DNA of 64,000 nucleotides. Source: Gemmobacter lutimaris (GTDB lineage Bacteria > Pseudomonadota > Alphaproteobacteria > Rhodobacterales > Rhodobacteraceae). A model generated the notes under the pieces. It had not been told where the DNA came from. It searched no databases and saw nothing but the letters and a program-made list of their open reading frames with translations. The translations under genes and the position numbers were made by a program. Location of the stretch: NCBI RefSeq assembly GCF_003570715.1, contig NZ_QXXQ01000011.1, forward strand, positions 62,001 to 126,000, given 5' to 3'. This document shows, in pieces, positions 1-64,000 of this stretch; position 1 is the stretch's first letter, and the number at the start of each line of letters is the position of its first letter.

Positions 1-758
1 GCAAAGCGCGCACCATGGGCGGCGGACTGTGCGACATCGCTGTCAGTGGTATCGTCATGGCTGGCCAGATGCGCGCCCAGCCGCCGCGCCGCCGCAACCG
101 CCGCAGCCTCATGCGCCGCGCCCACCTTGGCCGACAGCGCCAGACGGTCAGCGACATGGGCGTCAAACTCGGCCTCGGTGAAGCCATGCTTGCCCATCAG
201 GTAATGCCGCAGTTGCGTCAGATCGCGGAACTGCCGCTGACCGGGCGTGTGGTCCATCAGGCTGACGATCCCCACCCCGTCGGCCGCGCCAAACTTGGCC
301 AGTTCCTCGGGCAGGGTTTCCGAACAGATTTCCGCCCGCAGATGCAGCCTGTGGTCGATCTTCAGCACGCCCGCCATTCCCAGGCCGAGAATGTCATCGG
401 CCAGCGCGCGGGCATATTCGCCATAACGCCCCTTCTTGCGCGAGGGCAAAGACCCCACCCGCAAGGCATCGAAAACCGTGGTGATGCCACAGCCCGCAAG
501 CTCGGCGTCATGGGCCAGAATCGCCGCCTCATGCGGCCATGGCACTTTGGGGCGCGGCTCGGTATGGCGCTCAAGATTGTCGGTATGCAACTCGATCATG
601 CCCGGCGCCAGAAAATCGCCACAGCAATCCAACGCGCCGGGCGGCAGATCTGTGCCTGCGCGGATTTCGGCGATCTCGCCCCCCGCAACCACCACAGCGC
701 CGGGCATCAGCCGGTCGGGCAGCACCAGAACCGCATTGCCCAGAATGAAATCGCCCAT
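1..758 (-). CDS. phnM: PhnM, alpha-D-ribose 1-methylphosphonate 5-triphosphate diphosphatase (5' part)
   Basis: This is the N-terminal ~252 residues of an amidohydrolase; the rest lies beyond the left edge. PhnM removes pyrophosphate from the ribosyl-methylphosphonate triphosphate intermediate in the carbon-phosphorus lyase pathway, in the cytoplasm. Residues ~56-66 carry the PhnM signature ELHTDNLERH, whose His and Asp are the expected metal-site residues, followed by a PRPKVPWPHEAA stretch typical of the family. The ATG at 758 follows GAGGGG at good spacing. Other phn genes are presumably outside the window. The flavin reductase gene at 894 is divergent. Recognition is from family signatures; the C-terminal half cannot be checked. 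Confidence 0.85.
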   Translation of the reverse strand, partial: MGDFILGNAVLVLPDRLMPGAVVVAGGEIAEIRAGTDLPPGALDCCGDFLAPGMIELHTDNLERHTEPRPKVPWPHEAAILAHDAELAGCGITTVFDALRVGSLPSRKKGRYGEYARALADDILGLGMAGVLKIDHRLHLRAEICSETLPEELAKFGAADGVGIVSLMDHTPGQRQFRDLTQLRHYLMGKHGFTEAEFDAHVADRLALSAKVGAAHEAAAVAAARRLGAHLASHDDTTDSDVAQSAAHGARF

Positions 759-893
759 CGCTGCCCCTCGCCCGCCGCCTGTGTCCCTGCCTATCCCGCC
801 ATGTCCGGCAGGAAAAGGGCACAGCCCGGTCTTGCCCTGCCCGCCGCGATGCCGCAAAACGGGTCCATCATGTCCGAGGCAGGAAACCGCAGC

Positions 894-1406
894 ATGACGG
901 CAGAGCTTTTCGACCCGGAGCGGGTGCCCGGCCCTGAAACCGCGCGCGACTTCCGCGATGCGCTTGGGCGCTTTGCGACCGGGGTTACACTGGTCACCAC
1001 CGAAGGGCCGCAAGGCCCTCTGGGCTTCACCGCCAACAGCTTTGCCTCGGTCTCGCTGGACCCGGCGCTGGTCTTGTGGTCGCCTGCCCGCAGCGCCAGC
1101 CGCTTTCCCGCTTTCGCCGCGGCCCGGCATTATGCCATCCATATCCTCGGGGTGGATCAGTTCGCCCGGATCGCGGATTTCGGCCGCGGCGGCCCCGGTT
1201 TCGGCGACAGCCAGCCCCTCCGCAATGCCGAGGGCGTGCCGCTGATCCCCGGTGCGCTTGCGCGGTTCGACTGCGAACAACATGCCACCCATGATGGCGG
1301 CGACCATCTGATCATCGTGGGCCGCGTGCTGCGCTTTACCCTGCGCGAGGGCGCGCCACTGGTGTTCAGCCAGGGTGCATGGGGCGGTTTTGCCCATGGC
1401 GGCTGA
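894..1406 (+). CDS. Flavin reductase family protein (FMN-binding split barrel)
   Basis: A 170-residue protein of the flavin reductase-like (DIM6/NTAB) family, which reduces FMN or FAD with NAD(P)H, often for a partner monooxygenase. Visible signatures are DFRDALGRFATGVTLVTT near residue 16, GFTANSFASVSLDPALVLWSP near 45, and a late HDGGDHLIIVGRVL stretch typical of the split-barrel fold. The ATG at 894 was chosen because AGGA lies 9 bases upstream; an in-frame ATG at 870 has no ribosome site. The open frame runs further upstream only because it shadows phnM. No monooxygenase partner is adjacent, so the physiological substrate is unknown. Confidence 0.85.
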   Translation: MTAELFDPERVPGPETARDFRDALGRFATGVTLVTTEGPQGPLGFTANSFASVSLDPALVLWSPARSASRFPAFAAARHYAIHILGVDQFARIADFGRGGPGFGDSQPLRNAEGVPLIPGALARFDCEQHATHDGGDHLIIVGRVLRFTLREGAPLVFSQGAWGGFAHGG

Positions 1407-1415
1407 GTGCCGCAT

Positions 1416-1444
1416 TTGCATCATGCGCCATATCTGCATATGTT
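1416..1444 (+). promoter_or_regulatory. Candidate promoter and operator of the ArsR/SqrR-like gene
   Basis: TTGCAT (1416-1421), 17 bases, TATGTT (1439-1444) form a plausible sigma-70 promoter. The inverted repeat CATAT-N4-ATATG (1429-1442) overlaps the spacer and -10, where a repressor would block transcription. It lies about 43 bases before the regulator's start codon, so autoregulation is the natural inference. No binding is shown. Confidence 0.45.
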
Positions 1445-1484
1445 GATACAAGTGACCGCGCCAAGTGACTGCGCCGAGGGGACC

Positions 1485-1856
1485 ATGAACGCATCCGCAC
1501 TTACACCCGTCGAACCCGAAGACACGATGCAGCCGCTGGAGGGCTGTGGCGGGCTTTCGGCCGAAGAGATGATGGTGCAGGCCACGGCGGCGGCGGGCTT
1601 TCTGAAGGCGCTGGCGCATGAAGGGCGGCTGATGATCCTGTGCCACCTGCAATCGGGCGAGAAGTCGGTGACCGAACTGGAACACCTGCTGTCGTCACGG
1701 CAGGCCGCCGTCAGCCAGCAACTCGCCCGGCTGCGGCTGGAGGGGCTGGTCAGTTGCCGCCGCGAAGGCAAGGTCATGTATTACTCGATCCAGGACCCGA
1801 AGGTCGCCACCGCAATCGGCATGGTCTACGAACTGTTCTGCCAGCCACCGGGTTGA
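1485..1856 (+). CDS. ArsR-family repressor, SqrR/BigR-like persulfide sensor
   Basis: A 123-residue winged-helix repressor of the ArsR family, started at the ATG following GAGGGGACC. The HTH spans roughly residues 60-95 (SVTELEHLLSSRQAAVSQQLARLRLEGLV). Cys53 (LMILCHL, helix 2) and Cys119 (YELFC, helix 5) are 66 residues apart, the same spacing as the reactive pair of SqrR and BigR, which form a tetrasulfide with persulfides and release DNA. Cys21 and Cys91 are extra. A persulfide dioxygenase/YeeE operon of the type such repressors control lies ~7 kb downstream, an obvious target, though not adjacent. Confidence is high for ArsR, good for the sulfur-sensing subgroup. Confidence 0.8.
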   Translation: MNASALTPVEPEDTMQPLEGCGGLSAEEMMVQATAAAGFLKALAHEGRLMILCHLQSGEKSVTELEHLLSSRQAAVSQQLARLRLEGLVSCRREGKVMYYSIQDPKVATAIGMVYELFCQPPG

Positions 1857-1962
1857 CCCGACCTACCAGACAGGGCCCGCAAGACAGGGCCCGACAGACA
1901 AGGTTTGACTTTTCCCCCCTCCCACCCGACAACGTGTTAGCGCCAACGGGGAGGGAAGCGCC

Positions 1963-3264
1963 ATGTTCCAGCGATTTGTCGCCATTCTTCTGCTCTGTGC
2001 AGGTCTGGCATTGCCGGGGTCAGCCCGCGCGGCCGAGGTGTCGGCAGCAGAGGTGATGACAGGCTGGTATCGGCTGATCCTTGAACTCGTGCGCCACACG
2101 CCCACCTATTCCCCGCCGGTCGCCGCCCGCGCCTTCGGCTATCTGGGCGTCACGGTCTGGGAAGTGGAGGCCGCAACCTCGGGCCGCGGCGACACTTTGG
2201 CCGGGCAGCTGAACGGGCTGTCGCCGCGGCCCGAATTGTCCGCCGGGCTGGACCCGGCCATCGCCATGCAGGGTGCCATGGCCCGCGCCGTGCCCTATTT
2301 CTTTGGCAATACCGGCCCGACCGGCCAGCGCGCCATGGCGGCAATGGACAAGCGGCTGACCGAACGGCTGGGCGCAGGTTCTGACGCCACGCTTGTGGCT
2401 GAAAGCCTTGCCGCCGGGCAGCGCATCGCCGATCACATCATCGCCTGGTCCGAAAGCGACGGCGGCGCGAAGGTCGAGAATATGGGTTTCCCCGAAACCT
2501 ATGTGCTGACCGCTGGTCCCGCGCATTGGGTGCCCACGTCGGCCATCGTGCAGCAACAGAAACCCCTGCTGCCCGACTGGGGCCGCAACCGTCCCTTCGC
2601 CATGCCGGAAGGCAATGCCTGCCCGCTGCCCGCACCGCCCGCCTATAGCGAGGCGCCGGGATCGGCCTTCCATGCCGAGGCGCAGGAGGTCTACGACACC
2701 TCGCGCAGCCTGACGCCCGAACAATTGGCCATCGCGCGCTTCTGGTCGGACGATCCGATGCTGTCGCCCACCCCGCCCGGCCACTGGCTGACCATCCTGC
2801 TGGATCAGGCGGAGGCTGCCAATCTGTCCGATGACCGGCTGGCCGAGGCGCTGGCGCGGCTGGGCATCGGCATGGGAGATGCTTTCATCGGCTGCTGGCA
2901 CAGCAAGTTCGAATTCGATCTGGTGCGCCCCGTCACCTATATCCGCCGCGTGATCGACCCGACGTGGGAGCCGCAGTTGATCACCCCGCCCTTCCCCGAA
3001 TACCCGTCGGGCCACAGCACCCTGTCCGGCGCGGCGGCCGAGGTGATGACGGCAATCTTCGGGGAGGATCACGCCTTCGACGACAGCACGCATGAGGATG
3101 ACGGCCTGCCCGCCCGCCATTTCGCCGATTTCCGCGCGGCGGCGCAGGAAGCGGCGGTCTCGCGCCTTTATGGCGGCATCCATTTCCGCGCCGCCATTGA
3201 GCGCGGGCTGGCACAGGGCGCCTGTATTGCAGGCCACGCCAATGCGCTGAGGATGCGGCAATGA
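1963..3264 (+). CDS. Secreted vanadium-dependent haloperoxidase-like (PAP2 superfamily) protein
   Basis: A 433-residue exported protein with a signal peptide ending in ARA-A around residue 23. The vanadate/phosphate pocket motifs are present: K-x6-R (KFEFDLVR near 314), YPSGHS (near 344) and SRLYGGIHFR (near 398), the last His being the vanadate-ligating position. Vanadium haloperoxidases oxidise halides with hydrogen peroxide; relatives with the same fold are phosphatases, and substrate cannot be told from sequence. The gene overlaps the next by ATGA (3261-3264), so the two are translationally coupled. AGGGAAGCGCC precedes the ATG. Confidence 0.8.
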   Translation: MFQRFVAILLLCAGLALPGSARAAEVSAAEVMTGWYRLILELVRHTPTYSPPVAARAFGYLGVTVWEVEAATSGRGDTLAGQLNGLSPRPELSAGLDPAIAMQGAMARAVPYFFGNTGPTGQRAMAAMDKRLTERLGAGSDATLVAESLAAGQRIADHIIAWSESDGGAKVENMGFPETYVLTAGPAHWVPTSAIVQQQKPLLPDWGRNRPFAMPEGNACPLPAPPAYSEAPGSAFHAEAQEVYDTSRSLTPEQLAIARFWSDDPMLSPTPPGHWLTILLDQAEAANLSDDRLAEALARLGIGMGDAFIGCWHSKFEFDLVRPVTYIRRVIDPTWEPQLITPPFPEYPSGHSTLSGAAAEVMTAIFGEDHAFDDSTHEDDGLPARHFADFRAAAQEAAVSRLYGGIHFRAAIERGLAQGACIAGHANALRMRQ

Positions 3265-4820
3265 CCGCCCGCGCCCTGTTGGTGCTGACTCTGGGCACCC
3301 TGCCCGCACAGGCCGAAACCCCGGCTGTGCCCCGGTTCGAAGCCTTCATCGGCGGCCCGGAACACAGCTTCACCGGCGAATGGCAATATATGGTCGGCGG
3401 CGGCGTCGCGGCTTTTGACTGTTCCGGCGACGGGCGGCCCGAGTTGTTCATGGCAGGCGGCACCACCCCCGCGAGCCTCTGGCGCAATGACAGCACGCCC
3501 GGCAAGCTGGCCTTCACCCCGCTGGATCGTGCGGAAACCGCGCTGGACGGTGTGACCGGAGCCTGGCCCCTCGACATCGACAGCGACGGCATCACCGATC
3601 TGGCAGTGCTGCGCGTCGGAGAAAATCACCTGTTGCGGGGCTTGGGCGATTGTCGGTTTGAACCGGCCAACGCGCTCTGGGGCTTCGACGGGGGCGACGC
3701 ATGGTCCACTGCCTTCGCCGCCACATGGGAGGCAGGCAGCGCCTTCCCCACACTCGCCATCGGCAATTACATCGACCGCGCGGAAGAGGCTTTCCCTTGG
3801 GGAAGCTGCACCGACAACTGGCTGCATCGCGGCACCGCCACCGGCTTTGCCCCGCCGCTGGCGCTGACGCCATCCTATTGCAGCCTGTCGATGCTGTTCA
3901 CCGACTGGAACCGCAGCGGACGGCCCAGCCTGCGAGTGTCGAATGACCGCGAATATTACAAGGGCGGGCAGGAACAGCTCTGGCATCTCGACCCCGGCGC
4001 GTCGCCCCGGCTTTATACGCCGGACGAGGGCTGGCAGCGACTGCGCATCTGGGGCATGGGCATCGCCGGGTCCGATCTGGATGGCGACGGCTACCCGGAG
4101 TTTTACCTCACCTCGATGGCCGACAACAAGTTGCAGGTGCTGGCACAGCCCGGCCCGGAGGCTCTGCCGCGCTACCGCGACGATGCCTTCCCGCGCGGTG
4201 CCCATGCCCAGCGGCCCTATACCGGCGGCGATGTGCGGCCCTCGACCGCCTGGCACCCCGAGTTTGCCGATGTGAACAACGATGGCCGCGCCGATCTGTT
4301 CGTTGCCAAGGGCAATGTCTCTGCCATGCCGGATTTCGCGGCGGACGACCCGAACAACCTGCTGTTGCAACGTGCCGACGGCACGTTTTACGAGGCCGGG
4401 GCCGAGGCGGGTGTGGCGTCGATGAAGGTGGCGCGTGGCGGTGCCGTCACCGATCTGGATGGCGACGGCTGGCTGGATCTGGTGGTGGTGAACCGCAACG
4501 CCCCGGTCGAGATCTGGCGTAACACCGGCACCGGGGCGCCCGGCACGTGGATCGCGCTGCGCCCCGAACAGCCCGCACCGAACCGCGACGCGGTGAATGG
4601 CTGGGTGGAAGTGCGGACCGAAGGCAAAACCCAAAGGCAGGAAATCACTGTGGGCGGCGGCCATGGCGGTGGACAGCTTGGCCCGCGCCATTTCGGCCTT
4701 GGCACCGCGTCAGAGGCCGAAGTGCGGGTGATCTGGCCTGATGGCACGGCGGGCGACTGGATGACGCTGACTGCCGGTCAGGTCTGGCGCCTGCCACGGG
4801 ATGCGCCCCCGTCGCGGTAA
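3261..4820 (+). CDS. FG-GAP repeat / ASPIC-UnbV (CRTAC1-like) secreted protein
   Basis: A 519-residue secreted beta-propeller protein with a short signal peptide (cleavage near AQA-E). At least five calcium-binding FG-GAP loops are visible: DCSGDGRPELF, DIDSDGITDLAV, DLDGDGYPEFYL, DVNNDGRADLFVA and DLDGDGWLDLVVV. The C-terminus has the ASPIC/UnbV pattern (GGGHGGGQLGPRHFGLG, then VRVIWPDG). It probably binds calcium in the periplasm or outside the cell and may act with the haloperoxidase encoded immediately upstream, with which it overlaps by four bases. No enzymatic role can be assigned. Confidence 0.8.
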   Translation: MTARALLVLTLGTLPAQAETPAVPRFEAFIGGPEHSFTGEWQYMVGGGVAAFDCSGDGRPELFMAGGTTPASLWRNDSTPGKLAFTPLDRAETALDGVTGAWPLDIDSDGITDLAVLRVGENHLLRGLGDCRFEPANALWGFDGGDAWSTAFAATWEAGSAFPTLAIGNYIDRAEEAFPWGSCTDNWLHRGTATGFAPPLALTPSYCSLSMLFTDWNRSGRPSLRVSNDREYYKGGQEQLWHLDPGASPRLYTPDEGWQRLRIWGMGIAGSDLDGDGYPEFYLTSMADNKLQVLAQPGPEALPRYRDDAFPRGAHAQRPYTGGDVRPSTAWHPEFADVNNDGRADLFVAKGNVSAMPDFAADDPNNLLLQRADGTFYEAGAEAGVASMKVARGGAVTDLDGDGWLDLVVVNRNAPVEIWRNTGTGAPGTWIALRPEQPAPNRDAVNGWVEVRTEGKTQRQEITVGGGHGGGQLGPRHFGLGTASEAEVRVIWPDGTAGDWMTLTAGQVWRLPRDAPPSR

Positions 4821-4824
4821 GACT

Positions 4825-4845
4825 GCCCCGCCCGACAGGCGGGGC
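4825..4845. terminator. Hairpin between convergent genes
   Basis: A perfect 8-bp stem GCCCCGCC/GGCGGGGC with a 5-base loop lies between the FG-GAP gene (ends 4820) and gapR (ends 4852). There is no strong T-run on either strand, so it is a weak terminator candidate. Confidence 0.4.
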
Positions 4846-4851
4846 CGGTCA

Positions 4852-5103
4852 TCACTGCATACCCAGAGCCTGCTTGTAGATCTCCAGCACGGCCTCTTCC
4901 TCTGCCAGTTGATCCTTGTCTTTCTTGCGCATGGAAATGATCGACCGCAGCGCCTTGGTGTCATAGCCCCGGCCCTTGGCCTCGGCATAGACTTCCTTGA
5001 TCTGTTCGGCGATGTCCTTCTTTTCCTGCTCCAGATGCTCGATCCGTTCGACGAACTGACGCAGTTCGTCGGCGGTTACCTCATAGGCGTCTTGTTGGCT
5101 CAT
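4852..5103 (-). CDS. gapR: GapR-family (DUF2312) nucleoid protein
   Basis: An 83-residue all-helical coiled-coil protein matching GapR in length and sequence (LRQFVERIEHLEQEKKDI then a lysine-rich GYDTKALRSIISMRKKD region). In Caulobacter GapR binds overtwisted AT-rich DNA ahead of forks and polymerases and stimulates topoisomerases. The ATG at 5103 follows AAGAGGAAGAGCAAG; longer in-frame extensions lack support. It is convergent with the FG-GAP gene and downstream of the nitroreductase on the same strand (74-base gap). Confidence 0.93.
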   Translation of the reverse strand: MSQQDAYEVTADELRQFVERIEHLEQEKKDIAEQIKEVYAEAKGRGYDTKALRSIISMRKKDKDQLAEEEAVLEIYKQALGMQ

Positions 5104-5177
5104 CTTGCTCTTCCTCTTGCGCGGGATCGCGGCCCCGCCTTCCCTAGCGCCCGTGCGGGGGCGGATCAAGCGCAGCG

Positions 5178-5813
5178 TCAGACGATCTCGGCCATGCGGG
5201 CAAAAGGCAGCCGGGGGGCGCGGGGGTTCACCTTTTCCGGCAGGCCATAGCCAAGGTTCATCAGGAAATTCACCTCCCACGGCCGCCCCTGCAGAAAGGC
5301 ATCGGCCACCTTCGCCTTGTCAAAGCCCGACATCGGCCCGCAATCCAGCCCCAAAGCCCGCGCCGCGATCAGGAAATAGCCCGCCTGCAATGTGCCGTTG
5401 CGCTGCGCGCTTTCCCGCGCCGCATCAAGGGACTTGTTGTAATATCCCTGCACATCGGCCTGCGGCCAAAGTTCGGGCAGGTTCCGCCAGAATTCCAGAT
5501 CGTAGCACAGGATCGCCGTCGCGGGCGCTGCCATGGTCTTGTCATGGTTGCCCCGGCTCATTGCCGGGGACAGCCGGGCCTTGCCCTCGGGCGTGGTGAC
5601 GAAGATCACCCGCAGCGGTTGCTGGTTGAAGGCGGTCGGCCCCATCTTCGCCAGATCAAGCACCTGTTCCAGCAACTGCGCCGGAACGGGACGGTCCTGC
5701 CAGCCGTGATGGGTCTGCGCTGCGCGGAATAGCAGGTCCAGCCCCGCTTCCGGCAGGTCGGACATGGCCGCCCGTGCCGCCTCGATCCGCTCGACCGTCA
5801 CCATTTCCGTCAT
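5178..5813 (-). CDS. Nitroreductase family protein, RutE-like (probable malonic semialdehyde reductase)
   Basis: A 211-residue FMN nitroreductase-fold protein. LAKMGPTAFNQQPLRVIFVTTPEGKARL (~50-80), the WPQADVQGYYNKSL and GLDCGPMSGFDKAKVADAF stretches resemble the RutE/HadB subfamily, which reduces 3-oxopropanoate (malonic semialdehyde) to 3-hydroxypropanoate. That product would be relevant to the pyrimidine/beta-alanine genes at 21-32 kb, though this gene is not linked to them. The start at 5813 follows GGGAGG with 7-base spacing. A general nitroreductase role is the alternative. Confidence 0.75.
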   Translation of the reverse strand: MTEMVTVERIEAARAAMSDLPEAGLDLLFRAAQTHHGWQDRPVPAQLLEQVLDLAKMGPTAFNQQPLRVIFVTTPEGKARLSPAMSRGNHDKTMAAPATAILCYDLEFWRNLPELWPQADVQGYYNKSLDAARESAQRNGTLQAGYFLIAARALGLDCGPMSGFDKAKVADAFLQGRPWEVNFLMNLGYGLPEKVNPRAPRLPFARMAEIV

Positions 5814-5966
5814 TCCCGCACCTCCCGTAATGCTATTGCAGACTTGCCAGCGCCCCGCCGCTTCGGTTAGGCCGGAACTTGGCCTGCGGCCAGCCTGCAC
5901 AGATTCCCGCCCCCGGCAAGGGCACAGAAGGGAACGACAGGCACGACAGACGAAGGGGATAACACG

Positions 5967-6182
5967 ATGCAACTGCTGATCCTGCTCGGGGCCGCCGTAT
6001 CGCTTGCCGGAATCGGAGGGCTGATCTGGTGCATCCTGCTGGCCGTGAAGGCACGCAGCACCTCGGCCAATGACGAGGAACTGCGCGTCCGGCTTCAGCG
6101 CGTCGTGGTGATGAACATGGGTGCGCTTGGCGTTTCGGCCATCGGGCTCATGTTGGTAGTCACCGGCATCCTGCTGACCTGA
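5967..6182 (+). CDS. Small two-helix membrane protein, unknown
   Basis: A 71-residue protein with two hydrophobic segments (about residues 2-26 and 48-70) joined by a charged loop (KARSTSANDEELRVRLQR). AAGGGG precedes the ATG. It is convergent with the FadB-like gene. No family was recognised; a membrane location is the only safe statement. Confidence 0.65.
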   Translation: MQLLILLGAAVSLAGIGGLIWCILLAVKARSTSANDEELRVRLQRVVVMNMGALGVSAIGLMLVVTGILLT

Positions 6183-6191
6183 TCCGCCAGC

Positions 6192-8009
6192 TCAGCGGTT
6201 CAGATCCGCGAAGTGACCGCCGCGCGCGCCCAGATCCTCGATCAGAGGCGCGGGGGACCACAGGTCGGGGCGTTCTTCCGCCCAGCCTTGCAGATCGTGG
6301 CGCAACAGGATCGGGCCACGCCGGTCAGCCCAGAACATTGGCCCCCCCTGCCAGCGCGCAAAGCCGTTGCCCGCCATCAGCGCGAAATCCACATCTGACG
6401 GACGTGCCACCAGCCCCTCGCCCAGAAGTCGCGCGCCCTCGTTCGCCATGGCGCCCAGAACACGACCGGAAAGACGCGGGACGACAGCGGCGGCCGGCTG
6501 TTCCGGCGCATCCGGCACCAGCGATTTCAACCCGTAATCCAGCAGCGCCCCCGCCAGTGCCGCAGGTGTCTCACCCTGCGCAATCAGATAGGCCACCGCC
6601 GCGCGCCCCTTGGCCATGACGCGGGCGCCGATGCCGCCCGGCGCGGCGCAACGCAGCGCCTCCATCCCCAGACGGCGGGCCAGCGCAATGGCACGCGCCT
6701 GAGCAGCCCCCGAGGTCTGCGGCCCCGCGACGACCTCGATCAGCCGCCCTCCCGCCGGACGGAAGCCCAGAATATCGGCCATGCGTGCAGCATCCGCCGC
6801 CAGATCGGCCCGACCGATCAGCGCCAGCGTGGTGCCCGGCATCGTGGCCTCGACCGCCTCGGCCAGAAAGCCCGCCTCGCCCAGCAGGACCAGCTCGCAC
6901 CCCTCCAGCGCCGCAGCCCCCAAGGCAGGCGTCAGCCGCGCCCATTGCGCATCGCGGGCCGCAGGCTGCATATGCCCTTCGGTCACCTGCCGTTCCTGCG
7001 CGGTGGCAATCCGTTCCAGCGCCTCGACCAGCCGGGGGCGGTTGGGATCGACCAGCACCACCTCCAGCCCGGCCATCAAGGCGGGCAGCGCCAGATCGGC
7101 GGTGCGGGCCCCGAAGATCCCGATGCGACGCGGCGCCGGAGGGCTGACAGTCCCGACCGGCAGCCGCTGCGCCCCGCGTTCGGCGAAGAAGGCATGACGC
7201 AGCGCCTGCGCCTCCGGCGTGCCGACCAGATCGTCGAAGGCCGCGCGTTCGAATGCCTGCCCCATGTCGAAGGGCAACAGTTGCGCCGCCTCGACACAAT
7301 CCACGATGCGGGCAGGTGCGGGTAGACGCCCCCGCTCTACCTTGGTTCGTGCCGACGCGATGGCGCGATGGAAGGCGATCCCGTCGCGCAGCCCGTCGGT
7401 CCTGTCACTGCTGCGCAGAAAGGGCTGACCCGCCATCGCCTGCGCGCGGCGCAGCGCCGCTGCCTCCAGCCCGTCCTCGACTACCTCGTCCAACAGCCCC
7501 AGCGCCAGCGCCTCGGCCGCCTGCACCGGCTTGCCACCCAGCATAAGGCGCAGCGCATGTTCGGCACCGATCAGGCGCGGCAGCCGCTGCGTCCCCCCCG
7601 CGCCCGGCAGGATACCCAGTGTCACCTCGGGGAACCCGACCCGCGCCGAAGCCAGCGCCACCCGCGCATGCGCGGCAAGCGCCAGTTCCAGCCCGCCCCC
7701 CAGCGCCGTGCCATGGATCGCCGCGACGACCGGCTTGGTGCAAGCTTCGATGCGGTCGCAAAGATCAGGCAGGGCCGGGTCGGCGGGCGGCTGGCCGAAC
7801 TCGGAAATATCGGCGCCGACCGGGAAGCTGCGCCCTTCGGCCCGGATGACGATTGCGGTGATCGCCGGATCGGCCTCGGCCTTGGTCAAAGCGGCAAGGA
7901 TCGCGGCGCGCAGCCCCTTGCCCAAGGCATTGACCGGGGCAGAATCCAACACCAGAACCGCAACCGTATCCCGATGTTCCAGCCGCACCGGATGCCCGTT
8001 TTCCGCCAT
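6192..8009 (-). CDS. FadB-like fusion: enoyl-CoA hydratase plus degenerate 3-hydroxyacyl-CoA dehydrogenase
   Basis: A 605-residue protein, shorter than typical FadB/FadJ (~700). Residues ~1-190 form a crotonase domain with the oxyanion and acid residues intact (ALGGGLELAL near 107; GFPEVTLGILPGAGGTQRLP near 127). The following dehydrogenase domain keeps the framework but not the chemistry: the dinucleotide loop reads IGIFGARTADLALP instead of GxGxxG, and the HFFxPA segment carrying the catalytic His is replaced by FRPAGG before RLIEVV. It is therefore expected to hydrate enoyl-CoA but not to oxidise the product with NAD. The start at 8009 is chosen by homology, as the upstream frame is unlike the family. 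Confidence 0.8.
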   Translation of the reverse strand: MAENGHPVRLEHRDTVAVLVLDSAPVNALGKGLRAAILAALTKAEADPAITAIVIRAEGRSFPVGADISEFGQPPADPALPDLCDRIEACTKPVVAAIHGTALGGGLELALAAHARVALASARVGFPEVTLGILPGAGGTQRLPRLIGAEHALRLMLGGKPVQAAEALALGLLDEVVEDGLEAAALRRAQAMAGQPFLRSSDRTDGLRDGIAFHRAIASARTKVERGRLPAPARIVDCVEAAQLLPFDMGQAFERAAFDDLVGTPEAQALRHAFFAERGAQRLPVGTVSPPAPRRIGIFGARTADLALPALMAGLEVVLVDPNRPRLVEALERIATAQERQVTEGHMQPAARDAQWARLTPALGAAALEGCELVLLGEAGFLAEAVEATMPGTTLALIGRADLAADAARMADILGFRPAGGRLIEVVAGPQTSGAAQARAIALARRLGMEALRCAAPGGIGARVMAKGRAAVAYLIAQGETPAALAGALLDYGLKSLVPDAPEQPAAAVVPRLSGRVLGAMANEGARLLGEGLVARPSDVDFALMAGNGFARWQGGPMFWADRRGPILLRHDLQGWAEERPDLWSPAPLIEDLGARGGHFADLNR

Positions 8010-8152
8010 GCCCGCCCCCTTGCACATAGGGGCAGTAAGACGCCAAACCGGGCGATTGGCAATCCCGCCACGCCCGGTTTTGCTGTCAGACCAAGCCTTT
8101 GCCGCCGTTTTGGGCGACGGATCGCCCGCCCTTTCCCTTCGGGACTGCGGCG

Positions 8153-8341
8153 TCAGACCGGCATATTGTCGAAACCGGCCTCGATCTCGGCATCCTCGGC
8201 CGCCCGTTCGGCGGCCGTTTTCGGTGTGATCGGGGCAAGCGGCATCATTGCCGCGGGCAATACCCCGATCAGGGCCTGCATTTCGGCAAAGAGACCCATC
8301 AGCCCCTGCTGCTCTGCGCGTTCCTGCTGCTTGTCGGTCAT
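8153..8341 (-). CDS. Small hypothetical protein
   Basis: A 62-residue charged protein (KQQERAEQQG near the N-terminus, TAAERAAEDAEIEAGFDNMPV at the end) preceded by GGAGGAGAGAGCG. It lies 17 bases after the DksA-like gene and is probably co-transcribed with it. The strong ribosome site and operon position support expression; function unknown. Confidence 0.6.
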   Translation of the reverse strand: MTDKQQERAEQQGLMGLFAEMQALIGVLPAAMMPLAPITPKTAAERAAEDAEIEAGFDNMPV

Positions 8342-8358
8342 CGCTCTCTCCTCCATCG

Positions 8359-8676
8359 TCACACGGCGCATTCGCGGCAGAACGGCGTGAACGGCACAAC
8401 ATCCAGCCGCTCCTGTCCGATTTCGGCGCCGCATTTCACGCAAAAGCCATATTCCCCGGCCTCGATCCGCTGAAGCGCGGCCTCGATCATGCGGATTTCC
8501 TGCTGGCCGGACAGGCCCATCCCCTCCAGCACCTCGTCGCCCTCACGCTCTGTCGCCATTTCCTCCCAGTCGCGGGCGTCATGGCTGTCAAGCTCGGTCT
8601 CGATGGCGGAAAGACGATCCTGCAACTGCGACAGGCGTCGTTCAAGCTGGGCCTTGCGTGTGGTGATGGGGGTCAT
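8359..8676 (-). CDS. DksA/TraR-type zinc-finger protein
   Basis: A 105-residue protein with a heptad-rich N-terminal helix (TRKAQLERRLSQLQDRLSAIETELD) and a C-terminal four-cysteine finger (FCVKCG near 80, FCREC near the end), as in DksA/TraR C4 proteins that bind the RNA polymerase secondary channel. It lacks the length of classical DksA (151 aa), so it is a short paralogue. The ATG at 8676 follows GAGGAGGAAGGCC. Its upstream region holds an FNR-type palindrome at 8731-8744, about 55 bases before the start, suggesting oxygen-responsive expression. Confidence 0.85.
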   Translation of the reverse strand: MTPITTRKAQLERRLSQLQDRLSAIETELDSHDARDWEEMATEREGDEVLEGMGLSGQQEIRMIEAALQRIEAGEYGFCVKCGAEIGQERLDVVPFTPFCRECAV

Positions 8677-8730
8677 GGCCTTCCTCCTCTTCGCGTGGAA
8701 CAAATCTGCCCCGGCGGCCCGCCGCCTGCC

Positions 8731-8744
8731 TTGACTCAGGTCAA
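8731..8744. promoter_or_regulatory. Candidate FNR/FnrL box
   Basis: TTGACTCAGGTCAA is a perfect TTGAC-N4-GTCAA palindrome, very close to the FNR consensus TTGAT-N4-ATCAA. It sits between the divergent DksA-like gene (start 8676) and the persulfide dioxygenase operon (start 8822). Confidence 0.55.
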
Positions 8745-8754
8745 GCCAAATCAC

Positions 8755-8791
8755 ATTCAAATCTTGCAATACGTCATGCTCACGCTATATC
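8755..8791 (+). promoter_or_regulatory. Candidate promoter and operator of the persulfide operon
   Basis: TTGCAA (8764-8769), 16 bases, TATATC (8786-8791) form a plausible promoter ~30 bases before the dioxygenase ATG. An imperfect palindrome ATTCAAATCTTGCAAT (8755-8770) overlaps the -35 and is AT-rich like BigR/SqrR sites; the SqrR-like protein at 1485 is the obvious candidate regulator. Confidence 0.45.
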
Positions 8792-8821
8792 CTCCTGGCA
8801 AGCGATGGAAAGGGCCACCCG

Positions 8822-9697
8822 ATGACCACACCGATGCAACCCAAAGTGCATGCCTTCTTCGACGAGGCGACCAATACGATCACCTATGTCGTGCAAGAGC
8901 CCGAGGGCCGGGCCTGCGCCGTGATCGACAGCGTTCTGGATTTCGACTACGCCTCGGGCCGCACCGATACGCGGTCGGCCGATGCGGTGATCGCCTTTGT
9001 CCGGGATCAGGGGCTTGATCTGCAATGGGTTCTGGAAACCCATGTGCATGCCGACCACCTTTCGGCCGCCCCCTATATTCAGGAGGCGCTGGGCGGCAAG
9101 ATCGGCATCGGCGACCGCATCACCGTGGTGCAGGAAACCTTCGGCAAGATCTTCAACGAGGGCACACGGTTTCAACGGGACGGGTCGCAGTTCGACAGGC
9201 TGTTCGTTGAGGGCGACACCTTCATGATCGGTCAGCTGCGCGGCGAGGTGCTGCATACGCCCGGCCATACGCCTGCCTGCCTGACCTATGTGATCGGCGA
9301 TGCGGCCTTCGTGGGTGACACGCTGTTCATGCCGGATTTCGGCACTGCCCGCTGCGATTTCCCCGGCGGCTCCGCCGAGGTCATGTTTGATTCGGTGCAG
9401 AAGATCCTCAGCCTGCCCGATGAGACCCGCATCTTCGTCGGCCACGACTACAAGGCGCCGGGGCGTGACGATTATGCCTGGGAAAGCACGGTTGGCGCGC
9501 AGAAGGCGCTGAACATCCACGTCGGTGCCGGAAAAAGCCGCGAGGATTTCGTGAAGATGCGCACCACGCGCGACGCGACGCTGGCGATGCCGCGGCTGAT
9601 CATCCCCTCGCTTCAGGTGAATATGCGCGCAGGTCAGATGCCCGAGGCGGAAGAGAACGGTGTCAGCTATCTGAAAGTGCCGGTGAACGGGCTGTAA
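8822..9697 (+). CDS. Persulfide dioxygenase-like metallo-beta-lactamase protein (ETHE1/Blh family)
   Basis: A 291-residue MBL-fold protein. The metal motif THVHADH is near residues 74-80, with further ligands in HTPGHT, VGDTLF and VGHDY. Persulfide dioxygenases oxidise glutathione persulfide to sulfite using mononuclear iron. This form, with the RCDFPGGSAEVMFDSV segment, matches the Blh group found in BigR-type operons. It is followed by two YeeE/YedE halves and a DUF442 protein, the classic arrangement of that operon, supporting a role in sulfide/persulfide detoxification. Confidence 0.9.
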   Translation: MTTPMQPKVHAFFDEATNTITYVVQEPEGRACAVIDSVLDFDYASGRTDTRSADAVIAFVRDQGLDLQWVLETHVHADHLSAAPYIQEALGGKIGIGDRITVVQETFGKIFNEGTRFQRDGSQFDRLFVEGDTFMIGQLRGEVLHTPGHTPACLTYVIGDAAFVGDTLFMPDFGTARCDFPGGSAEVMFDSVQKILSLPDETRIFVGHDYKAPGRDDYAWESTVGAQKALNIHVGAGKSREDFVKMRTTRDATLAMPRLIIPSLQVNMRAGQMPEAEENGVSYLKVPVNGL

Positions 9698-9769
9698 GAC
9701 CCGTCCGACAATCGGAGGCGGGCGCACCGCGACGTGCAGCCGCCTCCCCGATCCGAACAGGGAGTTGCA

Positions 9770-10198
9770 ATGATACCAATGGATTGGATCTGGGGCCTCG
9801 TCGGCGGTCTCATGATTGGCGGTGCGGCGGGGCTGTATCTGCTGGTCAACGGACGCATCATGGGTGCCTCGGGGATACTGGGCGGGCTGGTGGATGGGAC
9901 CGGCCGCGACAGTATGGTGGAACGGCTGGCCTTCCTGTTCGGCGTGCTGGCTGTGCCGCCGCTGCTGGTGCCGCTTTACCGGGTGGTCGATACCCATATC
10001 ACAGCCAACCCGCTGATCATCGTGGCTGCGGGTTTGCTGGTCGGGATCGGCACACGGCTGGCCAATGGCTGCACCTCGGGGCACGGGGTCTGCGGAATTT
10101 CGCGGCTGGCGCCGCGCGGCCTTGCCGCAACCGGCTTTTACCTGCTGGGCGGGGCGGTCACCGTCTATCTGTTCCGGCATGTTCTGGGGGTGATCTGA
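9770..10198 (+). CDS. YeeE/YedE half-transporter, first subunit
   Basis: A 142-residue membrane protein with about four helices. The conserved Cys motif GIGTRLANGCTSGHGVCGISRL lies near residues 91-110; in YeeE-type channels such cysteines pass thiosulfate. GGAG precedes the ATG at 9770. The stop is directly followed by the next ATG at 10199, so the two halves are coupled and probably form one transporter. The likely role is movement of a sulfur species next to persulfide oxidation. Confidence 0.88.
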   Translation: MIPMDWIWGLVGGLMIGGAAGLYLLVNGRIMGASGILGGLVDGTGRDSMVERLAFLFGVLAVPPLLVPLYRVVDTHITANPLIIVAAGLLVGIGTRLANGCTSGHGVCGISRLAPRGLAATGFYLLGGAVTVYLFRHVLGVI

Positions 10199-10660
10199 AT
10201 GGCACGTCTTCCCGGAATGCCCGAGCCGCGCGAGGTCGTGGCCTTTCTGGCCGGCGGCCTGTTCGGCTCGGGTTTGCTGGTGTCGGGAATGATCGACACG
10301 ACCAAGGTGCAGGGTTGGCTGGATTTCTTCGGGGACTGGGATCCGACGCTTGCCTTCGTTCTTGGGGGCGCGGTGCTGCCGATGTTCTTTGTCTGGCGCA
10401 TCGCGGAAAAGCGCGGGATCTCGCTGTTCGGCGATCCGATCCCGGCACGCACCGCGCCACGGCTGGACGGGCCGCTGATCTGGGGGTCTGTCCTGTTCGG
10501 CGCGGGCTGGGGTCTGGCGGGGCTTTGCCCCGGCCCGGCACTGGCCTCTTTCGCGCTGGGCGGTTGGGGCGGAGCGCTCTTCTTTCTGGCGATGGTCTCG
10601 GGTATGGTCGTCGCGCCTGCCATTCGTGCGGTGCTGTTTCGGCCCGCCACCACCGACTGA
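10199..10660 (+). CDS. YeeE/YedE half-transporter, second subunit (DUF6691-like)
   Basis: A 153-residue membrane protein starting immediately after the first half. It has a GLFGSGLLVSGMIDTTKVQGWLD N-terminal motif and the Cys motif GAGWGLAGLCPGPALA (near 105), both typical of the second half of split YeeE/YedE transporters. It likely pairs with the upstream protein in the inner membrane. Confidence 0.88.
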   Translation: MARLPGMPEPREVVAFLAGGLFGSGLLVSGMIDTTKVQGWLDFFGDWDPTLAFVLGGAVLPMFFVWRIAEKRGISLFGDPIPARTAPRLDGPLIWGSVLFGAGWGLAGLCPGPALASFALGGWGGALFFLAMVSGMVVAPAIRAVLFRPATTD

Positions 10661-10669
10661 GGACCGCCT

Positions 10670-11086
10670 ATGGATATCCGTGCCCTGACCCCGACCTATG
10701 CCGTTTCGCCGCAGATCAGCCCCGCTGACCTGCCCGCGATCAAGGCGGCAGGTTATGTGACGGTCATCGACAACCGCCCCGACGCCGAAATTCCTTCGGA
10801 TCTGCATACCACGGAAATGCGCGCGGCGGCCGAGGCGCTGGGGTTGCAGTTCATCGCCAATCCGGTGATCGGCGGCGCGATCACCGAAGAGAATGTGATC
10901 ACACAACGCGCGGCGATTGATGGCGCCAGTGGGCCAGTCTTTGCCTATTGTGCCTCGGGCAATCGTTCGTCGGTGGTCTGGGCGCTTGCCCATGCCGGGC
11001 GCCTGTCCACAGATGATCTGATCGGGATTCCGGCGCGGTTCGGCTATTCGCTTGAATGGCTGCGCCCGACGCTGGAAAACGCCTGA
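10670..11086 (+). CDS. TIGR01244/DUF442 sulfur transferase (PTP-like)
   Basis: A 138-residue protein with the PTP-like loop FAYCASGNRSS near residue 86, whose cysteine would carry a persulfide or phosphate. This family is often fused to, or adjacent to, Blh-type persulfide dioxygenases. It is the last gene of the four-gene sulfur operon, 9 bases after the second transporter half. Opening motif QISPADLPAIKAAGYVTVIDNRPD is characteristic. Confidence 0.85.
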   Translation: MDIRALTPTYAVSPQISPADLPAIKAAGYVTVIDNRPDAEIPSDLHTTEMRAAAEALGLQFIANPVIGGAITEENVITQRAAIDGASGPVFAYCASGNRSSVVWALAHAGRLSTDDLIGIPARFGYSLEWLRPTLENA

Positions 11087-11172
11087 TCGGTTCGCGCAAA
11101 GCCGCCCCGGCCTTTCGGGGCCGGGCATGACGGGCAGAACCAGCCAGAGAATGGCGAGGATGCCTGTCATCC

Positions 11173-12129
11173 TCATCCCGTCCCGGTCAGCGGCAGGGCC
11201 GGTGCCATGGCTGGCACCTGCACAGCTGAAGCCATTGGCCGCGCGACCTGATCTTCGGCTGGCACGGTCAGCCGAACTGCCCGCATACCGCAATTCTGGC
11301 CAAGACGCCCCTGCCCGACCGTCTGCCCATCGCTGCCTTCCAGCCGGATATGGTCTATCTGGGCACCGGGCAATGGCAGCACTGCGCCGGACCCGAGTTG
11401 CAAAACCTCGGCCAGCGGCACGGTCACACGGCACAGAACCGCCTGCACCACCGCCTCAGCCTCTGCCAGCCGATCCGCCAGTGCGGCCGAGAACCCTGGC
11501 CCCGCCATCGGGTCGGGCGTGGGCATTGGCGCCTTGCGCTGCGGGCGGCGGCCATGACCTTCGGCTGGCAGGGCGAGGATCACCCGCCCCATCCGGCCCG
11601 GCGTGAACTGCAATTCGCAGGCCAGTACCTTGAAGGGCGCATCCTCCAGCATCAGGGCCAGTGGTCGCACTTCATCAAGGTAGGAGGCATAGCGATACCC
11701 GTCGGTCCAGACCAGATCCTCCTCCGCCAGCAGCGCCTCTTCCAGCGCGGCCAGAACGGCATCCACCCAATCGGCCACCATGGCGGCATCGGTGCGGGTG
11801 GGGCGGCGCGGATCGGCGGCCAGCGGCGCGACATGGCCCAGCGTCTGCACCTCGATCAGGGCGGCCAGCAACCCCGGATCAAGGATCATCACCCCCGTCG
11901 CTTCGCGTGGGCCTTCCAGCAGCGCGATCAGCGCCAGATCGGGGGGCAGTTCCAGCAGTTCGGCCAGCGAATACCGATGCGCGGTAAGCCCGCTGATCAT
12001 CACGTCACAGCCCGGCCCTTCACGCGCCGCGCGCGCCAGCGCCAGGGGCAAGGCACGTTCCACCCCGCCATCGGGCAGACGGGCCGCCTGTGCCCCTGCG
12101 AGCTTGCGCCTGATAACCCCTTGATCCAC
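11173..12129 (-). CDS. FliM/FliN-family motor-switch-like protein
   Basis: A 318-residue protein with a divergent FliM-like middle (around residues 40-200, YSLAELLELPPDLALIALLEG) and a C-terminal SpoA/FliN-type segment (VTVPLAEVLQLGSGAVLPLP, near 235-255). Such proteins form the flagellar C-ring and bind phospho-CheY. No other flagellar gene is in the window, so it is an orphan. It starts with GTG at 12129 after GGGGAAC and follows the symporter-kinase gene by 54 bases on the same strand. Confidence 0.75.
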   Translation of the reverse strand: MDQGVIRRKLAGAQAARLPDGGVERALPLALARAAREGPGCDVMISGLTAHRYSLAELLELPPDLALIALLEGPREATGVMILDPGLLAALIEVQTLGHVAPLAADPRRPTRTDAAMVADWVDAVLAALEEALLAEEDLVWTDGYRYASYLDEVRPLALMLEDAPFKVLACELQFTPGRMGRVILALPAEGHGRRPQRKAPMPTPDPMAGPGFSAALADRLAEAEAVVQAVLCRVTVPLAEVLQLGSGAVLPLPGAQIDHIRLEGSDGQTVGQGRLGQNCGMRAVRLTVPAEDQVARPMASAVQVPAMAPALPLTGTG

Positions 12130-12183
12130 TGCCGTTCCCCGAAAATCCTTCCCCTACCCTCGCAGCAGAGGCTTACCAAAGGG

Positions 12184-14883
12184 TTACGCAGCTTCAGCCA
12201 ATGGCGGTTTTTCCAGACGCAGCGGCATCGACACGCGGAAGGCCGCCCCGCCCTGGCCCGGCAGGTAGGTGATCGTGCCGCCCAGATTGGCCATAACCTC
12301 GCGGCAGATCGCAAGGCCGAGGCCCGCGCCGCCCGCACGGGTCTGGTCGGTCAGCCGGGCGAATTTCTCGAAGATCAGCGCCTGCTTGTCCTTCGGGATG
12401 CCCGAGCCATTGTCGATGAAATCCACCAGAACCCGACCGCCACGTTGCCGCACCGCGATTCGCAACTCGGGGCGCGTGGCGTCGCAATATTTGCGGCTGT
12501 TCGAGATCAGGTTGATGAACACCTGCGTCAGACGGTCGGGATCGGTGCGCAGGAAGATCGCCTCGGCGGGCAGGTCGCGGTGAATGAGGAATTCACGCTC
12601 CGGCCGGGTCTGGGCGGCGGCGCGCAGCGAACGGTCCAGTAGCTCCGACAAATTGGCCAGCTTCAGGTCAAGCTGCACAGTGCCGTTTTCCAGCACGCTC
12701 AGATCCAGCAGGTCATCCAGCAACCGGGTCAGGCGGATCGCTTCTTCATGGATGATGCCCGCGTATTTCTCGGACATGCCTTCGGGCATGCCGCCCTCCA
12801 TCATGATTTCGGAAAACGCGCGGATCGAGGTCATCGGCGTGCGCAGTTCATGGCTGATCTGGCTGAGGAAGGCATCTTTCTGCACCGAAAGCTGGGTCAG
12901 CTTTTCATTCACCTCGCGCAACTGCCGGGCCGTGCGTTCCAGTTCGGCGCGCTGCGATTCGAGCTGGCTGGAATATTCCATGATCTGCGCGGTTTCATCG
13001 GCCACCCGCATCAGATCATCCACCGTGACGCGCGCGCGCCCCGCGAGTTCGGAAATCATCGCATGGGCCGCCGCCGCGCCGACCGAACCCGCCAACTGCC
13101 GCTCCAGCGCGGCAAGGAAGGCGGGGGACGGGTCGGGCAGATAGCCGGCCTTGCCCTGTGCACGCGCCTGTTCTTCGAAGAAGGTCAGCGCCGGTTCGTC
13201 GCCCAGAATGCGCTGCGCCATGATCAGCAGCGACTCCGGCTCTGCCAGCCCGTCGCCCCAGCCACGCAGTTCCGCGCGTTCGGTATCGAAGACATAGACG
13301 AAGGCCAGACCCTGCGCCCGCTCGATCGGCGTCGGAAAGCTGAGAAGCGAGCCGATGGTGAAGGCAGCGGTGTTGAAAGACAGGCTCCAGAACAGGGCAT
13401 GGATCAGCGGGTCCATTCCCTCTACCCCGAACAACGCGCGGGGGCGCAGCCAGCCGATGCCGAAAGGACCGTTCAGAAACATATCCAGCGGCAGGATGGC
13501 GCCGGGGCCGAAGCTGGGCAGGAACAGCGTATAGGCCCAGACTACAAAGCCGATCAACAGCCCCGCCGCCGCGCCGATCCGGGTGGCACCGCGCCAGAAG
13601 ATGCCGCCCAGCATGGCGGGCAGCATCTGCGCCACACCAACGAAGGATATCAGCCCGATGGCGGCCAGCGCCGCCGATCCGCCAGACAGCGCGAAATACA
13701 GGTAGCCAAGCCCCAGCACTGCCGCGATGGAAAACCGCCGCGACATCAAGACCAGCCGTCGCACATCGCCGGACACCGCCTTGGCCGGACGCAGGTGCAG
13801 CCAGAGCGGCATGACGATATGGTTCGACACCATGGTCGCCAGCGCGATGGAAGCGACGATCACCATGGAGGTGGCCGAGGAAAAGCCGCCAAGGAAGGCC
13901 AGCATCGCAAGCCCGCCCTGCCCCTGGCTCAATGGCACGGTCAGCACGAACAGATCGGGATTCGCCCCCACCGGCAGAAGGCCCAGACCCACCACGGCGA
14001 TGGGCACGACAAACAGGCTCATCGCCAGCAGATACAGCGGGAAGGCCCAGCTTGCGGTGCCAAGAAACCTCTCGTCGCTGTTTTCCACCACCAGCACCTG
14101 AAACATGCGCGGCAGGGTGATGACGGCAGCTGCCGACAGGAAGGTCAGCCCGGCCCAGCGGGAGGGCAGCAGATCCCAGTCGGCAATGGCCGAGGCATTG
14201 ATGCGGCTGGCGATGTCGGACGGCCCATCGGCCACGAACCAGACGACGAAAATACCGACCGTTATCAAGGCAACCAGCTTCACCACCGCCTCTACCGCGA
14301 TGGCGGCGACGACGCCGGTGTGCTGTTCGTTGGCGTCAAGGTTGCGGGTGCCGAACAGGATGGTGAACAGCGCCAGCCCCCCCGCAACCCACAGCGCAGT
14401 GGAATTGGTGTCGGGGATCATCCACGCATAGGTGCCGGGCTGCGCGAAAACCCCGAAGCTGAGCGTCACGGATTGCAGTTGCAGCGCGATATAGGGCGTG
14501 GCCGCGACCACGCAGATCATGGTGACAATCACCCCCAGCGCGTTCGACTTGCCATAACGGCTGGAAATCATATCGGCGATGGATGTCACGCGTTCGGCCC
14601 GGCCGATCCGCACCAGTTTGCGCAAGATCCACCACCAGCCGACGAAAACCAGCGTCGGGCCAAGGTAGATCGTCAGATATTCCAGCCCGGACCGCGCCGC
14701 ATAGCCGACAGCGCCATAAAACGTCCAGGCCGTGCAATAGATGCTGAGCGACAGCGTATAGACGACAGGAGACCGCAGCCAGCGCGCCCGGCCATGCTCG
14801 GCCCGCCGTTCGGCCATGAAAGCCACGAGGAACAGGAAGATCACATAGGTCAGACAGGCCAGAACCAGCAGGTTGAAGGGCAT
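12184..14883 (-). CDS. Sodium:solute symporter/histidine kinase fusion
   Basis: An 899-residue sensor in which an SSS-family (PutP-like) domain of about 12-13 membrane helices (residues ~1-510) replaces the usual input domain. A linker and coiled coil follow (~600-660), then HisKA with the phospho-acceptor in QISHELRTPMTSIRAF (~672) and an HATPase with N-box (INLISNSRKYC) and G-boxes (DNGSGIPKD, GAGLGLAICREV). This is the CbrA-like architecture, where transport or binding is thought to signal to the kinase. It overlaps the upstream small gene by ATGA, and the next gene up is a response regulator. The ligand is unknown. Confidence 0.88.
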   Translation of the reverse strand: MPFNLLVLACLTYVIFLFLVAFMAERRAEHGRARWLRSPVVYTLSLSIYCTAWTFYGAVGYAARSGLEYLTIYLGPTLVFVGWWWILRKLVRIGRAERVTSIADMISSRYGKSNALGVIVTMICVVAATPYIALQLQSVTLSFGVFAQPGTYAWMIPDTNSTALWVAGGLALFTILFGTRNLDANEQHTGVVAAIAVEAVVKLVALITVGIFVVWFVADGPSDIASRINASAIADWDLLPSRWAGLTFLSAAAVITLPRMFQVLVVENSDERFLGTASWAFPLYLLAMSLFVVPIAVVGLGLLPVGANPDLFVLTVPLSQGQGGLAMLAFLGGFSSATSMVIVASIALATMVSNHIVMPLWLHLRPAKAVSGDVRRLVLMSRRFSIAAVLGLGYLYFALSGGSAALAAIGLISFVGVAQMLPAMLGGIFWRGATRIGAAAGLLIGFVVWAYTLFLPSFGPGAILPLDMFLNGPFGIGWLRPRALFGVEGMDPLIHALFWSLSFNTAAFTIGSLLSFPTPIERAQGLAFVYVFDTERAELRGWGDGLAEPESLLIMAQRILGDEPALTFFEEQARAQGKAGYLPDPSPAFLAALERQLAGSVGAAAAHAMISELAGRARVTVDDLMRVADETAQIMEYSSQLESQRAELERTARQLREVNEKLTQLSVQKDAFLSQISHELRTPMTSIRAFSEIMMEGGMPEGMSEKYAGIIHEEAIRLTRLLDDLLDLSVLENGTVQLDLKLANLSELLDRSLRAAAQTRPEREFLIHRDLPAEAIFLRTDPDRLTQVFINLISNSRKYCDATRPELRIAVRQRGGRVLVDFIDNGSGIPKDKQALIFEKFARLTDQTRAGGAGLGLAICREVMANLGGTITYLPGQGGAAFRVSMPLRLEKPPLAEAA

Positions 14884-15155
14884 CAGCCGCGCCCCTCCGT
14901 CTCGGCCCCTGTTTCCTGCTCCTGCCTGCCCAGACCGCGCGCCATCAGCGCCGCCGTCACGATGAGCACGAACCAGACGACAAACAGATAGGCGCCATCA
15001 ATGGCGGTATCCCGCGCCTCGGTTTCCGCAGGGGCCCAGAGGATCGGCAGCAGAAACAGGAAGGCCCCCGCCACCGGCAGAAGCCGCGCCGCATCGCGCA
15101 TCCGGCGCTGGCGATAGCTGCGCCGCGCCAGAAAGACCGGGCCGCGCGGTCTCAT
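14883..15155 (-). CDS. Small membrane protein in the symporter-kinase operon
   Basis: A 90-residue protein with an Arg-rich N-terminus and two hydrophobic segments (about 23-41 and 54-72). It overlaps both neighbours by ATGA (15152-15155 and 14883), so it is translated with the response regulator and the kinase. Conserved coupling suggests an accessory subunit of the symporter-like sensor, but no family name was recognised. Confidence 0.7.
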   Translation of the reverse strand: MRPRGPVFLARRSYRQRRMRDAARLLPVAGAFLFLLPILWAPAETEARDTAIDGAYLFVVWFVLIVTAALMARGLGRQEQETGAETEGRG

Positions 15156-15523
15156 CCCGTGCCCAGAAGCGACCGGGCCGCCGCCACGAATTCGGTATTT
15201 GAGAAAGGTTTCGCCATGAAGAGGTTGGCGCCAGCGCGTTCCGCCGCCTCGCGGTCGCGGCCCTGGCCCTTGGCGGTCAGCATCATCACCGGCAGCGCCG
15301 CCGTCGCCGGATCGGCCCGCAACGCTTGCAGGATTTCCAGCCCCGACCGTCCCGGCAACATCAGATCAAGGATCACCAGATCCGGCCTTCGCGCGCGCAC
15401 CTCGGCCTCGGCCACGCCGCCATCCCCCAGTGTGGTCACCTGCCAGCCATCGCGGTTCAGCAGGAAGCGGATCGCCTCGGCGATATTGGGCTCGTCCTCG
15501 ATCAGCATGGCGTGATGGCTCAC
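15152..15523 (-). CDS. Single-domain response regulator
   Basis: A 123-residue receiver domain with no output domain. Acidic pocket EDE (9-11), phospho-acceptor Asp53 in LVILDLMLPG, Thr in MMLTAKG and Lys in MAKPFSN are all present. GTG at 15523 is taken as start because GGGGAGG lies just upstream; an ATG six codons in would cut off the first strand. As first gene of a three-gene overlapping operon it is the probable partner of the symporter-kinase, passing phosphate onward or acting by protein contact. Confidence 0.88.
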   Translation of the reverse strand: MSHHAMLIEDEPNIAEAIRFLLNRDGWQVTTLGDGGVAEAEVRARRPDLVILDLMLPGRSGLEILQALRADPATAALPVMMLTAKGQGRDREAAERAGANLFMAKPFSNTEFVAAARSLLGTG

Positions 15524-15635
15524 GGCACCTCCCCCGGTCGCGCTGGCGCCTCCCCGCGCCTGAAACCGACTATCGGCGGAAATCCGCGCCGTGTCAAAAG
15601 CGGCGACGGGAAAGCGGCTATGACTTTCGAACAGG

Positions 15636-16922
15636 TCAGCCACGCAATCCGGTAGCCTCGCTGACGATGGGTGCCTCGCGCCGCGCCGGGCAGGCGGGTT
15701 CGGGGCAGATGCGGCAAGTGGCGCCCACCCGGCGCACGGGGCCGGTTGCATCGGGCACGGGCGACAGCAACATGGCCGCTTGCCGCACCTCGGCCCCACC
15801 GAAGCCCGCAGGCCAGCTCGCCTCGCCCCAGGCACGGGCTGCGAAACGCGCGCGGCGGCGGCCCGCCATCTCGATCTCGGCCAGAACGGGCAGCATGGGA
15901 CGGGCCAGCGCCTCGAAGAGTGGCCAAAGCGCACAGGCCGCGCCAAAGCGCGGAGGCACGAAGCCCGGCACGGGTTTGCGAAACACCAGCGCCCCTGCCG
16001 CATCGGCAATCACCAGCCCGAGGCCCGAGCCAAGGCGCAGCGCAAGCCGCCGCATCGCCACCAGCACACCCGCCCCGCTGCGCGCGCCGATCAGCACAGG
16101 GTCAGGGCCGCATTCAGCCAGTGCGCTTTCCAGCCGGTTGAGCGGCAACGCCACCACGTCGGCCCGCATCCGTGCCACCCAGACCGCCGCCAACGCGCGC
16201 GCTGCGGCCGAGGCCAGCGGCGACAGATCAACCTCGCCCCCCGGCTGTTCCAGTTCCGGCAGATGCCAGCCCCGCGCGGCCAGCCAGTCGTCAAACTCCT
16301 CTTGCGGCGAAACCGCACCTGGCGTCTCGGCCCGGTCCGATCCGTCCAGATAGGCCACCAGCGCCTCGGCCCCGGTGGCCAGTCTTTCGCTGTCATGGTG
16401 CAGGTTGGCATGGAAGCGCGCGCGCCATTCGGGTTCGATATCTTCCGTCTCGGCCAGAATCGCTGCGGTCGATCGCACGGAACTGACGGCCGACAAGACC
16501 TCGTGCAGCGACAGGCTCAGGTGCGGGTCATGGGCAATACGGTCATTCAGCGCCGCGACCGCCTGTTCCAGTTGCCCGATGCGGCGCTGCAAGCCCCCGG
16601 CCAGACGCGCCCAGCCGGGATAGCGGCCGATGAATTCCTCGATCCGCTCCAGCTCGGCGGCGGCTTCCGGCTCGGCCGTGGCGGCGGCCCGCAAAATTTC
16701 GGCCAGCGCGCCCTCGCTGCCCTGCTCCAGTTCAGCCGCCTCGATGCCCAGAACCGAGGCCAGCCGCACCAGCACATCCCCCGTCACCCGGCGGCGGCCA
16801 TGTTCGATGAGGTTCAGATAAGCCGCGGAAATTCCGGCGGCTTTCGCAACATCGGCCTGACGCAGCCCCAGCGCCAGACGGCGTTCGCGCACACGGCTTC
16901 CGGTCAGGGCACTCAGCGGCAT
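15636..16922 (-). CDS. XRE-family short-chain fatty acyl-CoA regulator (ScfR type)
   Basis: A 428-residue regulator with an N-terminal XRE HTH (residues ~8-62, LGLRQADVAKAAGISAAYLNLIEHGRR), a long middle domain, and a C-terminal cysteine-rich tail (CRICPEPACPARR) typical of the RamB/PrpC-regulator/ScfR group. Members such as PccR and MccR sense acyl-CoAs and control propionyl-CoA, glyoxylate or acetate assimilation. A strong palindromic operator lies directly upstream, implying autoregulation. Which acyl-CoA pathway it controls cannot be read from this window. Confidence 0.82.
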   Translation of the reverse strand: MPLSALTGSRVRERRLALGLRQADVAKAAGISAAYLNLIEHGRRRVTGDVLVRLASVLGIEAAELEQGSEGALAEILRAAATAEPEAAAELERIEEFIGRYPGWARLAGGLQRRIGQLEQAVAALNDRIAHDPHLSLSLHEVLSAVSSVRSTAAILAETEDIEPEWRARFHANLHHDSERLATGAEALVAYLDGSDRAETPGAVSPQEEFDDWLAARGWHLPELEQPGGEVDLSPLASAAARALAAVWVARMRADVVALPLNRLESALAECGPDPVLIGARSGAGVLVAMRRLALRLGSGLGLVIADAAGALVFRKPVPGFVPPRFGAACALWPLFEALARPMLPVLAEIEMAGRRRARFAARAWGEASWPAGFGGAEVRQAAMLLSPVPDATGPVRRVGATCRICPEPACPARREAPIVSEATGLRG

Positions 16923-16941
16923 GGGTCACCTCCGCCGCCAA

Positions 16942-16967
16942 TTTACATTGAATTGTAAACTTTACAA
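16942..16967. promoter_or_regulatory. Double palindromic operator of the ScfR-type regulator
   Basis: Two overlapping inverted repeats are present: TTTACA-N6-TGTAAA (16942-16959) and the perfect TTGTAAA-C-TTTACAA (16953-16967). They are 20-45 bases before the regulator's start at 16922. RamB/ScfR-family operators are TTTGCAAA-like half-sites, so these TTGTAAA/TTTACAA elements fit. Confidence 0.6.
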
Positions 16968-16974
16968 AGGCGCG

Positions 16975-17008
16975 AAAAAACAAAGGGCGGTGCCAGTTGG
17001 CACCGCCC
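16975..17008 (-). terminator. Rho-independent terminator of cspA
   Basis: Read on the minus strand, a perfect 10-bp stem (GGGCGGTGCC/GGCACCGCCC) with a 4-base loop is followed by TTTGTTTTTT. It lies 22 bases after the cspA stop. Confidence 0.88.
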
Positions 17009-17030
17009 CTGTCTTGATCGGAAAGTGCGA

Positions 17031-17237
17031 TCAGGCGATGGCGATGTTGGTCGCCGATTCGCGGCCGTCGCGGCCTTTTTCGATGTCGAAGGTCACCGCC
17101 TGACCGTCATTCAGTTGGCGGATGCCCGAACGCTCCAGCGCCGAGATGTGCACGAACACGTCGCGCGAGCTGCCCTCGGGGGCAATGAAGCCATAACCTT
17201 TGGTGCTGTTGAACCATTTCACGGTGCCGTTGGCCAT
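17031..17237 (-). CDS. CspA-family cold-shock protein
   Basis: A 68-residue cold-shock domain protein with RNP1 (KGYGFIAPE) and RNP2 (DVFVHI), an RNA chaperone and single-strand nucleic acid binder. AAGGAGACACACG precedes the ATG. A good promoter lies ~115 bases upstream, leaving a long 5' leader as in cold-regulated csp genes, and a strong terminator follows, so it is monocistronic. Confidence 0.95.
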   Translation of the reverse strand: MANGTVKWFNSTKGYGFIAPEGSSRDVFVHISALERSGIRQLNDGQAVTFDIEKGRDGRESATNIAIA

Positions 17238-17353
17238 CGTGTGTCTCCTTGTGTTTGCCGCCCGCGGAGTGCGGCGGCCCGGCTCAGTGTCGTCGTCGGA
17301 TCCACTGAAGCCATAAGGAAACAGAAGGTCGAGAGAAGAAGCTTAGCCAGTTG

Positions 17354-17382
17354 AAAATATCACTTTCGGCGCCTCGTTTCAA
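17354..17382 (-). promoter_or_regulatory. Promoter of the cold-shock gene
   Basis: On the minus strand TTGAAA (17382-17377), 17 bases, TATTTT (17359-17354) form a near-consensus sigma-70 promoter. Transcription would start near 17347, giving a leader of roughly 110 bases before the cspA ATG. Confidence 0.65.
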
Positions 17383-17400
17383 GCACCGGCTGCATTGGAG

Positions 17401-17427
17401 AAAAGGCGCGCGGAAATCCGCGCGCCC
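17401..17427 (-). terminator. Terminator of the ABC-transporter operon
   Basis: On the minus strand GGCGCGCGG/CCGCGCGCC with a 4-base loop is followed by TTTTCT. It is 9 bases after the substrate-binding protein stop codon. Confidence 0.8.
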
Positions 17428-17435
17428 TTCCGCCC

Positions 17436-18410
17436 TTATTGCAGCGCCTTGTCGGTGATCTGATGCGTCCAGGCGCCTTCGGGGGCCTTGGTGATCACCG
17501 GATCGGAGCCGCCCGACATCAGCGCCTCGACCGTGCGGGTATAATCGGCCTCGTCCAGCGCGCCGTTCGACCCTGCGGTCAGCTTCGCCACCTCGCCCAT
17601 CATGCGCTTCTGGTGGCTTTCGGTCTGGGCGCCGGTCTCGTCATTCTCCAGCACGATCATCGCGGCTTCGTCCGGATTCGCCTCGGCGTATTTCCAGCCC
17701 TTCATCGAGGCGCGGACGAATTTCACCATCTTCTCGTCGAAGGCTGCGTCCTTGAGGTTATCCTCCAGCACATAAAGCCCGTCCTCCAGCGTGGCGACGC
17801 CCTCGTCCTCATATTTGAAGGTCACAAGATCCTCGGGCTTCACGCCCGCGTCGATCACCTGCCAATATTCATTATAGGTCATGGTCGAGATGCAGGCGGC
17901 CTGCTTCTGAAGCAGCGGATCGACGTTGAAGCCCTGTTTCAGCACCGTGACATCCGTGCCGTCGGTCTTCAGCCCCAGCTTGTTCATCCAGTTCAGGAAC
18001 GGATATTCATTGCCGCCGAACCAGACCCCCAGCGTCTTGCCCTTGAAATCGGCCGGGGTCGCCACGCCCGATTCCTTCAGGCAGGTCAGCATCATGCCCG
18101 AGGATTTGAACGGCTGGGCGATATTGACCAGCGGCAGCCCCTTCTCGCGCGCGGCAAGGGCCGAGGGCATCCAGTCCACCACCACATCGGCACCGCCGCC
18201 TGCAATCACCTGCGTCGGCGCGACATCCGGGCCACCGGGCAGGATGGTGACGTTCAGCCCTTCCTCGTCGTAGAACCCCTTGTCCTTGGCGACATAATAG
18301 CCAGCGAACTGCGCCTGCGTGACCCATTTCAATTGCAGCGTCACATCCTCGGCCTGAACCGCACCCGCCATGAAGGCCAGCGCCGCCGCACTCGTCATCA
18401 GATATTTCAT
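17436..18410 (-). CDS. ABC transporter substrate-binding protein (NMT1/THI5-like)
   Basis: A 324-residue periplasmic protein with a signal peptide (cleavage near VQA-E, residue 21). The LQLKWVTQAQFAGYYVAKDKGFYDEEGLNVTILPGG opening is diagnostic of the NMT1/THI5 group that binds pyrimidines, thiamine precursors and similar heterocycles. GGAGGTTTG precedes the ATG at 18410. It is the last gene of an operon with two permeases, an ATPase, dihydropyrimidinase and ureidopropionase, so the ligand is probably a pyrimidine base or a related hydantoin/dihydropyrimidine. Confidence 0.88.
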   Translation of the reverse strand: MKYLMTSAAALAFMAGAVQAEDVTLQLKWVTQAQFAGYYVAKDKGFYDEEGLNVTILPGGPDVAPTQVIAGGGADVVVDWMPSALAAREKGLPLVNIAQPFKSSGMMLTCLKESGVATPADFKGKTLGVWFGGNEYPFLNWMNKLGLKTDGTDVTVLKQGFNVDPLLQKQAACISTMTYNEYWQVIDAGVKPEDLVTFKYEDEGVATLEDGLYVLEDNLKDAAFDEKMVKFVRASMKGWKYAEANPDEAAMIVLENDETGAQTESHQKRMMGEVAKLTAGSNGALDEADYTRTVEALMSGGSDPVITKAPEGAWTHQITDKALQ

Positions 18411-18445
18411 AGTCAAACCTCCATGTTGCCGGTTTTCCCGTTTTT

Positions 18446-19336
18446 TCACTGTCGTCTCTGCGACGGATGCCAGAAGGTCATCCGTTTCTCGATCAGCGCG
18501 ACCAAGCCGTAGAAGGCCGATCCCGCCAAAGCCGCCACCGCAATCTCGGCCCAGATCATCGGCAGGCCAAGCCGCCCGATCTCTGCCGTGATGCGGAACC
18601 CCATGCCGACGATGGGGCTGCCGAAAAATTCGGCAACGATGGCCCCGATCAACGCGAGTGTGGTGGCAATCTTCAACCCGTTGAACAGGAAGGGCAAGGC
18701 GGCAGGCAGGCGCAGCTTCAGCAGCGTCTGCCAGTAGCTTGCGCTGTAGGTCGCCATCAGATCGCGCTGCATCGGCTCGGTCGCCTTCAGCCCCGCGACC
18801 ATGTTCACCAGCACGGGGAAGAACACCATGACCACCACGACCGCCGCCTTGGAATGCCAGTCAAAGCCGAACCACATGACCATGATCGGCGCGATGCCGA
18901 CAATGGGAAGGGCGGCGACGAAATTGCCGACCGGCAGCAAGCCGCGTTGCAAGAAGGGCGAGCGGTCGATCAGGATCGCCGTGCCGATGGCCGCGCCGCA
19001 GCCCAGCACATAGCCGCTTAACGCGCCCTTTACGAAAGTCTGCACGAAATCGGCCCAGAGCACCGGAATGCTGTCAATCAGCTGCACCCAGATCGCCGAG
19101 GGCGCGGGCAGGATCACCGGGTTCACCTCGAACAGATCCACCGTCATTTCCCACAGCGCCAGCAGTGTGATGCCAAAGATCAGCGGAACGACCCGCCGCA
19201 CCCAGGGGCCGCGCCCTTCGGCCAGACCGGCGTTCAGCGTCCATGCACCGAACCACACCGCCAGCACCAGCCCAAGCCGCCAGTCGGCCACAAACCCCGC
19301 CGCCGCGACGGCGGCCATGATCGCCAGCCCCTTCAT
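18446..19336 (-). CDS. ABC transporter permease
   Basis: A 296-residue permease with N-terminal extra helices and a standard core. The EAA-like loop appears as YSASYWQTLLKLRLPAALPFLFNGLKIATTLALIGAIVAEFF. It overlaps the upstream permease gene by ATGA (19333-19336), so the two make a heterodimeric channel for the adjacent NMT1-type binding protein. Confidence 0.9.
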   Translation of the reverse strand: MKGLAIMAAVAAAGFVADWRLGLVLAVWFGAWTLNAGLAEGRGPWVRRVVPLIFGITLLALWEMTVDLFEVNPVILPAPSAIWVQLIDSIPVLWADFVQTFVKGALSGYVLGCGAAIGTAILIDRSPFLQRGLLPVGNFVAALPIVGIAPIMVMWFGFDWHSKAAVVVVMVFFPVLVNMVAGLKATEPMQRDLMATYSASYWQTLLKLRLPAALPFLFNGLKIATTLALIGAIVAEFFGSPIVGMGFRITAEIGRLGLPMIWAEIAVAALAGSAFYGLVALIEKRMTFWHPSQRRQ

Positions 19337-20214
19337 CGCACCAGCCCCATGCGTTGCAACACCACCCGCTCCGCCAGCCCGATGATCGCCACCAGAGACG
19401 CCGCCAGCAGCGCCGCCGCGAACAGCGCCGCCCAGATCTGCACCGTCTGCCCGTAATACGACCCGCTCAAGAGCCGCGAGCCAAGCCCCGCCACCGCCCC
19501 GGTCGGCAATTCGCCGACAATGGTGCCGACCAGCGAAGCCGCCACCCCCACCTTCAGCGAGGCGAACAGATAGGGCATCGAGGACGGCAGCCGCAGCTTG
19601 GCGAAGGTCTGCACCGCGCTGGCATTATAGGTGCGCAGCAGGTCCAGTTGCATCCCGTCAGGCGCGCGCAGCCCCTTCACCATACCCACCACCACCGGGA
19701 AGAACGACAGATAGGCCGAGATGATCGCCTTCGGCACGATCCCCTGCACCCCCATGCTGTTCAGGACGACAATGATCATCGGCGCGATGGCAAGGATCGG
19801 GATGGTCTGGCTGGCGATGGCCCAGGGCATGACACTCATGTCCATCGCCCGGTTATAGACGATCCCCACCGCCAGCAGGATACCCAGACCGGACCCCATC
19901 ACAAAGCCCAGCAGCGTCGCCGACAGCGTGACCCAGCCATGATAGACCAGACTGCGTTTCGACGTCACCTTCTGCCCGAAGAATCCGTCATACAGCCCCT
20001 TGGCCACCTGATGCGGCGCAGGCAGCACCGGACGCTCCTGATGCAGTGTCTCGGTCACCAGATCGACCAGCATCACCTCGCGCCCCTCGCGCGCGGCCTG
20101 ATCGTAAACCCAGGTCGCATTCATCCAGATCGCCGCCAGATACCACAAGCCGACAATCGCCGCGACAACGGTCAGAACCGGGACCAGACTACGCAGCATG
20201 CCCGCCCCGCTCAT
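19333..20214 (-). CDS. ABC transporter permease
   Basis: A 293-residue permease from the ATG at 20214. A coupling loop YNASAVQTFAKLRLPSSMPYLFASLKVGVAASLVGTIVGE and a DMSVMPWAIASQTIPILAIAPMIIVVL stretch mark the SsuC/ThiX-like group. A GTG at 20301 overlaps the ATPase stop and gives a longer frame, but the extra 29 residues are encoded by the GC-palindrome leader element and look non-coding. An alternative ATG at 20199 would remove five residues. Confidence 0.88.
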   Translation of the reverse strand: MSGAGMLRSLVPVLTVVAAIVGLWYLAAIWMNATWVYDQAAREGREVMLVDLVTETLHQERPVLPAPHQVAKGLYDGFFGQKVTSKRSLVYHGWVTLSATLLGFVMGSGLGILLAVGIVYNRAMDMSVMPWAIASQTIPILAIAPMIIVVLNSMGVQGIVPKAIISAYLSFFPVVVGMVKGLRAPDGMQLDLLRTYNASAVQTFAKLRLPSSMPYLFASLKVGVAASLVGTIVGELPTGAVAGLGSRLLSGSYYGQTVQIWAALFAAALLAASLVAIIGLAERVVLQRMGLVR

Positions 20215-20218
20215 TTTC

Positions 20219-20283
20219 TGTCGAAAAATATCCTCGGGGGGTGAATTGCGCCGCAGGCGCAAGAGGGGGGCAGACAGCCCCCC
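20219..20283 (-). repeat. GC-palindrome leader element, copy A
   Basis: Lies between the ATPase and permease genes. On the minus strand it comprises a perfect GGGGGGC/GCCCCCC hairpin, a TTGCGCC/GGCGCAA hairpin, and then CCCCCCGAGGATATTTTTCG ending five bases before the permease ATG. It resembles the elements at 22771 and 34430. Confidence 0.55.
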
Positions 20284-20297
20284 TGCCTTTCGCGCCC

Positions 20298-21110
20298 TCA
20301 CATCTCATCGCCATGCCCCGCCCTGAGCCCCTCGCGCACGCGATGGGCGATCTCGATGAATGCGCGGCTGTCGCGGATGTCCAGTGGCCGCTCCTTCGGC
20401 AGCGAGCTTTCGATCACATCGGTGATCCGCCCCGGACGCGGGCTCATCACCACGATCTTCGTCGACAGATAGACCGCCTCCGGGATGGAATGGGTGACGA
20501 AACCGATGGTCTTGCCGGTCCGCGCCCAAAGCTTCAGCAATTCCTCGTTCAGCCGGTCGCGCACGATTTCGTCCAGCGCACCGAAAGGCTCGTCCATCAA
20601 CAGGATGTCGGCATCGAAGGCCAGCGCGCGGGCGATGCTGGCGCGCTGCTGCATGCCGCCGGAAAGCTGCCAGGGGAATTTGCCTCCAAATCCTTCCAGA
20701 TCAACCAGTTGCAGCACGTCCTTCACGCGCCGATCCTGTTCGTCCCGCGCAAATCCCATGATCTCCAGCGGCAGGCGGATATTGCCCGCGATGGTGCGCC
20801 AGGGGTAAAGCCCCGCCGCCTGAAACACATAGCCATAGGCGCGCTTGCGACGCGCCTCGTCCGGTGTCATGCCGTTCACGGTCAGGCTGCCCCCGGTGGG
20901 ATGCTCCAGCGCCGCGATGCAGCGCAGGAAGGTGGTCTTGCCACAGCCCGAGGGACCGATGAAGCTGACGAAATCGCCCTTGTCGATGGTCAGGTTCACA
21001 TCCTTCAAGGCCTGCACCGGCCCGTCGGCCGTCTGGAACACCAGATCCAGCCCCCGTGCCTCGACAACCGGCCCCGCGTTCTCTGCCCTGTCCTTCATCC
21101 ATCCCCGCAT
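20298..21110 (-). CDS. ABC transporter ATP-binding protein
   Basis: A 270-residue nucleotide-binding subunit of the nitrate/taurine/thiamine-precursor type. Walker A GPSGCGKTT (~54), Q-loop YVFQAAGLYPW, signature LSGGMQQR, Walker B ILLMDEPFGALDE and switch His (VTHSIPEA) are all intact. The start at 21110 follows GAGG; an in-frame ATG at 21098 is possible. It energises the two downstream permeases. Confidence 0.93.
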   Translation of the reverse strand: MRGWMKDRAENAGPVVEARGLDLVFQTADGPVQALKDVNLTIDKGDFVSFIGPSGCGKTTFLRCIAALEHPTGGSLTVNGMTPDEARRKRAYGYVFQAAGLYPWRTIAGNIRLPLEIMGFARDEQDRRVKDVLQLVDLEGFGGKFPWQLSGGMQQRASIARALAFDADILLMDEPFGALDEIVRDRLNEELLKLWARTGKTIGFVTHSIPEAVYLSTKIVVMSPRPGRITDVIESSLPKERPLDIRDSRAFIEIAHRVREGLRAGHGDEM

Positions 21111-21181
21111 CCGGCCGCCTCGGGCCGGTTCATATTCCGTTTACCGATTCCCCGCATGTTCGGACATTCAGGGAGGATACC

Positions 21182-21325
21182 ATGATCACAACACTCGCCT
21201 TCGCCCCGACGGAGGAGGATCTGGAGGAGTATTTCTTCGCCCCTCCGGTCCTGACTTTCGCCCCGCCCCCGCCACCAGCGCCGGTGCTGCCTCAAACTCC
21301 CGTCGCAGGGACGCCGGAGCGCTGA
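21182..21325 (+). CDS. Small acidic/proline-rich protein, unknown
   Basis: A 47-residue ORF opening MITTLAFAPTEEDLEEYFFA and ending in a Pro-rich tail, preceded by GGGAGGATACC at ideal spacing. It is divergent from the ABC operon's ATPase and overlaps the last 34 bases of the dihydropyrimidinase gene antisense. The strong ribosome site and the amphipathic acidic start suggest a real small gene; no function is known to me. Confidence 0.5.
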   Translation: MITTLAFAPTEEDLEEYFFAPPVLTFAPPPPPAPVLPQTPVAGTPER

Positions 21326-22746
21326 ACCGGCCGCGGCGCGGTCAGTTCTTTCCATGCACTCAGCGCCCGGTTCACCGCCGGGCGCGGCGCGCGACCAACG
21401 AACTGGCCATGGCCTTCCTCGGTCCGCATCTCACCGTCATGCACCACGACCTTGCCGCGCGACAGGGTGAACCGCGGCAGACCCTTCACAGCCTGCCCCT
21501 CGAACACGTTGTAATCAATGCTCGACTGCTGGCTGCCCGCCGAGATCACCTTTTCTTTCGCCGGGTCCCAGACCACCAGATCGGCGTCGGCACCAACCAG
21601 AACCGCGCCCTTCTTCGGGTAAAGGTTCAGGATCTTGGCGATATTGGTCGAGGTCACCGCAACAAACTCGTTCGGAGTCAGCCGCCCCGTGTTCACACCG
21701 TGGGTCCAGAGCATCGGCAGCCGGTCTTCCAGCCCGCCGGTGCCATTCGGGATTTTGGAAAAATCCCCCACCCCGAACCGTTTCTGCTCGGTCGTGAAGG
21801 CACAATGGTCTGTCGCCACGCAGGACAGGCTGCCCGCCTGCAACCCTGCCCAAAGGCTCGCCTGATGCGCCTTGTTGCGGAAGGGCGGCGACATGACGCG
21901 CCGCGCGGCATGGTCCCAGTCGGGGTTGAAATATTCGCTCTCATCAAGCGTCAGATGCTGGATCAGCGGCTCGCCCCAGACCCTTTTGCCGGCCTGCCGT
22001 GCCCGGCGGATCGCCTCATGTGCCTCCTCGCAAGAGGTATGCACCACATAAAGCGGCACCCCCGCCATATCGGCGATCATGATGGCGCGATTGGTCGCCT
22101 CGCCCTCCACCTGCGGCGGGCGGGAATAGGCATGCGCCTCGGGGCCGGAATTGCCCTCAGCCAGCAGCTTCGCGGTCAGTTCGGCCACCACATCGCCGTT
22201 CTCGGCATGGACCATGGCGAGGCCGCCCAGATCGCCCACCCGGCGGAACGACGCGAACAACTCGTCATCATTCACCATAAGGGCGCCCTTGTAGGCCATG
22301 AAATGCTTGAAGGAGGTGATGCCCGCCTTCACGCTGTCCTCCATCCCCTCCCAGACCTTCTCACCCCACCAGGTGATCGCCATGTGATAGGAGTAATCGC
22401 AATTCGCCCGGCCCGATTTGTTGTGCCACATCTGCGCGGCATCCATCAGCCCCTGGCCCTGCCCCGGCAGCACGAAATCCACCACCATCGTGGTGCCACC
22501 CGCCAGCGCCGCCCGTGTGCCACTTTCAAAATCATCGGCGGAATAGGTGCCCATGAAAGGCATTTCCAGATGGGTATGCGGATCGATTCCGCCCGGTATG
22601 ATGTAACAGCCCGAGGCGTCCAGCACCGTGTCGCCGGTCAGCCCCGCACCGATCGCAGTGATCACGCCCCCCTCGACCAGCACATCCGCCTCATAGGACA
22701 GATCCGCCGTGACAACCGTCCCGCCCTTGATCACCGTCGATGCCAT
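21292..22746 (-). CDS. hydA: Dihydropyrimidinase (D-hydantoinase)
   Basis: A 484-residue zinc amidohydrolase that opens dihydrouracil/dihydrothymine to N-carbamoyl-beta-amino acids. Metal ligands are visible: HTH in GGIDPHTHLEMPF (~57), the carboxylated lysine region ITSFKHFMAYKGAL (~150), His in VHAENGD and VVHTSCEEA, and Asp in ATDHCAF. The ATG at 22746 follows GGGAGAGAGCGGC. It sits between the ureidopropionase upstream and the ABC genes downstream, forming step two of reductive pyrimidine degradation; hydantoins are alternative substrates. Confidence 0.93.
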   Translation of the reverse strand: MASTVIKGGTVVTADLSYEADVLVEGGVITAIGAGLTGDTVLDASGCYIIPGGIDPHTHLEMPFMGTYSADDFESGTRAALAGGTTMVVDFVLPGQGQGLMDAAQMWHNKSGRANCDYSYHMAITWWGEKVWEGMEDSVKAGITSFKHFMAYKGALMVNDDELFASFRRVGDLGGLAMVHAENGDVVAELTAKLLAEGNSGPEAHAYSRPPQVEGEATNRAIMIADMAGVPLYVVHTSCEEAHEAIRRARQAGKRVWGEPLIQHLTLDESEYFNPDWDHAARRVMSPPFRNKAHQASLWAGLQAGSLSCVATDHCAFTTEQKRFGVGDFSKIPNGTGGLEDRLPMLWTHGVNTGRLTPNEFVAVTSTNIAKILNLYPKKGAVLVGADADLVVWDPAKEKVISAGSQQSSIDYNVFEGQAVKGLPRFTLSRGKVVVHDGEMRTEEGHGQFVGRAPRPAVNRALSAWKELTAPRPVQRSGVPATGV

Positions 22747-22770
22747 GCCGCTCTCTCCCGATCCGCTTTT

Positions 22771-22815
22771 GCTTCTTGTCCAAATACTCCGGGGGTCCGG
22801 GGGCAGCGCCCCCGG
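22771..22815 (-). repeat. GC-palindrome leader element, copy B
   Basis: On the minus strand a perfect CCGGGGGC/GCCCCCGG hairpin is followed by CCCCCGGAGTATTTGGACAA and GAAGC, about 25 bases before the dihydropyrimidinase start. It shares layout and the GGA-TATTT-GACA core with copies at 20219 and 34430. Confidence 0.55.
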
Positions 22816-22823
22816 CCTTTCCG

Positions 22824-24074
22824 TCACTCGACGACTTCGGCCACCTGCAACACCGCATGCAGCAGCACATCGGTGCCCGCTGCCGCCCATTCCGGGCTGA
22901 TCTCCTCGGCCTCGTTATGGCTCAACCCGTCCACACAGGGGCACATGACCATGGTGGTCGGCGCCACGCGGTTGATCCAGCAGGCGTCATGCCCGGCGCC
23001 CGAAACGATGTCCATGTGGGTGTAGCCCAGCTTTTCCGCACTCGCCCGCACGATGCCCACCAGTTCGGGGTCAAAGGTCACCGGGTCGAAATGGCCGACC
23101 GGCTCGATGCTGCACCCAAGGCCCAGCTCTGCCGCAACCGCATGGGCCGCGCGCTCCACCTCGGCGCGCATGGCGTCCAGCTTGGCCTGTTCGGGGCTAC
23201 GGATATCCACAGTAAACACCACCTTGCCGGGGATCACGTTGCGCGAGTTCGGATGCACGAAGACCTGCCCGACCGCCCCCACGGCATTGGGCTGGTGGCT
23301 CATGGCGATCTGATGCACGCGCTCGGTGATCCGCGCCATGCCGAGGCCCGCATTCACCCGCATGGCCATGGGGGTGGATCCGGTATGCGCATCCTTGCCG
23401 GTCAGGGTGATTTCCAGCCACCAAAGCCCCTGCCCATGGGTGACGACGCCGATGCTTTTTCCTTCCGCCTCAAGGATCGGCCCCTGTTCGATATGCAGTT
23501 CGAACATCGCCTTCATCTTGCGCGCGCCGACGACCTCATCCCCGACCCAGCCGATGCGGGCCAGTTCGTCGCCAAAGCGTTTGCCCTCGGGGTCGGTGCG
23601 GTCATAGGCGTAGTCTTGCGTATGGATGCCCGCGAACACGCCCGAGGCCAGCATGGCGGGGGCGAACCGCGCGCCTTCCTCATTCGTCCAGTTGGTCACA
23701 ACGATCGGGTGCCGGGTCTTCAGCCCCATGTCATTGATCGTCCGCACCACCTCCAGCGCGCCCAGAACACCCAGCACGCCGTCATATTTGCCGCCCGTCG
23801 GCTGCGTATCCAGATGGCTGCCCATATAGACCGGCAGCGCGTCGGGGTCGGTGCCGGGGCGCGAGGCGAACATGTTGCCCATGGTATCGACGCCCATGGT
23901 CATGCCCGCCGCCTCGCACCAGCGTTTGAACAGATGGCGGCCCTCACCATCGGCGTCGGTCAGCGTCTGGCGATTGCAGCCCCCCGCAACGCCGGGGCCG
24001 ATCAGCGCCATTTCCATGAGGCTGTCCCACAGCCGCGCCGAATTGATGCGAAGGTTCTCTCCGGGTGCTGGCAT
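22824..24074 (-). CDS. Beta-ureidopropionase / N-carbamoyl amino acid amidohydrolase (M20 family)
   Basis: A 416-residue Zn/Mn-dependent M20 hydrolase releasing ammonia and carbon dioxide from N-carbamoyl-beta-alanine. Metal-binding motifs are GSHLDTQPTGGKYDGVLG (~84), TNWTNEEGARF (~127), FELHIEQGP (~191) and GLSHNEAEEI near the C-terminus. Length and motifs match the beta-ureidopropionase/hydantoin-carbamoylase group. It is first in the six-gene operon, with RutR-like boxes in its upstream region. Confidence 0.9.
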   Translation of the reverse strand: MPAPGENLRINSARLWDSLMEMALIGPGVAGGCNRQTLTDADGEGRHLFKRWCEAAGMTMGVDTMGNMFASRPGTDPDALPVYMGSHLDTQPTGGKYDGVLGVLGALEVVRTINDMGLKTRHPIVVTNWTNEEGARFAPAMLASGVFAGIHTQDYAYDRTDPEGKRFGDELARIGWVGDEVVGARKMKAMFELHIEQGPILEAEGKSIGVVTHGQGLWWLEITLTGKDAHTGSTPMAMRVNAGLGMARITERVHQIAMSHQPNAVGAVGQVFVHPNSRNVIPGKVVFTVDIRSPEQAKLDAMRAEVERAAHAVAAELGLGCSIEPVGHFDPVTFDPELVGIVRASAEKLGYTHMDIVSGAGHDACWINRVAPTTMVMCPCVDGLSHNEAEEISPEWAAAGTDVLLHAVLQVAEVVE

Positions 24075-24130
24075 CAGCTTGCTCTCCCTGTGTGCCGCCC
24101 GTCTGTTGCGGGCTTGCGGCGAATCTCTTC

Positions 24131-24179
24131 CTGACCGTATGGTCAGATTGCAGGCTATAGAAGCTGACTATCCGGTCAA
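24131..24179. promoter_or_regulatory. Two RutR-type operator palindromes
   Basis: CTGACCGTATGGTCAG (24131-24146) is a perfect inverted repeat and CTGACTATCCGGTCAA (24164-24179) an imperfect one. The E. coli RutR box is TTGACCA-N2-TGGTCAA, so both match its arms and spacing. They lie between the ureidopropionase operon (start 24074) and the divergent TetR gene (start 24224). Confidence 0.65.
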
Positions 24180-24223
24180 CGAAAATCTCAGTTCCCCGCC
24201 AGCCCCCTGCGATCCGAGGCCCG

Positions 24224-24856
24224 ATGAACGAAACGCCCCGCCCGATGCGCCGCAACGAGATCCGCGCGATGAATGAAACGCTCATTCTTCAGGCAGCGGA
24301 AAAAGTCTTTGCAGAGGCAGGATTTGGCGGCGCGACCATGCAGTTGATCGCCGATGTTGCAGGGCTGCCGAAGGCCAATCTGCACTATTATTTCGCAACC
24401 AAGGAAGAGCTTTACCGCCGCGTCGTCGGTAATATCTTTGAAATCTGGCTGCATGCCGCCGACAGCATGGATGGCGCCGAAACCCCGGCGGAAGGCATCG
24501 GCGCCTATATCGACGCCAAGATGGATATTTCCCGCCGCCACCCGGACGGCTCGAAAGTCTGGGCATCCGAGGTGATGCACGGGGCGCCGGTCATTCAGGA
24601 TTATCTGGAAACCACGCTGCGCGACTGGACGGCGGGACGGGCCGCGCTGATCCAGCGCTGGATCGACGAGGGCAGGATGGCCCCCGTCGATCCGCAGCAC
24701 CTGCTTTACATGCTTTGGGCCACGACGCAGCACTATGCCGATTTCGGCCATCAGATCGAAACGCTGAACGGCGGCAAGCCGCTGTCCGAGGCGCAATGGA
24801 ATGCGGCCAAGGCCAGCGTCAAGCAAATCATCCTGCGCGGCATCGGGGTGTTGTAA
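24224..24856 (+). CDS. TetR-family regulator, RutR paralogue
   Basis: A 210-residue TetR regulator with N-terminal HTH (ATMQLIADVAGLPKANLHYYFATKEELYRR, ~40-70) and a YcdC/RutR-type ligand domain including APVDPQHLLYMLWATTQHYADFGHQIE. RutR senses uracil/thymine and releases its operator. This copy is more divergent from E. coli RutR than the one at 28455, so it may sense a different catabolite. The divergent position and shared boxes suggest it controls itself and the hydrolase/transporter operon. Confidence 0.87.
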   Translation: MNETPRPMRRNEIRAMNETLILQAAEKVFAEAGFGGATMQLIADVAGLPKANLHYYFATKEELYRRVVGNIFEIWLHAADSMDGAETPAEGIGAYIDAKMDISRRHPDGSKVWASEVMHGAPVIQDYLETTLRDWTAGRAALIQRWIDEGRMAPVDPQHLLYMLWATTQHYADFGHQIETLNGGKPLSEAQWNAAKASVKQIILRGIGVL

Positions 24857-24860
24857 CCGC

Positions 24861-25967
24861 CTAGATCACAGCAAAATCGCTGGCCGACAGCGTCGCAACC
24901 GAAAGCAACCGCGCGAAAGCCACCGCCTCGGCGCTGCCGCTGCCATCCGGGTCATAAAGCACGCGTCCGGTGGCGGTGTCGAACAGGATACGATCCTGGG
25001 CGTCCTGCGCCACGCCTCCTGCATTTGCAGCAAAAGCGACGATTGACAACCGGCCCGCCGCTGCGACCGCCAGATCGCCGAAAGCCGCACCTGACAAGAG
25101 GATACGATCCTCGCCTTGGTCGAAATCGACGATCAGATCCAGCCCCGATCCATCCGGCGCAAGATCAAAGACGAAACGGTCGTTCCCTGCCCCGCCGCTG
25201 AGCGTGTCATCCCCGGCGCCGCCCGCAAGCCTGTCGGCCCCGCGGCGCCCTTCCAGCAGGTTGTTGCCGTCATTGCCCCGCAAATCATTTGCGACCTGAT
25301 TGCCGATGCCGACCGTATCCCCGTTGCCCGTCAGTTCCAGCCGCTCCAAGCGGCCTGTCACCTGCGGCCCGGACAGTCGAAAGTCCACAAGACTGCGCAC
25401 CGTATCAAACCCCAGCGCAGCGCCGCCTTCGATGATCCGGTCGCCCATATCGTCCACGACATAGATGTCGTCGCCAAGACCGCCGGTCATCAGATCAGCC
25501 CCGGCGCCACCATCCAGCAGATCGCCCCCCTTGCCGCCCTTCAGCGCATCGCCCGAGGCGCCCCCCGACAGGGTATCGGCGCCCGCGGAGCCCAGCAGAA
25601 AGTCAATACCATCACTGCCGGTCAGGCTGCCCGAGCGCGCGAGCCAACTTGCGGAAATGTCGAAACGCCAGCCCGAGGCGTCGATATTATCCAGCCCGAA
25701 GACCAGCGAGAATCGGGCCGTTTCGCCCGCCGCAATCTGCATGGGCGCGGTGACGAACATCCAGCCATCATCGTCGCCCCCGGCGGAATCGTGGGTGTCC
25801 TGCCCGTTCACGGTCAGAAGCAGGAAGCCGCTGTCATATTGGTAATAGCCCGTTTCCTCGATCAGCCAGCCGTCGGTCTGATATGTGGCGGAAATGGTCA
25901 GTATATCGCCCTTGCGTGTCGCCCAGACCAAAGGCGACACGTCCCGAACCTCTTGCAGTATATCCAT
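24861..25967 (-). CDS. RTX-type calcium-binding repeat protein
   Basis: A 368-residue protein with an N-terminal beta-rich domain (~1-115) and glycine-aspartate nonapeptide repeats in two blocks: about 117-160 (GSAGADTLSGGASGDALKGG onward) and about 224-262 (GNDGNNLLEGRRGADRLAGG onward). The end (DRILFDTATGRVLYDPDGSGSAEAVAFARL) matches the usual C-terminus of secreted hemolysin-type calcium-binding proteins exported by type I secretion. No T1SS genes are near. ATG at 25967 is preferred over GTG at 25988, but neither has a clear ribosome site. Confidence 0.8.
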   Translation of the reverse strand: MDILQEVRDVSPLVWATRKGDILTISATYQTDGWLIEETGYYQYDSGFLLLTVNGQDTHDSAGGDDDGWMFVTAPMQIAAGETARFSLVFGLDNIDASGWRFDISASWLARSGSLTGSDGIDFLLGSAGADTLSGGASGDALKGGKGGDLLDGGAGADLMTGGLGDDIYVVDDMGDRIIEGGAALGFDTVRSLVDFRLSGPQVTGRLERLELTGNGDTVGIGNQVANDLRGNDGNNLLEGRRGADRLAGGAGDDTLSGGAGNDRFVFDLAPDGSGLDLIVDFDQGEDRILLSGAAFGDLAVAAAGRLSIVAFAANAGGVAQDAQDRILFDTATGRVLYDPDGSGSAEAVAFARLLSVATLSASDFAVI

Positions 25968-26060
25968 GTCAGGAGTCCGATTTTGCACAATGAAAAGGCA
26001 GGAAGCCCATTCACTGTGCGCTTGCCCGGGTTACCTGTCAATCGGCCACTAGCGGACGGC

Positions 26061-26501
26061 CTAGCCGTTCATGGCCTCGTCCACCAGACCGTGAAGCAGG
26101 TCATTGACAGGCGCCATGGTGGGTTCGTCCCGGTGCATGTACCCCACCGTCACCGGCTCTCCCGGACGTTGGTAAACCGCGATCGCATAGGGGCAGTAGC
26201 GGATATTCGTCGGGTCCGCTTCCATCACCTTGCGCGACACCTCGGCCGAGCAGAACAGGAAGATCTCGGCCCCGTCGAACAGCACAACGTCCGACCCGAC
26301 ATCGGCGCGTGTGCGTTCCAGCATGTCGCCGGTATGGGTGTGGCTGTCGATCACCAGCCCCCGTCCGACGATGGCGCTTTCAACCGCGAAGGTCACATCG
26401 TCGAAGGCATCGTCGCTGGTGGCGGTGATGAAATCGTCGGCCAGCACAGGGGTGGCGCCGCAGACCAGCGCGGCAGCACACAAAAGGCGGGTGAGAGTCA
26501 T
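26061..26501 (-). CDS. Periplasmic DUF302 protein
   Basis: A 146-residue protein with a signal peptide (cleavage at VLA-D, ~21) and a DUF302 fold (DDVTFAVESAIVGRGLVIDSHTHTGDMLERT, then ILFC-like and YCPYAIAVYQ strands). Function of DUF302 is unknown; it is often found near redox and sulfur genes. GGAG lies 7 bases before the ATG at 26501. An FNR-like palindrome is about 50 bases upstream. Confidence 0.8.
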   Translation of the reverse strand: MTLTRLLCAAALVCGATPVLADDFITATSDDAFDDVTFAVESAIVGRGLVIDSHTHTGDMLERTRADVGSDVVLFDGAEIFLFCSAEVSRKVMEADPTNIRYCPYAIAVYQRPGEPVTVGYMHRDEPTMAPVNDLLHGLVDEAMNG

Positions 26502-26545
26502 GGAACGCTCCGTCATCATGACCTCAGTCTGCGGCAGGCAAGCCC

Positions 26546-26559
26546 CTGACGCAAGTCAG
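26546..26559. promoter_or_regulatory. Candidate FNR-type box
   Basis: CTGACGCAAGTCAG is a perfect palindrome of the form TGAC-N4-GTCA, one base per arm from the FNR-like TTGAC-N4-GTCAA. It lies ~45-58 bases before the DUF302 start and just covers the end of the cupin gene. Confidence 0.4.
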
Positions 26560-26861
26560 ACGTCTTTCAGTTCGACTTCGACAAAGCTCATCGGCGCGGG
26601 TCCGCCATTGATGACATTGTGTTCGGTGCCCTTGGGCCGCGAATAGGCGCTACCGGCAGGGATGAAACTCTCGCGTCGCTCACCCCCCGGCAAGTCCAGC
26701 ACCAGAGCGCAATCGGTCAGCGTGGTGATGACATATTCGTGGCCATGCACATGCCAGCCCGTTTCGGCGCCCGGCTCGAAATCGTAGCGCCAGACCAGCA
26801 CGCGGTCATTTTCCATCAGCAGGGTCGCCGTGGCCTGTAGCTGCATCGCCCCTTCAGTCAT
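26556..26861 (-). CDS. Cupin-domain protein
   Basis: A 101-residue single cupin. Motif 1 GWHVHGHEYVITTLTDC (~34) supplies two or three His and a Glu, motif 2 PAGSAYSRPKGTEHNVING (~68) the last His. Such small cupins bind a metal; substrate unknown. A purine-rich GGGGAGGGGAAGGG precedes the ATG at 26861. Confidence 0.82.
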   Translation of the reverse strand: MTEGAMQLQATATLLMENDRVLVWRYDFEPGAETGWHVHGHEYVITTLTDCALVLDLPGGERRESFIPAGSAYSRPKGTEHNVINGGPAPMSFVEVELKDV

Positions 26862-26884
26862 CCCTTCCCCTCCCCGATTGCGAA

Positions 26885-26907
26885 GAAGGCGGGGTGCCCC
26901 CGCCTTC
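26885..26907 (-). terminator. Terminator after the aminotransferase gene
   Basis: A perfect 10-bp stem GAAGGCGGGG/CCCCGCCTTC with a 3-base loop lies 11 bases downstream of the aminotransferase stop on the minus strand. The following T-run is weak (TTCG). Confidence 0.55.
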
Positions 26908-26917
26908 ACGGGCCGCC

Positions 26918-28246
26918 TTACGGCAGCGCTTTCAGAACCTCGGCCAGCTTTCCGATCAGCTCGTCGATTTCCGCCTTCGAGATGATCAGCGGCGGCGACA
27001 TGGCGATGATGTCGCCGGTGGTGCGGATCAGGATTCCTTTTTCATAGGCGTTGAGGAAGGCGGTGAAGGCGCGTTTGGTGGGCTCGCCCGCCATCGGCTC
27101 CAGCTCCACCGCGCCGATCAGGCCCATGTTGCGGATGTCGATGACATGCGGCAGGCCCTTGAGGCTGTGCAGCGCATCCTCCCAATAGGGGGCGAGGTCG
27201 TTCGCGCGTTCGAACAGCCCTTCCTCCTTGTAGGTGTCCAGCGTGGCGATGCCGGCGGCGCTGGCGATCGGATTGCCGGAATAGGTGTAGCCGTGGAACA
27301 GCTCGATCATGTGTTCCGGGCCGTTCATAAAGGCGTCATGCACCTCGGCTGTGGTCAGCACCGCGCCCATCGGGATGACGCCGTTGGTCAGGCCCTTGGC
27401 GGTGGTCATCATGTCGGGCAGCACGTCGAAATGCTGCGCCGCGAAGGCAGACCCAAGCCGCCCGAAGCCGGTGATGACCTCGTCAAAAATCAGCAGGATG
27501 CCGTGTTTCTTCGTGATCGCGCGCAGCTTCTCCAGATAGCCCTTCGGCGGCATCAGCACGCCGGTCGAGCCTGCCATCGGTTCAACGATCACCGCCGCGA
27601 TGGTTTCGGCCCCGTGCAGCGCCACGATGCGTTCCAGATCATCCGCCAGATTGGCGCCATGCTCCGGCTGGCCGCGGGTAAAGGCGTTCTGGCCCGGCAG
27701 ATGGGTATGCGGAAGGTGATCAACGCCGCCCAGCAGCGTGCCGAACATCTTGCGGTTGTTGACGATACCGCCGACCGAGATGCCGCCGAAGTTCACGCCG
27801 TGATAGCCACGCTCGCGCCCGATGAGACGGGTGCGCGCGCCCTCGCCCCGTGCCCGGTGATAGGCAATGGCGATCTTCAGCGCGGTCTCTACCGACTCGG
27901 AGCCCGAGTTGGTGTAGAACACATGCTCGATCCCCTTCGGCGCGATGTCCACGAGCCGGTTGGCCAGTTCAAAGGCCACCGGGTGCCCCATCTGGAAGGC
28001 GGGCGCGTAATCCAGTTCCGCCGCCTGTTTCTGGATCGCTTCGGTGATCTTGGGGCGGCAGTGACCCGCATTGCAGCACCACAGGCCCGCCGTGCCATCC
28101 AGCACCTGACGGCCGTCCGAGGTAGTATAATGCATGTCCTTCGAGGCCACGAACATGCGCGGCGTTTTCTTGAACTGCCGGTTCGCCGTGAAGGGCATCC
28201 AGAAGGCATTCAGGTCGTTCGGCGTCGGCTTGCGGTCAAGCGCCAT
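26918..28246 (-). CDS. Omega-amino acid (beta-alanine):pyruvate aminotransferase
   Basis: A 442-residue class III aminotransferase moving the amino group of beta-alanine to pyruvate and giving malonic semialdehyde. The PLP lysine is in MMTTAKGLTNG (~285), the cofactor Asp in LIFDEVITGFGRLG (~253), and NSGSESVETALKIA (~115) binds phosphate. The opening NDLNAFWMPFTANRQFKKTPRM is typical of the beta-alanine type. ATG at 28246 is chosen because GGAG is 8 bases before it. A RutR box 54 bases upstream links it to pyrimidine breakdown, where beta-alanine is the end product. Confidence 0.9.
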   Translation of the reverse strand: MALDRKPTPNDLNAFWMPFTANRQFKKTPRMFVASKDMHYTTSDGRQVLDGTAGLWCCNAGHCRPKITEAIQKQAAELDYAPAFQMGHPVAFELANRLVDIAPKGIEHVFYTNSGSESVETALKIAIAYHRARGEGARTRLIGRERGYHGVNFGGISVGGIVNNRKMFGTLLGGVDHLPHTHLPGQNAFTRGQPEHGANLADDLERIVALHGAETIAAVIVEPMAGSTGVLMPPKGYLEKLRAITKKHGILLIFDEVITGFGRLGSAFAAQHFDVLPDMMTTAKGLTNGVIPMGAVLTTAEVHDAFMNGPEHMIELFHGYTYSGNPIASAAGIATLDTYKEEGLFERANDLAPYWEDALHSLKGLPHVIDIRNMGLIGAVELEPMAGEPTKRAFTAFLNAYEKGILIRTTGDIIAMSPPLIISKAEIDELIGKLAEVLKALP

Positions 28247-28299
28247 GATCATCTCCGCATTTATCCGTCACGGGGAATCGCGCGACGGCTTGAGTTTCC

Positions 28300-28315
28300 T
28301 TGACCTCGGGGTCAA
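28300..28315. promoter_or_regulatory. RutR operator
   Basis: TTGACCTCGGGGTCAA is a perfect inverted repeat (TTGACC-N4-GGTCAA), matching the RutR box TTGACCA-N2-TGGTCAA in 14 of 16 positions if the Ns are ignored. It lies between the aminotransferase (start 28246) and rutR (start 28455). Confidence 0.72.
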
Positions 28316-28454
28316 AATTCATCCGGTCAGCACCCGAAGCACCGGGCGTGGCTGTCCGCATATTGACGGGTTTGCCGTCGCGTCTCAATCGGGATTGGCC
28401 GTTCCGGCGGTCCATTTCCGACACTTTGATCAAATGCTTCCACCGGGAGGTCCG

Positions 28455-29066
28455 ATGACCCGCGCCAAGCCGAAGACCCGTATCCAGCAGAAGAACTCCG
28501 AAGCGATCCTCGATGCGGCGCTGGAGGTGTTTTCGCAGGCCGGGTTCAGGGGGGCGACGCTGGACCAGATCGCGGATCGCGCGGGCCTGTCGAAGCCCAA
28601 TCTTCTGTATTACTTCTCCTCGAAAGAGGCGATCCATGCCGAGCTGATCGCAGGGCTTCTGAAGGTCTGGCTCGATCCGCTGCGGGCGCTGGATTCGGGC
28701 GGCGATCCGGTGGCCGAGATTCTGGGCTATGTGCGACGCAAGCTGGAACTGAGCCGCGATTTTCCCCGTGAAAGCAGGCTGTTCGCCAATGAGGTGCTGC
28801 AAGGTGCGCCGCGCATCGACGGGGCGCTTCAAGGGGAGCTGAAGCCACTGGTCGATGACAAGGCGGCGGTGATTGCGGCCTGGGTGGCCGAGGGGCGCCT
28901 GGCGCCGGTGGACCCTTACCATCTGATCTTCTCGATCTGGGCCACGACCCAGCATTACGCCGATTTCGACGTGCAGGTCCGCGCGGTTCTGGGCCCCGGC
29001 CATGATCCCTTCGCCGAGGCGGGGGATTTTCTGGAGACGCTGTATCGCCGGATGCTGGCGATCTGA
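28455..29066 (+). CDS. rutR: RutR, pyrimidine-responsive TetR regulator
   Basis: A 203-residue protein aligning closely with E. coli RutR: HTH GATLDQIADRAGLSKPNLLYYFSSKEAI (~36-64), then the ligand domain (LELSRDFPRESRLFANEVLQGAP; GRLAPVDPYHLIFSIWATTQHYADF). RutR represses pyrimidine-use genes and is released by uracil or thymine. GGGAGGTCCG precedes the ATG. It is divergent from the beta-alanine aminotransferase with a consensus operator between them. Confidence 0.88.
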   Translation: MTRAKPKTRIQQKNSEAILDAALEVFSQAGFRGATLDQIADRAGLSKPNLLYYFSSKEAIHAELIAGLLKVWLDPLRALDSGGDPVAEILGYVRRKLELSRDFPRESRLFANEVLQGAPRIDGALQGELKPLVDDKAAVIAAWVAEGRLAPVDPYHLIFSIWATTQHYADFDVQVRAVLGPGHDPFAEAGDFLETLYRRMLAI

Positions 29067-29160
29067 GCGGTCGTTCAAATGCACGGTATTCGGGCCGCGC
29101 ATATACCGGGGAGGCGTGCTAGGCTTAATCGGGGGCGTTCTGACCGAAAGGGAAGATCCG

Positions 29161-29553
29161 ATGACACTCATGTCGTCCATCGGCGCGCAACTGGCACGCG
29201 CCCTGTCCCTGCCTGATCCCTGCATAACCTCGGCACGGGGCAGCCAGCCGTCCGAGCCGCCCACCAGCCTGCGGATCACCCCCACGGAGCTGGCCTCGGC
29301 CGTGCAACCCACCGCCGCCAGCGCGGCAGTGGTCCTGCAATGCGCGGGCAGGCCCGACCCCGACGCGTTCGACAATGTGCCGCAACCCGGTGACGAAAGC
29401 ATTCTGGTCGATGACTGGGAAAGGCCGGGCCCGCCGCAGGATGCGGCAGACCCCGAGGCGAGGTCAGCCCCCGCAGCCTTGATGCCGCTGGAAGATGCGC
29501 AGCTTGCCATGATCGCGTGGCAAGACAATCTGCGCATCCTGCGCGGCGGCTGA
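29161..29553 (+). CDS. Hypothetical protein
   Basis: A 130-residue protein with a good ribosome site (AAGGGAAG). It is rich in Pro and Ala with a low-complexity middle and an acidic stretch (PQPGDESILVDDWERPGP), no membrane segment. It is convergent with preA (7 bases between stops). I recognise no family. The codon pattern and ribosome site suggest it is real, moderately sure. Confidence 0.5.
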   Translation: MTLMSSIGAQLARALSLPDPCITSARGSQPSEPPTSLRITPTELASAVQPTAASAAVVLQCAGRPDPDAFDNVPQPGDESILVDDWERPGPPQDAADPEARSAPAALMPLEDAQLAMIAWQDNLRILRGG

Positions 29554-29560
29554 TCCCGCC

Positions 29561-30862
29561 TCATTCCGCCGCGCGCACCGAGGGGTTGTTGGGGTGCTGC
29601 GTCCAGTTGGCGTAATCGCCCACCGTCGCTCCGGTGCGCGGGTCCACCTGACCTTTCGGCAGTTGCACCATGGTGATGCAATTCTCCACCGGGCAGACAT
29701 TGACGCAAAGGTTGCAGGCCACGCATTCCTCGTCCTTCACGGTGAAGGTGCGATCTGCGCCCATGGCGATGGCCTGATGGCTGGTATCCTCGCAGGCGAT
29801 GTAGCAGCGGCCGCATTTGATGCAGTCGTCCTGGCTGATATGCGCCTTGGTGACGTAGTTCAGATTCAGGAACTGCCAGTCGGTGACATTGGGCACCGCG
29901 CGGCCCACCAGTTCCGACGTATCGGTGAACCCCTTGCGGTCCATGTAATCCGACAGGCCGGAGATCATCTCTTGCACCACCTTGAAGCCATAGGTCATGG
30001 CGGCGGTGCAGACCTGCACATTGCCCGCGCCCAGTGCCATGAACTCTGCCGCGTCGCGCCAGGTGGTGACACCGCCGATGCCGCTGATGGGAATACCGGT
30101 CGTTTCGCGCGACCGCGCGATTTCCGCCACCATGTTCAGCGCGATCGGTTTCACCGCCGGGCCGCAATAGCCGCCATGAGTGCCCTTGCCGTCGATCGTC
30201 GGTTCCGGGGCGAAATCGTCGAGGTCAACCGAGGTGATGGAGTTGATCGTGTTGATGAGGCTGACCGCGTCGGCCCCGCCACGTTTGGCCGCCTCGGCCG
30301 GTTTGCGGATGTCGGTGATATTGGGTGTCAGCTTCACGATGCAGGGCATGCGGGAATATTGCTTCACCCAGCGGGTGACCATCTCGATATATTCCGGCAC
30401 CTGCCCCACGGCGCTGCCCATGCCGCGTTCGGCCATGCCATGCGGGCAGCCGAAGTTCAGCTCCACGCCATCGGCCTCGGTATCCTCGATGCGCTTGAGG
30501 ATGTCCTTCCACGACTCCTCGTCGCAGGGCACCATCAGGCTGATGATCAGGGCGCGGTCGCGCCACTTGCGCTTGACCTCCTTGATTTCCTGCAGGTTCA
30601 CCTCCAGCGGGCGGTCGGTGATCAGCTCGATATTGTTCAGCCCCAGAAGGCGGCGGTCGGCGCCCCAGATCGCGCCATAGCGCGGCCCGTTGACATTGAC
30701 GACCGGCGGCCCTTCGGACCCCAGCGTCTTCCAGACCACACCGCCCCAGCCCGCCTCATAAGCGCGCTCGACATTGACCTTCTTGTCGGTGGGTGGCGCC
30801 GAGGCCAGCCAGAACGGATTGGGGGATTTGATGCCGATGAAATTCGATTCGAGATTGGCCAT
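29561..30862 (-). CDS. preA: Dihydropyrimidine dehydrogenase subunit PreA
   Basis: A 433-residue catalytic subunit reducing uracil/thymine to dihydropyrimidines. The FMN TIM-barrel (~1-320) carries the active-site cysteine loop LNFGCPHGMAERGMG (~132), and the C-terminus has two [4Fe-4S] motifs: CIKCGRCYIACEDTSHQ and CVACNLCVNVCPVENC. It lies 24 bases after preT on the same strand, and the pair matches E. coli PreT-PreA, the NAD-dependent enzyme. This is step one of the pathway completed by hydA, the ureidopropionase and the aminotransferase. Confidence 0.95.
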   Translation of the reverse strand: MANLESNFIGIKSPNPFWLASAPPTDKKVNVERAYEAGWGGVVWKTLGSEGPPVVNVNGPRYGAIWGADRRLLGLNNIELITDRPLEVNLQEIKEVKRKWRDRALIISLMVPCDEESWKDILKRIEDTEADGVELNFGCPHGMAERGMGSAVGQVPEYIEMVTRWVKQYSRMPCIVKLTPNITDIRKPAEAAKRGGADAVSLINTINSITSVDLDDFAPEPTIDGKGTHGGYCGPAVKPIALNMVAEIARSRETTGIPISGIGGVTTWRDAAEFMALGAGNVQVCTAAMTYGFKVVQEMISGLSDYMDRKGFTDTSELVGRAVPNVTDWQFLNLNYVTKAHISQDDCIKCGRCYIACEDTSHQAIAMGADRTFTVKDEECVACNLCVNVCPVENCITMVQLPKGQVDPRTGATVGDYANWTQHPNNPSVRAAE

Positions 30863-30886
30863 ATGCTTGTCTCCTGATGCGGGCGC

Positions 30887-32215
30887 TCAGCCCGCCGCCC
30901 CCGTCAGTGCCGCGTGAATCTCTTCGGCGGCGTCGCGGCCCTCGGCCACGGCGGTCACCGTCAGATCCTCGCCGCCCTCGGCACAGTCACCGCCGCACCA
31001 GAGTTTCGGTGCCGGATGGCGCGGCAGCTTGCCCGCCGCAACGGTGAGGCCCTCCGGCACACCCGCAAGGGTCTGGCCGATGGCCTTGAACACCTGATCC
31101 GCTTTCAGGGTGAAGCCTTCATCCAGCAGCTTCAACCCGTCGGGGCTGTCTTCGGTATAGGCAAACTGCACCGCCTCGGCGCGGGCACCGCCCGTTACCT
31201 TCACCGGCGCGGCGCCATAGATGATGCGGACGCCGGTTTGCGTGGCATGTTCCTGTTCGTAGCCCGAGGCGCTCATCTTCTCCTTGCCCCGACGATAGAC
31301 GATGGTGACATTCTCGGCGCCCAGCAACTTTGATTGCACGGCGGCATCCACCGCCGTCATGCCACCGCCGATCACCACCACGTCGCGGCCCACGGCGACG
31401 GTCGAACGGTCCCCCGCCTGCCGCAACCCGGCGATGAAATCGACGGCGTTTTCCACCCCCGCCAGATCCTCGCCCGCCGCGCGCAGGGCATTCACCCCGG
31501 CCAGACCGATGCCAAGGAACACCGCGTCGTAATCGGCCAGCAGATCGGCCAGCGCGACATCTTTGCCGAGCGTCACGCCGGTTTTAACCGTGATGCCGCC
31601 AATCTTCAGCAGCCAGTCCACCTCGCGCGCCGCGAAATCGTTGGTCGATTTATAGGTGGCGATGCCATATTCGTTGAGTCCCCCGGCCTTGGGGCGGCGC
31701 TCGAACACCGTCACCTCATGGCCCTTCATCGCCAGACGATGCGCACAGGCCAGACCCGAGGGCCCTGCCCCCACCACCGCCACGCGCTTGCCGGTGGCAG
31801 CGGCACGGGTGAAGGGATGCACGCCCTTCGCCATCAGCGTGTCGGTGGCATAGCGTTGCAACCGGCCGATCTCGACCGGCTTGCCCTCGGCCACTTCGCG
31901 CACGCAGACCTCTTCGCACAGCGTTTCGGTCGGGCAGACACGGGCGCACATGCCGCCCATGATGTTCTGGCTGAGGATCGTCTTCGCCGCCGCATCCGGC
32001 GTGCCGGTGGCGATCTGCCGGATGAACAGCGGAATGTCGATCGAGGTCGGACAGGCCGTCATGCAGGGCGCGTCATGGCAGAAATAGCAGCGGTCGGCGG
32101 CCACCTGCGCCTCGTGCCGGTCAAGTGGCGGCTCGTGATCGGCGAAATTCGCCTCATAGCTGGCGGCGGGCAGACGCGCGGGCACGATGCCGGGCGTGAG
32201 CTGGCTGTTGGACAA
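30887..32215 (-). CDS. preT: Dihydropyrimidine dehydrogenase subunit PreT (NAD(P)H oxidoreductase)
   Basis: A 442-residue GltD-like flavoprotein passing electrons from NAD(P)H to PreA. The N-terminus binds two Fe-S clusters (CYFCHDAPCMTACP, ~42; CARVCPTETLCEEVC, ~88). FAD binds at VVGAGPSGLACAHRL (~136) and NAD(P) at VVIGGGMTAVDAA (~275). TTG at 32215 is taken as start: GGGAGG sits 8 bases upstream and the product then opens SNSQLTPGIVP; no ATG is available nearby. It is the first gene of the preT-preA operon. Confidence 0.92.
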   Translation of the reverse strand: MSNSQLTPGIVPARLPAASYEANFADHEPPLDRHEAQVAADRCYFCHDAPCMTACPTSIDIPLFIRQIATGTPDAAAKTILSQNIMGGMCARVCPTETLCEEVCVREVAEGKPVEIGRLQRYATDTLMAKGVHPFTRAAATGKRVAVVGAGPSGLACAHRLAMKGHEVTVFERRPKAGGLNEYGIATYKSTNDFAAREVDWLLKIGGITVKTGVTLGKDVALADLLADYDAVFLGIGLAGVNALRAAGEDLAGVENAVDFIAGLRQAGDRSTVAVGRDVVVIGGGMTAVDAAVQSKLLGAENVTIVYRRGKEKMSASGYEQEHATQTGVRIIYGAAPVKVTGGARAEAVQFAYTEDSPDGLKLLDEGFTLKADQVFKAIGQTLAGVPEGLTVAAGKLPRHPAPKLWCGGDCAEGGEDLTVTAVAEGRDAAEEIHAALTGAAG

Positions 32216-32264
32216 GGCGCAAACCTCCCGTTGTTTTCTTGATTGCCTCCACTCTGCCACAGGC

Positions 32265-32290
32265 AAAAATTTTATCAATCGGTAAATTTT
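32265..32290. promoter_or_regulatory. AT-rich inverted repeat upstream of preT
   Basis: AAAATTT and AAATTTT arms flank a core with TTTATCAATCGGTAAA-like symmetry, 50-75 bases before the preT start. It is strikingly AT-rich against the surroundings and probably contains the preT promoter and an operator for an unidentified regulator. No RutR-type TTGACC box was found in this region. Confidence 0.4.
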
Positions 32291-32539
32291 AATGCCGGGG
32301 CGATTTTTCCCCTCTGCCCGCAAGGCAGGCGCAATCCGAAGGCGGCTGCGGGGAAAATGGGCGCAAGCTTCCCCTTGCTCCGGCCCGGAGCAACCGCCCT
32401 GCCGGCTGCGGCGCCTGCCCACGTTACACGGAGGCTTTTCACCCCTGCCCGCCTCGCGTATAACCGCGTCAGCCACGGCAGGGCTGCTTGCGCTATCACG
32501 CGCCGCTCATCGCCCGCCGACAGAACAAACGAGGATGGC

Positions 32540-33031
32540 ATGAGCAAACATTCCCCCGACGCCGACGTTGCCTTCATCCAGGCCCTGGCTGAACTTCTGA
32601 ACAAGAATGAACTGACCGAGCTTTCGGTGAAACGCGAATATGGCGAGGATGACAGCCTTGACGTGCGCGTGGTGAAACAGGCGAATATCGTGACCACCAC
32701 GGTCGCCGCCGCGCCGGTGGCCATGGCCGCCCCGGCAGCCGCACCCGCCGCTGCCGCCACAGCCCCGGCCGCCGCGCCGGAGGATCCGGCCCAGCATCCG
32801 GGTGCCGTGACCTCGCCCATGGTTGGCACCGCCTATCTGGCGGCCGAACCGGGTGCCGCACCTTTCGTTGCCGTGGGCAGCACCGTGACCGAAGGCCAGA
32901 CCGTGCTCATCATCGAGGCGATGAAGACCATGAACCACATCCCCGCGCCGAAAGCCGGCACGGTGAAGCGCATTCTGGTCGCCGATGGCACCCCCGTCGA
33001 ATTCGGCGCGCCGCTGATGATCGTCGAGTGA
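32540..33031 (+). CDS. accB: Biotin carboxyl carrier protein of acetyl-CoA carboxylase
   Basis: A 163-residue BCCP: N-terminal domain, Ala/Pro-rich linker (~55-90), and C-terminal biotinyl domain with the acceptor lysine in [15 protein letters not shown] (~130). It carries the biotin used by AccC and the carboxyltransferase for malonyl-CoA. GAGG is upstream of the ATG at 32540; the frame is open further but the extension is unlike the family. accC follows after 10 bases. The 324-base gap upstream holds the AT-rich repeat and no gene. Confidence 0.95.
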
Positions 33032-33041
33032 GGCCCGCCCG

Positions 33042-34397
33042 GTGACCCAGATGTTCGAGAAAATCCTGATCGCCAACCGGGGCGAGATCGCGCTGCGCGT
33101 CATCCGCGCCTGCCGCGAAATGGGCATCAAATCGGTCGCGGTGCATTCCACCGCCGATTCCGATGCGATGCACGTCCGCATGGCCGATGAATCGGTCTGC
33201 ATCGGCCCGGCGCCCTCGGGACAAAGCTATCTGAACAAGGCGGCCATCATCTCGGCCTGCGAAATCACCGGCGCGCAGGCGGTGCATCCGGGCTATGGTT
33301 TCCTGTCGGAAAATGCGGGCTTCGCGCAGGCGCTGGAAGATCACGGGCTCACCTTTATCGGTCCGACCGCGGATCATATCCGCATCATGGGCGACAAGAT
33401 CACCGCGAAAGATACCGCCAAGGCGCTGGGGATTCCGGTGGTTCCGGGCTCTGACGGTGGTGTGCCCGATCTGGAAACCGCGCTGAAAGTGGCCGAAGAG
33501 ATCGTCTATCCGGTCATCATCAAGGCCACCGCCGGCGGCGGCGGGCGCGGCATGAAGGTCGCCCGCAGCGCCGAGGAGCTGGAGATCGCCTTCCGCACCG
33601 CCCGCAGCGAGGCGAAGGCCGCCTTCGGCAATGACGAGGTCTATATCGAGAAATACCTCCAGAAGCCGCGGCATATCGAGATTCAGGTCTTCGGCGACGG
33701 CAAGGGCAATGCCGTGCATCTGGGCGAGCGCGACTGTTCCTTGCAGCGCCGCCACCAGAAGGTATTCGAGGAGGCCCCCGGCCCCTGCATCACGCCCAAG
33801 CTGCGCGCCGAAATCGGCGAGGTCTGCGCCAGCGCGATGCGCAAGCTGAAATACATCGGCGCGGGCACGATCGAATTCCTTTACGAGGACGGCGAGTTCT
33901 ATTTCATCGAAATGAACACCCGGCTTCAGGTCGAACATCCGGTGACCGAAGGCATCTTCGGCGTGGACCTCGTGCGCGAACAGATCCGCGTCGCGGCGGG
34001 CCTGCCGATGTCCTTCACGCAAAGCGATCTGGAAATCAACGGCCACTGCATCGAGGTGCGGATCAACGCCGAACGCCTGCCGAACTTCGCGCCCTGCCCC
34101 GGCAAGGTGAAGGTGTTCCACGCGCCGGGCGGTCTGGGTGTGCGGATGGATTCGGCGCTTTACGGCGGCTATTCCATCCCGCCCTATTACGACAGTCTGA
34201 TCGGAAAGCTGATCGTCCACGGCCGCGACCGGCCCGAGGCCTTGGCCCGGCTGAAACGTGCGCTGAGCGAGCTGATCATCGACGGGGTGGAAACCTCGGT
34301 CCCGCTGTTCCACATGCTGCTGGCCGAGCCGGACATCCAGAACGGCGAATACAATATTCACTGGCTGGAAAAATGGCTGGCGGAGCAATTCGCCTGA
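33042..34397 (+). CDS. accC: Biotin carboxylase of acetyl-CoA carboxylase
   Basis: A 451-residue ATP-grasp enzyme carboxylating biotin on Acc[19 protein letters not shown] opens the protein; the ATP glycine-rich loop [13 protein letters not shown] (~163), the catalytic [15 protein letters not shown] (~227) and [14 protein letters not shown] (~287) are intact. GTG at 33042 follows GAGG with 8-base spacing; the ATG at 33051 is an alternative that removes three residues. Confidence 0.95.
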
Positions 34398-34429
34398 GGC
34401 ACCGTCCCGGCCATGGGCTGTCGGTGCGC

Positions 34430-34483
34430 CCGGGGGTTTCACACCCCCGGACCCCCGTGGGACATTTCTGCGAGGATACAAGT
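34430..34483 (+). repeat. GC-palindrome leader element, copy C
   Basis: A CCGGGGG/CCCCCGG hairpin (34430-34450, 7-base loop) followed by ACCCCCGTGGGACATTTCTG and CGAGGATACAAG, ending ~20 bases before aat. The hairpin could also end the accBC transcript. It shares organisation with the copies at 20219 and 22771. Confidence 0.5.
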
Positions 34484-34503
34484 CTGACGCCGGAAGCGGG
34501 ATC

Positions 34504-35082
34504 ATGCGCATGATTACGCCCGAGCTTTTGTTGCGCGCCTATGCGGCCGGGGTGTTTCCGATGGCTGAAAGCGCGGAAAGCGATGCGATCCACTGGGTCG
34601 ATCCGCGCAGACGGGGCATCCTGCCGCTGGACGGGTTTCACATCTCGCGCAGTCTGGCAAAGGACATCCGGCGCGGCGGGTTTGAAATCTGCGCCGACCG
34701 CGATTTCGCGGGCGTGGTGGCGGGCTGTGCCGACCGAGAAACCACCTGGATCAACGCCGACATCTTCGCGCTGTATCAGGATCTGCACCGCATGGGCCAC
34801 GCCCATAGCCTTGAGATGTGGGAGAATGGCGCGCTGGTCGGCGGCACTTATGGCGTGGTGCTGGGGGCCGCCTTCTTTGCCGAAAGCATGTTCTCGCGCC
34901 GCCGCTCCGCCTCGAAGATCGTGCTGGCGCATCTGGTGGCGCGGCTACGGCACGGCGGTTTTACCCTGTGCGACACCCAGTTCCTGACACCGCATCTGGC
35001 AAGCTTGGGCGGGGTGGAAATCAGTCGCGCAGACTATCACGCGCGGCTGGCCGAGGCGCTGGAGCGGGAGGGCCGGTTCTAG
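34504..35082 (+). CDS. aat: Leucyl/phenylalanyl-tRNA-protein transferase
   Basis: A 192-residue Aat enzyme adding Leu or Phe to N-terminal Arg/Lys, marking proteins for ClpAP. Signatures are LLLRAYAAGVFPMAE, WVDPRRRGILPLD, TWINADIFALYQDLHRMGHAHSLE, and FAESMFSRRRSASKIVL. Start ATG at 34504, with an in-frame ATG two codons on. It is convergent with the DUF2155 gene, whose stop it overlaps by four bases. Confidence 0.95.
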   Translation: MRMITPELLLRAYAAGVFPMAESAESDAIHWVDPRRRGILPLDGFHISRSLAKDIRRGGFEICADRDFAGVVAGCADRETTWINADIFALYQDLHRMGHAHSLEMWENGALVGGTYGVVLGAAFFAESMFSRRRSASKIVLAHLVARLRHGGFTLCDTQFLTPHLASLGGVEISRADYHARLAEALEREGRF

Positions 35083-35510
35083 CCTTCCTGCGGCGCCTCT
35101 TGCAGATCGTCGGGCTGATCTTCGGGCTCAGGCTCCGGCCCAAGGTCCAGCGGCTGCTGGCCGGGGATCACGCAGCGCAGCACCCAGACATCGTAACGCG
35201 GATGTTCCAGCGCCGACAGTGCGGGGCTGGAGGCCAGCATCCAGCCGGAAAACACCGGGGCGTCGCTGCCCTTCTCCATGATCGTCAGATGCGCATAGGC
35301 GTCCGACGAGGGGTTGGCAGAAGGATAGCGGCATTCGTCAAGCTGAATGGTCAGCCGCCCCGACACCGCCGCCTGACCACGGCTGAGTTCGATGTCTGCG
35401 GTCTCGCCCGTCATCTTGTCCAGCCACCGCAGGATGCCGCCGGGCGCGGAAGACACCTCTTGCGCGGCAACCGGCGTCGTCAGCAGGGCAAGGGCAAGCA
35501 GCCACTTCAT
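35079..35510 (-). CDS. Secreted DUF2155 protein
   Basis: A 143-residue exported protein (signal peptide to VAA-Q, ~17) with the DUF2155 core: GILRWLDKMTGETADIELSRGQ, LTIQLDECRYP, and FSGWMLASSPALSALEHPRYDVWVLRC. Two cysteines may pair. The acidic tail (EPEPEDQPDD) is likely disordered. It overlaps mlaD by four bases and belongs to the conserved alphaproteobacterial NDUFA12-mlaD-DUF2155 set; a cell-envelope role is inferred. Confidence 0.85.
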   Translation of the reverse strand: MKWLLALALLTTPVAAQEVSSAPGGILRWLDKMTGETADIELSRGQAAVSGRLTIQLDECRYPSANPSSDAYAHLTIMEKGSDAPVFSGWMLASSPALSALEHPRYDVWVLRCVIPGQQPLDLGPEPEPEDQPDDLQEAPQEG

Positions 35511-35986
35511 TCCGTCGCTCCGGCGTCACCGGACATGGCATCGCCTGCGCCTTTGCCGACGAATTTCATCAGCAGGCCCACAAGGCTCACCGAACCTTGC
35601 GTATCCTCGATCTCGTCCCCCGCCGCCAGATTGTCAGGCAGGCCACCAGGACGCAGTTCGATGAAATTGCCGCCCAGCAGCCCTTCGGAAGATACCAGCG
35701 CTGCGGAATCGGTCGGCAGGTCCACCCCGCTGCGAATGCTGAACACCGCATCGGCATAAAAGGTCTGCGGGTTCAGGTCGAGCTTAGAGACAGTGCCGAC
35801 CTTCACCCCTGCCAGCCGCACATCGGTGCCTACAGAAATGCCTTCGGCCGACTGGAACGAGGCGCGCAGGTCATAGCTGCCGCCCGTGCGCGCAAAGCCC
35901 GTGCCCTGCGCGGCATAGATCAGGAACCCGAGAGCGACGGCCAGAACGGCGCCGCCCGCGATGACTTCGGTGGTGCTTTCCGCCAT
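35507..35986 (-). CDS. MlaD-family lipid transport protein
   Basis: A 159-residue MCE-domain protein anchored by one N-terminal helix (~8-26). The MCE core reads YDLRASFQSAEGISVGTDVRLAGVKVGTVSKLDL, with LVSSEGLLGGNFIELRPGG after it. MlaD binds phospholipid at the inner membrane for transport to or from the outer membrane. Start ATG at 35986 preceded by AAGGGG. Only this Mla subunit is present here. Confidence 0.85.
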   Translation of the reverse strand: MAESTTEVIAGGAVLAVALGFLIYAAQGTGFARTGGSYDLRASFQSAEGISVGTDVRLAGVKVGTVSKLDLNPQTFYADAVFSIRSGVDLPTDSAALVSSEGLLGGNFIELRPGGLPDNLAAGDEIEDTQGSVSLVGLLMKFVGKGAGDAMSGDAGATE

Positions 35987-35999
35987 GGTGTTGGGCCCC

Positions 36000-36374
36000 T
36001 TATTCGGGTTGCCACGCCTCGTAATCGCGCCGTTCAACCGGCGCGGCGCGGCGGATGGAACCTGCGGGCGCATAGGCGGCCAGCGTGCCGGTCAGGTTTT
36101 CCTGATGCGGCTTTTCCCAGGTCTTGTGGGCCAGCGGCGCCTTGGTCGGCGGCTGGTCCCAGGTGAAATGCAGCCAGCCGTGCCAGTCGGGCGACACGCG
36201 GCTGGCCTCGGCCTCGCCGTTGAAGATCACCCAGCGGCGCTTGCCGTCACGGGTTTCGTAATAGATGTTGCCCTGATCGTCCTCGCCCACCTTCACGCCC
36301 TTGCGCGCGGTGAAAATCTGGGTGCCGAGCGTCTGGCTGTTCCACCAGGTGACGAGACGCTTGAGGAATTCCAT
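36000..36374 (-). CDS. NDUFA12-family complex I accessory subunit
   Basis: A 124-residue protein of the NDUFA12 family, an accessory subunit of complex I in alphaproteobacteria and mitochondria. Motifs: [62 protein letters not shown], and the [11 protein letters not shown] end. ATG at 36374. First of three co-oriented genes with mlaD and DUF2155. Confidence 0.92.
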
Positions 36375-36451
36375 GGGCCGATCTCCGAAGGTGTTTGCCT
36401 TCATATGGACCAAGGGCCTTCCGGCGTCCAGTGCCAAGTTCCGCAAAAGAA

Positions 36452-36475
36452 AAAGGCGGGCGAGTGCCCGCCTTT
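36452..36475 (-). terminator. Terminator of clpX
   Basis: Minus-strand stem AAAGGCGGGC/GCCCGCCTTT with a 4-base loop, followed by TTCTTTT. It is about 20 bases past the clpX stop. Confidence 0.85.
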
Positions 36476-36495
36476 CGCAGCCGTTTGCGGGGCGG

Positions 36496-37761
36496 TCAAC
36501 CCGCCGCCGCCGGCTCTTTCTTCTTGGCGTCGGTATGGACCAGCAGGGGTTTCGCCCCGGCGTTCACCGCCTCGTCCTTCACCACCACCTCGGAAACATC
36601 GCCCATGCCCGGAAGTTCGAACATCGTGTCCAGCAGGATGTCTTCCATGATGGACCGCAGGCCGCGCGCGCCGGTCTTGCGCTTGATCGCGCGCTTGGCG
36701 ATGGCGGTCAGCGCCTCATCGGTGAAGGTCAGCTTCACGCCCTCGATGTCGAACAGCCGCTGGTATTGCTTGACCAGCGCGTTCTTCGGCTCGGTCAGGA
36801 TGGTGACCAGCGCCGCCTCGTCCAGATCGGTCAGCGTGGCGATGACCGGCAGACGACCGACGAATTCCGGGATCAGACCGAATTTCAGCAGATCCTCGGG
36901 CTCCAGCTCCTTGAACAGCTCGCCCACACTGCGTTCATCCGGGCCCTGCACCGCAGCGCCAAAGCCCATGGCCGTGCCCTTGTTGCGCTGCGCGATGATA
37001 CGTTCCAGCCCGGCGAAAGCACCGCCACAGATGAACAGGATGTTCGTCGTATCCACTTGCAGGAATTCCTGCTGCGGATGCTTGCGCCCGCCCTGCGGCG
37101 GCACAGAAGCAACCGTGCCCTCCATGATCTTCAGAAGCGCCTGCTGCACGCCCTCGCCGCTCACGTCGCGGGTGATCGAGGGGTTGTCGGACTTGCGGGT
37201 GATCTTGTCGACCTCGTCGATATAGACGATGCCGCGCTGCGCGCGTTCGACATTATATTCCGACGCCTGAAGCAGCTTGAGGATGATGTTCTCCACATCC
37301 TCACCGACGTAGCCCGCCTCAGTGAGCGTGGTGGCATCGGCCATGGTGAAGGGCACATCCAGAATCCGCGCCAGCGTCTGCGCCAGCAGCGTCTTGCCGC
37401 AGCCGGTGGGGCCGATCAGCAGGATATTCGATTTCGCAAGCTCGATATCCTGCTTCGAGGAATGGTTGAGCCGCTTGTAATGGTTGTGCACCGCGACCGA
37501 GAGCACACGCTTCGCATGTTCCTGCCCGATGACGTAATCGTCCAGCACCTTGCAGATCTCGCGCGGGGTCGGCACGCCGTCCGAGCTTTTCAGCCCGGAT
37601 GACTTGGTTTCCTCGCGGATGATGTCCATGCACAGCTCGACGCATTCGTCGCAGATGAACACGGTCGGACCCGCGATCAGCTTGCGCACCTCGTGCTGGC
37701 TCTTGCCGCAGAACGAGCAGTAGAGGGTATTCTTGCTGTCGCTGCCGGTATTCGTCGCCAT
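36496..37761 (-). CDS. clpX: ClpX, ATPase subunit of ClpXP protease
   Basis: A 421-residue AAA+ unfoldase. Zinc finger [22 protein letters not shown] (~15-40), Walker A GPTGCGKT (~118), pore loop GYVGEDVEN, Walker [11 protein letters not shown] (~180), and the sensor [11 protein letters not shown] (~365). It feeds proteins to ClpP, encoded just upstream on the same strand. A terminator between the two genes at 37841 suggests clpX can also be transcribed alone. Confidence 0.97.
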
Positions 37762-37840
37762 TGTCGTCCTCTGCCGTGCGCGCCTTGCGGCGCAATCTGG
37801 GAAGCTTAGGCCAAGCCTTTCGCCTTCACAATCCGAAAAC

Positions 37841-37867
37841 GCCCCCGGCGGATCACCCGCCGGGGGC
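37841..37867 (-). terminator. Terminator or attenuator between clpP and clpX
   Basis: Minus-strand perfect 11-bp stem GCCCCCGGCGG/CCGCCGGGGGC with 5-base loop, followed by TTTTC, directly after the clpP stop (37875). Confidence 0.75.
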
Positions 37868-37874
37868 GGCAAGA

Positions 37875-38507
37875 TCACTTGTCTTCCGGTTCGGCCTTGC
37901 CGCGATTTTCCAGAATCGCGTCGATCAGACCCCAGGCTTTCGCATCCTCTGCGGACATGAAATTGTCGCGTTCCAGCGCCGCCTCGACCGTTTCATAGTC
38001 GTTGCCGGTGTGCCGGACGTAAATCTCGTTCAACCGACGCTTCAGCTTCTCGGTCTCGCGGGCGTGGATCATGATGTCGGTCGCCTGACCCTGATAGCCA
38101 CCCGAGGGCTGGTGCACCATGACGCGGCTGTTGGGCAGCGAGAAGCGCATCCCCGGATGACCGGCGGTCAACAGAAGCGACCCCATCGAGGCCGCCTGCC
38201 CGACCACGAGGGTCGAGACCTTGGGCTTGATGTATTGCATCGTGTCGTAGATCGACAGGCCCGAGGTCACGACGCCACCGGGGCTGTTGATATACATGCT
38301 GATTTCCTTCGACGGGTTTTCCGCCTCAAGGAACAGAAGCTGGGCGCAGATCAGGCTCGACATGCCGTCATGCACGGGGCCGGACAGGAAGATGATGCGC
38401 TCTTTCAGCAGGCGCGAATAGATGTCGTAGGCACGTTCGCCCCGGCTGGTCTGTTCGACGACCATGGGGACAAGGGTATTCATGTAGGTGTCGATCGGGT
38501 CTCTCAT
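37875..38507 (-). CDS. clpP: ClpP, protease subunit
   Basis: A 210-residue serine protease. Catalytic Ser in [11 protein letters not shown] (~107), His in [12 protein letters not shown] (~132), Asp in the [10 protein letters not shown] segment. Short N-terminal propeptide ([16 protein letters not shown]) as in other alphaproteobacteria. GGCGAAG precedes the ATG. Confidence 0.97.
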
Positions 38508-38686
38508 CTTCGCCTGCCTGTTGTCTATGTTCCGAGCAATATCGTCGTCCAGTTACCCGAGTCTTAGTGTCGCGCGCCGGGGGCTGCAAGGGCGCAAGGG
38601 TAAACAGGATGTGGTGGGCGGGTGGATGGACCGCGTCGCGCGGGCAGGCTAACCAAGGCAGGCAGACAGGATGACGGAGCCCCCGG

Positions 38687-39223
38687 ATGACACGCATGAT
38701 TTGCAGAACCACCCCCGCCCTTGCAGCATTTCTGGGCATCCTTCTGTCGGGCTGCGTGGTGATTCCGGTTTCGTCCCCGCGTGGCCCGACACCCGGCCCC
38801 GCCCCGGCCAGTGCCACCTGCGCGCGCCCGCATGAAGCCGCAGCCGCCGAAGCGCGGGTTCTGGCGCAGGTCAACGGCCTGAGGGCGGCGCGCGGTCTGG
38901 GCCGTCTGTCCCCTTCCTCAAGGCTGCGGCAGGTTGCACAGGCCCATGCCTGTGACAATGCCGCGCGCGGCAGCTATTCGCATACCGGATCGGATGGTGC
39001 GACTCTTCAGACCCGGCTGCACCGTTATGGCTATGCGCCCCGTCGCGCGGCTGAAAATACCGGCTACGGCTTTGAAAACGATCCAGACCGGCTGGTGGCC
39101 TTCTGGATGAATTCCCCCGGTCACCGCGCCAATCTGCTGGACCCGCGCGTGACCGAAGCCGCGCTGGGGCTGGCGCAGGGCGCGCGTTCGGCCTGGGTGC
39201 TGGAGCTTGCCGTGCCGCGCTGA
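38687..39223 (+). CDS. CAP/SCP-domain lipoprotein
   Basis: A 178-residue protein with a lipobox (LLSGC, Cys ~23), Pro-rich linker, and a CAP domain (~50-178): VLAQVNGLRAARGLGRLSP, AHACDNAARGSYSHTGSDGATLQTRL, AENTGYGFENDPDRLVAFWMNSPGHRANLL. Extra cytoplasm-facing function is unlikely; it should sit in the envelope. Role of bacterial CAP proteins is mostly unknown. GGAG precedes the ATG. Confidence 0.85.
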   Translation: MTRMICRTTPALAAFLGILLSGCVVIPVSSPRGPTPGPAPASATCARPHEAAAAEARVLAQVNGLRAARGLGRLSPSSRLRQVAQAHACDNAARGSYSHTGSDGATLQTRLHRYGYAPRRAAENTGYGFENDPDRLVAFWMNSPGHRANLLDPRVTEAALGLAQGARSAWVLELAVPR

Positions 39224-39226
39224 GGT

Positions 39227-40528
39227 TCAGCGCGCCAGCGCCAGCTCGGCCTTCAGCCCACCAAGATCCTCGCTTTCGCCCAGCCGCAGCGCGCCGCCAT
39301 GGCTGCGCGCCACATCGGCGGCAATCGAAAGGCCAAGACCCACCCCGCCGCCGCGATTGGGGTCACGCGCGCCATCCAGACGTGCGAAGGGCTGCACCGC
39401 CTCGTCGCGCCGCTCCATCGGGATGCCCGGCCCGTCATCCTCGACCACGATCCGCACGCTGCGCTCGCCGGTCAGCAGACTCAGCCGCGCCCGGGTGCCA
39501 AAGCGCGCGGCATTGCCCAGCAGATTCTCCACCGCCCGTGTCACGGCCTGCGGCCGCAACCGCAGGACCAGCACCCCGTCACATCCGCGCAAGGTGACGC
39601 GCTGCCCGCTGCGCTCGGCATTCTCGGCCATGCGCCGCAACAGGGCGGGCAGATCGACGGCCTCGGTCTCCTCGGTCGCATCGCCACGCGCGAAGGCCAG
39701 AAATTCGTCCACCAGCCGCTGCATCTCGGCCACGTCATCCAGCAACGCGCCGGTCTCCTCATCCTCGGGCAGCATCGACAGGCCCAGTTTCAACCGCGTG
39801 AGCGGTGTGCGCAGATCGTGGCTGACGCCGGACAGCATCCGCGTCCGGCTTTCGATCGACCGCTCGATCCGCGCCCGCATATCCAGAAAGGCCGCCCCCG
39901 CTGCCCGCACCTCGGTCGCCCCGCGCGGGCGATAAGGGATGTGCTGGCCCTTGCCGAACGCCTCTGCCGCCTGCGCCAGCCGCTTGATCGGTGCGATCTG
40001 GTTGCGCAGGAACAGATAGGAAATCAGCGTCATCACCGCCGAAGTCACGATCATCAGCACCAGAAGCTGATGCGGATTGGTGGCCGAGGTGCGGCGCCGG
40101 TCGATTCCCAACCGGACCGGACCTTCCGGTGTGGCAAAATCGGCGATCACCCGGCCATCCTCGCGCGTCAGATCCGCACCCAGAAGTCCCGGCACCTCGT
40201 CGCGCAGCGTTTCCGCCACCACCCGGCCCGACAGGTCCAGCGCATCGTACCGCAGCCCGCTCAGCGGCGGTGCCGCCGGGCCCAGACCGAAGCCCAGTTC
40301 CGACGCCACCATTTCAGCCCCGGCTCTGTCACCTTTGGCCAGCCGGTCCAGCACCAGCCGCAATTCCACCGCGATGCCGCCGGTCATCTGCAGGGTGACA
40401 CGCTCGAAATGGCGCTGGATGAAGGCTATGGACACGACAAGCTGGATCGTGACGATGGGCACGACCAAAATCAGCAGCGCGCGGCCGTATAGCCCCCGTG
40501 GCAGGATGGATTTCAGGCGAAAGCTCAT
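39227..40528 (-). CDS. EnvZ-like sensor histidine kinase
   Basis: A 433-residue kinase with two membrane helices (~15-37 and ~160-180) around a periplasmic domain, HAMP (~185-235), HisKA with His in LSGVSHDLRTPLTRLKLGL (~245), and HATPase with VENLLGNAARFG, EDDGPGIP and GGVGLGLSIA. The HDLRTPLTR motif and layout match the EnvZ family. No response regulator is adjacent on this strand within the window; one may lie elsewhere. Start ATG at 40528. Confidence 0.88.
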   Translation of the reverse strand: MSFRLKSILPRGLYGRALLILVVPIVTIQLVVSIAFIQRHFERVTLQMTGGIAVELRLVLDRLAKGDRAGAEMVASELGFGLGPAAPPLSGLRYDALDLSGRVVAETLRDEVPGLLGADLTREDGRVIADFATPEGPVRLGIDRRRTSATNPHQLLVLMIVTSAVMTLISYLFLRNQIAPIKRLAQAAEAFGKGQHIPYRPRGATEVRAAGAAFLDMRARIERSIESRTRMLSGVSHDLRTPLTRLKLGLSMLPEDEETGALLDDVAEMQRLVDEFLAFARGDATEETEAVDLPALLRRMAENAERSGQRVTLRGCDGVLVLRLRPQAVTRAVENLLGNAARFGTRARLSLLTGERSVRIVVEDDGPGIPMERRDEAVQPFARLDGARDPNRGGGVGLGLSIAADVARSHGGALRLGESEDLGGLKAELALAR

Positions 40529-40577
40529 GCCCCCCAGCCTAGCGGCAGCCCGCGCCCCGCGAAAGAGGAGAGCGACG

Positions 40578-41465
40578 ATGCAGCCATGGACACCTGGTGA
40601 AGTAATCCGCCCCGAAACCGGGGTGCGCATGGTGCTGGCCGCCAACCCCTCACCCATGACGCATTGGGGGACAAATACCTATATTGTCGGCGAAGGTGCG
40701 GTGGCGGTGATCGACCCCGGCCCCGCCCTGCCCGCGCATCTGGCGGCGATTCTGGCGGCTCTCGCCCCCGGTGAACGGATCAGCCATATCCTCGTCACCC
40801 ACCCGCACCTTGACCATTCGCCGCTGGCCCGCCCGCTGGCCGAGGCGACCGGCGCCCCGGTTCTGGGATTCGGCCCGGCCGGCAGCGGGATCTCGTCGCG
40901 CATGGCCGGAATCGAGGGGCTGGGCGGCGGCGAGGGCATCGACACTAGCTTCACCCCGGATGTGCGCCTGGCAGACGGCGACGTGATTGAGGGGCCGGGC
41001 TGGCATCTGAAAGCGCTGCACACACCGGGCCACATGGCAGGCCACATGGCCTTCGCGCTGGGGGATCTGCTGTTCACCGGCGATCATGTCATGGGCTGGG
41101 CGCCCTCGCTGGTCTCGCCGCCAGAGGGCGACATGACCGATTACATGGCCTCGCTCGACCGGCTGGCGGGGCATCGCTGGCGGCGCTTCCTTTCGGCACA
41201 TGGCCTGCCGATGGACGACCCCGCCACGCGGCTTGCCGAACTGACCACCCATCGCCGCACCCGCGAGGCCGCCATTCTGGCCGCCCTGACCCATGGCCCC
41301 GCCGATCTCGGGACGCTGACCGCGCGGGTCTACACCGATGTCGCCCCCGCCCTCCTGCCCGCTGCCCGCCGCAACCTTCTGGCCCATCTCATTGATCTGT
41401 TTCATGGAAAGAAGATAGCCGCCCAAGGAGCCCCGCTCCCCTCGGCCCGATTTTCCCTGCCCTGA
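40578..41465 (+). CDS. MBL-fold metallo-hydrolase (LACTB2-like)
   Basis: A 295-residue metallo-beta-lactamase fold protein. Metal motif THPHLDHS (~75), HTPGHMAGHMAF (~152), TGDHVMGW (~168), and SAHGLP (~215) supply ligands; a C-terminal winged-helix segment (TRVYTDVAPALLPAARRNLLAHL) is typical of the LACTB2 group, some of which are RNases. AAGAGGAGAGCG precedes the ATG. It is divergent from the kinase gene. Substrate unknown. Confidence 0.85.
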   Translation: MQPWTPGEVIRPETGVRMVLAANPSPMTHWGTNTYIVGEGAVAVIDPGPALPAHLAAILAALAPGERISHILVTHPHLDHSPLARPLAEATGAPVLGFGPAGSGISSRMAGIEGLGGGEGIDTSFTPDVRLADGDVIEGPGWHLKALHTPGHMAGHMAFALGDLLFTGDHVMGWAPSLVSPPEGDMTDYMASLDRLAGHRWRRFLSAHGLPMDDPATRLAELTTHRRTREAAILAALTHGPADLGTLTARVYTDVAPALLPAARRNLLAHLIDLFHGKKIAAQGAPLPSARFSLP

Positions 41466-41551
41466 ACGCCCGCCCGGTAAACGCCCGCACCCCGCCCGGA
41501 CATCCCAGAAAATTTCTTCTCCACCCCCGTCATTTTTCTGCAATACCCCTC

Positions 41552-41580
41552 TTGCGACCCCCGAAACCCGAAGCTATACA
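41552..41580 (+). promoter_or_regulatory. Promoter of tRNA-Asn
   Basis: TTGCGA (41552-41557), 17 bases, TATACA (41575-41580), 11 bases before the mature tRNA start. Confidence 0.7.
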
Positions 41581-41591
41581 CCGCCTCGTGT

Positions 41592-41666
41592 TCCGGCGTA
41601 GCTCAGCGGTAGAGCAGTTGACTGTTAATCAATTGGTCGTAGGTTCGATCCCTACCGCCGGAGCCA
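41592..41666 (+). tRNA. tRNA-Asn (GTT)
   Basis: A complete cloverleaf with 7-bp acceptor TCCGGCG/CGCCGGA, D-loop AGCTCAGCGGTAGAGC, anticodon GTT at 41624-41626, TPsiC loop GGTTCGATCC, discriminator G and encoded CCA. It marks the left border of the accessory region. Confidence 0.97.
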
Positions 41667-41697
41667 AAAATCCCTGAAATACCAAGGATTTACGAGC

Positions 41698-41719
41698 AAG
41701 CCCCCGCAAGGGGGCTTTT
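41698..41719 (+). terminator. Terminator of tRNA-Asn
   Basis: Stem AGCCCCC/GGGGGCT with GCAA loop, followed by TTTTCTCGTTTT. Confidence 0.88.
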
Positions 41720-42179
41720 CTCGTTTTGACTTTGGGGAACGCCGGGGGAACAAGCCACATGGGCATCAAAGGCGCGTGCCGTGATCATCTAGCGGCATGG
41801 TCAGCCCTGCACCGATGCCGCGCCGGGGTCGGGCCAGTCCTGCACAATCAAGGCTTCCAGCGCATCGCCTATTGCGATGATGCGAGGAAGGCCGCCGTCT
41901 CCGCATTCAGCATGGCAATTTGCTTTTCGGTCTGCGCCATGGCTTCGGCAAAGTCACGGATGGGGTGCCCTTCCAACTGGACCGTCTCCTGTGACCCTTG
42001 AGAATGCTCCGGCAGGCTAACGTGTCTTGCGATGTTCTGACGGAAATTGCGTGATCTGACATGGCCTTGGCCTGAAACTCGCTGCTGCGCCGACCGTCCG
42101 ATAGGCTCCGCCCGCAACGCGCAGCTTCCCGCAACACACTGACTTGAATACGTTTTATTTCTACGCATTCGTTGTCGTG
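41720..42179. other. No confident gene; likely island-border remnant
   Basis: About 460 bases after the tRNA. Short frames exist on both strands; the minus frame ending at 41869 closes with a helical stretch (DFAEAMAQTEKQIAMLNAETAAFL) that could be the tail of a lost gene, but it has no clear start. The GGGGAAC and GGGGGAAC motifs near 41735-41752 resemble sequence often found at integrase attachment junctions. No integrase is visible. Confidence 0.4.
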
Positions 42180-42194
42180 CGACCACGGTGGTCG
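42180..42194. promoter_or_regulatory. Palindromic operator candidate
   Basis: CGACCAC-G-GTGGTCG is a perfect 15-base palindrome, 17 bases upstream of the first AlpA-like start, abutting its ribosome site. Possibly autoregulatory. Confidence 0.4.
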
Positions 42195-42211
42195 TTCGAA
42201 AGGAAACGAAA

Positions 42212-42412
42212 ATGCGAGAAATTTGCCTCAGTCAAATCGATCTGGCTGCCCGATGGAGAATTAGCCCGAGGACACTTGAGCGGTGGCGGTGGTGCGGCGA
42301 AGGACCGAGCTTCATGAAGCTCGGCGGGCGCGTGATTTACCGCCTCGAAGATGTGCTGGCGTTCGAAAACCAAGAATTGCGCGACCTGGAGGAGATAAAG
42401 GCCGGGCGCTGA
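42212..42412 (+). CDS. AlpA/excisionase-like HTH protein, copy 1
   Basis: A 66-residue MerR-type HTH_17 domain protein (QIDLAARWRISPRTLERWRWCGEGPSFMKLGGRVIYRLEDVLAFE). Such proteins act as excisionases or small activators of mobile elements. It is preceded by GAAAGGAAACGAAA. The gene at 42515 has the same length, roughly 60 percent identical residues, and the same 17-base leader, so the two arose by tandem duplication. Confidence 0.8.
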   Translation: MREICLSQIDLAARWRISPRTLERWRWCGEGPSFMKLGGRVIYRLEDVLAFENQELRDLEEIKAGR

Positions 42413-42514
42413 ATCCGGCGCGGGCAACATCAGCAAAACCCTGCGCGAAGCATCGTGTTGGACGCGCAGGGAGTTTGCATTTCGGCCTTTGAGGTTGCAC
42501 GAAAGGAAACGAAA

Positions 42515-42715
42515 ATGTTCGACACACGTCTGACCCAAATTGAGCTGGCAGCACGATGGAGGATCAGCCACAGGACCCTCGAATACTGGCGCTCCACAGG
42601 CGACGGGCCGCGCTTCATCAAGATCGGACGCTTGGTCATCTACCGGATGGAGGATGTCGTGGCATTCGAGAACCGGGAGCTGAGCGAGATCCCAGCGGAA
42701 AAGGCCGGGGGCTGA
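42515..42715 (+). CDS. AlpA/excisionase-like HTH protein, copy 2
   Basis: A 66-residue paralogue of the preceding gene (QIELAARWRISHRTLEYWRSTGDGPRFIKIGRLVIYRMEDVVAFE), with an identical GAAAGGAAACGAAA leader. The recognition helix differs (SHRTLEYWR against SPRTLERWR), so targets may differ. The frame is open upstream to 42455 but the leader marks this start. Confidence 0.8.
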   Translation: MFDTRLTQIELAARWRISHRTLEYWRSTGDGPRFIKIGRLVIYRMEDVVAFENRELSEIPAEKAGG

Positions 42716-42856
42716 ACCATACAGCCTGACGTCCCCTGTGCTGCGTGCCGCAGGGAAGCTGAACAGTGAGGACCGCCATCAATGCCTGATCGGTGACTGT
42801 GCGGTCCCTGCTGGAATTAGGCCCCGCCACAACCCCCAGCAATATCAATCACTTTA

Positions 42857-42920
42857 CGCGCAATTTCGATTGCGCGCGCTCACCCCGTCGGATAGCGTCG
42901 GCTAGAACCCAATAATTGGG
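42857..42920. promoter_or_regulatory. Two palindromes upstream of the WYL regulator
   Basis: CGCGCAAT-TTCG-ATTGCGCG (42857-42876) and CCCAAT-A-ATTGGG (42908-42920) are both perfect, 44-107 bases before the regulator start. BrxR/CapW proteins repress their own operons through inverted repeats, so either may be the operator. Confidence 0.5.
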
Positions 42921-42963
42921 CGCGCATAGTAATCGTGCGCATCGACCAGGGCGGGAGCGCGTA

Positions 42964-43836
42964 GTGGAAAACGACAGGTCGGAACTTCGCTGGGGCGTCG
43001 AGCAGCGGCTCGAGTTCATCGAGTTTCGCCTGTTCTGGGAGGGGCATGTGAACCGAAGCGATGTCATGGAGCAGTTCGGGCTGTCGGTGAACCAGGCTTC
43101 ATCCGACCTGAATCGCTACATCAGCTTTGCCCCCGACAACATGACCTACGACAAGAGCGCGCGCACCTATGTGCGCGGCCCGGGCTTCAAGTCTGTGTTC
43201 GGAAAGCTGGACGCTGGCCGCTACCTGGCCCAGCTGCGCTCCCTCGAGGATGGGCTCCTCGACCGCGATGACTGCTGGACCACTGACTTGCCGGCCTTTG
43301 GCTCGACGCCAACTCCTGCGCGCGGCGTCCAACCTGAAACCTTGCGCGCAGTCGTTGGTGCCATTCGTCGCACAGAGGCGATAGAGGTCAATTACCAATC
43401 TCTCTCCCATCCCGAGCCGCGTTGGCGCTGGATTGCGCCCCATGCCATCGCCTTCGATGGGTTTCGTTGGCATGCGCGAGCCTTCTGTATGACGGACGAT
43501 TGCTTCAAGGACTTCCTGCTGTCGCGGATGCTGGAAGTGCGCGGGACCGCCGAGGCTGCAACCTCTGCCGCCGAAGACGACGACTGGCATTCGGAGGTCA
43601 CGCTGGAGGTAGGCCCCCACCCGGACCTGTCCGATACACAGGCCAAGGTGATCGCGCTCGACTACGGCATGCAAGACGGGAAAGCCGAAATCAAGGTTCG
43701 CCGCGCGCTGCTCTATTACACACTCAAGCGTCTTGGACTGGACACGGATCCATCCGCCAGGAAGCCGCAGGATCAGCAAATCGTGCTGATCAACCGCGAT
43801 CAGATTCATTCTCGCGCTGGAAGCGCCGCGCCATGA
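42964..43836 (+). CDS. brxR: WYL-domain regulator, BrxR/CapW type
   Basis: A 290-residue transcription factor: winged HTH (~5-65, WGVEQRLEFIEFRLFWEGHVNRSDVMEQFGLSVNQASSDLNRY), WYL domain (~120-200, including WRWIAPHAIAFDGFRWHARAFC) and C-terminal WCX extension (~210-285). These regulators head BREX, CBASS and other defence loci and sense an unknown nucleotide ligand. GTG at 42964 is selected by GGGAG upstream; a TTG at 42916 is the only earlier in-frame start. The next gene is brxA, confirming the BREX context. Confidence 0.87.
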   Translation: MENDRSELRWGVEQRLEFIEFRLFWEGHVNRSDVMEQFGLSVNQASSDLNRYISFAPDNMTYDKSARTYVRGPGFKSVFGKLDAGRYLAQLRSLEDGLLDRDDCWTTDLPAFGSTPTPARGVQPETLRAVVGAIRRTEAIEVNYQSLSHPEPRWRWIAPHAIAFDGFRWHARAFCMTDDCFKDFLLSRMLEVRGTAEAATSAAEDDDWHSEVTLEVGPHPDLSDTQAKVIALDYGMQDGKAEIKVRRALLYYTLKRLGLDTDPSARKPQDQQIVLINRDQIHSRAGSAAP

Positions 43837-43862
43837 CGACCGCAAATCTACAACCCTAGAAG

Positions 43863-44330
43863 ATGTCCTTCGCGACCGGCGGTCTGCTCCTGAACGAAAG
43901 CGTGGAAGTGGCCCGGCTTCATGTCCCGACAGAAGCGTGGGACGTCACCTTGCAGCGCGCGTTGGAGGAAGGCGTCACCTCGTTGCCCAAAGCCGCCTCG
44001 CGCCGTCGCACCCTTCGTGAGATCGTCAACCGGATTTCAATGCTAGATGAGGCAGAGCTCGAGTTTCTGGTTGATGGCGCAGACCGCCAAGACCAGCAGG
44101 CATTGCTGTGGCTTGCCGCCTGTCGAGCATACCGTTTTGTCCGGGAGTTCGCGACCGAAGTCATCCATGAGCGTTTCCTGTCGTTCCAGTTTGACCTGCC
44201 GCTCGATAGCTTCGATGTACTGTTCTCCGCGAAGGCTGAATGGGACGAAGGCCTTGCTGGGATCAGCCCGACGACGCGCGCGAAACACCGCGAAGCCGGG
44301 ATGGAATGGTCGAAAGCCTCCGCGTTCTAA
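43863..44330 (+). pseudogene. brxA: BrxA (DUF1819), truncated at the C-terminus
   Basis: A 155-residue remnant of BrxA, a DNA-binding BREX protein usually near 200 residues. The core is clear: RTLREIVNRISMLDEAELEFLVDGADRQDQQALLWLAACRAYRFVREFATEVI and FDLPLDSFDVLFSAKAEWDEGLAGISPTTRAKHREAG. The natural C-terminal helix is lost and replaced by a short tail (MEWSKASAF) that runs into an IS110 fragment. No brxB, brxC, pglX, pglZ or brxL follows, so the BREX system is not functional here. Confidence 0.82.
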
Positions 44331-44332
44331 GG

Positions 44333-45001
44333 GTTTGTCGAAAGACGGCCATCCAGGCGCGCCGCATCGCCTTGCAGATGATCCAGACGACGATTGTCTG
44401 CGCGCCCGACAAGTTGCGAGACCCGTTGCGGCAGATGACGCGCCTGCAACTGATCCGGACGTTGGCAGCCTGGCGGCCTGATCTCACGGCGTATCGGGAA
44501 GTCGAAGAAGCCTATCGCATCTCGCTCAAATCGTTGGCGCGGCGCTATCTCGAATTGCATGACGAGATCGCCGATCTGGATGACATGATCGAAGCCATCG
44601 TCAAAGATCTTGCCCCCGAGCTGCTCGAACGGAGAGGGATCGGTCTGAACAGTGCGGCGCAACTCCTGCTGACGGCAGGAGACAATCCAGAGCGCCTGAA
44701 ATCCGAAGCCAGCTTCGCCGCGCTCTGCGGCGTTAGCCCTGTCCCGGCGTCATCAGGCAAGACCGTCAGGCACAGGTTGAATCGAGGCGGTGATCGCGCG
44801 GCCAACAGCACCATCCACATTATCGCGATCGGACGGTTGCGACTGGACCAGCGCACCCAAGCCTACGTTACCAAGCGCATCGCTGCCGGCAACTCGAAGC
44901 TGGAAGCCATTCGCAGCCTCAAGCGCTATGTCGCCCGAGAAGTCTTCGGCATCATCATGCGGCGCCAGAAGCAGATCAATCAGTCCCAAATCGCCGCTTG
45001 A
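44333..45001 (+). mobile_element. IS110-family transposase, C-terminal fragment
   Basis: The frame encodes the Transposase_20/IS116-IS110-IS902 C-terminal domain (LLERRGIGLNSAAQLLLTAGDNPERLKSEASFAALCGVSPVPASSGK, then HRLNRGGDRAANSTIHIIAIGRLRLD), including its conserved serine. The N-terminal RuvC-like DEDD catalytic half is missing. It abuts the broken brxA and is an inactive remnant. Confidence 0.85.
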
Positions 45002-45017
45002 CTCTTAGAAGGGCGTC

Positions 45018-45323
45018 CAAGGATCGCAGTTCACGTCCTTCGCCTGGACCGACCGGCTGAAACGGATCGGCACCCGGATCTCGATGGACGGCAAGGGCTG
45101 CTGTCCCGACAACATCTTCATCGAGCGTCTCTGGCGCTCCCTGAAGTATGAATGCGTCTATCTGCATGCTTGGGAGACGGGGTCACAGGCAAAAGCTGGC
45201 ATCGGCCGCTGGATCACTTTCTACAACCACCAGCGGCCTCACGCCGCCCATGGCGGTCAACCGCCCGCCGTGGTCTACTTCAACACCACCGAAACCGATC
45301 AGCAGGTGCAGGCAGTAGCTTAA
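45018..45323 (+). mobile_element. IS3-family transposase OrfB, C-terminal fragment
   Basis: Frame from about 45018 (GSQFTSFAWTDRLKRIG) through MDGKGCCPDNIFIERLWRSLKYECVYLHAW and WITFYNHQRPHAAHGGQPPAVVYFN: the last part of the DDE rve domain with the catalytic Glu in FIERLWRSLK, but without the first two Asp regions. GTCCAAGGATCG occurs at both 45015 and 45339, flanking the fragment. OrfA and the left end are missing. Confidence 0.82.
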
Positions 45324-47677
45324 ACAACCCGAAAAACTGTCCAAGGATCGGGGAGTAGCTCACTGTAATCAGGCTTTGTTTGCTTTCAAGGTCGCAAGGA
45401 GCGCGGGAGGTATAGCGTCACTGGGTACTGTGGGTGGTGAACAAGGCGTATTCAAAGCACACAGCGTGTTCACCAATCGCATCTGCTCGACAGTCTCGCA
45501 TTTCGCTTCCCGCAGACGCAGTGCGCCGAAAACCAGCGCCAGCCCCTTGGCGCGGGACACCGCGACATTGATGCGGTTGAGCGAGAACAGGAACTCCATT
45601 CCGCGCGAGGTTTCCTCGGCTGATGAGGCGGTCATCGAGACGAGGCAGACCGGGGCTTCCTGTCCCTGGAACTTGTCCACTGTGCCCACACGGATGGCCT
45701 CCGGCAGCGCGTCGCGCAGGGCGTTAACCTGTGCGTTGTAGGGGGCGACGACGATAATGTCGGTCGCCTGCAACGGTCGGGTGGTGCCGTCCTTCTCTGT
45801 CCACGTGCCTGTCAGGAGGTCGGTTACGGCCGCGCGGATCGCTTCAACCTCTTCGGCCGCGATCTGCGCATTGCCCTCGTGCAGGACAGGCACCCAGAAT
45901 GCCCCCACCTCGGGGAACCGCGTGCCACGGAGAGCCTGACGCGCGGTGTCAGGGTGGCTGGTCAGCCGCCCCTCATAGACCTGATCCGAGATGAAACGGC
46001 AGACCTCGGGGTGCATTCGCCGAGAGACGGGCAGGAAGATGCCGCGATCCGGCGGGACCGTCGCATGCTCGCCCAGCATCCAGTCGAGGCAGGACAGGTT
46101 CGCAGGCTCAGGATGCGCGCCCTGGATCACCTGCGGCAGTTGGCGCGGGTCGCCGACCAGCACGATGTTGCGGGCCGCCCGGCCCATGGCGACCATATTG
46201 GCCAGCCCTACTTGCCCCGCCTCATCCACGAAAAGCCAGTCGAAGGCCTGAACATTCTCGTCGCGAGAGAAGAACCAGGCCGTCGCGCCGACAACATGCG
46301 GGCCACAAGCCGCCTCGTCATTGCTGGTAGTGCGGCGCACCGGGCAATCGTCGGGGTAGCCGTCATCGTCGCCGCTGGTCTTGTGAACCAGATCGAGCGT
46401 GATCGGCAGATCCTCATCCTCGAGCGCAGCAAGACATCCCATCAGGACGTTGCGGATCGCTTCGTGGCTGTTCGATGTCACACCGACTCGGGCGCCTTTG
46501 CGCACCAAGGACAGGATCGCCCGGGCGGTGACATAGGTCTTGCCCGTACCGGGCGGCCCCTGGATCGGCAACACGGTTTCGTCCATTGCGCCGACCGCCG
46601 TGATCGTGCCCGCCACCGGGTCACTCACCTGCATCAGCGGGCCGGTCGTCAGGCGGGGCGCCGCGCGCGACAGCAGATCATCGACGGCCCGCCAGGCACG
46701 CGGCCCGCATTGGTCGGCAATGACGTAACGTAAGGCGCCAAGGATGGGTTTGGGATCAAGTGGCCAGTCGGGGTGCAGGTTCACCCGGTTGCCGAGAAGA
46801 TGATCTTTTCCGGGCCCAGCCCTCACCGTGACCTGCCGCCTCTTGCGATCCATCTCTGTGATGCTGACCGAGATCGGGGGACCATCGAACACTGGCACCG
46901 TCGCGCTCTTGCCGGGGCGAAGCTTCGTTTCCTGTAGGGGAAAGCGATAGCTGCGGGCAAAGGACCGCTTGACCGGCTCGATCGGACCAATCGCTTCCAG
47001 CCCCGCCAGCGCGTCCAGATCGTCGAGCAGGTCGTCCTCGTCCTTGGACGCGGAGTCGAACACCGCCCATTGCGCGGGCTTGGCCTCGCGCTTGTGGAAA
47101 AGGCCGAGGTTGAACAGCAGCGCCTGCCGGTCCTCGGGCAAGCCTGATCCGGCAAGTGCCGCGCGCAAGGCTTGCGCATCGGCATCTTCCTCGGCCTCTT
47201 TCGGCCCGGCGTCAGGGGCCAGGGTCGGCCACGGCCCCGCAGGCCGGATACTCACAAGCCAGTCGCGCAGTTCCTCGGTCGAGATGCAGTCGATGCGATT
47301 GTAATCCTCGATCTCGTCTAGGATCTGCTGTTCGCCCGTCTCGCGCCAGCGTTCGTAGGCGACAACCGATCCGCCCGCCGTCTTCACCTCGCCCTCACGC
47401 ACCCGGCCGTAGAAGGCCTCCATCGACTTGATGGAATAGTTCCGTTCCGACCCGATCAGCCCGCCACGCACCACGGCGAACAGATCGACAAAGCGACGTT
47501 CGCGCAGCATGCGATCGAGGAAGGCCTCGCCGATCCCGTATTTCGTGGTCAGGCGGCGCTGCGCGGTGATCTCGTAAGCGGCGTAATGATAGATGCGTGC
47601 AGCAGGGAACGCCTCCAGTCGCGCGCGGAAGAAGGCGAGAAGCTCCGAGAGTGCCTTGGCCTCTGCCACGTGGTCAT

Positions 47678-47691
47678 GTGCCCAGTGCCCA
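47678..47691. repeat. 7-bp tandem duplication causing a frameshift
   Basis: GTGCCCA occurs twice in a row. On the minus strand TGGGCAC is doubled inside the exonuclease-like segment of the nuclease/helicase gene. Confidence 0.85.
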
Positions 47692-48330
47692 GAAGGCGCG
47701 GAACTGCCCGTCGGCCCAGACCCCGTGCAGGTATTCGAGGCCTCCCTCGTAATGCGGATCGCCCTCGATGTCGTAGAACAGATCGCCCGGCTGCGGCGCG
47801 GGCAGTAGGTCAAAGCCCTTGCCGGGTTCGGCTGAGCGCAACTCGAAGGACGGGGAGCCGGTCTTGCGGGCGTGCTGCAGCCGGGCCTGCGTCACCAGAC
47901 GCGCGCGGGTGCCCTCGGCCATGCCCCGCACCGGACGATCCACTTCCGCAAGGGCCGCCATCGTGTTGATCCCTGCCACCTCCAGCTTCTTGACCTGCCC
48001 GCGGCTTATGTTCGCCACGTTGAACAGGCTGTCCTCGGCCTGCCAGAGGCTTTCGCAGTGATCTGCCCAACGACACGGGCCGCAATCGGCGCAAGGCACG
48101 GGGCGCGTGGGCATTGGGGCTGCCACGAAGGACTCCAGCCGCCCCCGCGCCGCCCGCGCGTAATGGACATAGTCCGCCAGCCGCAACGTCGCGCGTTCAC
48201 CGGTGCCCAGTTCGACATGGGTGAACTCGGGCGCGATACCCTGCACTTCGGTCAGAAAGTCGGAATAAAGCACGAGTTGCAGCACATGCTTGGGATGCGG
48301 GCTGCGTTTCAGTTTGGTATCGGCCACCTC

Positions 48331-48364
48331 ATAGCTGAACGGGCCAAATAGCTGAACGGGCCAA
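48331..48364. repeat. 17-bp tandem duplication causing a frameshift
   Basis: ATAGCTGAACGGGCCAA occurs twice in a row (48331-48347 and 48348-48364), inside the nuclease domain coding region of the same gene. Confidence 0.92.
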
Positions 48365-48731
48365 GGGCCGAGGGGCGATCCACCCGCAAAAGGAAATCCG
48401 ACCAGCCGCCCCAGTTGCCCGACAGGAAGGCGCCCTGAAACACGACCTCGGCCCCCCGTGCCAGCGCGTGCCGGGTCGCCTGCGCATCGGCGAGCAGATC
48501 GCCGCGGGGAATCTCCACCACTACTTTTCCAGCGGACTTGAGCTTCGCCAGATGCGCCGCCTCATGCGCGTCGCCCTGTTTCTGCAACAAGGCGGCATCC
48601 TCGCTCTCCTTGCCCGGTTCCGGCCCCTCGCCGCGCAGGTGCATCAGATCGAGCGTGGTGGCATGGGCACACCCCATGAACCGCATCAGATCGGTTGCCG
48701 AGAACAGGATGCTGTCGCCGAGGTTCCGCAT

Positions 48732-49091
48732 GGTCGCCTTGCAATCGAGAATGAGCACAACCCGAAGCTTGACTGTCTCGACGGGTCGCAGGGTCGTCAA
48801 TAGCAGTCTTGGGTGTCAGTTCCTGACAGGTGCGGTGCGCCGATGAGGTTGCACGTCCATGACTGCACCCACGACCGAGTTGATCGCAGGCGCAGACATT
48901 CGGCGCGTCGTCCTCGCCGGTGATGCGAGGGCGTCTTGCCGTGCGCATCGATGCAGGCTTGCCTTTCGCATCCATCCGCACCGCGAAACACATCTGGCCC
49001 CGGTTGCGCCGCCGGATTTTCGGCTGTGCGCGGTGCTCCGATCTGCCCGTTGATCATGCGCTCCCGGCAATTTTTCGGCCATCCGATCGCC
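48732..49091. other. 360-base stretch without a supported gene
   Basis: Between the YhaN-like gene and the broken nuclease/helicase. Open frames exist on both strands but have Arg/Cys-rich shadow-type composition and no ribosome sites at convincing starts. It may contain the promoter of the nuclease/helicase. Confidence 0.5.
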
Positions 49092-52000
49092 TCAAACCCC
49101 GATCCTGTGGATCTGCACGCGGTCGGCACAGACCTCTCGGGCGATATCGACGACATGGCGATGATGGGTCAGGTAAATCGCCTGTCCGCGCCGGCCGAGC
49201 CTTTCCATCACGCAACAGGCCGAACGCGTCCGATCTTCGTCGAAAGTTTCGAAGATGTCGTCGCAGAAGAACGGCAGCGACGTTCCCTGATGCGCAAGCT
49301 GTTCATAGGCCGCGGCGCGCAGGGCAAGGTAAAGCTGAAACCGGGTGCCCTTGGACATGTCCTGCGCCTGCTTGGCCATGCCTTTGGAATCGAACGCCAA
49401 AAGCGTTTCGGAGGCGCCATCGACCTGGGTTCGCAGCTGCGAATAGGCGCCGTTCGTCAACTCGGCAAAGGCGGTTTCAGTGGCCTGCATCATCGCGCTG
49501 CGATGCGTATCGCGGTAGCGCCGGATCGCAGCGTCGGCCAGGTGATATCCGAGGCTCAACTCCAGGTGCCGAAGCGCCGCTTCCTGCATTTCCAGCTCGA
49601 TCGTCGTTTTCCGTTCGACCAGACGCGCCACCTCGGCATCCCCGCCGATCGAGCGCAACTCCTGCACCGCCGCGGCGCGGGCCTCGATCTTCGCCTTGTA
49701 GAGAGCCTCGGCGGTCTCGAGATCGGCCTCGACTTCCTCGAATCGGGCCCGCAGATCAGCCTGCGAGGTCTCGGCCAGAGCATGCCGCGCCGCGTCCAGA
49801 TCCGCAAGAGCGAGCGTCGCCAACAGATCGCGTTCAAGGTGCGCAAGCCTGCCGCGGTCGCCGATCACCTGCGCAGCCGTGCTGACGGCCTGCCGAAGAG
49901 CCTCCAGCGAGCCCGTCTCGACGCCCTCCGGAAACAGCCGCGCCATCTTCTCGACAGCAAGACGGATATCGTCCAGCGTTCTTCTGGTCTCTGAGAGCGC
50001 CTCGTCCAGTGCCACAATCCGCTGCGCGAGATCGAGCGATTTTTCCTCGGCGGCGACCGCTTCGTCGGCTTTCGCCACCAAGGCATCATAGTCAGCGCGC
50101 GGCGCCTCCGAAATCTCGACGCCTGCCCGCTCGCCGAGGTCTCGCACCCGCTTCGAGAACTGAGCCTGATCCGCCTCCATGCCCAGCACTTGGCGTTCCA
50201 GCGCGATCCGCTCGGTGTCGAGCGCGCGCAGATCATGAAGCGGTTTCAGGGATGCCTCGAGCAGGCTTGCGTTCATGGCTTCGGGAAGGAGTTTGGCGAT
50301 TTTCGCCGCCCAATCGTGCCGAAGTTGCGCCGCCTTGCGTTCCATATCCGCCAGTTTTGCGACCCGTTTTTCCCGCTCGCCCATGAGATCGTCAATGCGC
50401 GACCGGGCCGCCCGCAGCTTTTCCTTGTGCGCGCGCTGCCCGGTGAGAATGGCCTTCGCCTCGGCGACAATGTCCTCGAAGCGCGGCTCCTCGCGGCGCA
50501 GAAGCGGGGCGAGACCCTCGATCAACCTCTCTGCCCTTGCGAATGTCTCGCGGTGGTCCTCCTGCAGGCGCCGCAACTCCGCCGCGGCCTGCGCAGCCGT
50601 TCCCAGCTTGCGCAGCCATGCGACAAAAGTCTCCGGCATCATCGGCGCGCCGATGCCCGTCTGTCGCGCGGCGGATGTCAGGCCGTCCAGCGCCGTCTGC
50701 CGCTCTGCCGCCAAGGCCGCGATCTGCTGGTCCATCAGGCTTGCGCGAGCCTCCAGAGCGGCCAGATCCTGTTCGTGCTGGCGCAATGTGCCGAGGTCCG
50801 CGGCATGCGAGAGGCGCAGGTCCATGGCGGTGTCGACCCGCACCATCGCCTCTTCGAACTCCGCCGCCGTTGCGGCATTCAGCTTCGCCCTGTGCTCCGC
50901 CCATAGATCGTCGCGCCCGGCCCGGAGGCTTTGGGCCTGCGCATCCTCGATCAGCCCGCTGGTCGCCTTGATCCGGCCGATCCGCGCGGCGCGTTCGGCA
51001 AGCTCCGCCCGGTTGTCCTCAAGCTCGCGGAGCGCGGTATCGTGCCGAAGCGTGACCTGTTGCACGGTCTCGAGAAGAGCTTCGGCCTCTTCGAGGGTCA
51101 GCGGGCAGGTCGGCACGGTATCGAAGCTCTGCCCCTTGATCGAAAGCGCGTCGAGAGCACCTTGCGCGCGCCCTCGCGCAGGCTCCACGGCGCTGGTCGC
51201 GGCAATGAACCGTTGCGACAAGGCATCGATGTCGAAACGCGCGCAAACCTCTTCCAGATCGCTTCCGGCAGACATCTCGCTTGCAAGCTTGCTCTGCGCC
51301 TCCTCGGCCGCCACGATCCTGTCCGCCAGATCGGCCACCTCCGAACGCTCGGTTTCGGCTAGGCGCTCCGCATCCCGCATCGCGTCGCGCAGCGCGTCGA
51401 GGTCCGAAAGGGCTGCGGAGGAGAGAACCAGTCTAGCGGGATCGACATCACCGGAGGCCCCAAGATCGCGGGCGACCACCTGCCGCATGTCCTGTAATAT
51501 CCCCGAGAGCGCCCGACGCCGCCGGTCAAGGTCGAGTTCCGCCGTCATGTACCGGCTTCGCAACGCGTCCAACGCTTCGATCTCCCCCGAGATCGCCAGG
51601 TGCTCCGGGTGCCGCTCGATCCCTGCCAGTTCCGCGCGCAAGGTGTCGATCTCTGCGCCAAGGGCGTGCTCGCGGCTCTGCGCCGTGGCCTGATCGGTGA
51701 GCATCCGCACCAGCGTTTCCGGGTCGATATCAAGGCGCGCAGGCCAGGTCGCGAAGGGCACGAGGCGCGCGCCGAGCGCATCGATCTCGCCAAGAAGGGG
51801 CAAGGCCCTGCCCCGGGCCTCAAGCTGCGCCTTGGCCGCAAACAATCCCCTGCGATGCTCCAAAGCGCGTTTTTCTTCCGCATCGGCCTCGTCGGCCGCC
51901 TGTTTGAGCTTGCGATACTGCGCCGCCGAAATGTCGAGCTCACGGATTTGCCGTTCAACCTCGGCATGGTCTTTCTTCAAGCTTGCCAGCCGCGTCGTGC

Positions 52001-52544
52001 TCGCTCGCTTGCGATAAAGGCCGTCGGCTTCCGCCCGGACGCGGTCGAGCACCTCCGAAAGGTCGCTGATCCCGGCAGCGGCGGAAAACAGCAACCGGCC
52101 GATATCGCCCTTCGCCCTGGTGATTTCCTCGCCCCCTCTCTCGATCGTCGCGTCATCGAGACAAAAGAGGTTGCGGTAGTCCTCTTCCGAGAGCCCGCCC
52201 AGATGGGCCTGCAGGGCGCTATTCGGCACCTCCGCGCCCCGGGCATCGCGCAGCGAGGGTTCGCGGTTCGGCAGCCGCGTGAAGGCCATTTCCGTTCCGT
52301 CGATATCGAGCACACCCGATACCCGCAAGTTCTTGCGTTGATGCAGGAAATCGTAAGGCTCCCGATGCGGGAAGCCGTAGAGCAACCGCAGAAATCCCTC
52401 CATCGTCGTGGTCTTGCCCGCCTCGTTGCGGCCGATGATCACATGGAAGTCCGGCTCCCCGTCGCCCCGAGGCGCCCCGAAATCGAAACTCTGGCCGCTG
52501 AAACCACCGAAAAGCTCGAGGTCGAGCTGTCGCAACCGCATCAT
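49092..52544 (-). CDS. YhaN-like SMC/Rad50-type ATPase
   Basis: A 1,150-residue ATPase: N-terminal half of the ABC head with Walker A GRNEAGKTTTM (~38), long coiled coils (~170-1020) with no zinc hook motif seen, and the C-terminal head half with signature MSKGTRFQLYLALRAAA, Walker B PFFCDDIFETFDEDR and HHRH near the end. It overlaps the phosphoesterase gene by ATGA (52541-52544), a Rad50-Mre11/SbcCD-like pair. By family it should process DNA ends or structures. Both lie in a defence-rich region. Confidence 0.87.
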   Translation of the reverse strand: MMRLRQLDLELFGGFSGQSFDFGAPRGDGEPDFHVIIGRNEAGKTTTMEGFLRLLYGFPHREPYDFLHQRKNLRVSGVLDIDGTEMAFTRLPNREPSLRDARGAEVPNSALQAHLGGLSEEDYRNLFCLDDATIERGGEEITRAKGDIGRLLFSAAAGISDLSEVLDRVRAEADGLYRKRASTTRLASLKKDHAEVERQIRELDISAAQYRKLKQAADEADAEEKRALEHRRGLFAAKAQLEARGRALPLLGEIDALGARLVPFATWPARLDIDPETLVRMLTDQATAQSREHALGAEIDTLRAELAGIERHPEHLAISGEIEALDALRSRYMTAELDLDRRRRALSGILQDMRQVVARDLGASGDVDPARLVLSSAALSDLDALRDAMRDAERLAETERSEVADLADRIVAAEEAQSKLASEMSAGSDLEEVCARFDIDALSQRFIAATSAVEPARGRAQGALDALSIKGQSFDTVPTCPLTLEEAEALLETVQQVTLRHDTALRELEDNRAELAERAARIGRIKATSGLIEDAQAQSLRAGRDDLWAEHRAKLNAATAAEFEEAMVRVDTAMDLRLSHAADLGTLRQHEQDLAALEARASLMDQQIAALAAERQTALDGLTSAARQTGIGAPMMPETFVAWLRKLGTAAQAAAELRRLQEDHRETFARAERLIEGLAPLLRREEPRFEDIVAEAKAILTGQRAHKEKLRAARSRIDDLMGEREKRVAKLADMERKAAQLRHDWAAKIAKLLPEAMNASLLEASLKPLHDLRALDTERIALERQVLGMEADQAQFSKRVRDLGERAGVEISEAPRADYDALVAKADEAVAAEEKSLDLAQRIVALDEALSETRRTLDDIRLAVEKMARLFPEGVETGSLEALRQAVSTAAQVIGDRGRLAHLERDLLATLALADLDAARHALAETSQADLRARFEEVEADLETAEALYKAKIEARAAAVQELRSIGGDAEVARLVERKTTIELEMQEAALRHLELSLGYHLADAAIRRYRDTHRSAMMQATETAFAELTNGAYSQLRTQVDGASETLLAFDSKGMAKQAQDMSKGTRFQLYLALRAAAYEQLAHQGTSLPFFCDDIFETFDEDRTRSACCVMERLGRRGQAIYLTHHRHVVDIAREVCADRVQIHRIGV

Positions 52545-53782
52545 TCCGAAGCCCCTTTCATCAAGGCGACGAGATGGGTCCCCCCCGATGCCGCAAAATC
52601 GCGCACCAGCGCCGACATAGCCGCTTCGTCGGGCAGCAAGGCCGCCCGCCGCGCTGGCGGCAGTTGCGCCAACACCTCCTCGACCTCCGCCAAAGCCTGC
52701 GCGGCAAACCCCGCCTCGGTCGAAATCTGCGCCATCAGCCGGGCGATTTCGTCGGTGGCAGTGGTGTCGGCAGCCGTGGCGCTCGGCGTCTCGAGCGCAA
52801 GGCAGAACTTTTCCACCCACAGCCGCCCGGTCTCCTCGGCGATCTGCACGGCGGTTTCCGCCCAGATCGCGGCATCGCGCCGCACCTGCCAATGGCGGGC
52901 GCTGCGCCCGGCCAGCGTCAAGCGCAAGATGACCGTCTCACCGGGCGCGAGGCTTGCGCTCAGAGCGTGAAGAGCACTGCGGACCCGCTGGCGGATCTCG
53001 TCGTCGCTTTCGGCGCCGGTCACATCGATATCGTGCAGGAGGAACGTGACCACGGAGGTCGGCACCTCTTGCACGGTGATCTGCCCCGCCTCGATCGTCA
53101 GAAGCGTCGCCGATTTCGCCCCCGCCTCGCCGATGTCGCGCCCTTGCGGGATGCCCGGCATGACGATCCAGGGCGCATCCCGATACACCTGTCGCTTGTG
53201 GATATGCCCCAGCGCCCAATAATCGAAGCCCAGCGCCGCCAGATCGTCCACCGAACAGGGCGCATAGGTGTCATGCCCCACCGCGCCGGCGAGCGAGCTG
53301 TGCAGCATCGCGACATTGACGGCCCCCGGCACAGGCGCAGCGAATTTGGGCAGCAGGCTGTCGGGGGCGTGCCGGCCGGTGAAACTGACGCCGTGGATCC
53401 AGATATCGGTGTCGCCCAGTCGCACCTTGCCGCCGCGCCCGTCAAACACATGCACGTTGTCCGGCAGCGCCACCTCGCCGGTGATCGGGTTTTCGGCGTC
53501 ATGATTGCCCTTGATGTAGAAAACCGCGATCCCCGCCGCGCGCAGCCGCTCGATCTGCCCCGAGAGGAAGGCCGCCGTCTTTGCGCCGCGCTGCGCCCTG
53601 TCAAAGAGGTCACCCGCAATCAAGAGCGCGGCCACGCCCTCTGCCAGCGCGGTGTCGATGATCCGGACGAAGGCCTGCCGCGTCGCGGACTGGATGTGAT
53701 CGCGCAGGGTCTCGTTGCGCAGCGCGAGCGATTTGAGCGGCGAGTCGAGATGGATATCCGCGGTATGCAGGATCTTGATCAA
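52541..53782 (-). CDS. YhaO-like (SbcD/Mre11-type) metallophosphoesterase
   Basis: A 413-residue calcineurin-like phosphoesterase opening ILHTADIHLDSPL, with GDLFD (~57), GNHDAENP (~93), HSSLAG (~160) and GHIHKRQV (~190), the full di-metal set of Mre11/SbcD nucleases. TTG at 53782 is the chosen start: GGGGGA precedes it and the family motif follows at once; there is no nearby ATG. Coupled with the downstream YhaN-like ATPase. Confidence 0.88.
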   Translation of the reverse strand: MIKILHTADIHLDSPLKSLALRNETLRDHIQSATRQAFVRIIDTALAEGVAALLIAGDLFDRAQRGAKTAAFLSGQIERLRAAGIAVFYIKGNHDAENPITGEVALPDNVHVFDGRGGKVRLGDTDIWIHGVSFTGRHAPDSLLPKFAAPVPGAVNVAMLHSSLAGAVGHDTYAPCSVDDLAALGFDYWALGHIHKRQVYRDAPWIVMPGIPQGRDIGEAGAKSATLLTIEAGQITVQEVPTSVVTFLLHDIDVTGAESDDEIRQRVRSALHALSASLAPGETVILRLTLAGRSARHWQVRRDAAIWAETAVQIAEETGRLWVEKFCLALETPSATAADTTATDEIARLMAQISTEAGFAAQALAEVEEVLAQLPPARRAALLPDEAAMSALVRDFAASGGTHLVALMKGASE

Positions 53783-53841
53783 GGAACGTCCCCCGAATTC
53801 AGGCGCGCCTTCACGCCGATGCAGTTTCAGTGCGCCCGGTC

Positions 53842-54009
53842 TCATCGCGGCCCGGCAATGGCCAACCAAAGAACGATGCCGACAAGCCACACCGCGAACG
53901 CCAAGATTGCAACAATCATCGCGATGTGGAGCAAAGCTTGAACGGGCCTCGCGGAGAGGGCGACAAGGCCCGAAAGAACGAGCAGGGCCATGCTGGCGAA
54001 GGTCCACAT
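53842..54009 (-). CDS. Small two-helix membrane protein
   Basis: A 55-residue ORF with two hydrophobic segments (~2-20 and ~26-52). AGGGGAG lies upstream and it starts 19 bases after the HNH gene's stop, with the phosphoesterase following, so it would be the second gene of this cassette. Small membrane proteins often accompany defence nucleases. The call rests on hydrophobicity and position only. Confidence 0.5.
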   Translation of the reverse strand: MWTFASMALLVLSGLVALSARPVQALLHIAMIVAILAFAVWLVGIVLWLAIAGPR

Positions 54010-54028
54010 GGCACGGCTCCCCTGCCTC

Positions 54029-55417
54029 TCACCCCGCCGCTTCGGCGCATCCTTCCTGCGCCTGGGCGGCCATGAAACGCTGGAACTGATACTGCAGCGC
54101 CTCGCGGGCAAGTTTGTGATCGACCTCCCTGCCTGAAAGGTTTTTCGCATAGATCGAGCCCTCCAACGAGGGGCTGAGGACCAGCCTGCCCGAGCGCGGA
54201 TCGATGGCAATCAGACTGGCGTCGAACAGGGCGTGGATGTCACGGCGCAGCACCAGACTGTTTTCCGCCACTTCGAAAGCGGGATTGCCGGTGTGCGGAA
54301 TGACATGGGCGGCCTCGAGCGCCGCCGCGACCCGCACGCCGGTAAAGACGCACCGCCCGCCATGATGCCTCATCGCCATGTCGCGGAACTTCTGCTGGCC
54401 GGGGCGCGCCTTGACGATTGCGGTCTTGCGGTCTTCCTCGGCTTGCTCGATTTCAACGAGATCCTGCATGACGGCACGCGCCAGCGGCGAAAGATAGGCG
54501 GCCTCGGCTTGCGCCTTTTTGGCGGCGAACTCGGAGCCGAACTCCTGGATGAGCCGATCGATCGCATCGGTTTCGGCGGCGTTCATCTGCCAGGCCCGCA
54601 ACCCGCGGTCTTCGTCCATGCGCTGGAGCATGGGGAAATCCTGAGCCCGCGATCCCAGAATCCTGAAGCCGAACGGGCGCGGCAACAGCGTAACATCGCG
54701 CAGCCCGATCGCCAGCTCCTGCTCCCCCGTCTCGACCCGATCCGCGATGGCCGTCGCCGTCAGACCGAGGCCGTGCCCATAGGCCTTGTCCTCATGCGCC
54801 CAGATGTAAAGCCGGTCCCCCGGCGCGATCTTGTCACCGGGCGCGCGGTCACTTTTGGAAGACGCACGCTCGCCTGACCAGGGCATCCGCAGCGTTCCGC
54901 CCTCCCAATCCGTGCCGGATTTCGGCCGACAGATGCCGCCGGGGGCATGAACCGCGCCGTTGATCTTCAGGATGAAAGCCCCGCGCACCGCCCCCTTGCG
55001 CCCAGCCGCGTCGACGAGACCCGTCACATCGCCCCGCGTGATCGCCGCAAGAACACGGCTCGCGTCATCAAGGCTCAGGATGCCGAGACGAGTCAGCGGT
55101 CGCCTTGCGAACTGCGGATAGGACTTCAGATTGTGATTGGCGCCATCGTTTTCCGCGTCCGTCCATCCGTCCCCGGTCGGCTCCTTTTCGGTCCGCGTCA
55201 CGCCCTCGGGAAGATCGCGCGGCAGGTCCGAACGGACGAGCCAGAAATTGACGAGCGTGGAATGCCCCATTTCGAGACCGATCGGCAATTTCGTCGCCTT
55301 GTGGGTCCAGACTTCGAGGTGAACACGATTGCCCTGGCCCGAAGCGGTCGGCACAAGATCGAAATCCCGCCGCATGACCTTGTGAACCAGCGCTTTGACG
55401 GAGTCGATGTCGCTCAT
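54029..55417 (-). CDS. HNH endonuclease with possible EVE/PUA-like domain
   Basis: A 462-residue protein. The C-terminus (~355-410) has an HNH_2-type nuclease: RCVFTGVRVAAALEAAHVIPHTG, then ENSLVLRRDIHALFDASLIAIDP. A middle segment (~178-260, GDKIAPGDRLYIWAHEDKAYGHGLGLTATAI) has the spacing of an EVE/PUA-like fold, which reads modified bases; this is inference. The N-terminal ~150 residues are unrecognised. Such reader-HNH fusions act as modification-dependent restriction enzymes. First gene of the HNH-membrane-YhaO-YhaN cassette. The 263 bases upstream (55418-55680) hold no gene. Confidence 0.78.
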   Translation of the reverse strand: MSDIDSVKALVHKVMRRDFDLVPTASGQGNRVHLEVWTHKATKLPIGLEMGHSTLVNFWLVRSDLPRDLPEGVTRTEKEPTGDGWTDAENDGANHNLKSYPQFARRPLTRLGILSLDDASRVLAAITRGDVTGLVDAAGRKGAVRGAFILKINGAVHAPGGICRPKSGTDWEGGTLRMPWSGERASSKSDRAPGDKIAPGDRLYIWAHEDKAYGHGLGLTATAIADRVETGEQELAIGLRDVTLLPRPFGFRILGSRAQDFPMLQRMDEDRGLRAWQMNAAETDAIDRLIQEFGSEFAAKKAQAEAAYLSPLARAVMQDLVEIEQAEEDRKTAIVKARPGQQKFRDMAMRHHGGRCVFTGVRVAAALEAAHVIPHTGNPAFEVAENSLVLRRDIHALFDASLIAIDPRSGRLVLSPSLEGSIYAKNLSGREVDHKLAREALQYQFQRFMAAQAQEGCAEAAG

Positions 55418-55680
55418 GGAGGTTAATTCTCCTGTTTACCCGACCTGCGGGCGTTGCAGGTCTTTCCTGATCCGATGCATCTGCCGCGAAGTGGTGATGG
55501 CGATACGGGCCGAGGCGACTCGGCGAGGCAGACCGCAATGTTCTTCTAATCGCCGTGGGCGTCAAAACGTGACATGCTTGCGGGGGCCTCGCCGTCATCA
55601 CATCGCAGGATCTGACCCGCCTCGCCGCAAGAGTCTTCCAAAAGGCCCCAAGCGCAGGTGGTCGTCGAACGGCCCGCCCC

Positions 55681-58068
55681 TCAGGCATCGTAGAGATCCA
55701 CCAGCAAATCCGGGTTGCGCCCTTCGCCGGCCAACTCGTCGAGCAGTTGCTCGAGCAGGGGTTCGTAGTGCGAGACGGCGCGCAGGAAGGTCTCGTTGCG
55801 ATTTTCGTGTCGCGCAAAATCCGAAAGTGTTCTCTCGATTGCCACGCTCAGGGCGTCGGCAAGCGGATCGAGGCCTCTAACAAGGGCATTCCCTTCCTTC
55901 AGGCGCCACCGCAGCAGCCCTCCAAGCAGGAAGGGCGCATAATTGAAGCGTGTATAGTTGGTGTCGTGTTCCGCCGCGAATTCCATCAGCACGCGTTCGG
56001 CCAATTGCTCGACATGCGAACGCTCCAGCAGCAAGGGTGCCGTGTCCGAGCGCGACAGCAAGAAGGCGGCGGCGGCGGTTTCTTGGCGGTAAGACCATTT
56101 CTCGATAGGCCGCGCGAACAGACGCGCAAGGGCGATGCGCTCGTCGTTTTCCGACCGGCAGGTTCGGCCAAGACCTTGATAAATCAGCACCCAGCTTGCC
56201 TCGCTGAGCGCGAACGGGTGCTTGCGTCGGGCGGCCCTGTCCTGCCACGCCTCGAGCAGCATCGCGGGGATAGCGTCGGGGGCGCGGCGGAACTGCCAGG
56301 TGAGGAATTTGAGCGCGTGGTTGTCATTGCTCCCACGGCGCCCGGCGCGGCGATCTTCAAGCTCGGCCAAGGCACGCTCGGTCAACTGCTCAAGATGCGC
56401 GCGGCTCTGTTCCGGAACCTGATCGGGGATATCCCCGTCGCTCGAAATGCAGTGGCGCTTCAGCTTTCGCGCCGAAAGCTTGTCGGCGAGCACCTTCCAG
56501 TCCACCTGCGGGCAGCGGAGGTTCTGCGCCAGAAGGCTCGTCAAACCCTGGCCCGCGGGGCTATCCTCCCATAGCTCCATGCCGCAGGGCAGCACCAGCC
56601 GTTTCGGGATCGTCGGGGCGGGCCCGTCGAGCTCAACGACGAGGTCTTCCCACCGCCGATGAAGTTCGATCGCGCCCTCCCAATCGACGGTGAAATGGCG
56701 CGACAGTTTCGGCGCGTCGATCAACAGCCGCGCCCGACCGGCTGCGGGCACCTGTTCGACACTGAGCGAGACCGGGACGATTTCCGACACCGGCGCACCG
56801 ATCTCCACCCGGGCCTTGCGCGGCCAGGGTGCGAGCTCCTTGCGCAGATGCACGGAAAACTCGGCCTGACCCGCCTGAATGGCGAATTTCGCGGGTTCGG
56901 CAGAGCGATAGATGCGCCCTGCGGGCAGGGTCGCCCCGGGTTCGATCAGATCGTGGCTGCGCGCTCCGTCCTGCCCCAGAACAATGGTGGAGATCTGCGG
57001 CAGAAAGTCGAAGTAGACCGGCTCGCCCTCGTCATGTCGCCGCGCGGCCTCGAGCGCACCGCGCGCGATGATGTCCTCGGGCAGATCGATCAGCGCGCTT
57101 CCGCAAACCGCGCGCAAAGGCTTCAGAAGCGCGTCGCGCATGGCGCCCGTGGTGAGGCTTTCGAACAGGATCATGGCGCAGTCCGCCATTCCGCCCGCGA
57201 TCGCGCCAAGCCGGTCGTCGGGCGGCAGCTCGAGGGCACCGGGCGGGTCGATCTGGAAGAAATCGCCGCGCTCCGTGCGCAGCAATTCGGCGCGTGCGGG
57301 GCGCCCCAAAGCCAGCGCCGCGCGCGCCTGAGCATGATCGGCCCAATCCCCGCGAGGCCCCGCGCCGCCCGCGATCAAGGCCTTGCGCGCGGCATCGAAG
57401 AGCCCCGCATAGCCCAGCGGCGAGTCGATTGGCTGCGCCACCCGCCTGCGCTCGGGGGCGAAAAGGGCGCGCCCCCGGCCCATTTCGTGGCGCAACCGCA
57501 GCTTTTGTAAGGTGAAGCCTTCGCCGACGTGATTGATGACGCCAAGCGTCAGCCCCTCGTCGGGGGCGAGCCAATCCGCCTCCTCGGCAAGGCAGCCCAG
57601 CACCGCCAGCACTGAACGCCAGACCAACAGACCGCGCCCCAGGCGGCCTTGCGCCACCGCGGCTAGCAGGGCTTCTTGCAGGTCTTCGGTTCGGGCCGGG
57701 TGATCATCGAGCGCAATCGCGCAAACCCGCGCGCCGCTGGCAAGCCCGGCAAGGGCGGCTGCAAGCGGCTGCGTCGCGGGCCGGGGCGCGGCCATCAGAT
57801 CGCGCACCGTCGCGCGCCGGTCGGGGGCGCCGATATCGCCCCAGCCGCCGCCCCGCCCATGCGGCGCGAGGCGCGCCTGAGCCCCGCCAATCCAGCGTGC
57901 GCCGCGCCCTTCGCCCGTGCGCACGACGCTTGGTTGCAGCACCACCCCGGTCACCTGGAGAATGCCGGCACCCGCACTCTCTTCACCGTCCGGCCCGATA
58001 CACCAGTTCCGCGCGGCGCGGTCACCCCAGCCATTCAGATCGTATCCGCAAAGCTTCCGCCCCCTCAT
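55681..58068 (-). CDS. Large unknown protein, possibly Hsp70/actin-fold related
   Basis: A 795-residue protein, last of the five-gene operon, overlapping the DUF2357-like gene by ATGA (58065-58068). The opening CGYDLNGWGDRAARNW and the segment VYFDFLPQISTIVLGQDG then HDLIEPGATLPAGRIYRSAEPAKFAIQAGQAEFSVHLRK resemble an actin-fold start and an Hsp70 substrate-binding beta domain, followed by an all-helical C-terminal half (~540-795). The classic phosphate-loop signatures of Hsp70 are not obvious, so it may be degenerate. Function unknown; the tight overlap says it works with the upstream ATPase. Confidence 0.7.
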   Translation of the reverse strand: MRGRKLCGYDLNGWGDRAARNWCIGPDGEESAGAGILQVTGVVLQPSVVRTGEGRGARWIGGAQARLAPHGRGGGWGDIGAPDRRATVRDLMAAPRPATQPLAAALAGLASGARVCAIALDDHPARTEDLQEALLAAVAQGRLGRGLLVWRSVLAVLGCLAEEADWLAPDEGLTLGVINHVGEGFTLQKLRLRHEMGRGRALFAPERRRVAQPIDSPLGYAGLFDAARKALIAGGAGPRGDWADHAQARAALALGRPARAELLRTERGDFFQIDPPGALELPPDDRLGAIAGGMADCAMILFESLTTGAMRDALLKPLRAVCGSALIDLPEDIIARGALEAARRHDEGEPVYFDFLPQISTIVLGQDGARSHDLIEPGATLPAGRIYRSAEPAKFAIQAGQAEFSVHLRKELAPWPRKARVEIGAPVSEIVPVSLSVEQVPAAGRARLLIDAPKLSRHFTVDWEGAIELHRRWEDLVVELDGPAPTIPKRLVLPCGMELWEDSPAGQGLTSLLAQNLRCPQVDWKVLADKLSARKLKRHCISSDGDIPDQVPEQSRAHLEQLTERALAELEDRRAGRRGSNDNHALKFLTWQFRRAPDAIPAMLLEAWQDRAARRKHPFALSEASWVLIYQGLGRTCRSENDERIALARLFARPIEKWSYRQETAAAAFLLSRSDTAPLLLERSHVEQLAERVLMEFAAEHDTNYTRFNYAPFLLGGLLRWRLKEGNALVRGLDPLADALSVAIERTLSDFARHENRNETFLRAVSHYEPLLEQLLDELAGEGRNPDLLVDLYDA

Positions 58069-59564
58069 GCGGCCCCCCAGATGTCGCGGCCCAGAAACGC
58101 CCGGATCGAGGCGCGCCCTTGCGCAAGCGACGCCCCCGCGCCATCGAGCGCGATCGCCTCGACGAAGAGCCCGCCCCGCTCGGCGCTCACCGCTTCGGGC
58201 GCATGATGCCCCGGCGTCAGGATCAGCCCGTGCCTGATGCGCTCCTGCTGCCCCGTAACTCGCGCCAGTTCCGCAAGACGCAGGCCCGCCTGATCCGCAG
58301 CCTCCCGCAGATCGAGCCGCGCCATCGCATGCGGGGTCCAGACCGCAACGCGATGCGGAAAGGCGCTGCGGTCGAGCGGGTCGGAGATGCGCAGCGCCAC
58401 ATGCGCCCGCGCATAGGTCAGCAGGGTGCCGGGCCGTTCGGGCCGCGCCATCACTTCCACCACGCGGCCCTGGCGGTGCAGCCAGAACACGGCAATCGGC
58501 CGTTCCTGCTCGAACCAGAGCCCGTTGACGGCTTCCGAAAGGAACCGGATCGGCGATTGCGCGATCAGCTCTGCCCCCTCGACATCATGCAGCGCCAGCA
58601 CGATCGCCAGCACCGAGAAATCGGTCCAGGTCTGAGCCTGCCAGGCCCAAAGCTCGTCGAGCGCCTTCTCGCGCTTGAGAAGCGCCTCCCAAGCCTCGCG
58701 GATCAGCCGGTAGGTGCGGTCTTCGAGCAAGACGTAATTCGGCGTAACATCGACCGAGGCGATCGCCACGCCCAGATCGGCAAGCTCCGCCGCAACCGCC
58801 TTGCACAGCTTCACATAGGCCTGAACCGACTGAAACCGTTTGCTGCCCGCGGCGCGCGGATGCTCGCGCAGCCATTCGCGCCCCACATCCGACGCGAGCC
58901 GCAGATAGGCATGTGCGACCCGGTTCTCCAGCGTGTCGAAATTCTGATGCCGCACCACGGCGAGGATACGTTGATCCGCGCCCGCCCGCTCGGCCGTGTT
59001 GCGCCCGGGTTGGCGCGACAGCCAGCGCATCGCGGCGCGGTCCATTTCCTGCACCCGGTCGAGGGGGGTGAGCTCCCGATGTCGCCGCAGCACGCGCCGG
59101 ATATGCTCGCGGAAAGCCTTGAGCACGGGGGTCAACTCGCGCGCCTGCCGCACGATTTCGGCCATGCGGGGGTCTTCCTCCTGCTCGGCCCGGTCCCATG
59201 CGGCGCGCAACCTCGGCCAGAGCGCGGTCGGATCGTCGAGCGCCTCGCCCAGTTCCTGAACCCGCGCCGTCACCTCGTTCATCCGCGCGAGCGCCGCCAG
59301 AGCCTCGGGTGCGGCCTCGGCCTCCTTGCCCTTGCGGGGGCGCGGCGGAAAGCCCCGCCGCTCGGGCGCATGGGCGGCATCGCGGCGCGGATAGGGATGC
59401 TGCACCAGCAACCGTGGCTCCCCCCGAGCTTCGCCACGCATCACCACCACATGCTCGCCCGCCCGATCGGAGGGCGCGACCTCGCTCAGAAGGCAATCGC
59501 CCGGCCCGAAAACCGCCTCGGCACCCAGCCCGGCGCCGGCCCAGGGGCGCGCAAGCCGCAGCAT
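58065..59564 (-). CDS. DUF2357-like protein (McrC-type N-terminal domain relative)
   Basis: A 499-residue protein whose ATG overlaps the AAA gene stop (TGATG at 59564). The middle (~200-330: VVRHQNFDTLENRVAHAYLRLA, PNYVLLEDRTYRLIREAWEALL) resembles DUF2357, the domain joining McrC-type subunits to McrB-like ATPases. The D-(E/D)xK nuclease core of McrC is not recognisable in the C-terminal part, so it is probably a structural adaptor rather than the nuclease. Position directly after the McrB-like gene supports the relation. Confidence 0.68.
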   Translation of the reverse strand: MLRLARPWAGAGLGAEAVFGPGDCLLSEVAPSDRAGEHVVVMRGEARGEPRLLVQHPYPRRDAAHAPERRGFPPRPRKGKEAEAAPEALAALARMNEVTARVQELGEALDDPTALWPRLRAAWDRAEQEEDPRMAEIVRQARELTPVLKAFREHIRRVLRRHRELTPLDRVQEMDRAAMRWLSRQPGRNTAERAGADQRILAVVRHQNFDTLENRVAHAYLRLASDVGREWLREHPRAAGSKRFQSVQAYVKLCKAVAAELADLGVAIASVDVTPNYVLLEDRTYRLIREAWEALLKREKALDELWAWQAQTWTDFSVLAIVLALHDVEGAELIAQSPIRFLSEAVNGLWFEQERPIAVFWLHRQGRVVEVMARPERPGTLLTYARAHVALRISDPLDRSAFPHRVAVWTPHAMARLDLREAADQAGLRLAELARVTGQQERIRHGLILTPGHHAPEAVSAERGGLFVEAIALDGAGASLAQGRASIRAFLGRDIWGAA

Positions 59565-61582
59565 CAGCGCATGACCCCTTTCCAGACGAATTGTCCGGTC
59601 GAAGCCCCCGCAGCCTCGACCGAAAGACGGATGGCATCGGCGAGAGTGTCGTCGCCGAACTGCGCGGCCATCTTCTGCAACTCGGAGAATTGCTGGCTTT
59701 TCTCCTCGACATCCACGCCACGCAGTTTCGGCAGCAGGCGCATCTCGATCTGGTCGGCCAGCGCCATCGCGACCCGGTCGCCCACGCCCTCCGCCTCGGG
59801 ATAGGCCCCGGCATAGGCAAGGATCGCACGACCAAGGCGATGCCCGAAGGGCTTGCCGAAATCCTGCATCAGCATGAGCATGTCGTTCACCCGCGTCTCG
59901 GCCCGGCTCTGGTCGTCGGATTGCAAACCGCGGGCGCACCATTTCTCCCAAATCGTGCGGCTCAGCGCCTCCTCGGTGACCCGGTTGTCGCCCGCTTGCG
60001 ATTTCGCGATCCGCTTGGGCGCGCCGAACCGCATCACATTGGCGCGGTCGACCACCTTGTCAGAAAGCGACTGGGTGCTCTCGTCCTCGTTCATCGTGCC
60101 GGCAAACAGAAGATTGTAGCCGGGGAATATCCGCATCTGCGCCTTCGGAATCTCCAATTCGATCTCGGCATCCTTGCGCAATGTCTTGTCGCCTTCCTTG
60201 CCGCGCGCGGGGCGGCTTTCGAGGCGGCTGAGGAAATCCGAGAAGTAATATTCGACCCGGGCAAGGTTCATCTCGTCAAGCAGCACCATCAACAGCCGGT
60301 CCTGCACCGCATCGGGGTTGTTCTGCGCATCGAGGGCAAACATCGCGCGCGCGAGGTCGGTCGGGCGGAACCGGCCCTCGATATAGTTGTAGAACCCCAT
60401 CAGATCTTGCGGGCTGTCCCAACGCGGCTGCACCGGAACCTGAAGGAAACCGATCCCCATCCCGGCCGCATACTGGCGCGGCAACTGGCTTTTCCCGGTG
60501 CCGGAAATCCCCGCCAGAACAGCCATTTGCGTGGTGTCGTTCACCTTCATCGCGGTGTGGAAGGCGCACAGGGTGCGATTGGGGTATTCCAGCCCGAAGG
60601 CCTCGAACCGCTGCCGGACGCGCTTGAGCGCCTCGACCTCGGCCACCAGACCGCTCTTGCCCCAGGCCAGAAGCCGCTCCACCACCTGCGGCGGTTGCTT
60701 GAGCTCGCGCAACGGATCGTCCTCGGCCTCGCCGGTGCCCCCGGCCGCGATCCCCTTCGCCTTCTCGATCTCCCGTTCGAGCGAGGCCTTGCGCGCTTCG
60801 AGCGCAGCCATCCGCTCCGAGGCCGTGCCCTCATCCGACCGCAGATCGGCCAGCTTCTGACGCGCGGCGGCAAGTTCGGCGCCGATCTGGTCGAGATCCT
60901 GACGCGCCGCGACATGCGCCGCACGGGTCGCCGCGATGCGCTCTTCGGTTTCGCCAAGCTCCGAGCGCCGCGCGGTCAACCGCCCTTCGGTTTCGGCAAT
61001 ATCCGTTTCCAGCTGCACGGCCGTCCCGGTCAGTTCCGCCACACGCGCCTCGGCTTCTTCAAGCCCAAGACGCGCCTGCTGCAATTCGGCGACGCGCGCC
61101 TCGAGCCTTTGGCTTTCCTCCGTCAACTCCTCGATCCGATGCACGAGGCTTTCCGCCTTCTCGAGCCGCTCGCGCACCTCGGCCAGATCGGCGCGGGCGG
61201 CGGCCAGTTCGGCCTCGAGCGTCAGTTTCACCGTCTGCGCCTCTTCGACCTCGCGCCGCATCGCCGCCACTTCTTCGCGCCGATGCTCCATCTGGTTCCA
61301 TTCGGTCTGCAACTCGGCCAGCTTGCGGTCGAGCGCATCGACCTCGGCCCCCATGTCGGCAAGGTTCGCCAGCGCTTCGCGGCGTTTCGTCAACTCCTCT
61401 TCCAGATCGTTCAGCGTGGCGCGCTTTTCCTCGATCCGGGCGAGCACGGCCTTTTCTTCCTCGATGGGCCCGGCCAGCGCCACCACCTTGTCGTGGCGGC
61501 TGGCCAGAATGAGCGTGATGATCGACAAGATCGCCAGCGCGACCGAGAGCGCAACGAAGGCGACAATATTTGCGGTGAACAT
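59564..61582 (-). CDS. Membrane-anchored coiled-coil McrB-like AAA+ ATPase
   Basis: A 672-residue protein: one N-terminal membrane helix (~5-27), a long coiled coil (~35-270), and an McrB-family AAA+ domain (~320-640) with Walker A GISGTGKSQLP, Walker B LLMVLLDEMNLARVEYYFSDFLSRLE, and sensor loop FAGTMNEDESTQSLSDKVVDRANVMRFG. In McrB the equivalent of MNEDE reads MNTAD and sets GTP preference, so nucleotide choice is open. Nine bases separate it from the coiled-coil gene upstream. Anchoring by a helix plus coiled coil suggests action at the membrane. Confidence 0.85.
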   Translation of the reverse strand: MFTANIVAFVALSVALAILSIITLILASRHDKVVALAGPIEEEKAVLARIEEKRATLNDLEEELTKRREALANLADMGAEVDALDRKLAELQTEWNQMEHRREEVAAMRREVEEAQTVKLTLEAELAAARADLAEVRERLEKAESLVHRIEELTEESQRLEARVAELQQARLGLEEAEARVAELTGTAVQLETDIAETEGRLTARRSELGETEERIAATRAAHVAARQDLDQIGAELAAARQKLADLRSDEGTASERMAALEARKASLEREIEKAKGIAAGGTGEAEDDPLRELKQPPQVVERLLAWGKSGLVAEVEALKRVRQRFEAFGLEYPNRTLCAFHTAMKVNDTTQMAVLAGISGTGKSQLPRQYAAGMGIGFLQVPVQPRWDSPQDLMGFYNYIEGRFRPTDLARAMFALDAQNNPDAVQDRLLMVLLDEMNLARVEYYFSDFLSRLESRPARGKEGDKTLRKDAEIELEIPKAQMRIFPGYNLLFAGTMNEDESTQSLSDKVVDRANVMRFGAPKRIAKSQAGDNRVTEEALSRTIWEKWCARGLQSDDQSRAETRVNDMLMLMQDFGKPFGHRLGRAILAYAGAYPEAEGVGDRVAMALADQIEMRLLPKLRGVDVEEKSQQFSELQKMAAQFGDDTLADAIRLSVEAAGASTGQFVWKGVMR

Positions 61583-61591
61583 TCAGAAGCC

Positions 61592-63016
61592 TCAGTTCTC
61601 TTGGGCCGGGGTCGGGGTCGATTGCGGGATCTGCAAGGCATCGCGTCGGGCACTCAGGCTACCCAGTTCGACGGAGGCGGTATCGACCTGTCTGCGCAGC
61701 TCTTCCGCCTGTCCCTTGAGGGTCTGCACCGTGCCATTGAGGCGCGCGAGATCGCTTTCGGCCTGCATGATACGCTGATCAAGCGCAGCCTTGCGCGTCG
61801 TGGCCTCGGTCAGCGCCTGCTGCGCCGCCGCGGTCTCCGAGACCACGCCCGCAAGCGATGTCTGTGCCTCGGCCAGCGCGCTCCGCTGTTGCGACACCGC
61901 ATGTTCGAGTCGGGCTTGGGTTTCGCCAAGCTGCGCGATCGAGGCCGCCGTCGCCTCGGTTTGCGCCAGAACACTCTGCCGCTCGGCCACCTGCGCGGCC
62001 AGCGCACCGGCCTTGCCTTCGGCCTCGTCGCGCTCCGCCGTGGCTTTGGCTAGCGCCGTGCGAATCTCGGCCAGCTTGTCCTCTTCGGCCTTCAGACGGG
62101 CCTGCGTATCCGTCAGACGCGCCTGCGCCGCGTTGGCGCTGGCGGCAAGATCGGCCTGCCGCGATTGCGCCGCCGAAACCGCGCCCGCCAGCGTTTCGCG
62201 TTGTCTCGTGAGGTCGTCGACGGCCGTCGCCAGCGCCGCCTTGCTGCCCTCCAGATCGGCAACGCGCGGCGCAAGCTCGGCCTGCCGATCCTCGGCTTCC
62301 TTGAGCGCCGCGCGGGCGTCCGCGAGCCGCTTTTCGACATCGGCAAGGTCTTCCGCCTGCGCCTCGAAGCCCTTCACCTGTGCCGAGAGCGTCGCCACCT
62401 GCTCCAGCAGCGGCTGCAAGCTCGCCCGCGCCTCGGCAATACGGTCGTCGAGATCCGCGCGCTCCTTTGCCATCCGGTCGAGTTCGCGCGTCAGGCCCTC
62501 ACGTTCCGCGCCCTGCGCCTCAAGCGCCGCCGAACCGCTCGCCCGCTCCTTTTCCAAAGCCGCGATGTCGCGCTCGAGCCCGGCCTTGCTCTTGTCAAGC
62601 GCACGCACCTCCGCCGCGAGCTTGTCGGCCCGCGCGATCACGGCCTTTGCCTCGTCTCGATCCGTCGCGAGCTTTTCCAGCGCGCCCGCAGCCTTTTCCT
62701 GCGCCGCCAAGGCCGCATCTCGATCACGCACCACCGCGTCGCGTTCGAGGCTCAGGCGCAGCACCTCGTCGCGCAGGCGCGCAACCGCGCCCTCGATCTC
62801 GTTGCGCTCGCCAACCAGCGCATCTCGCCCCGTCTTCAGCCGGTCCCGCTCGGTCGCGTAATAGTCGATATCGCCCGCGATCTGGCCGTATTTCTGGTGC
62901 AACCCGTTCATCTGCACCCCCAGCACGCCCAGCGAGGCCAGCGCCATCACTGACAGGCTTGCCGCGATGATCGTGTGGGGTCGCGATTTACGAAAGGTCT
63001 CGTTCGACGAGGTCAA
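61592..63016 (-). CDS. Membrane-anchored long coiled-coil protein
   Basis: A 474-residue protein with one membrane helix (~16-36) and then almost entirely coiled coil (heptads of Glu, Ala, Leu, Arg to ~465). TTG at 63016 is taken as start because GGAGG lies 7 bases upstream, giving a 29-base overlap with the helicase; an ATG at 63046 lacks a ribosome site. Its architecture mirrors the N-terminal half of the ATPase encoded next, so the two may zip together. No enzymatic motif. Confidence 0.78.
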   Translation of the reverse strand: MTSSNETFRKSRPHTIIAASLSVMALASLGVLGVQMNGLHQKYGQIAGDIDYYATERDRLKTGRDALVGERNEIEGAVARLRDEVLRLSLERDAVVRDRDAALAAQEKAAGALEKLATDRDEAKAVIARADKLAAEVRALDKSKAGLERDIAALEKERASGSAALEAQGAEREGLTRELDRMAKERADLDDRIAEARASLQPLLEQVATLSAQVKGFEAQAEDLADVEKRLADARAALKEAEDRQAELAPRVADLEGSKAALATAVDDLTRQRETLAGAVSAAQSRQADLAASANAAQARLTDTQARLKAEEDKLAEIRTALAKATAERDEAEGKAGALAAQVAERQSVLAQTEATAASIAQLGETQARLEHAVSQQRSALAEAQTSLAGVVSETAAAQQALTEATTRKAALDQRIMQAESDLARLNGTVQTLKGQAEELRRQVDTASVELGSLSARRDALQIPQSTPTPAQEN

Positions 63017-64000
63017 GGCATGCCTCCATATCTCGGGCCAGTTCATCCACCCAGAACCGGCGCACGCGCCAGCCGAGGGATTTCAGTTGATGGTCGCGCC
63101 ACAGGTCGGAACTCTTGCGCAGACCATCGGCGGTTTCGTGGAACTGCCGCCCGTCCACCTCGAGGTCGAGCTTGATCTCGCCGCTGCCGAACAGCGCGAA
63201 ATCGAGCCGACGGCCGGCGATTTCATATTGCGGCATCGGCTTGAGGCCACGGGTTTCGAGCGCGTGGAACAGGATGCGCTCCCAGTCGCTGTCGAACACG
63301 CCCTCGCCGCTGCGCTTGCGCGGTCCGGTTGCGGCGGCGGCCAGTCGGGCGAGCGTGCGCACCTTGCCCGCGCGGGCGAAATCAAGATCGCCAAACACAT
63401 GCGCCACCGCCCGCGCCCGCGAAATCGCCACGTTCAGCCGACGATGGTCCTTTTGCACGAAGCTGACGGCGCTCATCGGGCTTGTTGCGGTGAGGGTGGG
63501 CGAGAAAAGGATCACATCGCGTTCCTGCCCCTGAAACCCGTCCACGGTGGCGACGCGGAACTCTGACGCCTCGAGCTTGTGCGCCGGTATCGCCGCGCGC
63601 ACCGCCTGTTCGATCGCATGCACCTGTCCGCGAAACGGCGAGGTCACCCCGAGCGTGCCGGTATAGCCCTCGCGCACGAGCAAGGTCTCGACAAAGGCGG
63701 TGATCGCGCGCACCTCGGCGCGATTGACGTTTTGCCCCTCGAGCACGGCAGGGGGCGGCACATGCGCCCATGCCAATCCCGGCTTGAGACCGTCGGGCGC
63801 GCGGATCGTTTTCGGATCGTAGGCCGTTTTCAGGGCCGAGCCATAGAATTCCTGGCTGATATAGTCCACGATCGGCCCGACCGAGCGGTATTGCTGGCGC
63901 AGCAGGATGCGTTCGGCCTCGGGCATTCTTTGCGCGAAATCGAAGAGGGACTGGCGGCTTTGCGCGAAGCGGCTCATGCGCGCGACCGGCAGGCCCTGCG
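62988..64000 (-). CDS. SF1 helicase with C-terminal DUF559/Vsr-like nuclease (3' part)
   Basis: The last ~336 residues of a protein entering from the right edge. Helicase motifs: RQQYRSVGPIVDYIS, ATVDGFQGQERDVILFSPT and HRRLNVAISRARAVAHVFGD (motifs IV-VI of Upf1/Dna2-like SF1). The last ~110 residues form a PD-(D/E)xK/Vsr-type nuclease (FDSDWERILFHALETRG, RRLDFALFG, LDLEVDGRQFHE, LKSLGWRVRRFWVDEL), as in DUF559/MTES_1575. It is the first visible gene of the operon and likely its nuclease. Confidence 0.85.
   Translation of the reverse strand, partial: QGLPVARMSRFAQSRQSLFDFAQRMPEAERILLRQQYRSVGPIVDYISQEFYGSALKTAYDPKTIRAPDGLKPGLAWAHVPPPAVLEGQNVNRAEVRAITAFVETLLVREGYTGTLGVTSPFRGQVHAIEQAVRAAIPAHKLEASEFRVATVDGFQGQERDVILFSPTLTATSPMSAVSFVQKDHRRLNVAISRARAVAHVFGDLDFARAGKVRTLARLAAAATGPRKRSGEGVFDSDWERILFHALETRGLKPMPQYEIAGRRLDFALFGSGEIKLDLEVDGRQFHETADGLRKSSDLWRDHQLKSLGWRVRRFWVDELARDMEACLDLVERDLS

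Follow-up and report, generated by a model that had tools for sequence, protein, structure and literature searches.

The five-gene operon at the end of the window (the whole stretch of DNA that was analysed, 64,000 nucleotides) most probably encodes a CoCoNuT of Type III-B, which is a derived form of the Type IV (McrBC-like) restriction systems. We put the probability of this assignment, taken jointly with the mechanism proposed below, at roughly 0.85. As described in the main text of PMC11090510, Type III-B consists of CnuH, CnuA, CnuB, CnuC and CnuD, with CnuA and CnuD encoded by separate genes, a Vsr-like nuclease fused to CnuH, an NxD GTPase, a dead CnuC nuclease and no TerY-P, and it occurs in Alphaproteobacteria. 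The window operon shares all five components, agrees with this description in both gene composition and gene order, and revealed no difference in composition. The original prediction had left room for a novel system. Because the match to Type III-B is gene for gene, the subtype is already known rather than new, and the idea of a new system class was rejected.

Gene layout and conservation of the gene set

The original prediction of a five-gene operon proved right about the presence of the five genes, with one correction: the window ends within cnuH (62988..64000, minus strand), and the cnuH gene extends from 62988 to 66143 (L003:8988-12143) and encodes 1051 aa, of which the last 336 residues lie inside the window. 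It is followed on the same strand by cnuA (61592..63016; 474 aa), cnuB (59564..61582; 672 aa), cnuC (58065..59564; 499 aa) and cnuD (55681..58068; 795 aa). The predicted co-orientation of the genes and the gaps of −29, +9, −1 and −4 bases between them proved correct, given that CnuA starts at the TTG at 63016. This start overlaps CnuH, whose stop codon is at 62988, by 29 bases, and at 23 of 43 related loci the longest CnuA frame likewise begins 29 bases within CnuH; an in-frame ATG at 63046 is an alternative that would give 484 aa. An HNH gene (54029-55417) located 263 bases downstream of cnuD was considered as a sixth component and rejected, because no similar gene was present in the 55 other loci searched.

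A neighbourhood survey, which had been suggested along with the prediction, revealed the five genes in one order and orientation at 38 of those 39 related loci that offered 8.5 kb or more of sequence upstream of cnuD, indicating that the arrangement is not due to chance. All five genes were near full length at 32 of these loci. At each locus the longest frame lying between CnuH and CnuB was treated as CnuA. The alignments, from which near-identical Rhizobium and other rows were omitted, retained 39 of 52 rows for CnuC (A3), 38 of 56 for CnuD (A4), 27 of 43 for CnuH (A5) and 30 of 48 for CnuB (A6). Consistent with the description of Type III-B, tblastn with six TerY-P proteins found no match in the available flanks of 51 loci, nor in those of the window locus and of four plasmid loci, while positive-control loci gave matches. 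Judged by record title, 46 of the 50 genome loci were alphaproteobacterial, although the profile used to find them had been built from Alphaproteobacteria only.

Predicted functions of CnuH, CnuB, CnuC and CnuD

CnuH matched AAA_11, AAA_12, MTES_1575 and DUF559 above the Pfam cut-offs, and these family matches define it, as originally predicted, as an SF1 helicase with a fused C-terminal MTES_1575/DUF559 (Vsr-like) PD-(D/E)xK nuclease. A match to the IGHMBP2-family helicase (E 9.7e-34) stayed under its cut-off. The III-B CnuH is described as UPF1-like, with an N-terminal wHTH, an OB fold and a helical insertion (PMC11090510); the N-terminus of the aligned proteins gave weak matches only, a few of them to winged-helix families, with BLACT_WH matched by 5 of 27 proteins (best E 0.076) and MarR_2 by 1 of 27. 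Residues E955, D981, E995 and D997 were invariant in all 27 aligned sequences, and we read them as the probable catalytic residues. CnuH is the sole nuclease of the operon with conserved acidic residues, and a Pfam family search of the five proteins gave no match to a HEPN RNase. A Vsr-like nuclease of this kind could equally cut DNA.

In CnuB, an N-terminal hydrophobic segment is followed by a coiled coil and an McrB-like GTPase (GTMNEDE in the window protein). The predicted McrB-like ATPase was upheld by the presence of Walker A, Walker B and NxD (GTMNED[ED]) motifs in 30/30 aligned sequences, all 30 of which also matched PADLOC PDC-M26A; the match to Pfam AAA_5 was below cut-off. The CnuB profile matched coiled-coil chains of the PDB, and its coil is divergent, with a mean identity of 36%. 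In a GTPase tree built without the published III-B sequences, the window protein clustered with its relatives, apart from the Synechocystis (III-C-like) and TerY-P-bearing proteins.

The evidence for CnuC as a DUF2357-like, McrC-like protein came from both sequence and predicted structure. DUF2357 was matched at E <= 0.001 in 11/11 aligned sequences, with the window protein under the curated cut-off, and the top Foldseek match of the AlphaFold model (pLDDT 87.6) was chain M of the McrBC entry 6hz4 (E 8.2e-6), with low TM-scores (0.21, 0.28). At the two positions that we read as the likely catalytic places of the nuclease, all 39 aligned sequences carried I, L or Q at 357 (no Asp) and M, Q, H or L at 372 (no Lys). 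The PD-(D/E)xK fold thus appears to be inactivated, in line with the prediction of a DUF2357-like protein with no visible McrC nuclease; together with the conserved acidic residues of CnuH, this motif loss also fits the predicted class, a CoCoNuT-group derivative of McrBC with its nuclease on the helicase. The model has a few strands at its N-terminus, where the text of a preprint places an immunoglobulin-like sandwich in III-B.

CnuD matched nothing in Pfam, NCBIfam or PADLOC. Its AlphaFold model (pLDDT 90.1, pTM 0.70) had DnaK entries as top Foldseek matches (E 6.2e-12), as expected of the Hsp70-like protein that had been predicted, and residues 500-795 were modelled as almost wholly helical; the III-B CnuD is described as an Hsp70-like and a HEAT-like domain encoded by its own gene (PMC11090510). 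Of the checks proposed for the 499- and 795-residue proteins, AlphaFold and Foldseek supported McrC and Hsp70; profile searches of both proteins against PDB sequences returned nothing useful.

Other known systems share only part of this composition. In E. coli McrBC, which provided the best match to the CnuC model, the McrC nuclease is active. The GTPase motif there is NxxD, according to the main text of PMC11090510, rather than NxD. A locus on the Synechocystis plasmid pSYSX, which we assign to Type III-C, has the NxD GTPase, the DUF2357 protein and a hydrophobic CnuB N-terminus, but differs in having a separate phospholipase D protein, another gene order and no gene annotated at the place of CnuA. 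Three TerY-P-bearing loci (L082-L084; Type II or III-A by our assignment) share the NxD GTPase, the DUF2357 protein and an upstream AAA protein, but contain TerY-P genes, and all three of their CnuB proteins lack the hydrophobic N-terminus. Druantia Types I and II, termed Type IV CoCoNuT in the relevant text of PMC12458937, combine a CnuB homologue, whose coiled coil is extended, with a helicase that bears a Vsr-type domain; there, however, both CnuB and the Vsr domain are termed inactivated, and the helicase, a YprA-like one, belongs to SF2.

None of the publications retrieved reports an experiment on Type III-B, and from the sequences and models we infer a function in defence and a nucleic acid target, RNA or DNA. 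In the mechanism that we propose, CnuB would be anchored by its N-terminus, with its GTPase in the cytosol, and would form a GTP-driven ring stimulated by CnuC. CnuC and CnuD would detect nucleic acid that is foreign or aberrant, which in line with the proposal of Bell et al. (PMC11090510) is probably RNA, and the complex would load or trigger CnuH, which would travel along the strand and cleave it by its fused nuclease. CnuA and CnuB would tether the complex to the inner membrane, the place of entry of phage nucleic acid, and sensing may fall to the variable coil of CnuA.

Nucleases of the Vsr and DUF559 types have DNA as their substrate, and there is slightly less than an even chance that DNA is the target here, in which case the CnuH nuclease would nick or cut incoming DNA during unwinding and the dead nuclease fold of CnuC would bind DNA. 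The invariance of the CnuH acidic residues and the lack of a HEPN match likewise speak for DNA, whereas the Hsp70-like CnuD and the UPF1-like kinship of the helicase favour RNA in the main text of Bell et al. (PMC11090510), who inferred the RNA target of the system.

Predicted membrane segments and possible topology of CnuA and CnuB

Two membrane-anchored coiled-coil proteins had been predicted, and hydropathy agreed: the N-terminus reached 2.25 in CnuA, compared with at most 0.77 elsewhere in the protein, and 2.82 in CnuB. Predicted N-terminal hydrophobic segments were present in 43/43 CnuA and 43/48 CnuB sequences, the remaining five CnuB being without an N-terminus; L034 and L072, which have no CnuB segment, have frames that start at or near a contig end. 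The segments look like membrane anchors and point to a system anchored in the envelope. They are the new element here, since the main text of PMC11090510 does not mention them on CnuA or CnuB. Both proteins matched many coiled-coil families, every one under its curated cut-off, and in CnuA hardly any other kind of family was matched. No family of any kind exceeded its cut-off for CnuA, in keeping with the published III-B CnuA, a separate coiled-coil protein in which no further domains are recognised (PMC11090510).

Profile comparison gave a probability of 85% for CnuA and FtsB, 12% for CnuB and FtsB and 55% for CnuA and CnuB. The last value indicates that membrane and coil composition contributes to the CnuA-FtsB score, and the membrane-proximal part of CnuA may be said to resemble FtsB weakly. 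CoCoPALM, another NxD system, likewise contains a membrane and coiled-coil part that is FtsB-like, but there, according to the main text of PMC11090510, this part is fused to the GTPase, whereas here CnuA is separate and the resemblance weak.

In 38 of the 39 distinct CnuA sequences, net charge was higher ahead of the segment than behind it (31/39 by K+R alone), as in the FtsB control (18/19) and unlike the RmuC control (0/19). In CnuB, net charge was mixed (N>C in 11/36) and K+R indicated N-out in 36/36. Identical segments were entered once, CnuB rows of fewer than 440 residues (L052, L073, L077) were omitted, all 19 FtsB sequences were used with one further weak match left out, and 19 of 20 RmuC sequences were used, one being without a segment. 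Cysteine was absent from all 20,259 CnuA residues. These results suggest opposite topologies, with the CnuB GTPase cytosolic and the fast-evolving, Cys-free CnuA coil periplasmic; since the CnuB coil is also divergent, the divergence of CnuA is partly a coil trait.

The arrangement in which the CnuA coil is cytosolic beside that of CnuB, both proteins doing no more than anchoring a single cytosolic complex to the membrane, is a serious possibility at somewhat under even odds. Bell et al. suggest in the main text of PMC11090510 that the coils of these systems interact, the 15 residues that directly follow the CnuA segment are not poor in K+R (mean 2.15), and the FtsB control does not separate by K+R alone (N>C in 6/19, N<C in 11), contradicting its known topology; the net charge of CnuA and its lack of Cys argue the other way. 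A larger extrapolation from opposite topologies seems to us less likely than not: that III-B is an envelope-spanning immune machine, in which FtsB-like CnuA would project a periplasmic coil sensing infection or envelope damage, and oppositely anchored CnuB would keep its GTPase together with CnuC, CnuD and CnuH on the cytosolic side, to destroy nucleic acid where it enters.

Distribution and meaning for the biology of the system

A role as an envelope or stress module outside defence, for which the hydrophobic anchors, the weakly FtsB-like CnuA segment and the lack of a phage experiment on III-B among the publications retrieved might be cited, is improbable given the patchy occurrence of the system (11 of 295 host-family genomes at E <= 0.001, window genome included, 2 partial or weak), its presence on plasmids and on a viral contig, its truncated relics, the Shedu and restriction gene adjoining one copy, and, in the vicinity of the window operon, genes for BrxA and DNA processing.

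The 32 near-full-length III-B loci, mostly from Rhodobacterales and Rhizobiales, provide material for study. The conserved and apparently oppositely oriented segments of CnuA and CnuB bear on where III-B works, a question of location that the RNA-targeting proposal leaves aside.

The five-gene operon and its assignment

The operon is real and conserved. Five co-oriented genes occupy the minus strand from window position 55681 to beyond 64000, encoding CnuH (62988 onward), CnuA (61592–63016), CnuB (59564–61582), CnuC (58065–59564) and CnuD (55681–58068). CnuH is truncated by the window edge, and its full length is 1051 codons (8988–12143 of L003, a stretch of the same contig reaching past the window end). 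The gaps of −29, +9, −1 and −4 bases in the original prediction were confirmed, given a CnuA start at TTG 63016, and the 29-base CnuH/CnuA overlap recurred in 23 of 43 loci. Genome contigs yielded 50 loci, and viral contigs one, in a search with a CnuD profile derived from 12 alphaproteobacterial sequences; the five-gene count was restricted to the 39 of these 51 whose flank upstream of CnuD reaches 8.5 kb or more. A survey of neighbourhoods, suggested with that prediction, bore out the five-gene order, all five genes being present in 38/39 loci, with a remnant (L067) as the exception.

CnuH matched AAA_11 and AAA_12 and, at its C-terminus, MTES_1575 and DUF559, all above the Pfam cut-offs, and its E955, D981, E995 and D997 did not vary across 27/27 aligned relatives. 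CnuA and CnuB matched coiled-coil families, all under curated cut-offs. CnuB also gave a sub-threshold AAA_5 match, and Walker A, Walker B and GTMNEDE (the NxD motif) were found in 30/30 aligned members.

Structure prediction, likewise suggested as a check, placed an McrBC entry first for CnuC and DnaK for CnuD. The CnuC model (pLDDT 87.6) best matched 6hz4 chain M (E 8.2e-6; TM-scores 0.21 and 0.28), taken to be McrC from its size, and DUF2357 matched in 11/11 aligned members, the window protein scoring under the cut-off. The CnuC nuclease is read as dead because I/L/Q and M/Q/H/L (39/39) replace the catalytic Asp and Lys at the two alignment positions where we presume these would lie. Domain-family searches with CnuD returned no match to any family; its model (pLDDT 90.1) matched Hsp70 proteins, DnaK among them (best E 6.2e-12), with the final 300 residues almost entirely helical and Asp10, Asn12 and Gly13 of the first loop unchanged in 38/38.

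The original prediction likened the operon to CoCoNuTs and left the subtype undecided. According to the main text of Bell et al. (2024; PMC11090510), Type III-B CoCoNuTs comprise CnuH with a Vsr-like nuclease fused to it, CnuA, CnuB, a nuclease-dead CnuC and a separately encoded CnuD, lack TerY-P, and occur mainly in Alphaproteobacteria. The CnuH N-terminus matched winged-helix families weakly, and the CnuC model has a few N-terminal strands where a sandwich is described; on the parts other than these two and the CnuH OB fold, our tests agree with this description, and we conclude that the operon is a further member of this published subtype. In a tree, the window GTPase clustered with its relatives; proteins from Synechocystis (one) and from TerY-P-bearing systems (three) fell elsewhere, and branching order outside the window clade is unsure because the program warned of long branches. 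In PMC12458937, Druantia I and II count as Type IV CoCoNuTs. From the literature on CoCoNuTs and membrane-anchored McrBC systems, passages of PMC12458937, PMC12707154 and PMC12554148 contained no Type III-B experiment.

Distribution and neighbouring genes

The system is uncommon: within the window's family, matches came from 11 of 295 genomes (the window's own included, and two of them partial or weak), and in a class sample from 3 of 385 (two weak). By record title, 46/50 genome loci were alphaproteobacterial, a predominance favoured by the alphaproteobacterial make-up of the search profile; the other four were metagenome bins (Planctomycetales, Gammaproteobacteria, Saccharibacteria and Betaproteobacteria). 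CnuH, CnuB, CnuC and CnuD were near full length in 32 of the 38 five-gene loci, the remaining six having a shortened CnuH (four), CnuB (one) or CnuD (one). Four plasmid records matched (Rhizobium, two; Sinorhizobium and Jannaschia, one each), the Jannaschia copy (L020) being a remnant with CnuD and a CnuC fragment. Rhizobium copies L018, L038, L057, L075 and L076 have CnuH reduced to its last 732 residues, and an annotated IS21 element lies immediately upstream in L018. Among degenerate copies, a piece of CnuH adjoins CnuD in L027, and pieces of both share a single open frame in L029.

A tRNA-Asn gene (41592–41666) and, after it, two similar short ORFs (~42212–42715), helix-turn-helix and excisionase-like by eye, perhaps mark the edge of an island. 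A WYL-domain gene and then BrxA follow (42916–44330); PglZ had no match in the genome, and therefore a BREX system looks absent. Next come an RNase_H_2 and SF1 helicase domain protein matching the PADLOC MkoA and MkoC models (45369–47813) and an AAA_27 ATPase, which we read as SbcC-like, adjoining an Mre11/SbcD-like phosphoesterase (49092–54007). The HNH_2 endonuclease gene downstream of CnuD (54029–55417) was not found at 55 other loci searched. Past the window end, a WYL/WCX regulator divergent from CnuH (L003 12297–13427) may control the operon. Beyond it lie genes for a PD-(D/E)XK protein and for a helicase-nuclease of UvrD type, which look like AddB and AddA.

Predicted membrane segments and topology of CnuA and CnuB

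An N-terminal hydrophobic segment, predicted to be transmembrane, was found in 43/43 CnuA and 43/48 CnuB rows. The five CnuB exceptions all lacked the N-terminus (L034, L072 and L077 at or near a contig end; L052 and L073 shortened frames). The segment was absent from all three TerY-P-bearing CnuB proteins examined and present in the one Synechocystis CnuB. The eLife text of PMC11090510 uses 'transmembrane' six times, each for other proteins or a reference, and its main text holds no words starting with 'membrane', 'periplasm' or 'anchor'; the text of the preprint likewise makes no such mention for CnuA or CnuB. The segments are a feature missing from that main text.

Net positive charge was greater before the segment than after it in 38/39 distinct CnuA sequences (31/39 by K+R alone). 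CnuB had no K or R ahead of the segment in 36/36 and was mixed by net charge (11/36 more positive before it). As controls from related genomes, FtsB, which is N-in, C-out, was more positive before the segment in 18/19 by net charge and 6/19 by K+R, and RmuC, whose nuclease is taken as cytosolic, in 0/19 by either measure. Counting redundant rows, CnuA had no cysteine beyond position 60 in 20,259 residues, and the CnuB coil had nine in 10,340. Across 33 loci, mean pairwise identity was 23% for CnuA, 43% for CnuD and 54–56% for CnuH, CnuB and CnuC; the CnuB coil taken separately gave 36%. A [YF]G motif followed the CnuA segment in 31 of the 33 rows listed, and profile comparison gave probabilities of 85% for the CnuA N-terminus with FtsB, 12% for that of CnuB with FtsB, but also 55% for CnuA with CnuB. 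A periplasmic CnuA coil is plausible from these sequence features.

The observed parts, motifs, co-occurrence and predicted folds suggest a scheme in which a GTP-driven CnuB ring would work with CnuC, recognition would fall to CnuC and CnuD, CnuH would cut either RNA or DNA, and the machinery would be located at the membrane. The interest of the operon lies in its predicted membrane topology.
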